Source: Hexactinellida sp. DTS-2022
Taxonomy: Eukaryota; Porifera; Hexactinellida
Direction of reading: 5' to 3'
DNA length: 64,000 bases
NCBI GenBank assembly: GCA_028753945.1
Contig: JAPNXP010000001.1
Location: 15,924,501-15,988,500, forward strand
The notes beneath the pieces were generated by a model that saw only the letters and a list, made by a program, of their open reading frames with translations, did no database searches and was not told the DNA's origin. Shown here piece after piece: positions 1-64,000 of this stretch (positions within the stretch are counted from its first letter, which is position 1; every line of letters begins with the position of its first letter). The translations under genes and the position numbers were made by a program.

Positions 1-341
1 TCTATATATGGCCTGACAGTAGATGTACCAGGGATGCACAAGAAGATGGGAAATTTTAATTTTTAATGTTTTCTATATTGAACTACTAAGTTCTTTATGG
101 GTCTCTAGGTCGTAAACATAACTCAGCAGTGCTAGCCCGTGATTAATATTAGCTGTAATGAGAACGGTGATTGGATTTTCATAATTTAATAGTAATAATA
201 AACACAAACAGTACAATTTCTAATATTAATATACAGTAAATAATACACAATTATTTGCTTTCTTTCCTCTCTCTGGCTCTAGCAGTGACACACGACACAC
301 TTAACTACATAATAGAAATAAGAATAACAGAGTTTTACAAA

Positions 342-1038
342 TCATGGTAAATACAAATAAGTAGACACATAATTAAGAGAATTTCTTAAATTTACGCTTT
401 CTATACTTTTTGAAAGAACCAGCGAGTTATAATTCTTAACTTTGTTTGCAAGAAAGCAATTCGCTGCAGTAAAGACGAGCTTCGATAAGATGTTCCAACT
501 AAACACACCACATCTAATACAAGTAGACTTCCAAATACTTGGATCACGATTATCACTATCTTCCGAATACATCAACGTGAGTTCAACTAGTAATAATTAT
601 TCTAGAAGGTCCACTTACAAGCTTCGCCATCAGCTCTTTATTGTTTTCGATGGCACTAAAGGTCTTCCATATAACAAATATGGAATTCAAAACTGGCTCA
701 GATGGATATTTAATCCGCCACGGTCCGTTAGCTGCATAAGTTTATACTAGGAGTCCAGGTCTAAATCAAGGAGAAATTCTTTATCAACTGTTAGCATATG
801 TACAGACATGACACGGTTTTGTTTGTTTCAGGTACTGATGGACAGTATAGCCTGCAATAAAGGCTAATGATCGAAGAAACTGTGAACCACAATCAATTGT
901 TGATAAATCATTAATCGCATCAAGAAATGGCTCCAAATTGAACTCACCATCAGTAGTGGAATACGCTATACGTAGAAGAAATGACTTAACAAATGACTGA
1001 ATACATAGATTGAAAGGAAGTGTCTTGTTGGTCAGCAA
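342..1038 (-). pseudogene. P transposase C-terminal fragments (copy A)
   Basis: Two open stretches on the minus strand match the C-terminal part of the P transposase at 30948-31574. 784-1038 encodes a piece with EPFLDAINDL and RSLAFIAGYT, like DPFLDALSDV and QSLAFIAGYA there. 342-575 encodes a piece with CIRCG and ANCFLANKVKNYNS, like CPSCN and ANCLIANLVKNYNS there. The pieces lie in different frames with filler between them, so this is a remnant. The mirrored copy is at 3153-3348 plus 7014-7519 on the plus strand, split by the Transib insertion. Confidence 0.7.
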
Positions 1039-1136
1039 ATATGTTTGATTATGCTAGAAAGTTTAAGTCGACGCTCGGTTCAAGGAATTGAAGATAGGAG
1101 ATGTGATAATTAGAACCCGACATCATACGGTATAGA

Positions 1137-1303
1137 CAGTAGCGTAGCCAGCTTTTTTATTCGGGGGGGGGCCAATGTAGTTTCAAATTCTAGTATAGTT
1201 AGTCTCATTAGTTACTAGAAGCTATAGATATAATTGTATCTAATCATCAAAATATTTCGGGGGGGCCATGGCCCCCTTGGCCCCCCCCCTGGCTACGCCA
1301 CTG
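1137..1303. mobile_element. hAT-type MITE (CAGTAGCGTAGCC ends)
   Basis: Imperfect terminal inverted repeats CAGTAGCGTAGCCAGC / GGCTACGCCACTG with G-rich runs just inside, flanked by an exact 8-bp duplication GGTATAGA (1129-1136 and 1304-1311). 167 bp, no coding capacity. The mirror copy is at 2888-3054. Confidence 0.85.
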
Positions 1304-1719
1304 GGTATAGATCGAAATGGTCCAAGGGATTCGTCTGTAGAAAGGAGGACAAGACAACAGATATGTAATTCCACAAGATTGAGTCAAATGATTGGTAATT
1401 TGTGGTAAGGTAATACAAGCATGTCTAAAGCTGGTGTATGTTGTTTACTCAGTTTGCCAAATTTTTCTGGTAAAGTTGCCAAGCATCTAACCAAAACTAC
1501 ATGAGTAAAAAATAGAAATCGCTCGTCATTAAAAGTCAAAGGTCTAGAGAAATTATCGTTCAAACGTATTCCTTTAAAAATGGTGTGTTAAAGCAAGTTC
1601 CTGCAAAACAGATTCAATTTCTCGGATGTCACTAATTGCAGCAATGGAAACGGATATACTCTGTCTATTAAAATAGGCTGAGGTGGATGATAAATAAGCA
1701 TTGATTTCAAGGTACAAAT

Positions 1720-2275
1720 CTACGGAGATATTTTTTCAGCCATTTTAGCGAGAACAAACGTTATGTTGCTTTCATTACGGAACCACACCAACCAACTATT
1801 AGGTAAATAAATCAAGGTTAACTTATCTTTCAAGTCCTGTGGAGAGTTGACCACAAACTTCTCTTTCTCTTGACTCTCGGATCTCAAGCTGAGTTGTAGT
1901 GTTTGGTTCATCAATTCTTCCTCTTTTGCATCGTATGAGAAGCGATTCCGTTTGTAAGGTTTGGATGAGTAATATGCTGGGCAGCCGGGCAGTAAACTTG
2001 GTACAGCGCCTTCTTTCAGCTTTGGCTTTGCCCGCGGTACTTCAGTAAAAGTACCATCTCCTCTTGGGACTTGGAAAGTGTAGTCTATGTTTTCTTTCTG
2101 AAAATGGTTGATACATACATAGACCACCTTCAGGTCACCGATATCCTCGCGACGAAGAGCGCATGTCCAGGCATGATTCAGGGTTGGTGGATTTTGAGGC
2201 ATCTTGAACACAAGGAACATGGTCATCAGGGTTGTAGTTGCTCTTGCATCCGGGGACAGAACACGAGTTAGGCAT
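1720..2275 (-). pseudogene. THAP-domain 5' exon of P transposase, frameshifted (copy A)
   Basis: Reading on the minus strand from ATG at 2275, the product starts MPNSC and has the CxxxxC pair of a THAP zinc finger. The frame then shifts by one base about 20 codons in, and the rest of the domain (VFKMP..., VYVCINHF, GAVPSLLP) continues in another frame to 1720. THAP domains bind DNA through a C2CH zinc site; in P elements the domain recognises sites near the element ends. The same frameshift is in the second copy (7933-8488), so it predates the duplication. Closely related to the THAP exon at 33015-33819 (shared HFxxExxxYT, GDGT, PKLKxGAVP blocks). Confidence 0.8.
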
Positions 2276-2887
2276 GAATAGAAGCTAATATGAATAAAAT
2301 ACCAAAGCGAAATTAAAAGGATGAGATTTTACGTCAATAGAAGAGTTTGGAATAAAATATGATCAATAATTGTATATATTTCAAGAATATTTCTAATTAA
2401 TGTGGTTGATTATGATTATTATTTTTGAAATTAAATATTGTGGTTGGATAAATATTACCATCTTCTCCTTCATCCTTGGTCCACATTTTCTAGGTTACTG
2501 TCAGGCCATATATAGAGTAGGCTATGACAGAGTATATCCGTTTCCATTGCTGCAATTAGTGACATCCGAGAAATTGAATCTGTTTTGCAGGAACTTGCTT
2601 TAACACACCATTTTTAAAGGAATACGTTTGAACGATAATTTCTCTAGACCTTTGACTTTTAATGACGAGCGATTTCTATTTTTTACTCATGTAGTTTTGG
2701 TTAGATGCTTGGCAACTTTACCAGAAAAATTTGGCAAACTGAGTAAACAACATACACCAGCTTTAGACATGCTTGTATTACCTTACCACAAATTACCAAT
2801 CATTTGACTCAATCTTGTGGAATTACATATCTGTTGTCTTGTCCTCCTTTCTACAGACGAATCCCTTGGACCATTTCGATCTATACC

Positions 2888-3054
2888 CAGTGGCGTAGCC
2901 AGGGGGGGGGCCAAGGGGGCCATGGCCCCCCCGAAATATTTTGATGATTAGATACAATTATATCTATAGCTTCTAGTAACTAATGAGACTAACTATACTA
3001 GAATTTGAAACTACATTGGCCCCCCCCCGAATAAAAAAGCTGGCTACGCTACTG
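2888..3054. mobile_element. hAT-type MITE, mirror copy
   Basis: Reverse-complement copy of 1137-1303 with its duplication TCTATACC at 2880-2887 and 3055-3062. It sits at the same place in the P sequence, so it was already in the P element when the two arms came to share their sequence. Confidence 0.85.
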
Positions 3055-3348
3055 TCTATACCGTATGATGTCGGGTTCTAATTATCACATCTCCTATCTT
3101 CAATTCCTTGAACCGAGCGTCGACTTAAACTTTCTAGCATAATCAAACATATTTGCTGACCAACAAGACACTTCCTTTCAATCTATGTATTCAGTCATTT
3201 GTTAAGTCATTTCTTCTACGTATAGCGTATTCCACTACTGATGGTGAGTTCAATTTGGAGCCATTTCTTGATGCGATTAATGATTTATCAACAATTGATT
3301 GTGGTTCACAGTTTCTTCGATCATTAGCCTTTATTGCAGGCTATACTG

Positions 3349-3386
3349 CACAGTGGTCCAGAATGGCGATTATCTTCGAATAGGCA
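3349..3386 (+). repeat. Left terminal inverted repeat of the RAG1-like element
   Basis: CACAGTGGTCCAG (3349-3361), then ten bases, then ATCTTCGAATAGGCA (3372-3386). There are 16 bases between the heptamer and the second conserved block. No obvious RAG nonamer (ACAAAAACC) was seen at 12 or 23 bp. Confidence 0.85.
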
Positions 3387-3409
3387 TTTTACACATCCTA
3401 GGTACATAG

Positions 3410-3670
3410 AATGTATTATTTGGGTATGGGTTATCGACCCTAAGAAAGCGATTGGTGTAATCAGAATTACTGTATGGCTTCAATTTTTTAAATTATGACG
3501 TCATCATATTCAAACAAAATGCCATTTCGTCTCTATAATTGGCTCTAAATGGACAATATACACATATAATGTATTATTTGGGTATGGGTTATCAATCCTA
3601 AGGAAGAGATTGGTATAATCAGAATTCTTGTATGGCTTCAATACCTGTAATTATGACGTCATCAAATTTA
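3410..3670 (+). repeat. Two ~105-bp direct subterminal repeats in the RAG1-like element
   Basis: A segment beginning ATGTATTATTTGGGTATGGG and ending in ATGACGTCATC occurs at 3411-3505 and again, about 80-90 percent similar, at 3569-3663. It lies just inside the left end, downstream of the transposase gene. Subterminal repeats of this kind often bind transposase, but that is an inference here. Confidence 0.75.
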
Positions 3671-3867
3671 AAAAAATTGTCTTTCATATCTAAAATGTTA
3701 TTTATCTTGATAATAGAGTACCGAAATATATTAATTAGGTATATGATGACATTCTAGGATATCAATTGGGATTATTTATTATTTTTAAATATTTATAAGT
3801 TATTAAATTATACAATAACAAGACATTATTATCTTTCTGAGCTTCAACAGTTTACATAAATTTCTTA

Positions 3868-6048
3868 TTAATTACAATCGCTACAGAAACAATTATTACT
3901 ACCTATATCACAAATAATCAGTGAATTTACAAGTAAATCTTGTTGTGACAACTCCTTGGATAAATTTTTGTTTCTCTTGGATTCTACTTTTGTATGACAA
4001 CTTCTCCTAACCATTAGAAGAATAGGATCGCTTTGAGTTACAAGCCTTATAAATATATCTCTAACGTTATCATTAAAGGATGTTTTACGAGCAAGTTTGT
4101 CTCTATAATGGCGTATATGCTTATTTAAAGCTTCGATACACTCCTCAGAGTACAACTTTAACCCGCATCCATTGTTGTACTTGTCGGTAAGTTCAGTGGA
4201 ATGTGCCAAAAGTTTGTGAAGAGAAGGGGTAATGCTGATCCAGGGGAAATTGTTCACTATATACTCATAAGTAGTTTTGCAAAGCATTTCAAGTTTCCCG
4301 ACGTCCAATTTATGGCTACTGTTAAAAACACGAAGTATTGCGCCAAGGTTTGTGTGAATAATTATGAGCTTTTCTTTATCTTCTGGAGCGATAGTGGACG
4401 TAGCCCACCTCAAGAAATCGCGTTTATTGTTAAAACAATCTCTAGCGACGTTTCCAGTGGAACTTGTTCCTCCATCACAAGAAGGTAAATCAATGTGATA
4501 TGAAGTTTCCTTCAATAACAAATTGCGCACTCTGTTCATCGATTTTTGCACCTGGGAGGAAGTTGGTGACCATTTTGTAGTGCCAGCGTCTAAATGATAT
4601 ATAACTAGCATTAGCCATCTAAAAACGCAAAGGTAGCTATGTAGTGGAGAAACAGGTAGGATATCTTTTTCAGATATTGGAGGATGTGTTAACCCGTATC
4701 TCGATTTGGAATCCAATTTCAAGAATTCTTCGTGATTACTCACATCATTAAATAGGATCTTTGCATCATGAATGAAACGATTAATTGGAAATCCATCCCT
4801 TATTAAATTCAAGTCTTTTAATTGCGTGTGGTTAGCAGTACACAACTGGCAACTAGCTCCACCAGCACCGCTCAATGTTGCAGACATTTTTGAATCAAAT
4901 AATGATCTAATTATCCTAACGTTGACATGACCACCAGTAATGTCCAAGCCAGAATCTTCTATTATTGATGTTTGAGGATTTATTAGTTCAGTCATTAAAA
5001 ATTGAACGTTCTGAATATTCTCTTTGAGAGATATCAGGACTACAGGTCTAGTAACATAAGGAGAATTAGGAGTATCGTTTGACCATAATATTTCACAATT
5101 TTTGGATGTTATCTTGAGGATTTTAAAAGCGAAGAGTATGAAATTTTTTGTTGAAAAATCTGTGTTAGTCTGAAGTTGATTATAGACTTTATAGCTGCCT
5201 GATCCATCTAGGCCATCTGCGACATCTATTGTTAATGGAAATTTGGTAGTATCAATACTCAATTGTTTTGACATTCTTTCGGTTGTAAAAGTTAGAATTT
5301 TCGAGTACGCGATACCTACCCCAATTGGATAACCATCACGATGGTTCACAATTTCAATATGACTAGAGAGTGCCAGTTCGCGCCTATAAGTGGCTAGTTT
5401 ATTGTATGTGGGGATTGTAAAACCTTCTGGTTTACAAATGACTCGCAATTCAGTGTATTTTCGTTTACCTATTTCCAGGATATCCATCAATGCTGCTGCC
5501 TTATCAAACTGTAATTTGCAATTCGTTTCTGCTAATACCCCAGTTTCAGCGATTTCTTTGCAAACTTCCGAAGTTTTCCTATCATAATCCTTATTTGCAA
5601 TAAGCTCCAGTGACATTGCTGCTATTTGTTTTGCAGTAACTGACTCTCTTTCAGCAATAAAAGCAATATGATCTAGGAGGATATTAAGTCTGTGTTTCAG
5701 AGATTCCTTCGTTACAGTGCAGATATGTTTCCTAGATTTTAGGACTTTCTCTTCAATGAAGATTTTTTTGCCAGTATCTATTGATTTACCGGAGATAATT
5801 GAACATTTAGACAATTCTAGGTCATCGATAAGTAATTCGCTTTGGGATTGAAAGGGAGTATCATTCCAGCTGTCCAATTTACCATTTTTACGAAATCGCA
5901 CTCGCTCTGAAATTAAGTCCCTAAAACGGTAGCGAAAATGTTCATACTCTGTTTCAGGTAGCTGGAATATCTCCAAAAAATCATTTGTAGCATCATTTAC
6001 ATTTTCATTATGTCCTTTTAAGAGGTTGTATGCTCCTATATTATTCAT
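3868..6048 (-). CDS. RAG1-like / Transib transposase
   Basis: 726-residue open frame on the minus strand with no internal stop. It resembles the RAG1 catalytic core. DGLDGSGS at about 278-285 matches the RAG1 D600 motif. LFDSKM at 383-388 supplies D385, placed like D708 just before the zinc-binding pair. CQLC (400-403) and HKLLAH (611-616) match the RAG1 C727/C730 and H937/H942 zinc ligands. SEECIEALNKHIR (634-646) gives E639 for E962. All three candidate catalytic acids are therefore present. The RAG1 RING/N-terminal region is absent, which fits a Transib-type transposase or a RAG1-like protein without RAG2. The C-terminus ends in a small Cys-rich tail (CFCSDC). Family assignment is by motif; the exact subfamily is not resolved. 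Confidence 0.9.
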   Translation of the reverse strand: MNNIGAYNLLKGHNENVNDATNDFLEIFQLPETEYEHFRYRFRDLISERVRFRKNGKLDSWNDTPFQSQSELLIDDLELSKCSIISGKSIDTGKKIFIEEKVLKSRKHICTVTKESLKHRLNILLDHIAFIAERESVTAKQIAAMSLELIANKDYDRKTSEVCKEIAETGVLAETNCKLQFDKAAALMDILEIGKRKYTELRVICKPEGFTIPTYNKLATYRRELALSSHIEIVNHRDGYPIGVGIAYSKILTFTTERMSKQLSIDTTKFPLTIDVADGLDGSGSYKVYNQLQTNTDFSTKNFILFAFKILKITSKNCEILWSNDTPNSPYVTRPVVLISLKENIQNVQFLMTELINPQTSIIEDSGLDITGGHVNVRIIRSLFDSKMSATLSGAGGASCQLCTANHTQLKDLNLIRDGFPINRFIHDAKILFNDVSNHEEFLKLDSKSRYGLTHPPISEKDILPVSPLHSYLCVFRWLMLVIYHLDAGTTKWSPTSSQVQKSMNRVRNLLLKETSYHIDLPSCDGGTSSTGNVARDCFNNKRDFLRWATSTIAPEDKEKLIIIHTNLGAILRVFNSSHKLDVGKLEMLCKTTYEYIVNNFPWISITPSLHKLLAHSTELTDKYNNGCGLKLYSEECIEALNKHIRHYRDKLARKTSFNDNVRDIFIRLVTQSDPILLMVRRSCHTKVESKRNKNLSKELSQQDLLVNSLIICDIGSNNCFCSDCN

Positions 6049-6984
6049 TATCTTGTCTCGTTGGTTACTGTACGTGCAAAATTGATAGTTGTAAATGCAA
6101 ATGTATTGATTTATTATTTACTCTATTTATATCCTCATTAAACGAATGCATTTATTATTATATGGTTATCTTATGGCTTTGAAGATTTACAGTACAATTG
6201 TGTTTCAATGAATCTTCACTGGCTTTATTCACGATCTTATTAAACTTCAATTATTAACCATTAATTATTAAAAGCGTATCATGTTCATGGTTTCAATAAT
6301 GGAATTGAAACATTTAAATCATGATTTGAAATATTTTTCTATGAGTTCGTTTACAAATTAATACAAGCGTAGATAATCAATCCATTCGTTACTATAATGC
6401 GTGTTATTGTACGAGTATTTTACACTTTCTATTTAACCATAATAAAAAAATATTTTTAGATAAAAAAATTTCTTCTTAAAATGATGTGTACCGCACTCCC
6501 TTCCAGCTGCTAAACGACCATCCGCGCGCCTCCGCGCTACCCTGAACCCTATATGATATCTTTTCAGAATATAATGATCTTTCAAATGAAATTAATTTCA
6601 TCTAACGCTTTGAAACGCGTCAAAAGTTATTACACAATAAACTTCTATTGATAAACTAAATTTCTTTTTAGGTCTTCATGTACTAATATCTACTTACACT
6701 CATCCTTTAGAGCTCTGATGTTGTGTTTATCTTAAAGTACACTTAAAATTGATTTAGAAACATTCCTTCCAAATTTAAAATCCTCCAAATACGAAAGACA
6801 CAAAAATAAGATAGAAAAATTTCAAAAAATATTGTTATTAAATTCTGTTTGCAAGTCAAGGTTTACCAGAGCATAGTCCAAATATATTTACGTTTGATCA
6901 TCAAAAAATTACGGATTCTAGGGTTTTCGACTCCGCTGAAATCGATTATAATAGTTTCGAAACGATTTGACTTGGTCAATTTTT

Positions 6985-7013
6985 TGCCTATTCGAAGATG
7001 CTGGACCACTGTG
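6985..7013 (-). repeat. Right terminal inverted repeat of the RAG1-like element
   Basis: Reading inward on the minus strand: CACAGTGGTCCAG (7013-7001), one base, then ATCTTCGAATAGGCA (6999-6985). There are 7 bases between heptamer and second block, nine fewer than at the left end. Confidence 0.85.
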
Positions 7014-7932
7014 TACTGTCCATCAGTACCTGAAACAAACAAAACCGTGTCATGTCTGTACATATGCTAACAGTTGATAAAGAATTTCTCCTTGATTTAG
7101 ACCTGGACTCCTAGTATAAACTTATGCAGCTAACGGACCGTGGCGGATTAAATATCCATCTGAGCCAGTTTTGAATTCCATATTTGTTATATGGAAGACC
7201 TTTAGTGCCATCGAAAACAATAAAGAGCTGATGGCGAAGCTTGTAAGTGGACCTTCTAGAATAATTATTACTAGTTGAACTCACGTTGATGTATTCGGAA
7301 GATAGTGATAATCGTGATCCAAGTATTTGGAAGTCTACTTGTATTAGATGTGGTGTGTTTAGTTGGAACATCTTATCGAAGCTCGTCTTTACTGCAGCGA
7401 ATTGCTTTCTTGCAAACAAAGTTAAGAATTATAACTCGCTGGTTCTTTCAAAAAGTATAGAAAGCGTAAATTTAAGAAATTCTCTTAATTATGTGTCTAC
7501 TTATTTGTATTTACCATGATTTGTAAAACTCTGTTATTCTTATTTCTATTATGTAGTTAAGTGTGTCGTGTGTCACTGCTAGAGCCAGAGAGAGGAAAGA
7601 AAGCAAATAATTGTGTATTATTTACTGTATATTAATATTAGAAATTGTACTGTTTGTGTTTATTATTACTATTAAATTATGAAAATCCAATCACCGTTCT
7701 CATTACAGCTAATATTAATCACGGGCTAGCACTGCTGAGTTATGTTTACGACCTAGAGACCCATAAAGAACTTAGTAGTTCAATATAGAAAACATTAAAA
7801 ATTAAAATTTCCCATCTTCTTGTGCATCCCTGGTACATCTACTGTCAGGCCATATATAGAGTAGGCTATGACTCTGTCTATTAAAATAGGCTGAGGTGGA
7901 TGATAAATAAGCATTGATTTCAAGGTACAAAT

Positions 7933-8488
7933 CTACGGAGATATTTTTTCAGCCATTTTAGCGAGAACAAACGTTATGTTGCTTTCATTACGGAACCACA
8001 CCAACCAACTATTAGGTAAATAAATCAAGGTTAACTTATCTTTCAAGTCCTGTGGAGAGTTGACCACAAACTTCTCTTTCTCTTGACTCTCGGATCTCAA
8101 GCTGAGTTGTAGTGTTTGGTTCATCAATTCTTCCTCTTTTGCATCGTATGAGAAGCGATTCCGTTTGTAAGGTTTGGATGAGTAATATGCTGGGCAGCCG
8201 GGCAGTAAACTTGGTACAGCGCCTTCTTTCAGCTTTGGCTTTGCCCGCGGTACTTCAGTAAAAGTACCATCTCCTCTTGGGACTTGGAAAGTGTAGTCTA
8301 TGTTTTCTTTCTGAAAATGGTTGATACATACATAGACCACCTTCAGGTCACCGATATCCTCGCGACGAAGAGCGCATGTCCAGGCATGATTCAGGGTTGG
8401 TGGATTTTGAGGCATCTTGAACACAAGGAACATGGTCATCAGGGTTGTAGTTGCTCTTGCATCCGGGGACAGAACACGAGTTAGGCAT
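7933..8488 (-). pseudogene. THAP-domain 5' exon of P transposase, frameshifted (copy B)
   Basis: Same sequence as 1720-2275, shifted by 6213 bases and in the same orientation, including the one-base frame change early in the THAP domain. It belongs to the non-inverted half of P copy B. No downstream transposase exons follow in this half, so the copy is non-autonomous. Confidence 0.8.
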
Positions 8489-8739
8489 GAATAGAAGCTA
8501 ATATGAATAAAATACCAAAGCGAAATTAAAAGGATGAGATTTTACGTCAATAGAAGAGTTTGGAATAAAATATGATCAATAATTGTATATATTTCAAGAA
8601 TATTTCTAATTAATGTGGTTGATTATGATTATTATTTTTGAAATTAAATATTGTGGTTGGATAAATATTACCATCTTCTCCTTCATCCTTGGTCCACATT
8701 TTCTAGGTTACTGTCAGGCCATATATAGAGTAGGCTATG

Positions 8740-9230
8740 AATAAGCATATTTTGTCTGGAATAAATTCCTGTTGTTCAAATACTTTTGGTATATTGTACA
8801 GTAAAGTACAAAGAAGGCCAAATTACTTCGAATTAATTTTTCCCTTGACAATGGACACTTACTTGAGTCTTGAGGGGACAGGTTAATTGCGTGATAGGCA
8901 ATCAGTGATAGATTTGATTCTATTATAGTTAGGGTTGCCGTGGGTATGGGAATTACCATGCCCATGGGAATGGGATGGGAATCAGATTTCCCGTGTGGGG
9001 ATTCCACAGAAATCCTGTGGGATTGGGATGGGAAAGGAAATTCCACTCCTACGGCAACCCTGATCACTGTGATCAGTGATCACAGTGTAACAAATATTAT
9101 TAAATATCCTAATTATGACTCAGTTCGTGATAACTGAGGGAGCGGCAAGAAATATGGAGAGAAATTGAACTTTCAATTAGTTATAAGTTTGTTATGAGAT
9201 GAGGCCACGTACTAGTATGAAGACTAGCCG
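8740..9230. other. Non-coding stretch with a small hAT MITE (8931-9062)
   Basis: No gene is seen. 8931-9062 has ends AGGGTTGCCGTGGG / CCTACGGCAACCCTG and internal CCCATGGGAAT repeats. It is a short relative of the element at 38522-39078. No clear 8-bp target duplication was found. The following 9063-9090 is near-palindromic (GATCACTG / CAGTGATC). Confidence 0.6.
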
Positions 9231-9266
9231 CTCTAGCTGACCCCATCCCATAGGGATGTTATGTGT

Positions 9267-9316
9267 GTGGTTTCGTCCTATCACAAGGACTCCTCAGGAG
9301 GGTAACCCTCGACCAC
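9267..9316 (-). ncRNA. Hammerhead ribozyme, type III
   Basis: On the minus strand the order is GTGGTC, stem-loop I (GAGGG-TTA-CCCTC), core CTGAGGA, stem-loop II (GTCCT-TGTGAT-AGGAC), core GAAA, then CCAC. This matches the hammerhead consensus CUGANGA...GAAA with a GUC cleavage triplet. Stem III (GTGGT/ACCAC) is the open stem, making it type III. Predicted cleavage is after the C at 9311. All conserved core bases are present, so it may be active. The diverged copy at 39787-39836 keeps all three stems with compensatory changes in stem III. The carrier repeat is not identified; hammerheads are known from retrozymes, Penelope-like elements, satellites and SINEs. Confidence 0.85.
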
Positions 9317-9396
9317 CTTATTGCGCCTCGCGCCAACCTACTGTCGCTACTAGGTTACCAGCCGTACTGTCAGACCAACTACAAGGTTATTCTACC

Positions 9397-11021
9397 CATG
9401 GCCTACTATAATACGGCTATACATGCTGCCGAATCATAGTAGAAAATAAGAGTCCAGTTTTGTAATTTAATTCTAAGCTAAACTATGCTTGCTATTGGCA
9501 TAATTTACATTGTGTATGGGGTAATCAGCCATTGCGAGTCCAATGGAACCACATTTGAGATTCTGAGATTTGTGGTTAAGCTGTTTAGGCGCCATTTAAC
9601 GATGACGGTAACAATTTATGGTAAAATGAAAAAAAATTCAAATATCATAAATTTCATTTTCTTCTTACTTTCTAATAATTTTATAACACGAATACTAAAA
9701 TAGGAATTTATTTCATACCCCAAAGGCTACTAAATCACAGAATGGCGACATTCTAAAAATTTTTAAAAATTCTAAAGCAACCACATGCTAAAATACAAGT
9801 ATTATCCGAATTACAACTTACTATTTTCGTCCATAAAATGTATATAATTGCTGGTTTATATATATTCATTCTCATTATATATTCGGAAAATGTGTACTAA
9901 GTATATTAGCAAATTATTTTCATTTTCTCGTAGTTCTTCAGACTCGAATTGTATATTTTGTATATTTGTGATGTCATCGTTAATTGGCGCCTAAACGGCT
10001 CAACCACAAATCTCAGAATCTCAAAAGTGGTTCCATTGGACTCGCAATGTTGATTACCCCATACACAATGTAAATTATGCCAATAGGAAGCATAGTTTAG
10101 CTTAGAATTAAATTACAAAACTGGGGCCATATTCACTAACATTTCTTAAACTTAAACTTAAACTTAAACTTAGTTTAAATTAAGTCTAAACTAAGTCTTG
10201 ACTTAGTTTATGCTAAGTTTATTTACTTCTCAAAACTTATCCAAAAACTTAGTTTTTGCTTAAACTTAAACTTAAACTTAGTCTAAACTAAGTAAAGACT
10301 TAGTTTTGCTTAAACTTAAACTTAGTCTAAACTAAGTAATTACTTACTTTTTGCGGTGTTTTCTTAACTTCTCAAAACTAAACTCAGAGTGATACAACGA
10401 CTATTAGTGATACAACCACGATAAGTTATACGTATAAATACAATTTTCCTTTTGTATAGATGTATATGAGTTAATTGTTGATAGTTTATCGAGTTAACGC
10501 AGCCCAATATATACGAACTTCGTCATATTACATAAAATGGAATTAATGTAGTAATGAAGGATTGAAAATACAACAACTTAAGAAATAATACAGTATTTTA
10601 TGTTTGTATTCTACAAAGAATGCGAGATATAATTCGTAAATAAATTAAATAATTGTAAAATACCGTACAAGTATATTATCGTGAAATATTCAGTTAAGTC
10701 TGGTAAGAAGTAGACTTAACTTTTTGCTTAGTTTTCAACAGAAAACTAAGCAAGAACTAAGTTTTATCTCAAAACTAAGCACAAACTAAGTTCAAACTAA
10801 GTTTAGACTTAGTTTGAACTTAGTTTTGCTTCGTGAATACCGACTTAGTTTCAGACTTAGTTTGTGCTTAAACTTAGTTTAAACTAAGCACAAACTAAGT
10901 TTATGCTTAGTTTAAGCACAAACTAAGTTTAAGAAGTTTAGTGAATAAGGCCCCTGGCAGCTGGACTCTTATTTTCTACTATGATTCGGCAGCATGTATA
11001 GCCGTATTATAGTAGGCCATG
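9397..11021. mobile_element. P-type foldback/MITE element
   Basis: Non-coding, with long arms that are reverse complements. Ends CATGGCCTACTATAATACGG / CCGTATTATAGTAGGCCATG, arms about 200 bp or longer, and a 7-bp duplication TTCTACC (9390-9396, 11022-11028). Terminal CATGGCCTAC matches the CATAGCCTAC ends of the THAP/P elements, and the 7-bp duplication length is the same, so it is probably mobilised by the same transposase. Another MITE is inserted in its right arm (10123-10954). Confidence 0.8.
10123..10954. mobile_element. Palindromic MITE made of AAACTTAGTTT-type repeats
   Basis: Ends GGGGCCATATTCACTAA / TTAGTGAATAAGGCCCC. Next to the ends the arms are dense arrays of TTAAACTTAAACTTAG and its complement, so the whole element can fold on itself. 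It interrupts the arm of the surrounding foldback: the sequence ATTACAAAACTGG|ACTC of the left arm is split here. A related solo end is at 24,390-24,520 (TTAGTGAATACGGCCGCAGCTG). Confidence 0.7.
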
Positions 11022-11028
11022 TTCTACC

Positions 11029-11417
11029 TTATCACTGTAGCGTCCCGTACTGCCACCTACCTATTTGAATTTTCGGGAACCTTTATAATCACATCATATG
11101 CCTCGAGCCGGGAACTTCGTAATACCGGACAAAGACTTACAACTGGCTATAATTAGCTATGACTATGGATTACAAGTAGATGGTAGTATTTATGCAACCA
11201 CAACATGTAATGAAAGAAACTCAATTTTAAATACGTAACCACAATAAATAAATATACTTTGATATATAAATACGCAATTAATTTCATTTAGTTCAAGATT
11301 TGATTATTCGATAGTTGTATATCGCTTTCGTACTATTTATGCTCATGATTTTATTATTCTTGACCTAATGCGAATTTCATTTTACTCAGTTGGATATACT
11401 ACTTAGCTTAATTCACG
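11029..11417. other. Intergenic, no feature seen
   Basis: AT-rich sequence between the P-type foldback and the THAP exon. I see no coding stretch, repeat end or RNA gene. Confidence 0.5.
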
Positions 11418-11786
11418 ATGCCAAATTGTTGTCTGTGCCAAATTGTAAAAGTATTATCCTGGATCGGGAATACCTACACTGTCTTCTCATCGCCAAAAGA
11501 TGCTGATCTAGCTAAAATGTGGTTGAAGCAGATATGTCGTGAGCATGTTTCTGAATTACGAACAATTTATGTCTGCATTAAACATTTCAGAGAAGAAGTG
11601 ATACTTTTGAACGTCGATATACCGCAACCTGATGGTTCAGTGAAAACTGTTTCCAGACGGCCAGCCTACCTACCTGGTTCTATTCCCCGTATATTTGAAT
11701 TCCCTACTTATTCAAGGTTAAATGACGCCATCCCTCAGCGATTGGATCTTGATAAGAAAGAGCAATGCTTCTTTCATCAGCCTCAG
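11418..11786 (+). CDS. THAP-like domain exon, partial gene or relic
   Basis: Open frame from ATG at 11418. The product begins MPNCCLC and has YVCIKHF about 55 residues later, the C2CH spacing of a THAP zinc finger, then LPGSIPRIF, resembling the AVPxxF box that closes the domain. At 11787 a splice-donor-like CAG|GTATTT follows, so this may be a first exon; read on without splicing the frame ends at 11810. It resembles the P-element THAP exons in this window (HFREE, PDGSV), so it may derive from one. No partner transposase exon was found downstream, and the zinc-finger relic at 12.6-13.5 kb is not clearly joined to it. Possible domesticated or decayed copy. Confidence 0.5.
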
Positions 11787-12120
11787 GTATTTAATATTTA
11801 TATTGAGTAACTAAAATCTTAATTAATTAAATCTAATTCTATTCTTTCAACTTTCAACTTACGATAATTATATTGATTCTACTTGTGAATTCGACCTGGC
11901 TTATATTTAATTAAAGTATTTATATACAATGGATTAAAAGCAAACTAAATGAAAAAAAAAGCAATTGTTTATAATTAAATTAACTGTGGATAATATTGCC
12001 GAAAAATATTAAGATAGAAACAAACTTACTATTTATCAACTTTACAAATGGATCATAAGTTCATAACACCTTGAGAAGTTGATGACATGACGGAAAAATG
12101 CAAAATTGCAGTTGTGCCGT

Positions 12121-12189
12121 CAGTAATTCATTTGGAGGCACTATATTTTGATGGTTGGTTGATTGATAGTGCCTCCAAAGGAAATACTG
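12121..12189. other. Short perfect-stem hairpin (miRNA-like or tiny MITE)
   Basis: Arms CAGTAATTCATTTGGAGGCACTAT (first 24 bases) and 12166-12189 pair over 24 positions with about two mismatches around a 21-base loop. The size suits a miRNA precursor, but TTTGGAGGCACT also occurs near 35.6 kb as GTGCCTCCAAAA, so a miniature transposon remnant is equally likely. Confidence 0.45.
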
Positions 12190-12299
12190 TCTGCATAATT
12201 TAGATTTTTAGATCAATTCTTTAATACGTAGTATAGAATCCGCACAAAAATCCTACTTTTCTATAATAATTTAAATCAGCTGAAAATTTGGAGTGGTAT

Positions 12300-12510
12300 G
12301 GTGGAATTGGTACGAAAAATCAAAACCCGGAAATTGTTCGAAAAATCAAAATAGGAAATAGTTCGAACTTTTAGTGTTGCTACACCATGGATATAAGAAA
12401 ACCCCGGCTTGAATCCATGGCCCAACATTACAAAAATGAAAGTCGAACTATTTCATATTTTGGTTCGAACTATTTCCTATTTTAAATATCGAACCATTTC
12501 CGCATTACCA
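12300..12510. repeat. Palindromic AT-rich repeat
   Basis: GGAAATTGTTCGAA and GGAAATAGTTCGAA on the left are mirrored by TTCGAACTATTTCC and CGAACCATTTCC on the right, around a centre near 12,400 with CCATGGATATAAG / GAATCCATGG. Probably a small MITE; no target duplication was recognised. Confidence 0.45.
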
Positions 12511-12616
12511 TTTGAGTTATAAAATCTTAATTAATTAATTAAGAAGACTAAATTTAAGTTATAATTTTTGTACAAACTCAGAAAAAAACAATACCTAATC
12601 ATTTGGTACTGAAATT

Positions 12617-13540
12617 TCACGTTGTGTTGTTTGCAAGAAGAGGTTTCCCAATCAAAGCAGTCTGAAGACTCATAATCTTACCAAAACCGGAGAGAAACTG
12701 TATAAATACACATTATGTCATGTGAAAAAAGGTTTGCTCATATAATAGTTTGACGATTCACAAATGTACTCACACTAGTGAGATGCCATACCCTTGTGCA
12801 TGGGCGTAAACTTCATCAAATTATCCAGGGTGCCATGACACTTTGTTCATCCCCTAGTTATATTTTTTTTCTGGATATCTATTCATTTTGTGTTTTTGTG
12901 TCTTAATTAAAAAATAATTTAGCCACCATCTGCTAAATTAAGTTTGTGGGGTTAATTTCGGTTTGAAAATGCCAGGGTGCCAGACATCTTTGGCACCATG
13001 GCATCACATCCGTCAGGGTGCCAGGCACCCGCCGCACACCCCAAGTTTACGCCCCTGCCCTTGTGTACTCTCTGTATTAAGAAGTTCTCAGAAAAAGGTT
13101 CTTTGAACAGACATGTCCTTACACACACCGGAGAGAAACCGTATATATGTACTTTCTGTGAGAAAAGGTTTACTTATTTCTCTAGGTTGACGATTCACAA
13201 ACGTACTCACACCGGTGAAAGGCCATACCCTTGTACTCTCTGTATTAAGAAATTCTCACAAAAAGGTACTCTGAACAGACATCTCCTTACTGACACCAGA
13301 GAGAGGTCTTACGAATGTTTCTTATGTAATAAGATGTTTCATACAGCTTCTAATCTGTCGGCTCACAAGAGTTCTCACATTGTGGAGAAATTCTACACCT
13401 GTATCACGTGTAATAATAAGTTTTCTACGGCGGGTCACCTCAAGAGACATGCTCTCATACACTCACGGGAAAACATACCAATGCATGTTACTCACAGAAA
13501 ACAGAGGGTATATAAATTTGTTTTCTGCGATACAGAATAG
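12617..13540 (+). pseudogene. C2H2 zinc-finger gene, broken, with MITE insertion
   Basis: 13066-13540 encodes five C2H2 fingers in tandem (CTLCIKKF...HxxTH with TGEKPY-type linkers), a typical DNA-binding array. Upstream, 12617-12798 carries two more finger remnants (CKKRFPNQSSLKTH, LTIHKCTHT) with a stop and frame changes. Between them a 259-bp hAT MITE (12799-13057) is inserted at CCCTTGTG, in the codons of a finger's first Cys pair. The last finger also lacks the usual linker. The start of the gene is not found. Either a degenerate zinc-finger gene or a chance survival of the last five fingers. The THAP exon upstream on the same strand may or may not belong to the same gene. Confidence 0.65.
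12799..13057. mobile_element. hAT-type MITE inside zinc-finger relic
   Basis: Ends CATGGGCGTAAACTT / AAGTTTACGCCCCTG with exact 8-bp duplication CCCTTGTG (12791-12798, 13058-13065). GGGTGCCA-type repeats lie inside. Confidence 0.85.
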
Positions 13541-14659
13541 ATACAAACAATTTGTTCAGTTTGTAAAAGGAATTTATGATTACTAATAAAAACCCTAAAT
13601 TTCGACATTTACGTATACTATTGTAGAGATTCAACTTTTACAAAAATCAGAATAATCTATGTTTAGTAAATATCTTGTTAGAACTCCATCATTTTTGTTT
13701 GTTTGTTAGTCAGTATTGTATTTTACAGTTATAGGGGTTTAGAAACCGCATTTATATTTTACTTCTAAAGAGCAGTGGGTCCCAATCCCAACCTTTTTGT
13801 GCTGGCGGCACCTTATTGCAACATGTACGTTTCAGCGGTACACTAAATTTGAAATTGGGGCAGATCCAGGGTTTTAAACAGCCATTAATAAGCTTAAGGT
13901 ACAAGAAGTCACCTTACTTCTTTTTTTTTCTTATTGTTATTTTTTCCTATTTTGTGTATTTTCCTTTCCTCTTCGTCGGGGCTTCTGTCTCACAGGTGCT
14001 ATCTGGTTAAAAAACTACCTGGTCAGATAGCTAGTTGACTCTTTTCAAGATCAGCGAAAACCCTCCAGGGGACCAGAAGCATGGCTAACATATCAGCCGC
14101 CATTTTACTTTTATCTCATATTTTTCCTTTTTCTTAAAACTATTTTTGTAAGGGCAATTTAGCCTATGGGCTACAAATAAACTATTTTTTCCTTTTTCCT
14201 TTTTAACCCACAAACTTAATTAAGCAGATGGCGAGCTAAATATTTTTTTCGATTGTCTAAAAACACCAGGGGACTGGGTATCAATTAAATGATTGGTTGC
14301 TGAACTAATATTAAGTAAATGGTTAACGAGGAAAAACGGATTAGAAAATATGGATATGTGTATTATAATATAGCATAGCACGTATATCCAATTTAGAAGA
14401 AAATATACACTTAGTAGCGACAATTAACCAACCAACAAGTAAAGTATTAATGCTAATTCTGTATTTTAATAGCATACATTGAGATAAACTGTTAGTAGCA
14501 ATTATACATACGTATATAGATAATAGCATATACAAATAACTTAGTAAGCACTAAAGTTATAAAAAAGTATCAAAATAGCAAGCAAAATCCTATTGAGTAC
14601 AATATTTACATAGCATTAACAACATGGTATAGGGATAGAGTTAATATATACACTCAAGG
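13541..14659. other. Intergenic; left end of a hAT-like repeat near 13,773
   Basis: CAGTGGGTCCCAATCCCAACC at 13,773 resembles the common hAT MITE end CAGTGGTTCCCAACC; the matching opposite orientation end GGTTGGGAACCACTG is seen alone at 59,853-59,867. No partner end is recognised here. The remainder is AT-rich with no coding signal; the last part is the 3' flank of the caspase gene. Confidence 0.45.
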
Positions 14660-17600
14660 CTAGGATCTAATATACACAAGTTTTCTGAGATGAGTAACAG
14701 GAGCTGGCATCTGTTTATACCCTTCACTTGTTTTCTTCAATGCAACCTGTCCATTAACCATAGTGAGTATAGTCATGAGATCGTATTGCTCATGGCACTG
14801 CTCTAGCTGTTCACACAGTGCCTTTATATACCAGGTGCCCTCGTTATGAGAGCGCCAAGATACGTAGCCAGAGGAGGTAGGAAACGCGATTAGGAAGTCA
14901 GCTGTGTCTGGGAGATCTATTGAGTCGAAGTGGTACTCTTGGTGTACCTGCTCCGCATCTTCCATTAGGATATTCTTCTTCCCAAAGCCTTTGTCTTCAG
15001 ATCCTGTGTCCTCGAGATCTCCCCTGCAGGCCTGTATGAAGAATATCTTCGGTTTGCCGAACAGAGATCTGGCTTTGTTGCCGTAGAAGAGAGACATTAT
15101 CTTACGGATGTTAACTTGTTTGCCGTCAGAGCCGTAGAGAGCGTCGTTATCAGCCCCGTGAGTTAGGATGCAACAGACGAATGAGTCGAAGTTGTTATGG
15201 TCCCGCTGGGAAATATCGTCAAGGGTACTGGTCAGTTTATCTGAGGAAATAAATAAATACGTAAATATTCATATGACCAAATAATAAATTTTAAAATATC
15301 TTTGTTATTACATTTTAATCCGTAATCTACAACTGCACTAATGTAAACAAACTAACTATAAAACTAATAATTTCAGGGTTGCTATGAAAAAATGGGATAT
15401 TTAATTTTGAATGTACTTATCCCTGGTCCATCGATACATTGCAGATCCCCTTCAAATTCAAATAGTTCTCAAAAACTCTCATTTATATGTAACAAAAATA
15501 AAAAAATACTGAATACCAAATACAGTAGAAAATGGTTACTACGAACACGGTTAATACGAAATCAGGCCTTCATCTGGCCCTAAGAGATCTGCGCACCCTA
15601 GGTAATGTTTTTTTTTAACAATCGCGGACCCAAATTTACCAAAAATAGTACATTTACCAAAAAAAAGACCAAAATTAGTATTAAAAATACTCTGGGTTGC
15701 GAACGTATTCTGACGATCCCCTGGTGTTCCTACTAACGAGGTTCTACAGTACTATCAAATACCTGCAGTGAGATCGTTGTACACCTCCACGTTATACTTG
15801 AGGTGCTGGAACATGAGCTGCAGTCGGTCTCTGTCTATGTCGGACCCCTTCCTCCTCCCGAGAGCATCCGTTGTGAAGTTCTGTATGTTGAATATAGCGC
15901 AGACCCCGTGAGGCCGCTTCTCCATCGCGTAGTAGTATATGGCCGCCTCGCTGGGGGGGCGGGGGAACGGGTGCACCAGCTGTGTCTGGGTCTGAGTCTG
16001 AGTCTGGGGCTGAGACTGGGACTGTGGTTGTGAGATAGGGCGCTCTTCTGCTCTCTGAGGCACTAAACAGTATACAGATTCACATAATGTTATACAATAT
16101 AAGACAGTTATACCTTATAACATACAGACTGGGTTAGTGACATAGTACGTACAGTCGAAACAGGTTTTTCTAAACAATTTATTAAATGGAGATAAGTTAA
16201 GAAAAATCCGATTGAAAATAAAGAAAATTGTAATTTCTTACACATTAGAATAAATAGTTAGTTAGAAAAAATCGGTTTCGACTGTACTAACCCCCCCCCC
16301 CCCCTTGCCTAAACGTCTGGATGAAACACTGGTATGTATTTCTATGTAGGATAAACTCGGTTAGTAACTTAGTACGTACACTTGGATAATACGAGTTATA
16401 ACGAGTTCTCAGTAGGGAATTTAGTATTATTATTTTAAGATATTAATAACACTATGGATAAAAACAAACTCTTCAGACAGGATCCACTAAATAGCTACGA
16501 ATGAAAACTTTTTAGTTAATTAACTAAGTGTCTATGTATTCACTTCGAGAGCGTTTTGAACATTACAAAATCTAGTGTGATAATAATATTGTATTATAAA
16601 TGTTTAAGTTAATCGGAATAGTATGAATAAGTACAAGTGAATAGCAGAGGTTTGTCAGTGACTACAGTGACTATTCTCCCATCAAACTTGTTGCTGGTAC
16701 TAATCAAACCACCTAAGCGCATGGATTCATTAACTATATTCCAACGCAGCCCTGTGGTAGTCACACTATTGGCGGGCTCCCCTACCGGCACGAGGCCGCA
16801 GAACTGTCCCTCCTGTCCGGCCGGCACCTCCACTCTACTGGCGCCAGCCGGCAGCAGGAAGCAGAGAGAGGACTCAGACAGCAGGTAAGCGGGCGTGGAG
16901 GGACGCGCGATATTCCACTGGTACAGGGAGTCTATACAGGCCAGCACGTGGTCGAACCTGCCTGTGAATGGAGGCAGTATGTACACAGAGCCTAGCGTAT
17001 AAGGGACGCGGTGTAGCGCCTTGGAGAGGTCAGTGCTATCCTGTGCTGTGTCCCGCGTGACTAGAGTGCCTCTCTGCGTGTAGTGCTCTAGCACGGAGGG
17101 AGCAGCGGAGTCCAGGTCCCCCACTATCTGGTCCGGCGTCATGTCGCCACAGTCGGGCAGCCGGAATAGCTGATTAGCGCCGCCGTCGCAACAGACTCTG
17201 TGGGAGCACTTGGAGAACAGATAGCGGGTGAGGAGAGGGGGTAGCGGCTGGTTGAGGAGAATGAGAGCTGATTCAGTTATGCCTGTGTCTGCAGTGAATA
17301 TGCTTAGCGGAGATAGAGTGTGCACAGGAGCAGATGAGTCGTGTGAGAATGTACGGTAGTAGCCAGGTACTGGTCGTATGGAATGGAATGCTTCAAGAAT
17401 TGATATTGTAATAATTCTGAATAGACTCATAACAAGCATCGAATCAGTCACATAGATATTCAGTTCGTTATAATATGGAGATCAACACCAGCAAAGGAAT
17501 GCTCTATGAAATCTATGAGATATTATTCTGCAAATGCAAATGGAATTCGAATTTCAATGTCATGTTTAGATCGGAATGAAAACTTTATCTGTTCCAGTTT

Positions 17601-20002
17601 TACAAATTAAGGTTTAGTAAGATTTAGATTAGATTTTAGATTAAATTCCTATCCACCAAAAAATTATTTTCTGGATTTTCAAATAATTTCTAATTCTCAA
17701 TGAATTAATATTTTTGTGTGTCTTTCTTAGCAATATGCCAAATAGATGTAGGGTGGCCAACTGTTCCTCCAATTGCGAGGCACTAATTATACTCTGGTAT
17801 TTGAAATGTTGAACATTGGTCAAAAGAAGTGCAGGAGGAATGGCGAAGATTTTCCATAGGATTAATCTGGCCCATTAATAAAAAGCGCCGGGCGCATATT
17901 CCAAACAGTACACATAGCATAATAGCATAACTCACCTTGTCCCTGCTTAGGAACAGAGGGCTGGACAGACCTCATAGCGCTGTCTGAGGATTGGCTGAAC
18001 TTCTGTAGCTTTTTGCTGAGATGGTCGTAGGGTGTCTCCTTCAGGTAATCCTCTAGATACATAACGTTATGCTCGCTAAGCAAACCCTTCTCCATTAGCT
18101 TGCTTATGAAAGACTGCACATCAGGGATCTAATCAAAAAATAGTATAGAGTAGATAGAACGGTATATTATATTATTAATGGAGAAATATTGACACAGTAA
18201 GGATCTTTTATTATGAACAATAAAGGGACAAAAATTGTATTAATAATAAGTACGTACTTCATAATAAGCGAACCCAATTTAATACAAACCCTATGTAAGT
18301 AGTTAAATTGGGACCATAGGACTTGTTCATATTAAAAAGTTTATATATTAAGCAGACGAAAATAGTTCACAATAAGCAGACCTGACTGTATTTCACAAAA
18401 TAGAATCAAGGCCGTATAAAAAATATATTAGTTTTCCCCTTAGATGCCAATTTTTACTTTCTTTCCAGATTTAATTTATTACTTTCTCAAGAACATGTCA
18501 TACTAAATATTAACTATAGACTCGTGTTAATTACTCCTCAAATTAGGTCTTGTGTTTAGTTTAGAGTACCAGATGGATATCGGGTGTTGCCTTGTTATTC
18601 TGTAAATCATAGAATGGTAATCTGAATTGTTTGACTTGGGATACATTATTAAATGAAAAACTAACTAAAATCCTTTAAGCCGTCCGTATTTCCAAACAAG
18701 TAAGGCATTTTAATGGCCCTATAGTAACTAGTAAGCTTCATATATCTAAGTTATATATTTCCCAGACGGATAAAGTAGTTGATTTTACTCCGCTTATACC
18801 GATGTAAAGAATTGGTTGAAAGGGAATTCAATGTTGTTAATTGTTAATACAGTGGACACTGATTATAAGAACATGCTAACTATAAGGAACATACACTTTA
18901 TTTAGTCCCAACCATAGGCGCCAAGTTTGGGGTTTTATGGGGGGTCCCCCCCCCCATATTGTTGATTAGGGCCATGGGGGGTGGGGGGTCACTGGGAGCG
19001 ATCCCCCGGACCTATCGGTGGATTTAATTTATATATGAAAGTGGTCCTTTTGATCGACCAAGGGATGATAGACGTTTGTTTACTCAATATATCCAGATTT
19101 TGTTTATGTAGAAACAAATCTGGAAATATTTAGTAAACCTCCCAGTGGCCCCCCACATCTTTAATTATATTTTCCAAAACTTGACGCCTATGGTCCCAAC
19201 CAGGGTTTTATCCAGGAGCGCGCCATACGCCTAGAGGCGTATAAATTGGGCTATGATTGCGTTTAGGAGCGCGAAAACTGCCGAAACTCCCCATAGAGTA
19301 ATACAAAACTAACCTTTTAGGCGTACATAATTCATACTTTAGTGACCTTAGGGCAATTAGGAGCGTTCAATTTGAGTCCTGTATAATACCCTGGTCCCAA
19401 CCATATTCTTACAGGGTTCTTACCGACCTGACCGCTTCCGCCGGCCCAGACTTAGACCGGTATCCACTGTAATAATTTTGCTAGGATTGCAATGCCATTA
19501 GGACACGTACGTATAATTAACTCACTTTATCCATCTCTTGAGTAGTGAACTTATCAGAGAATAAGAATCTGAGCTCTGGCATCACCTTACTGTCCTTAGA
19601 CAGCTCATTGACTATCTCCTGTATCAGAGAATTAAACTCATCTCTCTGATCCATGTGAGCTCCCATAGTCACAGGGAGTGAGTAAGGGGATACAGATGGT
19701 GTCTGATGAGTAGGCATTGTAGGCAGGACCTGATGAGTGGGCATTGTAGGCAGGGCTTGGTGAGTGGGTAATGCAGGTAGAGTTTGGCTTATGATATGCT
19801 GTTGTTGATACTGGTAGTTGGTGGGTGTTGTGTGTGGGACTGTTGAGGACCTGAGGTTGCCCTGCTGCTGCATGTGAGGTATAGAGTATGGCTGGAGCTG
19901 AGATGTGTAGTTAGTGGGTTGGTTGGCGATAGCGTGGGGTGTAGGGTGTTGGTAGGGGTATGGGTCTGGTAGCTCCTCTGAGTCTGGGATGATGCGAGAC
20001 AT
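14660..20002 (-). CDS. DED-containing caspase, four exons
   Basis: Cysteine protease of the apoptosis pathway. Exons (minus): 20002-19526, 18128-17936, 16062-15763, 15240-14660. All introns are GT-AG and the phases join to give 516 residues. Residues 1-120 are Pro/Gln/Thr-rich with PTHQ repeats. About 125-215 form a single death effector domain (FNSLIQEIVNEL...LMEKGLLSEHNVMYLEDYLKE), split by intron 1. The p20 unit starts near 265 (PHGVCAIFNIQNF, YNDLTADKL), with catalytic H351 in THG and C395 in QACRG. The p10 unit has SSGYVSWRSHNEGTWYIKAL. Asp residues between the units (DTGSED) suit processing. One DED plus caspase suggests an initiator-type enzyme recruited by an adaptor. Start chosen at the first ATG of exon 1. 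Intron 2 contains the TPK1 gene; introns 1-3 contain MITEs. Confidence 0.9.
15523..15749. mobile_element. Mariner-type MITE in caspase intron 3
   Basis: TA-flanked, ends CAGTAGAAAATGGTTACTACG / CTAACGAGGTTCTACAG in inverted orientation, non-coding. It lies 14 bases below exon 3's splice donor. Confidence 0.6.
16152..16284. mobile_element. Mariner-type MITE in caspase intron 2
   Basis: TA-flanked. Ends CAGTCGAAACAGGTTTTTCTAA and its inverted match TTAGAAAAAATCGGTTTCGACTG give a 133-bp palindrome-like element related to 23350-23684. Confidence 0.75.
16609..17451 (-). CDS. TPK1: Thiamin pyrophosphokinase, intronless
   Basis: Transfers pyrophosphate from ATP to thiamin to make the cofactor TPP. 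280 codons in one exon. Motifs of the family are in order: CCDGGAN (87-93), GDLDS (111-115), the DxTD motif in DSTDLSKAL (138-146), GRFDH (164-168), and the thiamin-binding C-terminal part with CGLVPVG (218-224), VTTTGLRWN (230-238) and STSNKFDG (251-258). Animal TPK1 is about 243 residues, so this one has roughly 35-40 extra at the N-terminus, rich in I/S/R with no acidic cluster (MSLFRIITISILEAFHSIRPVPGYY), which could be a mitochondrial leader; M8 is an alternative start. It lies wholly within caspase intron 2 on the same strand. Lack of introns suggests an old retrocopy; no poly-A tail or target duplication is visible. The frame is undamaged. Confidence 0.92.
   Translation of the reverse strand: MTDSMLVMSLFRIITISILEAFHSIRPVPGYYRTFSHDSSAPVHTLSPLSIFTADTGITESALILLNQPLPPLLTRYLFSKCSHRVCCDGGANQLFRLPDCGDMTPDQIVGDLDSAAPSVLEHYTQRGTLVTRDTAQDSTDLSKALHRVPYTLGSVYILPPFTGRFDHVLACIDSLYQWNIARPSTPAYLLSESSLCFLLPAGASRVEVPAGQEGQFCGLVPVGEPANSVTTTGLRWNIVNESMRLGGLISTSNKFDGRIVTVVTDKPLLFTCTYSYYSD
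18913..19192. mobile_element. hAT-type MITE (CATAGGCGCCAAG ends)
   Basis: Ends CATAGGCGCCAAGTTTGG / CCAAAACTTGACGCCTATG, flanked by GTCCCAAC at 18905-18912 and 19193-19200. Confidence 0.85.
19201..19393. mobile_element. hAT-type MITE (CAGGGTTTTATCCAGG ends)
   Basis: Ends CAGGGTTTTATCCAGG / ...ATAATACCCTG, flanked by GTCCCAAC at 19193-19200 and 19394-19401. The left copy of the target duplication is shared with the previous MITE. Related by ends and GCGCC-rich interior to 23036-23221 and 52424-52608. Confidence 0.75.
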
Positions 20003-20044
20003 ATGTTTAATTATGGAATTAGCTAAGATATAAAGGTATACTTT

Positions 20045-20422
20045 CAGTAGAACCTCGTAGTACGAACTTCAAGGGACTGTCACGGAAATTTTGGTCCTCT
20101 TGGAAAATTGGTCGGGGGACCAAAATTTTCATGGAAATTTGGTCCTTCTGTGGAAAATTGGTTCCTCTGAGGTTGGTGTTTATGTAGTTACCGTATTTAC
20201 TATAATTTTAGCCTAGGCGATTTTTCGCCATATTGGGACCAAATATTTTATGAATAGCCTGTCACTGGAAAATTGGGCCCCGAAAAATTCATCCGGGACC
20301 AAAATTCCATGAAAAACTGGTACTAGGACCATTTTCCATGGAATTTTGTTCCCCCGGACCAATTTTTCCATTGACAGGACCTTCAAAAAATGCATTTGCC
20401 TTATCCGAAATTCCTATTACTG
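20045..20422. repeat. Mariner-like MITE with AAAATTGGTCC minisatellite
   Basis: Left CAGTAGAACCTCGTAGTACG; right ends in CCTATTACTG. The interior is built of variants of GGAAAATTGGTCC and its complement GGACCAAATTT, so it is strongly self-complementary. It lies just upstream of the caspase start codon (20002), in the likely promoter/5' region. Confidence 0.5.
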
Positions 20423-21393
20423 TAACCGGTTTCATTTGAATTTAATTAAAAGCCTTGAAGGGGACTGAAATACTGCGTATTAATTAATTAATTAGTTGAC
20501 ATACTGGCTCCCGGATCACTATACGGTAATTTACTGTTAGTACTTGTATACTACTGTGTACTTGTACTTTTGAACCATGGATTTAGTTTAAAGATTTAGG
20601 TCACTATATTGAATGAACTGTTACTATAGTAGAGTGGAAATCATAAAATAATATGTGAACTCAAAGTACTTTGGCAGTATTGTTCTAACAAAAACTATAT
20701 TGAAATATTAATTTTATACAAGAATGTGTTCAATCAATTAGTTCTAAACTTTTTTGCGAAAAATTTCGAGGAGCGAGCGATATTCACTTATAATTTGAGG
20801 GTTGAAACTGGATTGTAGTTGAAAAGACAGTTTAATTTATAAATTCTGTATCAGAAAAGTGAGCTTCCATTAGTCCAGAAAATTTAATGTATCAATTGTA
20901 TTCAAATATATATAGATAGATATGTAAATATTACAGGGAAACTAGGTATTCTACCTACAGAATGATTATGTGTAATCACGAGTAACATAAAGTTAGGGAA
21001 ATTACAATTGAAACAGAGCAAGAGCTGAACTTTTATACAATTAGAACAAATAAAGTTTGTTTAATTAAATAGTATTCAAAAGTAATAAATTATAGGTAAT
21101 TTTAAGAAGATAAAAATAGTATTTATACACGCGTCATCGATATAAACATTATTGGTATGTATTTGCAAATGATATATTCCTTAGAATATAATACAATATT
21201 GAAACGACATCAAGTCTATTAATAAAAGCAATGATAACAAGACGAGTCTGGTGTAATGTAAACTATACATTTTTGATAATAATACCAGAGCGTGGGCCGT
21301 ACTTACTCTAGAAGAAATCAAGCAATTATGCGAAGGTTTTGAGAATACACTAGACAACAAGAAAGGCTACAATCAAATACATATATCTAATGC
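20423..21393. other. AT-rich intergenic, no feature seen
   Basis: No coding stretch, RNA gene or repeat end recognised. It is the 5' flank of the caspase gene. Confidence 0.5.
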
Positions 21394-22539
21394 CAGGGAT
21401 GCCAACCTTTGGAAACCAAAAAGCGGGAGGTTTTGCCATTTTTGGCGGGAGTTTACCAAAAAATTGGGAGATCGAAGATGAAAAAGCGGGGACTCAAAAT
21501 ATACGCTATTTTTTAAAATCTATCATAAATAGGACGATATAATATGATTATTTTTTTATGTTTGGATATCTACAATTAGGAAACGCTTATTTTTCTAGTT
21601 TTATCCATCAAATTTCTTCCCGCGTATCTCGTATTCACCCAATGTATGCGATAATACAACAAACACGAAATAGCTAGATTAATGAATTGTATTTTTTCTA
21701 CAAAGTAGTTTTTTTCTAAGTTGTTTAATACGCGTATTGCGTATTATACGTTAAATCTATGATCAACCAGGGATGTTTTTGAAGTAAATTCAATATAATA
21801 TTTCTAATTCTTGTTGTAAAAACAACATCTAGCAAATAATCATATTTGTACTATACAAACTATACTACGAGTCAATTAACAATAAAAGAATAACGATTAA
21901 ACCAAAAGTTGTTCAAAGCAAATTTCATGAGCTCGATATTATAAGTTATACGTATAATACGTATTACATTATACGTATTATACGTAATACGATAGAAGAC
22001 GTATTAAACAACTTTGGTTTTAAAAAATTAGATATACGTGGATGTGGCAGATTTAAATATCTTCAAAGTTTTCGTGATTTAGGGACATTTTTTTGAGATT
22101 TCTAGGAATTTCATGACGATTAGCCCATCAAATTTGTAAAATGTGTTGTGTTGTAAAGCTTATTCCACTCGTGGTGCGTAGATCGACATTTAAACTAAAC
22201 GAGGAGAAATTCAGCATCGTATCTAGTATAACAACTGTCTGGTCACAAAGCCACCGGGATATTTTTAAGAATGTCTTCCAAATTCGAATTAAACCATAAT
22301 AGTACAGTATATTGATAAGGGGGCTAAATAATCTTAACTAACTTATAAGTATATTAATAGAACAAAACTTGGCACTCGTATCTTGACTAATTTAGCAAAA
22401 AATGCAGTTATTTTACTAATATATCCTAAAATCTAAATATATAAACAATTTCAAAAAAAGCGGGAGTTTTTAAAGTTTGGCGGGAGGTCGGGAGGATGGG
22501 AGGAAAAAGGGAAAAAAAGCGGGAGGGTTGGCAACCCTG
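21394..22539. mobile_element. Non-autonomous hAT-type element (CAGGGATGCCAACC ends)
   Basis: 1,146 bp. Ends CAGGGATGCCAACC / GGTTGGCAACCCTG with subterminal GCGGGAG repeats on both sides. Flanked by CTAATGC (21387-21393, 22540-22546), 7 of an expected 8 bp. No coding capacity. Diverged right-half copies lie at 24697-25155 and 27121-27578. Confidence 0.8.
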
Positions 22540-22549
22540 CTAATGCAAA

Positions 22550-22713
22550 CAGGGCCGAATTAAGGTCTTCGTAGGCCCTAGGCACTTTGAGGATACCAGG
22601 CAGCAATTAGGCCCCAAATTTTTCGTAGGCCCCAAAATTTCGTTCGTAGGTCCCAAACTTTTTGTAGGCCCTAGGCACAGTGCCTACTGTGCCTATTGGA
22701 TAATCCGGCCCTG
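22550..22713. mobile_element. hAT-type MITE (CAGGGCCGAATTAAGG ends)
   Basis: Ends CAGGGCCGAATTAAGG / GATAATCCGGCCCTG with exact 8-bp duplication AATGCAAA (22542-22549, 22714-22721). Interior has TTCGTAGGCCC repeats. Its insertion site overlaps the target duplication of the preceding hAT element. Confidence 0.88.
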
Positions 22714-23035
22714 AATGCAAAGTGCAGGATAATAGTTAGAGAGTCAATAGTTAATTAACGATGGAATCTAACTTGCAAATTTGGAAGCAAATTAACAAAA
22801 GAGAATGAGCAAGTAGAAAGATTGAATTATAATCAATTTATTGACTCTTCTCTCAAGGAAAGATAGCGGAACAATACAAATTGGAAAACCAAATTAAACT
22901 TGACTTTTGTGGAAAATCAAGAAAATAATTTAGGTGGGTTCTAATGGTTCTCAGCTAAAGTATACTTACCGTAGTTGCCAAAATCAATGTAATTCATTCT
23001 AGTTATCAACTAATAATGTGTTTGTATCATACCAA

Positions 23036-23221
23036 TCAGGCTTTCATCCAGACTAAATTTCCCGCGCGCCTAGATTTAGTTTGAGATCGCTCACACGCGC
23101 CTAAATTACTCATTTTGTATTAAGTCTATGGGAGCATTTCTCGATTTTCGCGCGCCTAGAAAAATTTTCATCCAAATTTACGCGCCTCCAGGCGCGTTGC
23201 ATACGCCTGGATGAAACCCTG
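23036..23221. mobile_element. hAT-type MITE present in only one duplication unit
   Basis: Ends CAGGCTTTCATCCAGAC / GGATGAAACCCTG with exact 8-bp duplication ATACCAAT (23028-23035, 23222-23229). Interior GCGCGCC-rich. Empty in unit 2, so it inserted after the duplication (or was excised precisely there). Same family as 52424-52608. Confidence 0.9.
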
Positions 23222-23349
23222 ATACCAATCCCATTTTAATCAACCCGGAATGGCGCTTATTTGAAGCAATACGGTAACTTGAGTTCTACAATCCCACACC
23301 TTGTCATGTGGAAGGAAATTGCTGAGGATAAGATTGACAAAATACAGTA

Positions 23350-23684
23350 CAGTCGAAATCGGGTTTTTTTGCCACGGGTTTTTTTGCCTTATCGGGTTAT
23401 TTTGCCTCCTTGCTTCTCCTTGTTTCTTCATAACCTCATAGAACTGTATATTGTTAAATACGGGTTTTTTTGCGTATCGGGTTTTTTTGCCTCTTTTTCC
23501 CACAGTCGAAAACCGGTTTATTCTAACTTATCGGTTTATTCTAACAATTAGTAATGCAATCTTTTGTAAGAAATTCCAACTATACTGTATTTTTCATCGG
23601 TTTTTGAACTTTTTTCTAACTATCGGTTTTTTCTTACTATTTTTATCTGAAAAGAAATGGTTAGAAAAAAACCGGTTTGAACTG
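23350..23684. mobile_element. Mariner-type MITE composite
   Basis: TA-flanked, ends CAGTCGAAATCGGG / AACCGGTTTGAACTG. Contains a second CAGTCGAAAACCGGTTTATTC start at about 23,504 and repeated CGGGTTTTTTTGCC, so two related units may be joined. Confidence 0.7.
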
Positions 23685-24696
23685 TACTAGAACATTGGTG
23701 TTCACTATTATGAGAAAGGGAATGACGCATGAGATTGACTTTATATTCTTTGTTTGGCCAGATCCAATGGAGGAAATCTATACTATTAAAACACAAGCCG
23801 GGGTGTATATGTGTATATATATATTTGTTTGTATGTTACGAGTTGATTGAAGAAAGTGGACGGTTCCAAATGTGATTTGGCATATAGGGGTAACTATTGG
23901 CACCCGCCAACAAGTTGAGGTTTCCACTCAAAGATTTTCACACCTCGACAAGTTGTGACGTCATTGTCACATTTCGAGAACCCTGAAATTCACTTAATCG
24001 CACATAATTCGCGCCCTTTAAGAGATAAAAATCTGAAAATTTAATAGAACATACATTAATGATGCGGACATGCTGGTTACACCAGATCGCCAATATGCTA
24101 ACTCATTATCGCATGATGACGTAATCATTAAAATTTCACATTGTTAAATTCTACTATTTTAGGCCTATTTACGCTTTATAATCAATATTAGGAGTATATA
24201 AACCGCACACCAACCGCGAAGCTGTTGGTGTGTGGTTGTGTTCTACCGCGAAGCGACCTAGCAAGCGAAGCGCGCTAGTGAAAATGAAATAGCATGACTA
24301 CAATATATATAATAGGTTTCATATGTGTCGGCTCCGGTATTTAATTAGGATAATGCTCTATTCTAATCATATTTACCTCAACGTTATTTTTAAGTTCGGT
24401 CTTAAGATCGATCTTAAGTTTGATCTTAATTCTTAGTGAATAGCTCTAAGTTCGGTCTTAAGATCGATCTTAAGACTTAAGATTGATCTTAGTACTTAAG
24501 TTCTTAGTGAATACGGCCGCAGCTGCTGTCCACCATATTATGATAATACACTATTAAAAATACGTAGTCCCTACACACAAATAGTGAACCAACAGGACAA
24601 TTTCCTCTTCTGGATAGGATCTCCCTAGAATATCAGCCACAATACTTTACTAGTAATTAAGTTGGGAGCTAGAGTTAGTGCGGCTGAATACAATAA

Positions 24697-25155
24697 TTTT
24701 TGTAAACTTTTACGGACATTTTCTTGATAATTCAAGGAATTTCATGACGATCAGGCAATAAAATTTGCAACATGTGTTGAAAAGCTTATTCCATCCGTGG
24801 TTGCATAGATCGACATAAAAAGTTCAGCACCGTATCTAGCATAACAACTTTCTGGAGGATGTAGGCACCACCCCACCCGGGGTATTTTAAAGAATTTCTT
24901 CCAAATTCGAATTAAAACATAATATAGTACAGTGTATTAATAGATGGGTTAAAGAATCTTTACAAGTACATGAGTAGAACAAAACTTGGTACTCGTATCT
25001 TGACTGATTTTAGCAAAAAATCAAGTTATTTACTTACATATTATAAATCTAAATATAGAAACAATTTCCAAAAAAGCGGGAGTTTGAAAAGTTTGGCGGG
25101 AGGTCGGGAGGATGGGAGGAAAAAGGGAAAAAAAGCGGGAGGGTTGGCAACCCTG
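24697..25155. mobile_element. Right-half copy of the CAGGGATGCCAACC hAT element
   Basis: Similar to the right half of 21394-22539 (shared GGAATTTCATGACGAT, AAAACTTGG, GCGGGAG repeats) and ending GGTTGGCAACCCTG. Its left half is missing. It forms the end of duplication unit 1. Confidence 0.7.
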
Positions 25156-25165
25156 CTAATGCAAA

Positions 25166-25329
25166 CAGGGCCGAATTAAGGTCTTCGTAGGCCCTAGGCA
25201 CTTTGAGGATACCAGGCAGCAATTAGGCCCCAAATTTTTCGTAGGCCCCAAAATTTCGTTCGTAGGTCCCAAACTTTTTGTAGGCCCTAGGCACAGTGCC
25301 TACTGTGCCTATTGGATAATCCGGCCCTG
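25166..25329. mobile_element. hAT-type MITE, copy in duplication unit 2
   Basis: Same as 22550-22713, duplicated with the 2.4-kb unit rather than independently inserted. Confidence 0.85.
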
Positions 25330-25773
25330 AATGCAAAGTGCAGGATAATAGTTAGAGAGTCAATAGTTAATTAACGATGGAATCTAACTTGCAAATTTGG
25401 AAGCAAATTAACAAAAGAGAATGAGCAAGTAGAAAGATTGAATTATAATCAATTTATTGACTCTTCTCTCAAGGAAAGATAGCGGAACAATACAAATTGG
25501 AAAACCAAAATTAAACTTGACTTTTGTGGAAAATCAAGAAAATAATTTAGGTGGGTTCTAATGGTTCTCAGCTAAAGTATACTTACCGTAGTTGCCAAAA
25601 TCAATGTAATTCATTCTAGTTATCAACTAATAATGTGTTTGTATCATACCAATCCCATTTTAATCAACCCGGAATGGCGCTTATTTGAAGCAATACGGTA
25701 ACTTGAGTTCTACAATCCCACACCTTGTCATGTGGAAGGAAATTGCTGAGGATAAGATTGACAAAATACAGTA

Positions 25774-26108
25774 CAGTCGAAATCGGGTTTTTTTGCCACG
25801 GGTTTTTTTGCCTTATCGGGTTATTTTGCCTCCTTGCTTCTCCTTGTTTCTTCATAACCTCATAGAACTGTATATTGTTAAATACGGGTTTTTTTGCGTA
25901 TCGGGTTTTTTTGCCTCTTTTTCCCACAGTCGAAAACCGGTTTATTCTAACTTATCGGTTTATTCTAACAATTAGTAATGCAATCTTTTGTAAGAAATTC
26001 CAACTATACTGTATTTTTCATCGGTTTTTGAACTTTTTTCTAACTATCGGTTTTTTCTTACTATTTTTATCTGAAAAGAAATGGTTAGAAAAAAACCGGT
26101 TTGAACTG
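25774..26108. mobile_element. Mariner-type MITE composite, unit-2 copy
   Basis: Same as 23350-23684, carried by the tandem duplication. Confidence 0.7.
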
Positions 26109-26239
26109 TACTAGAACATTGGTGTTCACTATTATGAGAAAGGGAATGACGCATGAGATTGACTTTATATTCTTTGTTTGGCCAGATCCAATGGAGGAAA
26201 TCTATACTATTAAAACACAAGCCGGGGTGTATATGTGTA

Positions 26240-27782
26240 TATATATATTTGTTTGTATGTTACGAGTTGATTGAAGAAAGTGGACGGTTCCAAATGTGAT
26301 TTGGCATATAGGGGTAACTATTGGCACCCGCCAACAAGTTGAGGTTTCCACTCAAAGATTTTCACACCTCGACAAGTTGTGACGTCATTGTCACATTTCG
26401 AGAACCCTGAAATTCACTTAATCGCACATAATTCGCGCCCTTTAAGAGATAAAAATCTGAAAATTTAATAGAACATACATTAATGATGCGGACATGCTGG
26501 TTACACCAGATCGCCAATATGCTAACTCATTATCGCATGATGACGTAATCATTAAAATTTCACATTGTTAAATTCTACTATTTTAGGCCTATTTACGCTT
26601 TATAATCAATATTAGGAGTATATAAACCGCACACCAACCGCGAAGCTGTTGGTGTGTGGTTGTGTTCTACCGCGAAGCGACCTAGCAAGCGAAGCGCGCT
26701 AGTGAAAATGAAATAGCATGACTACAATATATATAATAGGTTTCATATGTGTCGGCTCCGGTATTTAATTAGGATAATGCTCTATTCTAATCATATTTAC
26801 CTCAACGTTATTTTTAAGTTCGGTCTTAAGATCGATCTTAAGTTTGATCTTAATTCTTAGTGAATAGCTCTAAGTTCGGTCTTAAGATCGATCTTAAGAC
26901 TTAAGATTGATCTTAGTACTTAAGTTCTTAGTGAATACGGCCGCAGCTGCTGTCCACCATATTATGATAATACACTATTAAAAATACGTAGTCCCTACAC
27001 ACAAATAGTGAACCAACAGGACAATTTCCTCTTCTGGATAGGATCTCCCTAGAATATCAGCCACAATACTTTACTAGTAATTAAGTTGGGAGCTAGAGTT
27101 AGTGCGGCTGAATACAATAATTTTTGTAAACTTTTACGGACATTTTCTTGATAATTCAAGGAATTTCATGACGATCAGGCAATAAAATTTGCAACATGTG
27201 TTGAAAAGCTTATTCCATCCGTGGTTGCATAGATCGACATAAAAAGTTCAGCACCGTATCTAGCATAACAACTTTCTGGAGGATGTAGGCACCACCCCAC
27301 CCGGGGTATTTTAAAGAATTTCTTCCAAATTCGAATTAAAACATAATATAGTACAGTGTATTAATAGATGGGTTAAAGAATCTTTACAAGTACATGAGTA
27401 GAACAAAACTTGGTACTCGTATCTTGACTGATTTTAGCAAAAAATCAAGTTATTTACTTACATATTATAAATCTAAATATAGAAACAATTTCCAAAAAAG
27501 CGGGAGTTTGAAAAGTTTGGCGGGAGGTCAGGAGGATGGGCGAAAAAAGGCAAAAAAGCGGGAGAGTTGGCAACCCTGAAATTATGTGCGATTAAGTGAA
27601 TTTCCATGCTTCTCGAAATGTGACAATGACGTCATAACTTGGCGAGCTAAGAGAAATTCGGTTGGAAACCTCAACTTGTTGTAGTGCGCCAATAGTTACT
27701 CCTATTTGCCAAAAATCAGATTTGTAAACCATCCAGTTTCTTCAATCAACTCTAAACATACAAAAAAATACGTATGTATATA
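26240..27782. mobile_element. Foldback-type repeat with inverted arms
   Basis: The arm at about 26,240-26,436 (copy at 23,816-24,012) is mirrored at 27,579-27,770: AAATTCACTTAATCGCAC, TGACGTCATTGTCACATTTC, CAAGTTGAGGTTTCC and GAGTTGATTGAAGAAA all recur inverted. The half hAT element lies between the arms. Boundaries are approximate. Confidence 0.55.
27121..27578. mobile_element. Right-half copy of the CAGGGATGCCAACC hAT element, unit 2
   Basis: Near-identical to 24697-25155 except in the last bases. It marks the end of the duplicated block; the sequence beyond 27578 is unique here and mirrors 23.8-24.0 kb. Confidence 0.7.
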
Positions 27783-28282
27783 CAGTGGAACCTCTATAAG
27801 TTGGGAGCATGGGACGGGGAAAATTTCAATTGCCCCCCATTCCCCGGTTATAAAATTCAATTGGAAAAACATTATATATGCTATATTATACAAAGTATTC
27901 ATATAACACACACATTAATGCACGTTATAGTTATTATTTGTATATTATGACAATTTAGTTAACTGCTGATCTACACTAGGTGATTTCTTCTAAAAACATC
28001 AGAGTAGATCAATCGAAAATATTTTTTCTGTAGAACTTTAGAGTCGATTTATTGGAAATATTGTATTATTTTATAAGAATCATGTTAGGATTTGTCCATT
28101 CCCCCCATTTATGGAGGTTGTTTTGTATGCAGATAAAAACTCCTCGAAATTTATGGTCCCCCATTCCCCACTTCCCCGCTTATAGAGGTTCATTTGTATG
28201 GATATATACGAATATGGTAAAAAAATTCCCCACTTATGGAGGTTCCCCATTTATAGAGACCCCACTTATAGAGGTTGCACTG
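27783..28282. mobile_element. Mariner-type MITE (CAGTGGAACCTCTATAAG ends)
   Basis: TA-flanked 500-bp element with ends CAGTGGAACCTCTATAAG / CTTATAGAGGTTGCACTG and several internal CCCCNCTTATAGAGGTT repeats. No coding capacity seen. Confidence 0.75.
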
Positions 28283-28286
28283 TATA

Positions 28287-29736
28287 TATATACGAGCCCT
28301 TCGGTCTCGGTCGTTTTGCGACGGATCGGTGCTATGCTCCTCAAGTTAGCGGCTACTATGTGGCCTTACTCTTCATCCTTGCTGCTATGGAAAATGGTGG
28401 AAAGGGACGTTATATACATCCCTTTATAAGATTTCCATGGTATTAACCTATTTTTCATATTCTAAATATATAAATGCGAAATTCGTTTTCAGCAAACTTG
28501 TTTGCCATAATACCCGTCGAAAGCAAACTTCTAGGTTGACTTTGAATTTTTATTAATTTGTTTACCTATTTGTGTAAACAACAACAACAAATATTCATAT
28601 TAGAAATGTATAAATACGAAATTCGAATTCAGCATACTTGTTTACCAATTATAACATTTGGTTGTTAGTCTCTATCTCAATTATAAATGCGGTTTATATT
28701 CCCCCATCACTTTAATTCAATCTGGACAAACACACACACACACCAGACCCGTCGTAGGCCAATTATTATTGGTGCGGCCAAGTGACGTCACTTAATTGAT
28801 TCGCAGTGTATAACCCGAATTATGATGCGGGCACCTAAAATATTGGTGCGGCCTATGCCGCACCTGCCGCCCGTGTTCCTACGGCCCTGCACACACACAC
28901 ACACACACACACACAACAATCGACATTTAATAATATAGATATACTACATATAAAGGTTTGTGTTTTAATAGCCTAGATTGGAGCATAGGCGTAGCACGCG
29001 GTCCGGCTGGTCCGGCCATGGCCGGACCAGTTTTCATTTATTCTACTATATTATATACGAGCCCTTCGTTCTCGGTCGCTTTGCGACAGATCGGTGCTAC
29101 GCACCTCAAGTTAACGGCCGCTGTGCGGCCTTACTCCTCACATCTTCTACCATGGAAATGGTAGAAAGGGACGTTATGATTTTAATTTTCATTAATTTGT
29201 TTACCTATTTTGAGTAAACAACAACAACAACAACAACAAATATTCATATTAGAAAATTTTAACGCGAAATTCGTGTTCAGCATACTTGTTTACCCATAAT
29301 ACCCGTTGAAAGCTAACTTCTAGATTGATTTTGAATTTTCATTAATTTGTTTACCTATTTTGTGTAAACAACAACAACAAATATTCATATTATAAATTTT
29401 TTAACGCGAAAATCGTCTTCAGCATACTTGTTTACCTATAATACCCGTTGAAAGCTAACTTCTAGGTTGATTTTGATTTTCATTCATTTGTTTACCTATT
29501 TTGTGCAAACAACAACAACAAATATTCATATTATAAATTTATAAATGCGAAATTCGTGTTCAGCATACTTGTTTACCTATTATAATTATCATTTGTTTAC
29601 CAATTTTTACATTTGACAGTTAGTTTACATCTCATATACTAATGCGGTTTCTATTTCGCCCATCACTTTAATACAATCCGGACAAACAAACACACACACA
29701 CACACACAACAATCGAGATTTAATAATATAGATGTA
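28287..29736. repeat. Interspersed repeat, two copies, with ~145-bp internal tandem units
   Basis: Copy 1 about 28,287-28,946, copy 2 about 29,053-29,736. Each starts TATACGAGCCCTTCGKTCTCGGTCG and ends with a (CA)n run and CAATCGA.ATTTAATAATATAGAT. Inside, units with TTAATTTGTTTACCTATTT, AACAACAACAACAAATATTC and CAGCATACTTGTTTACC repeat one to three times. Inverted partial copies are at 57.4-57.6 and 59.27-59.6 kb. Type unknown; no reverse transcriptase or terminal repeats recognised. Confidence 0.65.
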
Positions 29737-30149
29737 GGAGGGTCCGATTTTGGCCGGACCACTTTAACTGTTTTGCCGGAGAGTTTTCAGAGCCGTGCAA
29801 CGCCCATGTAGAGGTTTGTGTTTTAATAGTATACAGGGCGGGCGGAAGCGGTCAAGCCATGGCCTGACCACTTTTATCAAGGGGTCAGGCCAATAGCCCG
29901 ACCACTCTTACGTCACTAGTTAAGCTGGTCAAGCTATGACCTGACCACTTTATAACTGCATCCGCCGGCCTGGTATAAATATATAACGGTTGATATTATG
30001 AGCTAACATATTTAAGTATAGCAGTAATAGCACGTATACGAAATCTTAGATAACCAAATATTTTATGTGTTCTATTGATCAATAAAGTTTATCAATTGCA
30101 AACCTTAGTTGATCAATTGCAAACCTTAGTTGGTCAATTGCAAACCTTA
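29737..30149. repeat. GC-rich MITE-like palindrome and CAATTGCAAACC tandem repeat
   Basis: 29,836-29,973 has ends CAGGGCGGGCGGAAGCGG / GCATCCGCCGGCCTG, probably a small hAT MITE. 30,095-30,149 has three copies of a 22-base unit ATCAATTGCAAACCTTAGTTG, the last one interrupted by the next element. Confidence 0.5.
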
Positions 30150-30631
30150 AGCCCACCATACACGATGCAACATTGATACACGATGCAACATTGTTGCACG
30201 CAACAAGGTAACATACACGGTGCAACAATGTTGCAAGCAATATGTTGCATGCAACACAATTTTTCGTGCGACAAGTTGCATGCAACATTTATTTCGTGCA
30301 ACATTGTTGCATGGAAATTGCTCTATCACACATTGTAAAATATTATTTTAAATCAGTAGATACGTATAATCCCAATGGATTTGTTATTTCCCAATTCATT
30401 ATTTTGGATAAACACACGTTGTCGTTTCCGCATTCCAAATTATTACCGGAGGAAATTGCATTTGACCAGTCAACGCAAATTGAGATCTCATGGGTTAACT
30501 ATTGGATCAAAATCGAGAGACGCAAAGTGCATTTCATCTATTAATGAAATAAATTTTTTAGTTGACACATCCAGTTATAGAAATTTCGAGGATGGATCTT
30601 CTATCCAGTGATAATTATCATAAGGTATAGC

Positions 30632-33600
30632 GATAGCGTACTATACATAAGGCCTCACAGTAAAATATGAAATCTGGACCAGGGATGCGGTCGCCGCCGG
30701 GAAACGAAAATTATGGTATTGCAATTTTAGATCAAATATAGTGACTTACTGCTTAAAAACAGCTACCTCAATAACTAACAACTGTAATAAAGTAATACGT
30801 ATACTCTCATTATACCATTAATCTTGTTACTTTGTGAGTTTGATTACAGTCACATAACATACACAATACAGAAAATACTAGAAAACCTCTATTTACTCTG
30901 GTAGATATAGTTACTTCACATAAGACAACTAACTCGTATCTAAATAATCAGGAATCGAACTTTTTCAATTTCCGCTTTCCTAATCCCTTTAAAGTAAGGC
31001 TCGAATTGTAATTCTTGACAAGATTTGCAATTAGACAATTTGCTTCACTCCGAACGAGACTTGATAGAATGGTTGAACCTTTCACATTACAAGAAGGACA
31101 AGTAGTTCTCCAACCTTCAAAACCACTATCAAGACCAGTTAGGGAGCCAAAAGCAAGTGTTACTAAAATCTTTCTAGTTTGACCTTCTATCAACAGGGAC
31201 ATAAGTTCACTATTACTTTGGATTATAGTTAGAATCTTCCAAACAATAATTAAAGATTCCAATGCAAGCTCTGAAGGATACTTTAGATCACCACGATCAG
31301 AAAGCTGCAGTAGTTGGTACCGGAATTCGAAGGATTCATCTACTAGAATATCTTTGTCGATAATTAAAAGATCTCGGCATATTAAGCACGGTGAAGAATG
31401 CTTAAGGTATTGGTAGGCAGCATACCCAGCAATAAAAGCTAGTGACTGGAGTGTTGGGGTATCGAACTCAATGGCTGATACATCTGATAGAGCATCAAGA
31501 AAAGGATCAATGTCAATTTCTGTATCTGTATGTACGCTATAAATGGGAGAGAAAGACTGAATAAATTCCTCCATAGAAATCTGGCTTGGATGGTTGAGTG
31601 TTGGTATTAGAAAATAGAGTTAATAGATTGGAGATCTTCAAACGACGTTCAACTTCTAAAATTTGAAGGTACGAAACATGGTAATTTGATCCAGACATCA
31701 TCCGATAAAGTCCGAAATGGTGCTCTAGTGGATCTGTCTGTAAGAAACGTGTTAAAATGTATTCATATCCACACTGTCCAGTTAGATAATTAACTATTTG
31801 AGGGAGTACAATGCACGCGTGTCTTAAGCTTGTAAAAGTTTGCTTGCTCAATTTGCCATCTTTCAAAGAGTGTGATTCCCAAGTCTCTAGCCAATTTACT
31901 ATCCTGGTTAAAAAGATAAAGCGTTCGTCATTAACTGTGAAAGGGCGACATGAAGAATCATTTAAACGAATATGCTTATATGGAACATTTACATTAAACA
32001 TGTTCCATAACGTGAGTAGAATTTTGACGAAACTAGAGGTGTTTGTTTTCAACTCACTGCAACGTTGATCATTTTGGAGAGCTAGAGCAGCAATCGTGGA
32101 CTCATGGATTACTTTCAGGACTAATTTGACATTTTGGCGTTCCAATACAGAAGGATAACATGATTTAAATGTCAACCGCGGGGCTAATTTTGCAAGACTC
32201 TCCTTCTCTGAGCTATAAAGGGCGCGTACATCTTGGAAAGAAGCGCAGCACACCTTTAAAGGAAATGAACAATAATCTTATAACTGGACTTCAGATTTAG
32301 CCAATTGTTTCGTACAGATTTCAAAATATGGACGAAATCGAAAGTGAGATACAGAGGCCTGTTAGGAACACAAGGATGAGGTACACATGTTTCAAGCTTA
32401 CCAACTGGAGAGAATAGTTTGAATAACTTGACGTTAAGAGGATAGTTATCTGTTGAGATTACATCCACACATAAACCACAAGTTTCGATATCTTTAATAC
32501 AAGCGAGTATGATGGGGAATATCTTCTCAGCGGAAAGAGAGGCACATGGTAATAGACGAACTATAGTAGACCATTTTTTCTGGAGACTTGATACCATAAT
32601 AGCGAATACAGTCTTTATTGGATCTTCTGGGCTTAGACTAGAACCATATATCTTGCCTCCTTTATATGTGACATCAGATTTTACGTGAATTTCGTCCATT
32701 TGCATAACGATATGTTTCTCAGCTTCAGTGAAAGAATTTGTCGCTTGCTTGAGGAAAGGAAAGAATTCACACTCAAGTCCGAATGAAGAATACAACTTCT
32801 CCAAAGTGTTGACATGAGGCAGGGATAGACAAGCCATTTGTTGAAGATACTTATAACATGCTGGTGAAATTAAATGTGCTTTAAGTGCCATAACCTGTGT
32901 GAGGATGTTGTACCTCCGCCTGTTTTTGGGTACAATACTGTTTTCAAGCTGACATTGGATGAATTGAAGCCTGGATATTTGGGGGAATCAGTTAGTTAAG
33001 TTAAAACTCTAATTCACCATTAGAAGAAAGTACTTTGTTAATGAGTAGTTGGATATTGTCCTTCGCTAAAGATAAAGTCTCATTAACGGTCTTTGAAACA
33101 GATTCAGTGGACAGAACAGGACGAGGGGATATAGAAATCTCACAGAGAATTGATTCAAGGTGTCGTATATCGCTGATTGAGCAAATTGGAATTGGTAAAA
33201 TTTCTCCATTACGATAAGCTCTAACTGACAAATCGAAGGACACTAATATATGGGTGTTGACAATGATATTGTGTTCTGTCAGTAGAGGTAGCATATAAAT
33301 TAGACTATGATCATCTGGGTACCATAAAGACCATGTTTTAGGTAGGGAAAGCAAAGGTAACTTAGCTTGGATATCCTGGAAACAATTGATCTGATATTTC
33401 TCTTTCTCTTCGCTCTCAGATGCCAGGCTAAGTGTTAATGCTTCATTGAACATTTCCTCATCTTTTGAGGTAGGTGACACACATCTGCGCTTTTTGGAGC
33501 TAATAGATTGAGAACAGATTGAAGGGTGCCATGGTAGAAAAACTGGAACGGCACCATCTTTTAGCTTTGGGTTGACTCTTAGAATTTCACGATAAGTACC

Positions 33601-34232
33601 ATCTCCGTTTGGAACTTTGTGAGTATACTCAACATCCTCCTGGCGAAAATGATTTACACACACGTAAACCCCCTTGAATGATTGTAAATCGTCTCTTCGA
33701 AAAACCTGAAGCCATCTGTGTCTTAGGTCATCTGGTTTCGTAGGTAGTTTAAAAACTGGGACACGGTGATCGTCGTTGTAGTTGATTTTGCATCCGAAAA
33801 CGGCACAACTGTTGGGCATCGTTAGAAAAAACTAATAAATTATGGTAGTAGCATAAATCAAATTATAAGGTTAATTAATTAATAGGGAAATGGGCTCTGT
33901 AGGGGTATTGTACTAATGGGAATGACATAAATAAATAACAAGATGGATTATTTAGCTGTAGAGCGTAATAAAAGTAAAATTTGCTATGTATGTTATATAC
34001 CATAAACCACTTATTTATATTATGGGTGAATAACAACACAAAATTCTAAAATTAGCTTTGCGGTTAATATGCATATTTTTCGATATATATCGACTGCTAG
34101 TCACCGGAATATCTGTTTTTAAGCGGAATGTCACTAAAGTTGATAAAAATTGCAATTTCGTTTCCCGGCTGCGACGCATCCCTGGTCCAGATTTCATATT
34201 TTACTGTGAGGCCTTATGTATAGTAGGCTATG
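30632..34232 (-). mobile_element. THAP/P-type DNA transposon, nearly complete
   Basis: 3,601 bp. Left end GATAGCGTACTATACATAAGG, right end (inverted) CATAGCCTACTATACATAAGG, followed on both sides by GCCTCACAGTAAAATATGAA. Flanked by GTATAGC (30625-30631, 34233-34239), a 7-bp duplication. Carries a THAP-RNase H-like transposase gene on the minus strand in four blocks. Same family as the composite at 1-8739 but diverged. Inserted in a Harbinger-type MITE. Confidence 0.88.
30948..33819 (-). CDS. P-element transposase (THAP9-like), probably not functional as read
   Basis: Cuts and joins transposon ends; nuclear. Blocks on the minus strand: 33819 to about 33015, THAP domain (C5, C10, C54, H57; GAVPVFLP) then a linker; about 32960-32256, RNase H-like start with MQMDEIHVKSDVTY and ISTDNYPLN, holding two candidate catalytic Asp residues, plus LTFDFVHILKSVRNNW; 32253-31537, with TDPLEHHFGLYRMMSGS, the likely catalytic Glu; and 31574-30948, the C-terminal part with QSLAFIAGY, CLIC and CPSC pairs. 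The THAP block ends near a donor-like GTGAAT and the next begins after an acceptor-like ATATCCAG, giving a 47-base intron whose phase I could not reconcile. The second and third blocks are out of frame by one base at about 32,260, and third and fourth overlap in different frames. All key residues remain. Confidence 0.82.
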
Positions 34233-34941
34233 GTATAGCCATTTTTGGTATTCTTAGTCAGAACTGGATATTTATATACACGTACATCCAAACCTCCTTT
34301 ATTCGGTTACTGTCGTCCGGAGGCTGCCCATAACTAGAATTTACCCGGACGGATCTTATAAATACAATGGTTGGTACCTGTGCAATCCAAATGTGTTTAA
34401 TCCATACTTTCTAGATTCATTCAAAAATAAAAAAACGTCGTTAACGTGTCGTGGATAATTTAAGATGTGTAGTATTTCTAGGAAAATAATATGCAGCAAT
34501 ACGATCAGTGTTTTTAAAACCGTGCTCAAACATTCTAATATATACATTTGTGTTCGCATCATAGGTGGCTTGATTAAGAATACTGAGAAAGTAAGTAGTA
34601 AATTAAATAGCTACACTAAAAAATATGCGAATTTTTCAATTGTTTTGAGTAGGTAAAAAAATGCAAACGAAAATAATCTGAAAAATATGACTAAATTTCC
34701 ATATTTCGTGTAACAAATTACTAACAATGTTGCCAGAAAATTGAACATGTCCAATTTCCATGCAACATGTTGCATGCAACAATATTGCGTGCAACAATAT
34801 TGCGTGCAACAATCAACATACACGGTGCAACTAAGTTGCATGCAATAATGTAGTATGCAACTTTGTTGCATTGGAAATTTTAACATACACGATGCAACAA
34901 AGTTGCATGCAACTTTGTTGCATCGTGTATGGTGGGCTTTA

Positions 34942-35941
34942 GTGGCATAGGCGAAGAACTTTCTAACTTTTCAGAAAATCTGGGTTGCGAGACTACCTAA
35001 ACCCGTGGACATTCAAAAGTGGGATTCAGGGTCACATCTAGTCATTCATGAAGAGGATAGTTTGTATACTTTTAGTAAATAAGAGCCACTATTTCTCAAA
35101 ATATAAACACTATTTAAAGTTTATTGAACGTGACAATTTGTCCAACAATATCAGTTATATTTTATTTCTAGCACATTTTCAACAAAACTCTATTTTGGTC
35201 TCGAATTCGTGGGGGGGGGAAAGGGGCGAGAGATATGCTGCCTCCCCCCGCACCCCTTCAACGACGCCAATGTCAGTTGATCAATTGCAACGCCCTCATA
35301 AAAACAAATCAAAATTATTCTCCTGGGTTATCGCGATTCTAATCAAATAAGGCATATCTTTTTTAAGAGAATACTCAGATATTACAATCTACAAGATACC
35401 AGAGTAGATTTGGAATAATAAGTTCACCAAATTCTAAAGAAAATGTTGAATTTAGGCCGAGAATAAGTCTTTAATAAATAGGGACTTTCAAAGATATACC
35501 ACACATAATTCCGGATAAATGATTAAGAACCCAAACTAATTAAGTTGAGATTTGTAGCCATTTATTGTATGTATAGAGATAGAAAGCAGTGCCTCCAAAA
35601 GGGAGATTTTTCCCAGGCCCGTGGCCGTGGGAGAGTATATCCCATAAGGATCCTTAATTATGATGGTAAATTGCCAAAATTGGTCAGGGTAAATGCATGG
35701 AATAGCGGATGAATTGGGCCCAGAAAGTTATTATGGTAAATTGATCTATACACAAGTTGCTAATCAAGTCCAAGTGGATCTGAAAAATGTCTTGAGGCCC
35801 GTGAGCACCTTTGGCGGCCCTGCATGGAAGAATTGAAAGAAGCAAATATTAATGGGTAAGTTCAATATAAATACGCATATGAATAACAAATAAATATACC
35901 AGAGAGTAGGATAATGAAGAAATATTTAAATAAATATACAG
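34942..35941. other. Intergenic; possible hAT MITE 35,590-35,825
   Basis: CAGTGCCTCCAAAAGG at about 35,590 and CCTTTGGCGGCCCTG at about 35,825 could be paired ends of a small hAT element. 35,275-35,292 again has GTTGATCAATTGCAA. No gene seen in the rest. Confidence 0.4.
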
Positions 35942-37376
35942 TTAGTCAATAAACATTTGAGTAATTAGGCCAAGTAAGCACAGCACAGCATATATTAGGA
36001 ACAGTGTGTAAGGTTCGAAATATTCTACGAGAAATGGGCCAACTAATAGATTGAGAACAATGGACATAATCAATACAAAACTACAAATCCCAGCTGATAT
36101 CCTGATGTAATAGGGATGTAGTTGATTATAAAACCACCAACTGATTTATCCCCATCCTAAACTGAATGTAAACCCAAATAAACCAATTAATGGCATAGGA
36201 AGGAATTGTAAAACACTACAAAAGATGGTACCCTGGTTGTTTGTACACTCCAGCACTCGAATGGAGAGATAGAGAGTTAGACTCAATAAAGCATTCGTTA
36301 GAATCTGAACAAAAGTTGTGATCATTAATAACTTTTTCCAATGGATTTTATTTATGACCCAAAGGGCTAAAATTCCACCCATAAAGAAATGTTGGATAGA
36401 ATACAACGACAATCTTTGGATTAATACTGACCGCATTGTCAAGTGTATGAACTGAATATGCTGCAAGGTACATGTAACCAGAAGAAATTTTGAAAGCTTG
36501 AAGACTACAGCAGACCGACAAAGGTCTCATTACTGGCCTTACGAAGTAGCGCGATATCTTTTTAGATAGAGAGCTGTTTATGTTAGGTAAAATACATGTG
36601 CTCTGAGAATAACTTGGACTACGATCTGATAATAACTTATTCTGAGTGAGATTTGTATCCTCAGAGCTAATAATAAATATTTCATTATCAGAATCAAGTT
36701 GGAAATTTGACAGACTTGTTGTTTCACTTGTGCCAAGAGAAACGTTCGCATGAGAAGACTCATAGAAGTATTCACATGCTTGATCCGCCTTTTTATTCCA
36801 ACCTTTGTTTCTCAGCCATTTTGGACTCTCTGGTAAGAAAACTAAATTCAAAGTCATAAATACAACCATTACCATATAGATAATAGCGAGCCAACGATAC
36901 CCAAGCCAAATTCCAAAAGAATAGCTCGTAAGCATTCCTAATCCTATAGCTAAGCCTAACATTCCTCCATAGAACTTTTTCATAGATTCTGGTGCGACTT
37001 CTGTATTATAAAGAGGAACAACAGATAGACACATGGCTGTATATAATCCTATAAGGAATCGAGCTACTATCATCGAGACACCGTCATGTGCCAGCACTAA
37101 CAACATGGCTCCCAGTGTCCCTAACTGGGAGAATATAATTAAACTGGTCTTTATGCCTAACCACTCACTGATTGGCCCAGCTATCAGAGAGCCAAATAAT
37201 CCACCAATATAGTAAATACTCACGAACAATGGGTATGTATTTATTGTCAAGACTCCTTTCTTCAATATTTCATCTTCAATTGGAGAAGTGTATGAAGTCA
37301 TAAAAGTCAAGGCAATAAATCCAATCGCAGTAGTCATACAAGCATGGAACACACGGAGTGAGTTTAACAGTAGCAT
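35942..37376 (-). pseudogene. SLC2-type sugar transporter, intronless pseudogene
   Basis: Major-facilitator sugar porter. From ATG at 37376 a 342-codon frame shows GLFGSLIAGPISEWLG (after helix 2), RFLIGLYTAM, VVPLYNTEVAPES and PESPKWLRNKG, all at the usual GLUT/Tret1-type positions, so the N-terminal six helices and central loop are covered. Near 36,400 the frame changes by one base, and the C-terminal half continues (YSIQHFFMGGILALWV...GLFGFTFSLGWG) to a stop where the family has GPIPW. Helices 11-12 continue beyond it (WFYNQLHPYYIRISAG...LVEYFEPYTLF) down to 35942. So one frameshift and at least one stop break an otherwise full-length, intron-free copy: an old retrocopy or a dead intronless gene. 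Central loop is unusually Ser/Asn-rich. Confidence 0.8.
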
Positions 37377-37880
37377 TGGGTTAACATAAATTCATCTTAT
37401 GCAAGATTCAGTCTTTATAAACAATAACTATATACATATACACGTACATATAAATAGTGAGACCTTACGGAAACACTACGTTTATGAATAGTTCATTCCC
37501 AACATACAATTTCGATATGTGTATCCCAAAATAAAAGTTAATTATAAAGAATTACACAATCATTCACTTTTTATCAAACGATTCTTCACCTCGGTTGCTT
37601 CGCGACGGATCACTCTCACAAAGGTAGCTCAGTAAACTTTCTTCGTTCGTATTAGACACCAAGCAACGCTATTAACCGTCGCTTCGCTACCTTATTTCCT
37701 CAAAGAACACGCAATAGTTAAACCATAAGCTTGTAAATTACACGTACTACTTAATTCAGTTTAGTGTCTTGCTATTCGGAATCCAGGGTATTAGCTAATT
37801 ACATAATTTAATAACCCAGGATTTAGATTTTGCATAATAAATTGTTTAATTCTCTACCTTAATCTAATCATGTTTATCAT
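37377..37880. other. Intergenic with a GCGACGGATC repeat fragment
   Basis: 37,590-37,700 has CACCTCGGTTGCTTCGCGACGGATC and CGTCGCTTCGCTACC, related to the start of the 28.3-29.7 kb repeat. Otherwise nothing seen. Confidence 0.45.
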
Positions 37881-38453
37881 AGTGGGGTCAAAAATTAAGA
37901 TTCCGTGACCAACCTCTGGCTAGTTAAGTTTCATGCCTGATTCTGATACTTTAGGATATATCTCGCTATTTAAGCTCCCATGCCGCTCTGGAAAGTTTGG
38001 GCAAACTTTTTTATAGCGACAAATCAAAGGGCCTCCGGCTATCATTTTGAAAAATTAAGGCCCCTATCTGAACATTTCATAAATTGAGATTAGAGTATTT
38101 TTGAACAGTATACAATAAGTAGTAGCCGCACTGAAAATTTCAACTCAATCGGGGCTATAATTTTAATGTAATAACCTTTTGAAGATTCTAATGTCATTTG
38201 TCACCATGGGAGGTCCATTCTTAAAAAGTTTTTTTTAAGGGATTTGAAGCATATCTTATCCTATTTACATGCATAACCTTTTAACTCGCTATGTAGTATG
38301 TCTCCATGTAAATCTCGAAAATAGACCTAAATTTAGCACTTTCCAGAGCGGCATGGGAGCTTAATTCGCGAGATATATCCTAAAGTATCAGAATCAGGCA
38401 TAAAACTTAACTAGCCAGAGGTTGGTCACGGAATCTTAATTTTTGACCCCACT
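37881..38453. mobile_element. MITE with ~120-bp inverted arms
   Basis: Ends AGTGGGGTCAAAAATTAAGA / TCTTAATTTTTGACCCCACT; the arms run inward with only small differences (CCAACCTCTGGCTAGTTAAG, GAGATATATCCTAAAGTATC, GCTCCCATGCCGCTCTGGAAAG are mirrored). Flanked by ATCAT (37876-37880, 38454-38458). No coding capacity. Superfamily unclear from a 5-bp duplication. Confidence 0.75.
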
Positions 38454-38521
38454 ATCATGCTCATGAGGTCATAATCCCTTTATTTCGATTATAAAACCAA
38501 TATATCGTTGTGTAAAATTAC

Positions 38522-39078
38522 CAGGGTTGCCGTGGGAAGGGAATTTTCATTCCCATTCCCATCCCATTCCCACAGGGTTTCCGTAGGAATTCCCATGGGA
38601 ATTCCCACGGGTTTTCCCATGGGAATTCCCACATGTTTTCCCATGGGAATTCCCACGGGTTTTCCCATGGGAATTCCCACAGATTTTCCCATGGGAATTC
38701 CCACGGGTTTTCCCATGGGAATTCCCACATGTTTTCCCATGGGAATTCCCACGGGTTTTCCCATGGGAATTCCCACAGATTTTCCCATGGGAATTCCCAC
38801 GGCTTTTTCCATGGGAATTCCCACATGTTTTCCCATGGGAATTCCCATGGGAATCCATAAGGAATTTCAAGATTCCCATATGGGAATTCCCATGGGAAAA
38901 CCTGTGGGAATTCCCATGGGAAACCCCGTGGGAATTCCCATGGGAAAACCCGTGGGAATTCCCATGGGAAAATCTGTGGGAATTCCCATGGGAAAACCCG
39001 TGGGAATTCCCATGGGATAAATACGATTCCCATTCCCATCCCATTCCCATGGGAATTCCCATTCCCACGGCAACCCTG
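38522..39078. mobile_element. hAT-type MITE filled with CCCATGGGAATT minisatellite
   Basis: Ends CAGGGTTGCCGTGGG / CCCACGGCAACCCTG with exact 8-bp duplication AAAATTAC (38514-38521, 39079-39086). The interior is about 25 units of a 20-base palindromic repeat, GGGAATTCCCATGGGAAAAC in one orientation on the right and inverted on the left, so the whole element is a giant palindrome. It produces long open frames in several frames (GNSHGFSH-, GIPMGKPV-type repeats) that are by-products, not genes. Confidence 0.9.
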
Positions 39079-39086
39079 AAAATTAC

Positions 39087-40905
39087 CCCTCCATGCAAAT
39101 TTTCATATTTTTAGAGCATTTGATATTTCTACTAATTCTGGACAAACAATAAAACCCGCCATAATAATTTTCAGTATATAGTGATCAAGTAACCTTGATC
39201 ACGATACACTAATATACCCTCTTGTTTGATGGGATATCTTTTTAATTAATTAATTTGGTTGTAGATGTTAGAATGTCAATAATGATGTCAAGAACTAAAA
39301 GTTATTTGAATTGCTACAGCTCAAAATAGAATCGATCTATGAACTTTGTTCAGGTCTGGCAACACTTATCGTTCTACATACCATGTAAGAGATTTATCAA
39401 AATGATAAATATATATGTTGATTATATGAATTACAAATTACTTAAACTTAAAACAAATAACAGTAGGTTGAGATATGAATGCTGAACCCATTTTGATTCT
39501 TTGATAAATGGTTGATGACACAAAGTAATTAATTTGGACACAAATTAAAGTTGTTCATCTTGGGATACTAAAATTGGGCTCATAAAATGAAATCACATTA
39601 TTAATCAACTTTTATTCTGAAAATAATCCCACAAATTCACTATTAATGGTCTCGTTTCTAAAACATTTTATCTCATTGTTGTGAATACCTCTCTATTGTT
39701 CATAAATAATTAAACATTATCTGTCTCGTAGTGAGTCACGACTATACTGCTGCCAACTCAGTGACTCTTAGGAGCTACTAGTGTGAGTAGTTTCATCCCA
39801 TTGCAGGAACTAATCAGGAGGGTAACCCTCTACTACATAGGGCCACATATCTATCCCTAGCCCTAATTGCCCTGTTGTATGACGTTTATTACCTCTATTA
39901 CTATAACCAGGGATACTTTCCATCCATTACGGTTTACTTACCGTTTTTGTATTTGTCTCACACTTATACTTCTTATTATACATCTACACTTATAAGGATC
40001 CACACCTCAAATTATAATAATACTATCTATCATATTATGTTATTGCATCAACATAGCATTTAATAATTTCCATGTTAGCACAGATATTTTGACATTTCCC
40101 TATTAGATTTTGAGGTATGAATCCTTATAAGTATGTTAAGAGCTCGTAATAGAGACTTGTCTAATAATTGAAAGAGAAATACCAAATAGTATGTGAACAA
40201 AAGATAGTAAGGTAAATAACTTAACTTATACTAACTACTCTATTAAGTATACTGCTAGAGATCGCCCTGGGTGGTAGTCAATACTAATAGTGTTGCTACT
40301 ACGACCCAGACTCATAACAAGTGTAGAAGTGTAATAGTATAGTGTGGAGCCGAATGGCGGACACTTCGTCGAACGGACATTTCGTCGAACTGAAAGGACG
40401 AAATGTACTTTCTGAGAGTGTGATTATTGTAATATACTACATTCAAATGGTTATACATATTTTCCGAAAAATTAGTCGGAGATAGAGCATAGAAATGTAT
40501 TATCATTGAATAGGAAGTTGAGTACGGGCTATCAATTGGATACATTGACTAAGCTGTAACTTTATTCCTTCTCGAGATATGACCTCAAGCATTGAAATCA
40601 CATTTCTAAGGCAACAGAAGAATGTGGCAACATTCCATTTTTGATTCTGAGATATTTTATGTAAAATCGGTTAGTCACAAAAATTTATTTAAAAAGCGAA
40701 TTTGAACATTTTACATGTGTTCAAAGTTTGGCATATTTTGGCTATTAGACAATATGGTGACGTCATTTCGACAAGGGGAACCTCAAAAATATGCGTCTTG
40801 TACGTGACCACCTTTATAAAATTAATTACATAAGTGGAAGCACCCTGGATTACTTATTTCGAAGAATACTTGAATTGCATATATTTAGTGGACTATACTA
40901 ACCAA
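39087..40905. other. Intergenic with hammerhead relic and a TTCGTCGAAC repeat
   Basis: Apart from the ribozyme relic at 39787-39836, 40,360-40,420 has the interspersed motif GGACATTTCGTCGAAC in partly inverted copies. 40,262-40,310 is near-palindromic (CCTGGGTGGTAGT / CTACTACGACCCAG). No gene recognised. Confidence 0.45.
39787..39836 (-). ncRNA. Hammerhead ribozyme relic
   Basis: Minus strand: GTAGTA, stem-loop I identical to 9298-9310 (GAGGG-TTA-CCCTC), CTGATTA, stem II GTTCC/GGGAT, GAAA, CTAC. Stem III is GTAGT/ACTAC where the 9.3-kb copy has GTGGT/ACCAC, a compensated base-pair change. The core is CTGATTA instead of CTGANGA, so the invariant G8 is lost; probably inactive. Cleavage triplet would be GUA. 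Confidence 0.7.
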
Positions 40906-40962
40906 TCCCTGGTCCAGAAATTTGTTTGAGTGCCATTGCCTTATGTGTAGAATGTTATGCAC
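40906..40962. repeat. P-type right terminal repeat relic
   Basis: ATCCCTGGTCCAGAAATTTG...CCTTATGTGTAGAATGTTATG resembles the right end of the P element at 34,170-34,232 (ATCCCTGGTCCAGATTTCAT...CCTTATGTATAGTAGGCTATG). Its opposite end is not recognised. 40973-41242 next to it is open on the minus strand (89 codons) but has no recognisable domain. Confidence 0.5.
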
Positions 40963-41260
40963 AGCTGTAATTTTAAAAATTTTCATCATCACTATAAAGG
41001 TGTGAAAACATTTCAGAAAGATGTTTAAAGATCACAAGGTGTGACGCAAGTTTCCTATTGACCCATTGCATTCCCGTGTTAAGTTTCAAAATAAATAATA
41101 GGCAATGAGTCAACATGTATTCTGTAAATATTGCATTGAGTGATCTGTAAACACCATCCAAAACTGTTGAATTATAAAATCCCAAAATTGTAAAATCATA
41201 TTTTTGAGCGATTTCATCATCGCTTCGAGGTGTTAAACCCATCTGTAATAATGTTGCAAG

Positions 41261-41396
41261 TATAACAGTATAGTATAGAAATAGAATAGTTTAATAACAG
41301 TTACTTAACGATATTTACAGGTTTCCTATTATGTAGTCTACGAGTATAATAACTGATCTGGTTGCTTAACAATTTACAATTATGAATATTGCTATA
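41261..41396 (-). repeat. 3' LTR of the Ty3-type fossil
   Basis: 136 bp, unusually short, with TATA at both ends. Matches 46893-47028. Confidence 0.85.
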
Positions 41397-41439
41397 TTCC
41401 TCCCCTCTTCACAATTATCTCATAATCTATATGGTGAGG

Positions 41440-42946
41440 TCATATTTGGTAATCTTCTAAGTATTTGGGCAAGCGACGTTCACGTTGAGGTCGAGTACAA
41501 CTTTTTCCTATGAATTCACTTGGTTTCTTAGGCTTAGGGGTAGATGATGTCATCTTCGTAGGAGTCGAGTTAATGAAGCTATAATCTGAATCCATAGATA
41601 ACTGTAGTTGAGAATCAATTGGAACTATGTCGTAAAATGACCTATTTCGAAGTGAACCATCCATTCGAAGACTTGTATTAGTCGCTTCTTGTAATGATTG
41701 ACTCTTTTCGGTTACATTGTCTAACGATCTATAATGATTAAGTGAATTATTTGTTTCTGTAGTCTTATTGCGATCTGTTTGAATAAGCGATTGGTTGAGA
41801 TTATGAATGCCATTTCCCTCTCGTCTAACATGTGGTTGTAATCGATTAACATGAACCACTTTAACTCTACCATCTGTGTTTTTAATTAAAACATCCACTG
41901 GGCCTTTAACTTGAGTCACCAACCATCCTCCCTCCCATCTGTCTGCAAGTTTCTTAGAAACTCCAGAATGTGGAAGGGAAAGCCAGACACTGTCTCCGAC
42001 TGTAAACCTTAGTGAATTCCTCGAGCTCGTGTGTGCATCATAACATTCCTTCTGTCTATGCTGTGCCTGTACCAAATTCCCTTCGACAAACTCACGTATC
42101 TCGATCAGTTTCCTTCGCAAGAATAGTTCATAAGAAGTTTGGTTGCATTCTGCTGGAGTTAGAAACTGCGTTATGACAGGTGGGTCTCGCCCATACATTA
42201 ATTGGAAAGGTGAAATACCAGTACTAGAATGTTTGGAAGTCCGGTATGATAGCAAAACTAAGTGTAAATACTTCTCCCAATCTTCGTTCTTTTCCACGTA
42301 ACATCGGAGCATTTGAAGGACCGTCCTATTGCTCCTTTCAACCAGAGAATTTCCCTGAGGATGATAAGGGGTAGTACGAGTTTTACGGATTCCCAACGAC
42401 CTACAAGTTTCTTTCAAGAGGCAAGATTCAAAATTCCGTCCTTGGTCGGAATGGAGGAATTCAGGGATACCGAATCTAGCAAAGAAGTCGACCAATATAT
42501 TCGTAATGGTCTCAGCCTTCTGATCAGACATTGGAATGCATTCCAGCCATTTTGTAAACGCGTCCTCGACTACTAAGATGAATCGGTGTCCCTTTGTACT
42601 AACAGGAACTTCAAGAACGTCCACGTTAACTAATTGCATCGTTCTCCCAATTGGAGTATTGAGTAATGGGGCTCTGACCGGTAAAGGTAGTTTAGCTTTT
42701 TGACAAGTTTCGCAAGAGGTCACATACTCGTGGATATCAGAGCTCATTCCAACCCAAAATCCTAAATATTTTGCACGACTAAGAGTGCGTTCTACGCCTT
42801 GGTGACCGGCATCGTCATGGGCTTGACATAGTAAATCTTGTTTCAGTGTATCAGGAACAATGATGACACTTCGTAAGTAGGAAAATGGTTCAATCTTGTA
42901 GTTACGAGTTAAAACTCCATTAATTAATTGTAATTGTGATTGAATC
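41440..42946 (-). CDS. integrase part of the Ty3-type fossil
   Basis: Fossil integrase: HHCC zinc region (HxxxGHxG...CxxC), DDE core with VDVLEVP, SDQGRNF and PQGNSLVERSNRT, and a C-terminal SH3-like/tail region. Integrase after RT is the order that defines Ty3-type elements. Confidence 0.88.
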
Positions 42947-43748
42947 CAGGGATGGATCCAGCACAAAATATCTGGGGGGGTGCCAAGCCCAGAATTGGGC
43001 ATTAGAATTGTGGACGCCGTAGGAAGCGCCAGCGAGTCAAATGTGCCAGTTTTTGGACGTTCTTTTTTTAAGAACTGCCCTTGAGAAAGCAACTTTCAAG
43101 AAAGTTGAAATATATTTAATACACGTCAAAAATCTATTCTAAATTCATACAAAACTGTAAATTAATAATGATTGAATTAAACTATCAGTTAACCAACAAT
43201 CACAATGAATCAACAGTTAACGATTTTTCCTGATATTTGATATATAACGTTCCCAAAAGTACTAACAGAAAAGATTGGGAAGAGAACTCTCATATATTTC
43301 TCTCAACCAATCTCGGGAATTTTGCCAGTCCCTAGATATACTTTGGGATTATATTATCATATTCTTGGTGGGGGGAAGTGGCGTATCCAGGATTATCGTG
43401 AGGGGGGTGCTCTGGAGCGAACGAAGCGAGCAACGGTAAGGGGTGATCTGGGGGGAACCCCCCCCAGATTTTTTTTTGAATCTTAGACGCTCAAACATCG
43501 ATGTACAGCTATTCTTGTCACATAGTAGGAGGAATGTAATATTGTGCAGTTGTACCAAACTAACCAAAGACGTTTAGATGTTTAGGTATTATAAATAACA
43601 ACATATCCCTTTTGGAAACCAGTTATGAGGGGGGTGTTTGAACACCCAAATCCCCCCCTGGAAACGCCACTGGGGGGGTTCGAACTCCCCCTGAGCCATT
43701 TTGGGGGGGGTGCAACCCCCCTGAACCCCCCCGGTGAATCCATCCCTG
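42947..43748. mobile_element. hAT-type MITE inserted in the Ty3-type fossil
   Basis: Ends CAGGGATGGATCCAGC / GGTGAATCCATCCCTG with exact 8-bp duplication ATTGAATC (42939-42946, 43749-43756). Contains another hAT-like unit with ends CAGTGGCGTATCCAGG-like and CCTGGAAACGCCACTG (about 43,377-43,672) and many G/C runs. Confidence 0.88.
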
Positions 43749-46023
43749 ATTGAATCTGCTTAAAACGCTTGAGTATCGGTTGGTTCCACTTGACACCAGA
43801 GAATCGTAGCCGAGTTTGAATAGCCTCGAGCTCATATAATACATTGCCTAATACAGGGTCATCAAGCTGTTGTTGTCTAATCATTTCCATAGTAGGTAAA
43901 CGTGATAATTCCGTGAGCGCACAATGCTTGTGATTTTCGTTACCAGCTAGAATTCCAAAATTATATGAAGAACGCGATAAAGCATCTGCATTTTCATTGT
44001 CAGTTCCTTTGCGATATCGAATTACAAAGTCATACTCCTGTAATATTACAGCCCAACGCCATAGTCGTCCGACACTCTTTTGCTTCTCCAGCCATTCTAA
44101 TGGCTTATGATCAGTGAGTATTTCGAACTGCCTTCCTAATAGATAATGTCGAAATCGCTTCACGGATTCGACAATCGCAAGACACTCTAATTCAATAGTG
44201 CTATAATGTTTTTCTGCAGTCCTCAATCCCCTGCTATAGTAAGCCACAACATGTCCTTCTTGTTCCAAAACTCCCCCCAATCCAGTTCCACTCGCATCCG
44301 TACACAATACGAACTTTTTCGTGAAATTTGGGCAAATTAGAACTGGGTTCGATGCCAATTTTTCCTTAAGTTCTGCGAATGATTTTCCTGCATGTGCATT
44401 CCAAGAAAATATAATATCCTTAGCTAACAAGGAATTCAGTGGTTCTGCGATGTTTGCAAAGTTCTGGATATACCGCCTATAATAATTCGCTAAGCCTAAA
44501 AATTGTTTCAATTCTTTCTGACTTGTAGGTTGTGGCCAGTTTACAATTGATTCCACCTTGTTTGTCTGTGGTGCCATTCCTTTATCAGAAAAAGTGTGTC
44601 CTAAGTAGGTAACAGATTGCTTTCCAATTACACATTTTCTTCCCCTTAAAGTCAATTTGTATTCACGAAGCCGTAGGAAAACCTGCATTAAATCTCGTCT
44701 ATGTGACTCCAGATCCGGTGAAAATACTAGTATATCATCAATGAAATTGTCTTTACAATGTTCAAGTCCACATAATACCTGATCCATAACTCTTTGAAAA
44801 TAGCTCGGTCCACCTGTAAGCCCGAATGGCAATACCTTAAACTCATAAAGTCCCATTCCAGGTCCTGGAGAAAACGCTGTTTTTTCACGATCCATTTCCC
44901 TAATGGGTATTTGCCAATACCCAGAATTCAAGTCAAGTTTTGTGAAGTATTTCATTCCGCTTAGTTTGTCCTGAACCTGATCCGGGAGCGGCAGCGGATA
45001 TGCATCTTTCTGAGTTACTTTGTTTAAGTTTCTATAATCAATACAGAATCGTATACTTCCATCTTTCTTCTCAACTAACACCGGTGGGGCAAGCCAGGGA
45101 CTGCTTGAAACTTGTATAACGTCTTTACTCAACATCTCTCCAATCTGAGACTTCATCTCATCTTGATAGGCTTGTGGAATCATTCGCGGGGGAACTTTCA
45201 CCGGAGCTGCATTACCTGTACGGACAGGAAAGGGATCGACCTTTGCCACGCCAGGTAGAGTAACAAATAAATCTTGAAACTTCAGTACTATCCCTGAGAA
45301 CTCTTCTTCTGTGTCTGGGTACTCAATCGAAGGTGAGCAGTCATACCTAGGAATTGCCCCCAAACACTCCCAGTCTTCTTCTTGTTCTTGATCTGTCGAT
45401 CTTAAGACTGCATAAGATCCTGGACATTTTTGTTCATCATGTATTGGACAAGTGTGATTCACGCGTTGCGGACTATCTTGCGAATCCAAAGACTTTACTA
45501 TACCAAGGTTTGGTCCAGTAGCAACTCTATTAAAAAAATCCAGGTTAATTTGATGCCTTGCTAAAAAATCCACGCCCAGGATGCAATCCGTTATTAGAGA
45601 AGGTGTTATTGTGAATTTTTGTGGCGAATGAAGTTTTCCAATTTTAATTTCCAATTCTACTTCACCCAAGGATTCCATTGTATTTCCAGAAGCAGTAAAT
45701 GACAACTGTTCCGTAGGGGTAGTTCTTGCATTCTTGACTTTCTTAAATATTGAATTCGAAATAAGGGATACCGATGAACCACTATCCAGCATAACGTTAC
45801 AATTAGTATTTCCGATCTTCGCTACAACCTTCAATGGTTGAGTAGGTTGGCACAAAGCTACAATTGATTCTCTGGAGTACTGATTTATGGATTGAGCCAT
45901 ATTTAATATCTCTGGGACCTTGTTTCGGCTCTCCCAACAAGTCCCTGAGAGTTTAAACTTTGTCCAGTCGCGGGTTCGGTACAGTATCTCATTATATGTC
46001 CTAATTGATTGCAATTGTAACAA
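43749..46023 (-). CDS. protease-RT-RNase H part of the Ty3-type fossil
   Basis: Fossil pol region: aspartic protease (MLDSGSS), reverse transcriptase with FIDDILVFS, and RNase H with TDASGTGLGG, in the order protease-RT-RNase H. The region is separated from the integrase part by the MITE at 42947-43748. Confidence 0.88.
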
Positions 46024-46892
46024 CGCACTTGTGTAATTCGACGTTGACTACTCGGCTGGTTCGTAGATCGTCTCGAACTTGGACAGATTTGAGCGTAATG
46101 TCCTCTTCCTCCACACACGTAGCACTTAGCATAGCCAGATTTCTTATTTTCGACAAAGGATCGTCCACCTACTCCTCTCTGTACCGCACACGTGATTTCA
46201 TCAGATGTTACCCCCAACTTTTCGGTAATAACCTTAACCGCTTCATTGATAGCCGCTTGTGAAATGTTTTTTTCACTCGCTTCTTTATTCGCGGTTTCCG
46301 CTTGCAAATTATCTATCGAAATCCTAGAGCTAATAACAGCCACCTCTTCAGAGCTTCGAAGTGACGCCTCTTCATGCATCCGAATCACTAATTGAGCCCG
46401 TTTCATTGCATCCTCGCTTGTTTTGACATCTGGAGATGTGCGAATGTTTTCGTAAACATGTCTGGGCAATCCACGAATGAACTGTTCAAATAGGAGCTGT
46501 TCTTTGGCCTCTAGGATCATTTCTGGAAAGGCTCTTTTCAGTAGCCTTTTCAGTTCGTAGAGATATTTTTGAGGAGACTCTCCAGGGTAGATCCGCCGTT
46601 CGTGAAATTCACTTAACGAAGTGAATTTAATATCTTCTGGTTTAAACGCTTTTTGTAGAGCAGCTTTAATGTTGCCATACTCTCTTTCATCATTCTCAAG
46701 AGACTTGTACACTTCAAGTGCCTCTCCCTTCAGGCAAGTTGCTATCATCAGGGCTTTCTTTTGAATTGACCATTCGTTGGCCAGAGAACAAATCTCGAAG
46801 TGGTCCATAAAATCGTCAATATCTCCATTCTCAAATTTGTCAACTTGTACAAACTGAGCCATATTTAAACTACAACCACTCTCTGCTACCAA
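45903..46892 (-). CDS. gag part of the Ty3-type fossil
   Basis: Fossil gag-type frame of about 329 codons with a retrotransposon-gag capsid-like region and two CCHC zinc knuckles (CYVCGGRGHYAQIC, CYNCNQLGHIMRYC). It overlaps the pol frame in a different frame, an arrangement common in this family. Confidence 0.85.
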   Translation of the reverse strand: MVAESGCSLNMAQFVQVDKFENGDIDDFMDHFEICSLANEWSIQKKALMIATCLKGEALEVYKSLENDEREYGNIKAALQKAFKPEDIKFTSLSEFHERRIYPGESPQKYLYELKRLLKRAFPEMILEAKEQLLFEQFIRGLPRHVYENIRTSPDVKTSEDAMKRAQLVIRMHEEASLRSSEEVAVISSRISIDNLQAETANKEASEKNISQAAINEAVKVITEKLGVTSDEITCAVQRGVGGRSFVENKKSGYAKCYVCGGRGHYAQICPSSRRSTNQPSSQRRITQVRCYNCNQLGHIMRYCTEPATGQSLNSQGLVGRAETRSQRY

Positions 46893-47028
46893 TATAACAG
46901 TATAGTATAGAAATAGAATAGTTTAATAACAGTTACTTAACGATATTTACAGGTTTCCTATTATGTAGTCTACGAGTATAATAACTGATCTGGTTGCTTA
47001 ACAATTTACAATTATGAATATTGCTATA
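46893..47028 (-). repeat. 5' LTR of the Ty3-type fossil
   Basis: 136 bp, matches 41261-41396. The primer-binding site follows directly at its inner edge. Confidence 0.85.
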
Positions 47029-47052
47029 CAAGCAATAAAGAACAATTGACCG

Positions 47053-47440
47053 TTGAAAGCTGATCGTGTTAATTATCCTTCTTTTTATTCGTTGCTCTGT
47101 CTACCTACTACCAACAGGCATGTTCCCACCCTCCTTAATTTAAATTCTAGGAAGGTTGTGGTTAATACATTAAATCAAATATCCGACCTGCTTGATTTCA
47201 ACTGTGTCGATATAGCCGATGCCACAGATTCATGGCTATCAGAGATGGGCCCTTCATTTATTAGTAATTATTACTACAATTGAGGGATAATCTTGTGAGA
47301 GGAGGGAGAGAGTGGAAAGGAAGGCGGCGAAGTACTTACCTAAATTAGAGAAACATTCTGTGAAACAGGCTGAAGTATTTAGAAGTGGTGATGTTGAGTC
47401 TCTATGGGCGTTGGTTAGGGACAGAGAACTTACTTAACGA
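47053..47440 (+). pseudogene. Non-LTR retrotransposon (LINE) endonuclease fragment
   Basis: 47053-47283 encodes 76 residues with LNSRKVVVNTLNQISDLLDFNCVDIADATDSWLS, which resembles the start of apurinic-type endonucleases of CR1/L2-like LINEs (N.RS..NK...I..LL....DI..ITETWLS). It then stops. The following 47,290-47,440 reads, with frame breaks, like the Lys-rich spacer before a LINE reverse transcriptase. No RT domain remains. The fragment is cut by the LTR element on one side and the P-type foldback on the other. Confidence 0.5.
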
Positions 47441-47733
47441 CACCCCACCTGAGGAATTACCCGCTCAGACACGTTGTCTGAAGGTCAACTCGCGAAATGA
47501 CAGAACTGGACAATAATATATTCAGTGTTATTCACCAATATGAGTAGTACTTTGTATTGTGAGCCATATCATATGGACTCGCACATACGTCTTACTCTGT
47601 CCATAATACCTTCCTATTCGGACAACCTTCCTTTTTTCAGTTTGAGCGAGGCAAAACGGTTACCCTTGTCACAAAGAGGAACAGTCTGTGTAATAAAGAG
47701 TCTCTATCACTCCCTACCCAACTTTCACCAGAC

Positions 47734-48541
47734 CATGGCCTACTATATTATACGGCTATATAAGTCAAGTATTTGCTCATTTAATGTCCAGGCAAGTCTT
47801 TACTTTCTGATTGCTCTTAAATATAATCACCTACAGTCATGGAATCAATTAGACTTAAATATTCAAATAGACTGGAAACATCTAGAACACTTTTGGTAAT
47901 GATTTCTCGCGGGATTTAACCGCAATGATATAATCAAATATACATACCCATATATGGTAATTATTACTCTATACTACTGTATTTAAATAATTCAAAAAAT
48001 TAGAAAATGAATACATTTATTTTTTTCTATTTGCAACAAGAAATACAAGAATTATAAGTAATGGGAGAAGGTACACAATTAGATTTTCTGGCGTTTGTTG
48101 GATTTAAATGCGGAAACCTGATCTTTACGGCGGGTTTCACTGATCTATTCCTTCCTCATGTACTATTAAATTTAACACAAGATTATTTGGACAGATCACA
48201 AATTGCTATGCACAATTGACAACATGCCAAATGGTTACTGGAATTAATATAGTACTCATTTTCAATTTTATTTATTTATTTGAATAGTATAGAGTAGACT
48301 ATAGAGTATAATTTCCATATATGGGTATGTATATTTGATTACGTCATCGTGGTTAAATCCGATGTGAAATCTTTCTCAAAAGTATTTTAGATGTTTCTAG
48401 CGTATTTGAAAACTTAAGTTTAGTTTATACCATGACAATAGGTAATTCATTTTACGAGCAATCAGTAAGTAAACACTGGCCTGGAAATGAAATGAGCAAA
48501 TACTTCACTTATCTAGCCGTATAATATACTAGTAGGCCATG
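47734..48541. mobile_element. P-type foldback element, almost fully palindromic
   Basis: Ends CATGGCCTACTATATTATACG / CGTATAATATACTAGTAGGCCATG. The arms pair for roughly 250 bases each (AAGTATTTGCTCATTT, GATTGCTC, AATCAAATATACATACCCAT are all mirrored), leaving a loop near 48,000-48,290. Flanked by ACCAGAC (47727-47733) and ACTAGAC (48542-48548), 6 of 7 identical. Same end family as 9397-11021. Confidence 0.85.
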
Positions 48542-48582
48542 ACTAGACACTAATGTGCCTCCAACCAACATGCCAGTTGAAG

Positions 48583-48732
48583 CAGAGGCGGCGCCAGGAT
48601 TTTCAGGTAGGGGAGCTTTGGGGGGGGGCCAGGGAGTATTTTAGGGGGGGGCACACTGTACAACATTGTTATTCTAGGGGGGGGCCAGCCTCAAAAAGGT
48701 GGGGCCATGGCCCCCCCCTGGTTCCGCCACTG
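48583..48732. mobile_element. hAT-type MITE, G-rich
   Basis: Ends CAGAGGCGGCGCCAGGA / CCTGGTTCCGCCACTG with exact 8-bp duplication AGTTGAAG (48575-48582, 48733-48740). Interior of poly-G blocks. Confidence 0.88.
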
Positions 48733-48740
48733 AGTTGAAG

Positions 48741-51456
48741 TCTAGAGTTTTTCAAAGCTCAACAGCTTCCATCATTAGTCAACACCTCCCACCAAACAGG
48801 TTAGGCGCCACGCTACTGATAAGCCTTAGGCTACTGATCACTTCCGCTACCGTGAACTGGGGTGACTTAGGCCCATGGGTTTTACTTTGGCCTAAGGAAT
48901 AGTAAATTCAGGAAATTATTCAGATCAATCATATACCAAGTATAGACGTAGTTACTCCTTAAGATATGTCAGTGCTCGATATGGAGCAAGCTCTTCCACC
49001 CTGTAAGGAACAATAGCATTTGCTGTTCAAAAATCTAAATACACAAATTTAATAAAGAAAAGTCAAACAAACAAAAGAAATAACAAATAACAATCAATGC
49101 TGTGAGTGACACATGAGAAGATTCCATGAATATAACTGTAGTTGTACTGAGATATGATATTTCAGAGTCTCTGTAGACAGTTATCCTCTCCATATTACAG
49201 ACGGTAATGAGTCCTGATTCCTCTACGAATATTCCAGTTGGATGGAAGATCTGTCCCAACTCAAATCCCTTTTCTGAGAAATTGTTCATAGATGTTAAAA
49301 TTTCTATGAATAATTGTCCATATGTATATGTTAAACACCTTTATAGCACTGTCCCAAAGTCTGATATATAAATTCCTGAAACCATGGGAACCTGTTCTGT
49401 TTGTTGGTATGGTAGAAAATAGGTTTCAATGGGTACTATTTTTGTATCCGAAGAGTGTCTGTGTCCATGAATTTGAGAGTTCCATGGTTTGAGAGTTCCA
49501 ACAAATAAAGTATATTGATTAGCAGTGCAGCAGAATTTGGGTATCAAATGGAAGTTTCGAATTGGATGCGGTGTACATTAATATTTCATTCCATGACAAG
49601 GTATATTTCATGAATGCATCGTGGAATCCTCAAATTCTGTTAGAGAAACAGGTCAGCTGTTTCAAGATAACTCCATCCAAGTGCTTCGAAATCACTAACT
49701 CTGTAGCTTGTGACTAAATGCACCCCTTCACCTACTTATTGTCCTAGTAGTTTGTACAAAGACAGAGCGCTTAGCAGACATAATATCGATTATGTCTTAC
49801 ACATTTACTATTATCTATTACAATGGGAGTTAAGTGAAATAAGATGGAGGGGGTATCCACTACCACTACTAGTACAAAAGTCCTGCGTTCAATTCGTTCA
49901 GTTCAAGTTCAATAAGTTCGTTCGTGAATCTTTAATTCCCCGGTGCACTGTTGTAAAATCGTGATGTGCCGACCGGCCGTAGCCGCTGTCTTGAACAGAG
50001 TTTAGTGATACTGATTTAAAATATTTCCCGCAGGTGTGAACATAGACGGTATGTCGATGTGCACCTCGGTATACGACTTTCGATATCAGTCGAGTCCGCT
50101 TAATAGAGCCACCTCGGGACCAGGTTGTTTTGATCCGATTAAACGGAGAAACCGATTAACCGAAAATATTGTAAGCAAAACTGTAATTCTGCCCTATAAA
50201 TCCTGTGAAATTTTGACCCGATTAAGCGGAGAAACGATTAACCAGTGGCTCTATTAAGCGTAGTTGACTGTATGCTAAATTACCACAATGACGAAGCAAC
50301 TTGCGATATTTTTGTTGTTTACTGTACAAAACTATAAACAGTAGAAAATTGTTACTATTACAAATGCTGTTAAGTGATGTCGTCTGGATCCTATTTCATT
50401 TCCTATCAAATCGGACGATGGATTCGTACTTATTTTCGGTTTAAGATTTTGCTTAGTCATCATATATTCGGAAAATATACGGGATCCTGAAGTGGATTAT
50501 CACTAGTATTTCTCTTGTCAAGTTTCTATTAATACACAATGTGAGAAGACTATATATAATAGAAATAGGGAGCAACTATGGCAAGCAGGATATTATACAG
50601 CCATTTGTAATTACGCTCCTAATCCTTGGTCTGATCCAATTTTCATACGCCTAAATCACAAATTAATGTTACGGTATAGGAGAAGATTTTAAATTTTCGC
50701 GATCCTAAATTAAAATTTTCTCCAAACCATACTCCAAAAGGAGCGTCTCGCGCACCTGGATAATTCCTTGATGGAAAGGGAGGACCACCACGGGATGGCA
50801 AGGGGCCTGTTAGGGCTGACAGGCCGCTCATCAGATGAACCTGACTCTGTCAATAACTATACATATAATGCAAATTTAATATAAACTTGATCGGAAAACT
50901 TTAATTGATTAATTCATTGAATTATATAATGGTTGATAATCTTGTAGCGTTAGAAATTTATTTTTGGAGGAAAAGAACTATAAACATAAAAAAGTAGGGC
51001 AATCTGATAAAATTCTCCAGTTTCCTAGAATGTAGAAAAATATGGAAAAGGAGCCCAATAGAACTCGTTCCAACATCTCTGCTCTTCTTCTTGGGATATG
51101 TGTATAATATCCGCAATAGAATGATATCATAAAACAAAATCCGCCTTGATAAAATTTTCTACCAAGGTGGTCTTTCTTGGGGTTAGCCTTTGACCTTGGG
51201 ATTATGGTAAATAATCCCATCTAGTAGTTAGGAAATATCTAAAAATTCAAATATGGAGGCATAGTTTAAGTCATAATGAAGAAGTAAATACCAAGAAGTA
51301 AATACCAAGAAGTAAATATAGTGAGGTGTATGAAAATATAGTAGACTAGCGCTTTAGGCCTATTGGTTCTAGATAGGTGGTCCAATTGTAGAAATTGTAA
51401 GGATCCCAATATCACTGGATTGATCCCGATATCGCTAGCGAGTTAGGGATCCGAGG
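48741..51456. other. Intergenic; one mariner MITE, otherwise no gene seen
   Basis: Short open frames on both strands show no recognisable domain. A TA-type MITE lies at 50087-50270. 51,280-51,320 has three copies of ACCAAGAAGTAAAT. Confidence 0.5.
50087..50270. mobile_element. Mariner-type MITE
   Basis: Ends CAGTCGAGTCCGCTTAATAG / CTATTAAGCGTAGTTGACTG with adjoining GAGCCAC / GTGGCTC; internal GATTAARCGGAGAAAC repeated. TA-flanked on the right, TAT on the left. Confidence 0.7.
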
Positions 51457-52423
51457 CAGTGATGTGCTCCGTTACTCAGTAACGGTAACGGAGTAACGGT
51501 AACGGGCGTCGCTGAGTAACGGTAACGGAAAAAGTAACGCTAACGGACATCCGTTACTTTTAACTAGTTACCGTTATCTTTAATCAGTTACTCTTCCATT
51601 ACATTACCTAACACTGTTACTCAGGGTTTTTCTTAAGTCCAATCTTGGTGTAAAATTTGCCACCAAGATTTTTTGGAGTTACACCACGATTCGGGTCTGC
51701 CGCAGCCGCTGCAGTGTTGAGTTATACCAAGGCCTCAACCTTAAAAAAACCCTGCGATACTACGTTAAACATATTCCATTGCAGTTACTCGGTTGCTTTT
51801 AATGAGTCACCGTTACATTAAGGTAACGGTAACTAATTAAGGACATACCTAATTTCCGGAACGGAACGGTATGGAACGGTACCATTCCGGAAAATCAAAG
51901 TACCTAAATTACGGAACGGTACCATTCCGGGAAATCTAAGTACCTAAATTCCGGAACGGGATAGCCCCCCAAGGTATTGGTTATTATAGACTTTAGAAAC
52001 ATTTGGTATTGCATCCTGACATACTATTTTGTACTAAATGTTCTAAATGATGAAGATAAATTGAAACAAACTGGAGTAAGCGCGTTTAGGGACCCAGGGG
52101 CCGAAATAGCTAACCTATTGTTTTCTTGTGGTGCCCTAAATCACTAGCGAAATAGGGATCCCGCGTTTTGCATAGAGTGAGTATATTGTTATAGTCTAAT
52201 CAAACTTTAGTTGATCTATACCGCTCAAGTACCTAAATTAACAATGTAAATAAGTTTAAAATAACGGACCCAGGGCTTCACTTAGGGGATGGCTCTCGCC
52301 ATCCCTTGTACCCCCTACCTTACAGCGTGCTTCCGCGCGCGGTCACATCCTCGCCATCCCTTATTCCTGAAAACCATAATTTTGCCATCACTTGAGTCAA
52401 TGTCTAAATGAAACCCTGGTATC

Positions 52424-52608
52424 CAGGCTTTCATCCAGGAAAAATTTCCCGCGGGCCTAGATTAAGTTTGAGCTCGCTCACACGCGCCTAAAATACTCAA
52501 TTTGTATTACGTCTATGGGAGCATCTCTCGATTTTCGCGCGCCTAGAAAAGTTTCTTTTTGAAATTACGCGCCTGGAGGCGCGTCGCATACGCCTGGATG
52601 AAACCCTG
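52424..52608. mobile_element. hAT-type MITE (CAGGCTTTCATCCAG ends)
   Basis: Ends CAGGCTTTCATCCAG / CTGGATGAAACCCTG with exact 8-bp duplication CTGGTATC (52416-52423, 52609-52616). Same family as 23036-23221. Confidence 0.9.
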
Positions 52609-52808
52609 CTGGTATCCCTAACTATACCACCTTGTACTTGTCTACAGTCTACACATCCAACACGTGTCACCTGACTATGTCTTGCTCCAATAATAATATA
52701 ATATTATTAGGGGTCTCTGCCGGGTGCAGCCCCACAAAATATTCAGATCCTTTGACCAGCAACCCGATTTTATTAACCCGCTCCCCGCAGAGGTCTAGTC
52801 CATATCAC

Positions 52809-55688
52809 CAGGGGCGCCGAAACGGGGGTGGAAGGGTGGGTCTTGACCCACCCTAAAATTATTTAGGGTGGGTTTAACCTACCCTATTTATGCTCAATAT
52901 TCTCAATATTATTTAAAAATTACCAAAGTAATTTATGTTAGCTCAAGATAAATTTTCTTTTAGATTTGTTTAATTTAGTCACCATATTGTTTCTTAGTTC
53001 AAATTACAATCGGAATCTATACAAATATGATATGTTATCTATAACACCTCTCAAAGTATCGAATTAGTGTTTATATATAATTTTTCTTTGTTATTCTTTA
53101 AAAGTTCAAATTGTATTTTAACTCAAGTTACTAATCTGAATTATTTGATAAAAGCTAGATTTGTTGGAGATGAAAAGGCTGAATACTTACTGGGAAAGCC
53201 AACCAAAAAGAATTATTACTAAAAGCGAAGATTGTCTTCCGCTTCAGAGTAATAATCAACAGACTCTTTGCATGTCTTCCTCAACACCATTAGCAGAAAG
53301 TCTGTGTTCTAATCAAGAAGCCTCGGATCTCGATGTTACTTCCATTTCATCATTACCTAATTTTGAATTACATGAAGATTCGAATCTACCAATTGATGGT
53401 AAAGTCTTGAACAAAACACCAGGAAATTATTCCATTAAGTTTACTTGGTTTCAGTATATTTCGGGTGAAAAGGGTCAACCCTTTGGCGGTTGTAAAATAT
53501 GTATGTGGGCCATCAAAGAAGATAAACTACCACATAATAGTAGGATTAACAAGACGGTGATCCAATCTACTTTCTGTATAGGAAAGTTTGTTGGTTGGAA
53601 GAATGCTTACACTAAGCTTCCTCGTCATGAGCGTTCAGAGATCCATCTCCTTTCCCAAAATGCTTGGGATAGTATGGAATGTAATCTCTCTATAAAAGCT
53701 AAATTAAGCTCGCAATATAATAACCAATTAATCCAGAATACTTCGATATATAGGGAGGTCATCAGGAACCTAAGATGGCTAGTAACTCAAGGCCTCGCAA
53801 TACGTGGTAAAACAGATGAATCGTCAAATTTTCACAGCCTACTTAAAATGTCTTCTGCAAATTTCAAGCCACTTAAATCTTGGATGAGCGGAGTAACTAA
53901 TCCTTCCCGTAGGTGGTTGGGCCATGAGGTGGAGAATGAGTTGATTGAAATTATGGGAGACACAATCGTCACCATGATAGTAGAGAATATTCAAAAGTCC
54001 CATTTCTTTGGGATAATGATAGACGAGACTGCAGACAAGAGCAATATTGAACAAGCATGCCTTTCAATCAGACATGTGAATCCTGAAACTTATGAAATAT
54101 ATGAAGACTTTGTGGATATATCTGCAGTTCACAGTACCACAGGCGCGGCACTCTTTGACAACTTAATTACTACTTTGAGTCGCCTCTCTCTTCGTATTGA
54201 AGACTGCAGAGGCCAAGGATATGATGGTGCAGCAGCAATGAGTTCTATCAAGGTTGGACTCAGGGCTCGACTACAATCAGTCGTTAAAACTGCAGTATAT
54301 ACTCATTGCTTTGCACATCGGCTTAATTTGTGTTTAAAAGATGGGATCGCATTAATAAATCAACCTGGGCTCAAAAGTGAATTAGAGGGTGCCTTTGAAA
54401 CAATTAGGCGCATATCGAACTTTGTGAGAGATAGCCCTCAAAGGATGGCTGCTCTACAAAACTTCATAGACGAGTCCCCAACTATAGCTTCTGCTCGCCT
54501 TCGTCCCATTTGTCCAACACGTTGGAGTTTGAGATCAACAGCCACAGATTCACTCTTGAAAGCATATGAACCTTGTCTAGACTGGCTAGAGAGTTGTAAA
54601 GATAATATGACGCTCAACGTCTCCTTCCGTTCCAATGCCAAATCACTCTTATCTAACATGGAGAATTTCACCTTTTACTTTTGTCTTAGATTGTTTTCTA
54701 AAGTTTTTTCTCTTACAACACCAATTCATCTAAAATTACAAAACAAGGAGTGCACAATATCCAGAGCACGTGACATGGTAGTTGGTGTGAAATTAATCCT
54801 TATTTCATGGTTATCTGAAAGCAATGCAGTTAATTACTTTTCAGACTGTTTCGAAGAGTCTAAACGTCTTAGATTAGATTCCCCTAGTGTGCCCCGCTCA
54901 GCTTCGCATGGTCGCCGCCGCTCAACTTCAAATTGGGAATATATAGGAGAGCAAATGGATGCTGTCACTGAATTCCACAGTAATATATATAAATCCTTTA
55001 TTTCTTCCATCGTTCAGTCGCTTGAAAAAAGATTCGAAAGTGATGGTTTCTCAACTGCTTGTAAAGTTGAAAACGTGCTATTGGGTAAATATTCAGCAGA
55101 AGATATTATAATTATTCAGGATTTGTACAAAACAGATATAGTATCATCCAGGATTCTGTCTGAATTGAATACTTTTCACCAATACGCGAAGAGCATTCAG
55201 AAAACTCTTAACAATATCAATGATGTTAAAATACTACTTGTCAAGGATAACAACGCAGCATGGTGTCCTCAGATAGCCATTTTACTCCGTATCCTCTTGA
55301 CGATGCCGGTTACATCGGTCGAATGTGAGAGGAATTTTTCAGCCTTGAATCGATTAAAAACTGTGTTAAGGACAACAATGGGCCATAATCGGATGCGTTC
55401 TCTTATGATTGGACACATTCATAAAGAAATTCTTAATACTATCCCAGTAGATGTTCTCATGAAGAAATTTATTAAAGCAAATAAGCAACGAGAATTGACT
55501 TTCGCAGATCCAGGAACGTAATATTTATTTCTGTGATATAGTATTTTTGAGTTATGAAGAGTAGATACTAGACTAACTAGACAGTAAATTAGTAAACTTA
55601 AATTTGATTTTAAAAATAATTATATTGGGCGGCCGAAATATGTATACCAAGTGACCCACCCTGATATGAATGAGTTCCGGCGCCCCTG
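52809..55688 (+). mobile_element. hAT transposon, apparently complete
   Basis: 2,880 bp. Ends CAGGGGCGCCGAAAC / GTTCCGGCGCCCCTG, with GACCCACCCT subterminal repeats on both sides, and exact 8-bp duplication CATATCAC (52801-52808, 55689-55696). It carries one undamaged transposase gene. Innermost layer of the nest. Confidence 0.93.
53161..55521 (+). CDS. hAT transposase (ZMYM/TTF-finger type)
   Basis: 786-codon open frame filling most of the element. About 92-165 is a TTF-type zinc-finger-like region (FTWFQYISGEKG, GCKIC, FVGWKNA, HERSEIH). The RNase H-like core follows: FFGIMIDETAD with D288, then CRGQGYDGAAAM with D355, then CFAHRLNLCLK, CPTRWSLRS, and the C-terminal dimerisation region VECERNFSALNRLKT with the likely catalytic Glu (about 722) and LRTTMGHNRMRSLM. 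This is the domain order of hAT transposases with DUF4371-like cores, as in animal ZMYM1-like proteins. The start codon is not certain: an in-frame M at residue 4 is an alternative. No disabling change seen; probably recent. Confidence 0.92.
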   Translation: MLEMKRLNTYWESQPKRIITKSEDCLPLQSNNQQTLCMSSSTPLAESLCSNQEASDLDVTSISSLPNFELHEDSNLPIDGKVLNKTPGNYSIKFTWFQYISGEKGQPFGGCKICMWAIKEDKLPHNSRINKTVIQSTFCIGKFVGWKNAYTKLPRHERSEIHLLSQNAWDSMECNLSIKAKLSSQYNNQLIQNTSIYREVIRNLRWLVTQGLAIRGKTDESSNFHSLLKMSSANFKPLKSWMSGVTNPSRRWLGHEVENELIEIMGDTIVTMIVENIQKSHFFGIMIDETADKSNIEQACLSIRHVNPETYEIYEDFVDISAVHSTTGAALFDNLITTLSRLSLRIEDCRGQGYDGAAAMSSIKVGLRARLQSVVKTAVYTHCFAHRLNLCLKDGIALINQPGLKSELEGAFETIRRISNFVRDSPQRMAALQNFIDESPTIASARLRPICPTRWSLRSTATDSLLKAYEPCLDWLESCKDNMTLNVSFRSNAKSLLSNMENFTFYFCLRLFSKVFSLTTPIHLKLQNKECTISRARDMVVGVKLILISWLSESNAVNYFSDCFEESKRLRLDSPSVPRSASHGRRRSTSNWEYIGEQMDAVTEFHSNIYKSFISSIVQSLEKRFESDGFSTACKVENVLLGKYSAEDIIIIQDLYKTDIVSSRILSELNTFHQYAKSIQKTLNNINDVKILLVKDNNAAWCPQIAILLRILLTMPVTSVECERNFSALNRLKTVLRTTMGHNRMRSLMIGHIHKEILNTIPVDVLMKKFIKANKQRELTFADPGT

Positions 55689-56313
55689 CATATCACTGGA
55701 TTGATTCCTACATTTAACGATTTGGACTAAGCGGACCCTGAAACGCTAGTGATTTAGGGCTGAGGGTAAAGAAATAAAAATAGGAATTTAGACGGGAAAG
55801 GAAGGTTGGAAATTGGAATCACATCAATCACTATTTTGGTTTACTCGGGGTCTCGGTAGGGTATCGTATCCACGGGATTGCAGATATCTTTCGATAGAGG
55901 TTTAACTGAAAGGGAGGTATCTTTACTGGAAATTAGGGATCAAAATTAACTGAATCGAAAATTCCGGAAAATAGGCATTTAAATTTCCGGAATAATTTTG
56001 TTCCGGAAATTAGGCATTTATAATTTCCGGAATCGAATATTCCGGAAAATAGGCATTTGAATTTCCGGAATAATTTCGTTCCGGAAATTAGGTATTCATA
56101 TTTTCCGGAACCGTTCCGCGCAATTCCGTAATTTAGGTACTTTGATTTTCCGGAATGGTACCGTTCCATACCGTCCCGTTCCGGAAATTAGGTATGTCCC
56201 TAATTAAGGTTAAACGGAGTAACTGAACAAAAGTAACGGAGTAACGGTAACGGGAGATATAAAGTAACGGAGTAATGGAAGATTTAGTAACGGAGCACAT
56301 TACTGATCCGAGG

Positions 56314-58237
56314 GAGCACTATCTCGCTAGCGTTTGGGGGCCAAGGACCCAAACGTTGGGTCCCTAAACACGCATACAGCGGTCTTAGTCATTTCAAATA
56401 TCACTGAACATGGTTATTATAATATTTTGAGTACAACTATAGTATTGTAACGGATATACACTTTATAAAGACGAGTCTTTCTTAATGAACCATAATACAC
56501 AATAAAAAAGACGAGTCTTTCAATATGCACATAATATTCTTGTACAATACTATAGTTGTACCGGATATACTATGTCTTCAAGTAGATTGGAAGCCTATTT
56601 GGGCACAATAAATAGTATTTAATCAGGAAATTAATAATCCTGAATTTTTTCTAAAATTTATTCGCGTTAATTTCATGTATTAGAAAATGTTCAGCTCCAA
56701 TTCGCGATAATTTCATGGCGCGTTAATTTCCTATAATAAGGTAATAGGTGATGAATCAACATTTTTCTGTGTAGGTTGGGTGTTGACCCAACGCTATCGC
56801 GCAAATTCGAAAATATTCGAAATATCGAATTGTCAATATTGCAAAACACATTTTTTGACGATGTCATGATGACTTCGAGGTGTTAAAATTTAAAAGGTGT
56901 TACGCGCCATAAGGAACAATTAGTGAACTGGAAGTTTGTTTCTATCTTGTATCATCATTAAAGATATTTCACTAATTAGTATTAATAATTAATAATCCGG
57001 TACAATACTATAGTTTTACCACATCTGAAATATGTAGCTCGGGAGTTTGTCCATCCATTGTATAATTTTGCTAAATAGCAGGAAATTAAGGTCATGGAAA
57101 TTAACTTTCCATGAAATTATCGCGAGGAAATTAACGCGATTTGGAGAAATTCGCGTTAATTTCATGGCGCGTTAATTGCCTATAATAAGGTATATTCATA
57201 CTGAATAACTGAAATTAGGATATCTCTGAAATAATGTGGGTTAGAGAGAAACTTCCAACACACTAAGGGCTGTTACCTCCGAAACATTTTTCCGAAAAGG
57301 TTTACCATCTTTATAGTGATGATGACAAGACAAAAACATCTAAATTGCACTATCAACCGACCCACGACCAAGTATAACGCCTCCAGAGGAAACATGCTAT
57401 CGGCACAACTTTTATTTTATATTTTTATTGTTGTTTACAGAAATAGGTAAACAAATTAATTAATGAAGATTATGAACCTAGAAGCTAGTTTCAAACGGGG
57501 ATTATATATAAACAATTATGCTGATTACGAATTTAAAGTCTACAGTTATCCGTCGCGAAACGACCGAGACCAAATATATTTCGTATATATTTATGAATAT
57601 ACTACACGTATCTAGATTATTAACGCTACCTACGACTACTTGAGAATGCTTGTGATGGGTAAAAAAAAAGGACTTGACGGACTCAATTCAATTAGTGCTT
57701 CAGTTCCTATAACATACTATATAGTAATTATTTTATAAAAAAAATCATAGATTTTCAAAATAGTTTTGACACAAATATGTAAATACATACTTTCCGTTGC
57801 TATAGTAACTAAGCAAGAGATTTTCCTAGTAGAAAATGACGAGAGCATGAATTACTTTGCTTTTAACTCGCAACGCGTCAAATCAATATGCGTTCGATAC
57901 GGGTACCCGCCAAAATCTCCAATTTTGTCAAAATTAATTTAGTTAATTAGAATATTAATATATTAGGTCCAATTACGTATGGAATTTGTACTTTTTTGGG
58001 ATTCTTGGCCTTATAACAATTTGAATTAATAAAAAAGTTAGAAAACGCTCTGCTATTGTTTTACATATATATGTATACTACATAACCCCCAAATTTATAG
58101 TTTCTATTATAAATACTTTCGGAGTTCACTAGATTCTCTCATATTCAGTATTGCAATAAATTTATTTGGAGATAATGAGGAAGAAAGACAAATTCAAGAC
58201 AAATACATGCAATCTAAGGTTACTAACACAAATATAT
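56314..58237. other. Intergenic with MITE fragments
   Basis: About 56,430-56,570 is a small palindrome (GTACAACTATAGTATTGTA / TACAATACTATAGTTGTAC, with AAGACGAGTCTTTC twice). 56,690-56,750 and 57,120-57,195 share TTCGCG.TAATTTCATGGCGCGTTAATT..CTATAATAAGGTA in direct orientation. 57,420-57,610 is an inverted partial copy of the 28.3-29.7 kb repeat. No gene recognised. Confidence 0.5.
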
Positions 58238-59124
58238 CTAAGGATCTTGCTCTTCACAGTCGAAACACTGGAATGGTTCATCTCCTACTTCCTTCAGGGT
58301 CACTTTCATGCACCTAGCGTGATACCACTGGTCGCAGAATTCGCAAAACACCCAGTCATCGGTCTTCCGCTTTCTTCCGATCGGACAATTTCGCAACTGG
58401 CACTCTTCGCAAACGGTGTCTGATCCGTCACCAGTGGACGCTTTTGCAACGGCTTTCTTCGCAGGGGTACTCGATGAAGCTTCACTACCAAAGGCTTTGG
58501 ACTTATACTTTGCCCCAGCCTTTTCCCGCCTGCGTCTGGAAGATTCTGCGGTCAGAAACTGGGACTGGAGTAACCTTCGTCTCCTCTTCTGGGTTTCAGA
58601 GACAGCTTTGATACGACACCGGTTGCGTTCTTTGTCCTTTCTCGCGAAATAGAGCAAGGTCTTATGTGAACAGGCTACTCCTAAGTTGGTAAGCACGCTA
58701 GCCAGAGACATAGAGCCCTCGTTGAAAGTGGTGACCGCCAGCGCTGCAGAGGCTTGGAGGGACTTCTGGCCGACACGCTTGATTTTCGGCGCGTTATGCC
58801 ATAGGACGGAGTGCAGAGATTCATTCGCGTTCTGCGTCTTGCCAAGGGTTACGGCGGAACATAAAGCAATGCTCGCGAACTTCTGAAAGACATCCAAGAG
58901 GCGAGCCAGTTCTGGTGCCGTGAGGTATGGGGCCCGGAGATTCACCGGTGAAATTGTGTCGTCATCCTTTACTTCAGCAATATTCTTCCCCATATAGCAC
59001 CACGAATCTCTGGTATGAGGACAGTTATCATGGTTCTCAACAAGGTGATCGGCAAGGACGTAGAGAGCTTTCTGTATTTCTTCAGGACTCTTTCCCCTGT
59101 TCTGTACAATAACCAGCCCACTGG
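58238..59124 (-). pseudogene. MULE transposase C-terminal fragment with PHD finger
   Basis: An open frame on the minus strand without its N-terminus. The upstream part reads HDNCPHTRDSWCYMGK, then GKTQNANESLHSVLWHNAPK and FNEGSM, the signature of the animal Mutator-like (MULE) transposase domain that ends many repeat-derived proteins. After a Lys/Arg-rich linker with AKYKSK and STPAKKA comes a PHD finger: CEEC, CEFC, HARC and CFDC in C4HC3 spacing with DxWVFCEFCDQWYHARC. PHD fingers usually read histone tails, so the protein may target chromatin marks. No start codon of a full transposase, no catalytic acids and no terminal repeats are seen, so this is a truncated copy. Its codon use and GC are higher than the surroundings. 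Confidence 0.75.
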
Positions 59125-60121
59125 TTGGAGTTTATGACTAGTTATGTGGCCAAAAAATTCAAATATGATAAATCTGATTTTGCCAGTTTCTTAGGAATTG
59201 GCAGAGGTGTCTATAAACAAAAAGTTAACTTTAGAACAAAAGATTTTTTTTTCTGGAAAAATGGGAAAATAGTAGTCGTAGGTAGCGTTAAATCTCGATT
59301 TTTGTTTGTGTTTGTGTGTGTGTTTGCCCGGATTGTATTAAGTGATGGGGGAATAGGATCCGCATTTATAATTTTGATAGAAACTAACTTCCAAATGTTA
59401 ATATTTGGTAAACAAGTATGCTGAACACGAATTTCGCGTTTAAAAATTTATAATATGAATATTTGTTGTTGTTCAGTTTACACAAAATAGGTAAACAAAT
59501 TAATGAAATTCAAAATCAACCTAGAAGATTGCTTTCAACGGGTATTATAGGTAAACAAGTATGCTGGACACCAATTTCGCATTTCTAAAGTTATAATGTG
59601 TGTCAAAGTAATTTTTGAATTACTAATATGATCAAACACCCCTTCGTATTGAGTCTTTACTAGTAAATCAGCAATGCGAGGAGAAGTTTTGAATAGGGAA
59701 ACTCGCATGTCGTGAGAAATAACCAGCCGGTTACGATAATTTTTTTAATTTGTACCAAGGTAGATTTAGCAATGCTCAATATTCACACCACTCCCTGTCC
59801 CGTACACCCCGAGCCTTGCTCCGACCACCCCAAGGGGTCCATGCACCCCAGGTTGGGAACCACTGTACTAGGGTATGCTCGCCCTTGTAATATTAGTAGC
59901 CTATTCTCAACGTCCAAAGTTCTGGGATATCGGAGAGAGTTCTGATTACCTAATTATTATCAGTAAACTCTTTGGACTTTTAACCAGTATTTTAATGCAA
60001 ATGGTTTGAGTACTTAATTCCTTAATTTTGGAAACTAAACCAACCCGAAAAGGGAGTTCTAATCCTGCAATATATAAATCAGAAACCTATCAATACATTA
60101 TAATTAAATAATAAATCTAAC
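59125..60121. other. Intergenic; inverted interspersed repeat and a hAT MITE end
   Basis: 59,270-59,600 is an inverted copy of the 28.3-29.7 kb repeat, with a (GT)n run, CCGGATTGTATTAAGTGATGG and GGTAAACAAGTATGCTG. 59,853-59,867 GGTTGGGAACCACTG is a hAT-type right end without a visible left end. Confidence 0.5.
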
Positions 60122-60376
60122 ATGACCCAAAATACTATAAGAGAAATCGATTATATTATTGTTGGTGCAGGTATAACCGGATTATACTGCGCATATAAAA
60201 TGGCACAAAAAGTAACAAATAGTATTACTGTTCTAGAGAAATCCGACCGCGTGGGTGGGAACCTAAAGAGTGAGTTTGTAACAATTAACGGTCATACTAT
60301 AGTGCAAGAAGAAGGAGGAATGCGATTTTATCCAAATAATCGTGTCTACAACTTGTCAGAAGAACTAGGTCTAGGA

Positions 60377-61382
60377 CATGGGTGGGCAAACTACGGCCCG
60401 CGGGCCGGATGCGGCCCGCCTACGATATTTAACCGGCCCGCTTGACCTCAACAGAAGTCCATATTTTTGGTAGTCTAGGCCACATAAAGCATACCTGCCA
60501 ACCTATTTGAATCATATCCCTATACACATAGGCGTCGGACCCACCCGGTCACCCGGCATGGGCCGGGCAGCCCGAAGGGTTTACCCGGCTCTACCCGGCC
60601 CATGCCCGGCCCATAGTTGTGTTAGTGATGCCGTGAATGTAGCTGGCCCCAGAATCGATTGGGCCGGCCCCGGAGCCTTCGGGCCGCGTGGCCCGAAGGG
60701 CCCACGGGCCCATTTCCGACGCCTATGCCTATACAGGGCTCCAATTTCCCCCTGTACATTGGCCAAAATTCCTATACATCCCCAAAAATATCTCGCTCGC
60801 TGCGCTCGCTCGTCCAGGGATTTACTATACACTTGAATAAATATAGAAACAACGTGCCGCCTTTATGTAGTCAATGCAGAATGCATGGCAGAATATACTA
60901 TCACTCCTGTAGACATTTTAGGCATTATTTACTCATACTTAGTAAATTAAAAATCCCTATATAAATGGAATAAATCCCTGTACGCCTGTATAGAATGGCC
61001 AAAATGGTTAAAATTATTTTACTGTGCAGGGATCCCTATACGATTGGCACGTATAATATAGTTTATCATAATTATTCCAAGATCACTATTGACAGATGAA
61101 TACCTTTCTCAGCTTATGTGTATTGCTACTTCAGCCAGAGAACCAAATTTTGATAAACTAATAAAAACGCAGGATCAACTGCACAACTCCCACTAGTTCT
61201 TTATACTTCCTAATATGTCATTAAATTAGTTTATACTTCTTCAGTATCATAGTTTATTTCCCATTAATGCTACTGCAAATCAAATAAAAAATGAGTTAAA
61301 TAGGAAATGTTCACTCTCAGGCCCGAAACGCTATGACATTTAGCAATTTTGGCCCGCGGACTAAAAAGTTTGCCCACCCCTG
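60377..61382. mobile_element. hAT-type MITE in the amine oxidase pseudogene
   Basis: Ends CATGGGTGGGCAAACTACGG / AAAAAGTTTGCCCACCCCTG with GGCCCGCGG next to both ends, and exact 8-bp duplication GTCTAGGA (60369-60376, 61383-61390). These ends resemble Charlie-type hAT elements. It contains another MITE (60537-60727). Confidence 0.92.
60537..60727. mobile_element. GC-rich MITE nested in the previous MITE
   Basis: Ends CATAGGCGTCGGACCC / TTCCGACGCCTATG with exact 8-bp duplication CCTATACA (60529-60536, 60728-60735). Interior dominated by CCCGGC and GGGCCC motifs, far more GC-rich than its surroundings. Confidence 0.88.
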
Positions 61383-62741
61383 GTCTAGGAGATGATATTG
61401 TTATGATGAAGAATGGGTGTGACAACAACATCAATTACTTCAGGGGTTGTCGATTCACTGAAGCAAAGGCAGATAACTACTTGTGGTACACATTATTTGA
61501 TACTGGGTTGAAAGATAAAGAAAAACCTCCGTTTCAAATTTTGAATGACATTTTCTTCGAAGTAATGAAAATGAACAATGCAACAGAGATCCCGAGAACT
61601 CTAGAAGAATGGGAGATAGTAAGAAATTGGACAGTTAAAGATAGGTCAGGAGTAGGTATACCCTTATGAATGGACTTTCCAACAACTTCTTCTACATTTT
61701 GAATATAACCTCGAAACTATCAAAATGATGGAGTATTCGATGGGGTTTGAAGGCTTGTTACGTCGAGAGTGGAATTCGACATGTGGATTTCAATGTAATC
61801 TCTCCTTCACGCTCGATCATCCGCCTTTTCATACGCTCAAACATGGCTTAAGCCAGATTCCATTAGCATTGTATGATAGAATAACTCAAAATAGTGTCCA
61901 AGTGGAATGTAATGCAGAAGTGACCACAGTATCCTTTTGTGAAGGGAGATTTCCAATCATGGTTGAATATGTAGACAAAGATGATAATCTTAAAAAGGTG
62001 GTTTATTGCAAGCAACTGATACTCGCAATTCCGCAAATGTCCCTAATTGAATTAGCTAATAGTAACCATTGGATGAAAGAATGTCCTAATTTTAATGGAT
62101 ACCTCAATGCAATAATTTCTCAACCAATCACCAAAATTTGATTATATTTTGAAAAGCAATGGTGGAAAGATTTGGGATTCTCACATGGAACATGTCATAC
62201 TGACCTGAGAATTGGAAATATTTATATTTTTACTCCCATTGATACACATGGAAATGAGTTTGCAGAGGATTCATTTATCGTACCTGGTTCACTCATGATT
62301 TACTGCGATTGCGAATCATCGTTATTCTGGCATTATCTCCAATCCACTGGAAGTGTGTATACACCTTCAATTCAACCTCCCAAAAATTATGTTCTAGCTA
62401 CGACATGTTTAGTAAATGTTGTAATGAATCAATTGAATAAAGTATTTCAGTTCCCAAATGCGGGCAGTCAAAAGCCAAAAACTGGAACAGACCAACCAAT
62501 CACACTTTTGTTGCCTGTTTTGGCAACTTACACATACTGGGGAGATAAAGAGTTCGGAGATTCTACTCACGCATGGAGGGTCGGTGTGAATGAGAGTTTA
62601 ATCTCTCCTAGAATGTATACTTTGTTAGGAGATCGTATTGGAATAATCGGAGAATCGTATTCTATTGCACAGGAGTGGATAGAGGGAGCACTGCATCATA
62701 CTGATGGTTACTTGAGGGATGTAATTAAATTGAATCAGTAA

Positions 62742-63480
62742 CTGAGGACTTCTCAACTGGCTACCCAACCGCCAGTTCTCGGAGGCTTCTCTTGTAGAAT
62801 AGTACTAGTATATCTTTCATATGAAATCACAATGATTTTGGATTTGTTTGTTTGTTTGTTTGTTTGTTTGTTTGTTTGTTTGGAATTGATTGGGGAACTG
62901 GTAAGAGCTACATACTTGAAATTTGGGAGGGTGGTGGTAGATAAATACATATCTCGAAACATGTTTAAATATCTATTAACATTTTAACAACACCGGCGAT
63001 TTCCAATTAATTTAATTTCTCCCTACATAAAATCTAAATTGGGTTCCACAAACCACTAGCGTCTGACTGAATGGTGGAAAATGGTGGGAAACATCCGAGA
63101 ATGGTGGGAAATGGTGGAATTTCTGAATTTTCGTCGAAATAATTGAATGGTGGAAAGTGGTGGAATTTATAAAAATCTACCAAATGTTGGGGAACGACTG
63201 AATGGTGGAAAATGGCTGAATGGTGGAAAATGGCTGAATGATCGAAATGCTCATAAGGCAGCTCATAAGGTACATAAAGCATGCTCATATAAAAGTACAT
63301 AGAGCATGCTCGTAATGATCAATGATTTTACCCTAGTATAATAATCACAAGGTTTCAGGGTTGTTATCAATCCGGCCGGCAACGGTGTGTGAATGAATGT
63401 CTGACTGGATTACGTTGCATGATGTAGTAAATGATTAAGTAAATTTAACAAATTGATTTATTTTAGGCACCGAAATTGTA
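62742..63480. repeat. Non-coding, (GTTT)n and GAATGGTGGAAAATGG repeats
   Basis: 62,845-62,881 is a (TTTG)n microsatellite. 63,070-63,245 repeats variants of GAATGGTGGAAAATGG. No gene seen. Confidence 0.7.
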
Positions 63481-63650
63481 GTACACAATAGGATTAATAT
63501 TCCAGTTAGCAGTAACCATAGGATTAATGTCCCAGTTAGCAGTAACCAATAGGATTAATATCCCAGTTAGCAGTACACAATAGGATTAATATCCCAGTTA
63601 GCAGTACACAATAGGATTAATATCCCAGTCAGCAGTAGCCAATAGGATTA
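63481..63650 (+). repeat. ~35-bp tandem repeat, about five copies
   Basis: Units of the form CAATAGGATTAATATCCCAG then TTAGCAGTA(CA/AC) repeat with few differences from 63,485 to 63,645. Confidence 0.9.
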
Positions 63651-63809
63651 GACCTTTAACAATTGGCTTATATATGCACATTAGTACGTAAACACAAAAT
63701 GCCGTGTAATTCTGGAACTAACACCTTTTAGTGGAACCCAGTATATTTTCCGAGGTCTTCCTTCGAAGAGCTTTCGATTGATATTATTTCGTCAGGATCG
63801 GGTAATGTA

Positions 63810-64000
63810 GCAAATAGTTACAGGGGCGGACGGACAGACGGACAGACGGACGGACCAAGCTTTCTTAATAATATCTATCTATCTATCTATATATTAAAAG
63901 AGGAATTGTTGTTTGTTTGTTTGTTTGGATGTTTGTCCGTAATTAATTGGAAAGACTACGAGTCCCAGAAAGCTGAAAATTTGTATACAGGGGTAATTTT
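63810..64000. repeat. Simple repeats and start of an interspersed repeat
   Basis: (GGACGGACAGAC)n at about 63,825-63,856, (TATC)n at about 63,874-63,892, then TATATTAAAAGAGGAATTG, (TTTG)n and TCCGTAATTAATTGGAAAG, which looks like the end of a dispersed repeat continuing past the window. Confidence 0.6.

Follow-up and report, generated by a model that had tools for sequence, protein, structure and literature searches.

The element, its ends and its relatives

The window, that is, the whole 64,000-nucleotide stretch of DNA analysed here, carries at positions 3349-7013 an apparently complete DNA transposon of 3,665 bp that begins with CACAGTG at both ends and is a further member of the already known Transib kind. 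Transib transposons are regarded as the stock that gave rise to RAG1, the antibody-gene recombinase. The ends, the TACTG duplication, the coordinates and the 726-aa open frame are all as the first-pass annotation had given them. The features are as follows.

832..858, - strand: part of the inverted arm of a P-like host element, with the empty target site preserved
3344..3348, + strand: target site duplication (TSD) TACTG, left copy, flanking the element
3349..7013, no strand assigned: Transib transposon with CACAGTG ends, a 5-bp TSD and matching copies elsewhere
3349..3361, + strand: left outer end element (stop-codon side), CACAGTGGTCCAG, same sequence as at the right end
3374..3385, + strand: inner box of the left end, CTTCGAATAGGC, at end position 26, 9 bp deeper than on the right
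3404..3684, + strand: pair of subterminal direct repeats, each 123 nt long (3404-3526 and 3562-3684)
3868..6048, - strand: transposase ORF, 726 aa, with D281, D385 and E639 and the zinc ligands C400, C403, H611 and H616
5578..5733, - strand: region resembling the RAG1 nonamer-binding domain (NBD), approximately aa 106-157, by profile match to 3gna
6978..6985, - strand: A-rich stretch at positions 29-36 of the right end, with no left-end counterpart
6986..6997, - strand: inner box of the right end, CTTCGAATAGGC, at end position 17
7001..7013, - strand: right outer end element (on the gene's 5' side), CACAGTGGTCCAG, same sequence as at the left end
7014..7018, + strand: TSD TACTG, right copy, flanking the element

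Judged by its transposon proteins only, the genome is probably that of a glass sponge. Its two-ended Transib elements fall into at least 14 diverged families, the ends of which share CACAGTG, followed by a family-specific stretch, and the inner box. This box lies deeper on the stop-codon side by 9-10 bp in 11 of 14 families, and deeper on that side by a shift of any size in 12; one family, with a shift of 14, falls outside the spacing count, and two have no clear shift. In the spacing histogram, which is based on the fetched loci only, GGRARTAG boxes occur exclusively 9-10 or 19-20 bp after CACAGTGG (26 cases). The additional sequence of the long end, approximately AATGGCAATT, also shows partial conservation, and at positions 29-33 of the right end the most frequent base is A in 7-10 of 12 tabulated families. 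It is quite conceivable, if somewhat short of probable, that the asymmetry is a functionless inheritance, a single ancient insertion of 9-10 bp into one end having persisted: the families are related by descent, so that the offset is not independent evidence in each of them, the partly conserved extra stretch could act alone, and the families with an offset of 14 or none that stands out fit this explanation. Mere persistence sits less easily with an offset that varies by no more than 1 bp among 11 of the 14 families, the proteins of which are only 37-69% identical, with the turnover meanwhile of outer positions 9-13, or with non-autonomous derivatives that retain one of each end, both unlike ends being kept in all five internally deleted copies (1.7-2.0 kb).

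The first-pass annotation had pointed to the ends of other genomic copies as a challenge to its own reading. These copies share the same ends, with an exact CACAGTG at both in 11 of the 13 two-ended copies of the window family; of the other two, one carries CACATTG at a single end and the other is degraded. Perfect 5-bp TSDs flank 8 of the 13 and, across all families, 23 of 30 two-ended elements, although outside the window family the TSD match helped to choose the element ends. No preference for GC-rich targets was seen in 22 perfect TSDs (41% GC). A search for relatives in viral contigs yielded 28 pattern matches, none of which was confirmed by tblastn.

Insertion into a P-like repeat

The empty site with a single TACTG, already recognized in the first-pass annotation, is real. 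It lies within 1-1665, where the target recurs exactly in inverted orientation; self-comparison of the window showed that 1-847 is complementary to 7014-7860 and 843-1665 to 2526-3348, both at 100%, and the overlap of the two arm pairings consists of exactly the 5 TSD bases. The accompanying label of a P arm is plausible, given that the adjoining ORF contains a THAP domain (E 7.7e-8). The description of the insertion as recent also gains support, because the flanks are 100% identical to the empty site and a full-length copy elsewhere is 99.9% identical to the window element. That copy has two in-frame stops, and no second copy covering the whole frame was found among the matches listed (62 of 975 candidates scored), which could mean that the supply of transposase has all but died out. 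The window element may still be mobile.

It is unlikely that the palindrome and its empty site are an assembly artefact, which would leave the recent insertion unproven. The exact identity of the arms along 1,665 bp and the start of the window within the arm are what such an artefact might produce, but the P-like copies among the matches listed, which are 95-100% identical, run uninterrupted across the target site in 39 of 39 other places (40 of 299 candidates scored), and empty sites thus exist independently of the palindrome.

The transposase and its placement

Of the catalytic acids named in the first-pass annotation, D385 and E639 stand, whereas the first Asp is D281 rather than D278. In an alignment that comprises 20 sponge-type, 9 insect-type Transib and 12 RAG1L rows (41 in all), the D281 position is D in every row and the D278 position is W in all nine insect-type rows, which rules out D278. 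The HzTransib (Helicoverpa zea) residues D126/D225/E436, described as catalytic in passages of PMC6941560, align with D281/D385/E639 of the window protein. The C2H2 zinc ligands are present, as had been noted, in the form of C400/C403 and H611/H616. Three things had escaped the first-pass annotation: that D281 is the first catalytic residue, that the ends are systematically asymmetric, and that traits of Subgroup I, considered below, are present. A profile built from pieces of 12 of 23 aligned proteins matches the RAG1 NBD crystal chain 3gna (E 4.6e-6). The enzyme may be active. The element itself lacks RAG2, as previously proposed: the next longest ORF is only 95 aa and antisense, leaving neither a second gene nor a RAG2-like ORF within it. 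Genome-wide, a RAG2 profile found no match in this genome, nor in any of 14 control genomes, so that it gives no ground for concluding that the genome lacks RAG2.

Among solved structures, the window protein matches HzTransib best (E 6.8e-23), followed by amphioxus RAG1L (9.2e-7) and mouse RAG1 (0.013); for a profile of 23 relatives, the corresponding values are 3.5e-44, 1.2e-15 and 1.2e-14 to 1.4e-12. One of the insect-type rows is 92% identical to HzTransib. In an unrooted tree of the 41 rows, which do not include Hydra, ctenophore or bacterial Transibs, the sponge-type, insect-type and RAG1L rows are each separated by one branch (support 100/99 or better), and the 12 RAG1L rows form one group that excludes the window protein (100/100). 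On this tree the window protein lies at a mean distance of 5.10 from the insect-type rows and of 6.73 from RAG1L. Being unrooted, the tree provides three groups and distances, and no sister relation of sponge-type and insect-type Transibs. By both sequence and tree distance, the window protein is nearer to Transib than to RAG1L. Its placement by tree and protein comparison, on which the first-pass annotation had staked its reading, keeps it inside the RAG1/Transib lineage.

Three published traits of Subgroup I Transibs were tested, and two were found in the window element. The ends are asymmetric, the inner box being shifted by 9 bp, and the alpha11-alpha12 region is present, judged by length alone: the zinc-domain stretch spans 66 residues in the window protein and 65-66 in all 20 sponge-type rows, versus 67-69 in all 12 RAG1L rows and 30 in all nine insect-type rows. 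The third trait, the CTT1 zinc knuckle, is absent from the C-terminus of the window protein and from its family. A CX2CX3GHX3-5C motif, which we take to be CTT1, occurs in 7 of 14 other loci read, corresponding to 6 of 13 families (L031/L033, which form one family, L034, L038, L040, L041 and L047), and also in all three RAG1L tails inspected.

That the element is a RAG-like (RAGL/ProtoRAG) transposon minus its RAG2L gene is highly improbable and was rejected as the main reading on sequence matches, tree grouping and tree distances: the long zinc-domain stretch and the DGxDG motif (D278) common to the window protein and RAG1L, the knuckle of sister families and the lack of a root in the tree would agree with it, but HzTransib is far closer by sequence, insect-type Transibs are closer on the tree, the RAG1L rows group with full support without the window protein, the element has no RAG2-like ORF, and PMC9435367 describes the shared features as ancestral in Subgroup I Transibs. 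In a tree rooted with bacterial Transibs, other Subgroup I Transibs fall outside RAG1L (PMC9435367).

The locus very probably holds a cut-and-paste transposon of the Transib superfamily that lacks RAG2, was inserted recently and stands close to the published Subgroup I.

Proposed pairing of unlike ends and comparison with known systems

By analogy with HzTransib and RAG, the transposase would bring the two unlike ends together, introduce a nick at CAC and form flank hairpins, and the element would insert with a 5-bp stagger. Contacts of the NBD-like region may fall on the inner box or on the A-rich stretch; for synapsis, one long-spacer and one short-spacer end may be required. We tentatively propose that the Transibs of this genome follow a 12/23-like rule without RAG2, in which an NBD-bearing transposase must pair ends with boxes approximately 10 and 20 bp behind CACAGTG. 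If so, the rule that governs V(D)J pairing would predate RAG2 and would be an inherent property of the transposase lineage. The at least 14 families that keep the exact RSS heptamer are natural replicates, albeit related by descent, and are suited to asking whether a RAG1-type enzyme alone enforces the pairing of unlike ends.

With the Subgroup I Transibs (Tao et al. 2022, PMC9435367), among which sponges go unnamed in the main text, the window element shares a single transposase gene, asymmetric ends, an NBD-like region and a zinc-domain stretch as long as that of RAG1L, and six of the 13 sister families read have the zinc knuckle; it differs in that its own family is without the knuckle and its ends have the exact RSS heptamer. 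HzTransib, which presumably belongs to Subgroup II of PMC9435367, has the same DDE residues and zinc ligands and is the best sequence match among solved structures, but the zinc stretch of the insect-type rows is shorter, and its ends are termed symmetric in a passage of PMC8289069, whereas those of the window element are unlike. AanRAGL of Aureococcus anophagefferens (PMC9435367) likewise combines a 13-bp outer element, an inner element of 10-12 bp and a 5-bp TSD, with spacers 9 bp apart (4/13 versus 3/12 in the window element); unlike the latter, it has RAG2L, and its element sequences are different. The origin of the two unlike V(D)J signals is disputed, passages of PMC8355894, PMC8289069 and PMC9435367 placing it with RAG2, in a ProtoRAG-like ancestor or in Transib ends. 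The inner box is approximately GGAAATAGG rather than the nonamer ACAAAAACC, the spacing is about 10/20 bp, and an A-rich stretch is found at the right end only. Nevertheless, in an element that carries no RAG2 gene, the unlike ends resemble the paired 12/23 signals of V(D)J recombination in their CACAGTG heptamer, their bipartite signal and two spacer lengths that differ by about one helical turn (by 9 bp in the window element; 9-10 and 19-20 bp after CACAGTGG in other families).

The element, its insertion site and its copies

The window (G000:C1:15924501-15988500 of a genome of 112.4 Mb in 18 contigs) harbors a young Transib transposon belonging to a known group. The element and the other features of the window are listed below.

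Features of the window
3349-7013: Transib element of 3,665 bp; CACAGTGGTCCAG begins each end
3344-3348 and 7014-7018: target-site duplication (TSD) TACTG, flanking both sides
3868-6048, minus strand: transposase ORF, single, 726 codons
3404-3526 and 3562-3684: subterminal direct repeat in the Transib behind the stop codon, 85% identical
1-8733: P-like (THAP) element arranged A'-B-A-B; 1-1665 repeats the Transib target arm exactly in inverted orientation, and the B parts (starting at 1658 and 7871) are direct repeats, exact for at least 300 nt
10130-10930: short direct and inverted repeats, densely arrayed around CTTAGTTTAAACTAAG
30948-33819: THAP and TNP-like transposase pieces over several ORFs
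41440-46892: Ty3-type gag-pol ORFs (gag, protease, RT, RNase H, integrase)
53161-55521: hAT-like transposase ORF, 786 aa, with DUF4371 and hAT dimerisation domain

The CACAGTG-type ends, the TACTG on both sides and the 726-codon frame described in the first-pass annotation were all recovered, and an ORF scan found no second long ORF inside the element (the next in length, antisense, has 95 aa). The surrounding arms form two pairs that are each 100% complementary (1-847 with 7014-7860, and 843-1665 with 2526-3348). The two pairings overlap by the five target-site bases, so that the empty site is preserved within the window, which confirms the earlier proposal. The insertion target is a P-like (THAP) repeat with an adjacent ORF carrying a THAP domain (E 7.7e-8). 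Searching with a 301-bp segment that spans the insertion site yielded at least 40 matches (scored: 40 of 299 candidates), of which one is the window's own arm; the other 39 listed all cross the site uninterrupted, and 36 of them cover the whole query.

At the DNA level, 20 loci of the window family were fetched. Near-identical full-length copies reside on contig 18 (99.9%) and contig 10 (99.4%). Another four long or partial copies (L012, L013, L021, L023; L-numbers denote Transib-bearing loci of the same genome) share 97-99% identity with the window element, and identity of the others goes down to 88%. Perfect 5-bp TSDs flank 8 of the 13 two-ended copies, those of L010, L012, L014 and L022 being imperfect or shifted and L024 degraded; the remaining seven loci have one end only. 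Five copies of 1.7-2.0 kb, four of them with perfect TSDs, share one internal deletion which removes most of the gene and keeps both ends. A complete frame is present in the window copy alone among the matches of its family (62 of 975 candidates scored); the others are interrupted or partial. Heptamer variants occur in L018 (CACATTG, one end), L021 (CATAGTG) and L028 (CACAATG). The copy at L012 has a non-autonomous Transib of 1,160 bp nested within it (4257-5416); this element is flanked by CAATT duplications, and its ends differ, with spacers of 20 and 10. More than one Transib family of this genome looks young, judging from the 98-99% protein-identical copies in L030/L031/L033, L034/L035, L039/L040 and L037/L043, several of which lack stops.

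Relationships and conserved residues of the transposase

A sequence search against solved structures and the tree proposed in the first-pass annotation agree with its RAG1-like/Transib assignment: HzTransib is the best-matched structure, and insect-type Transibs lie nearer than RAG1L. As a single sequence, the 726-aa window protein gave 6.8e-23 for HzTransib, 9.2e-7 for amphioxus RAG1L and 0.013 for mouse RAG1, and a 23-relative profile reached 3.5e-44, 1.2e-15 and, for RAG1 chains, 1.2e-14 to 1.4e-12. Pfam RAG1 stayed under its cut-off on the window protein (16.7 vs 25 bits). The best genome match of that profile, G000:C2:3229569-3229790 (E 1.5e-6; 698-aa open frame), is absent among the matches listed for the window protein (62 of 975 candidates scored). 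Database relatives number at least 42 among the best 8000 candidates; the six with an organism name are all from the glass sponge Oopsacas minuta, with a best identity of 53%, which points to a glass sponge other than Oopsacas as the probable host.

The maximum-likelihood tree comprises 41 rows, namely 20 sponge-type (16 from the examined genome and 4 from Oopsacas), 9 insect-type Transib (7 from named insects) and 12 RAG1L. Each group occupies one side of a branch (support 100/99, 100/100 and 100/100, respectively), and since the tree is unrooted, sisterhood of sponge-type and insect-type Transibs does not follow from it alone. The window protein lies at a mean distance of 5.10 from the insect-type rows and of 6.73 from RAG1L. 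The four Oopsacas minuta proteins included, out of six, fall in four separate places among the families of the examined genome.

The catalytic residues D126, D225 and E436 of HzTransib, given in PMC6941560 (chain positions 109, 208 and 419), align with D281, D385 and E639 of the window protein. The catalytic assignment of D385 and E639 in the first-pass annotation is upheld, as are its zinc ligands, and D278 as the first catalytic aspartate is the one part of its account that fell. Sponge-type and RAG1L rows have D at position 278, 9/9 insect-type rows have W, and all 41 rows have D at 281. At position 385, 40 of 41 rows carry D (one insect-type row has N), and the 35 rows that extend to position 639 all carry E there. 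C400, C403, H611 and H616 are kept in all rows reaching them, bar one Y in a RAG1L row.

Transibs split into Subgroup I and Subgroup II, the former being closer to RAG1L and having asymmetric ends, a CTT1 tail and an alpha11-alpha12 region in the zinc domain (Tao et al. 2022, PMC9435367). Sponge-type rows (20/20) have 65-66 residues between the zinc CxxC and the conserved LH further on, against 67-69 in RAG1L (12/12) and 30 in insect-type rows (9/9). A RAG1L-like C-terminal zinc knuckle is present in 7 of 14 further loci whose C-termini were read (6 of 13 families) and is degenerate in three families (L044, L045, L048); the C-termini of L029, L032, L037 and the window protein contain none, and L036, also among the 14, was assigned to no knuckle class. 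For an N-terminal region (from 12 of 23 relatives), the matches include RAG1 chains at 2.8e-6 as well as 3gna, a crystal chain of the NBD, at 4.6e-6; an NBD equivalent in Transibs has already been published (PMC9435367).

Asymmetry of the ends across families

The outer 13 bp of the window element are identical at the left end (behind the stop codon) and the right end (5' side of the gene), and the inner block, CTTCGAATAGGC, begins at position 26 of the former and 17 of the latter. For comparison, another 16 elements with both ends, all from other families, were reduced, together with the window element, to 14 families. Because ends in other families were picked by CAC start, TSD match and likeness of both ends, and loci in which no pair of this kind could be picked were left out (L030, L036, L039, L045, L046, L047, L053/54), the TSD rate and the occurrence of CACAGTG at 28/28 ends are somewhat selected; the inner-block shift had no role in the choice. 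The best shift is 9 bp in eight families (L009, L029, L031, L034, L037, L042, L044, L049/50), 10 bp in three (L038, L040, L048) and 14 bp in L051/52, scored from an earlier start position; L032 and L041 gave -2 and -1, with scores reached by 16% and 9% of shuffles. A shuffled end yields a shift of 9 or 10 with a chance of 0.03-0.08 per family. While shifts were placed in all 14 families, the shuffle test covered 12, and the score lay beyond 5% of shuffles in 9 of 10 shifted families tested (7% for L038). The long spacer lies behind the stop codon in 12/12 shifted families, whose shifts, given common ancestry, are not independent trials.

A spacing histogram was built from all fetched loci plus the window (718,542 bases, both strands, overlaps included), with identical contexts counted once and near-identical copies within a family entered separately. 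The loci had been chosen for transposase or window-family DNA, independent of end spacing. CACAGTGG followed by GGRARTAG occurs 26 times, at spacings 9 (n = 2), 10 (n = 6), 19 (n = 13) and 20 (n = 5), with no occurrence in this set at any of the remaining 27 spacings between 2 and 32; outside the histogram are families with a differently spelled box, including the window family, and the short end of L051/52 (GGAAATGG), where the spacing would be 6. One short and one long spacer are present in all seven TSD-flanked elements with both spacers readable, among them L037, which has 4/5 TSD bases, and the 1,160-bp element nested in L012.

The right end has an A-rich stretch at about positions 29-36, which is absent from the left end. 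The right end fits the 20-22 bp spacers that precede a nonamer-like sequence in symmetric Transib ends (PMC8355894). At positions 9-13, the two ends of a family share 4.2 of 5 bases, against 1.6 of 5 between families (permutation p 1e-5), indicating that the two ends change together in this stretch.

Proposed working and comparison with known systems

The window element probably operates through a transposase dimer that would grip both heptamers at its DDE sites, with positions 9-13 conferring family specificity and the NBD-like region contacting the inner box and the A-rich stretch. Since the box is set one turn deeper at one end, the two ends would be held differently by the enzyme, as RAG does with its 12 and 23 signals. 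This scheme combines the anatomy of the ends and gene with HzTransib and RAG biochemistry, in part that of PMC6941560 and PMC11844651.

In the open-licence literature we found no report of Transibs in sponges, and two glass sponge genome papers are listed with no occurrence of Transib. Passages of PMC4298943, PMC3902484 and PMC13337447 mention Transib and sponges only apart, the sponge wording in PMC4298943 being a transposon called Spongebob. Near-uniform spacing and polarity in a single genome, across many families that carry the exact RSS heptamer, were likewise not found in that literature. The special value of the window element lies in the surrounding background of Transib families. Asymmetric ends as such are already known in Transibs, some of those in Drosophila and Anopheles having been described as 12/23 (PMC8355894). 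ProtoRAG has 27/31 (PMC8289069). AanRAGL has a 13-bp and a 10-bp element with 4 or 13 bp between them (PMC9435367), and the window element has an outer 13 bp and an inner 12-bp block with 3 or 12 bp between; the difference between spacers is equal in both, namely 9.
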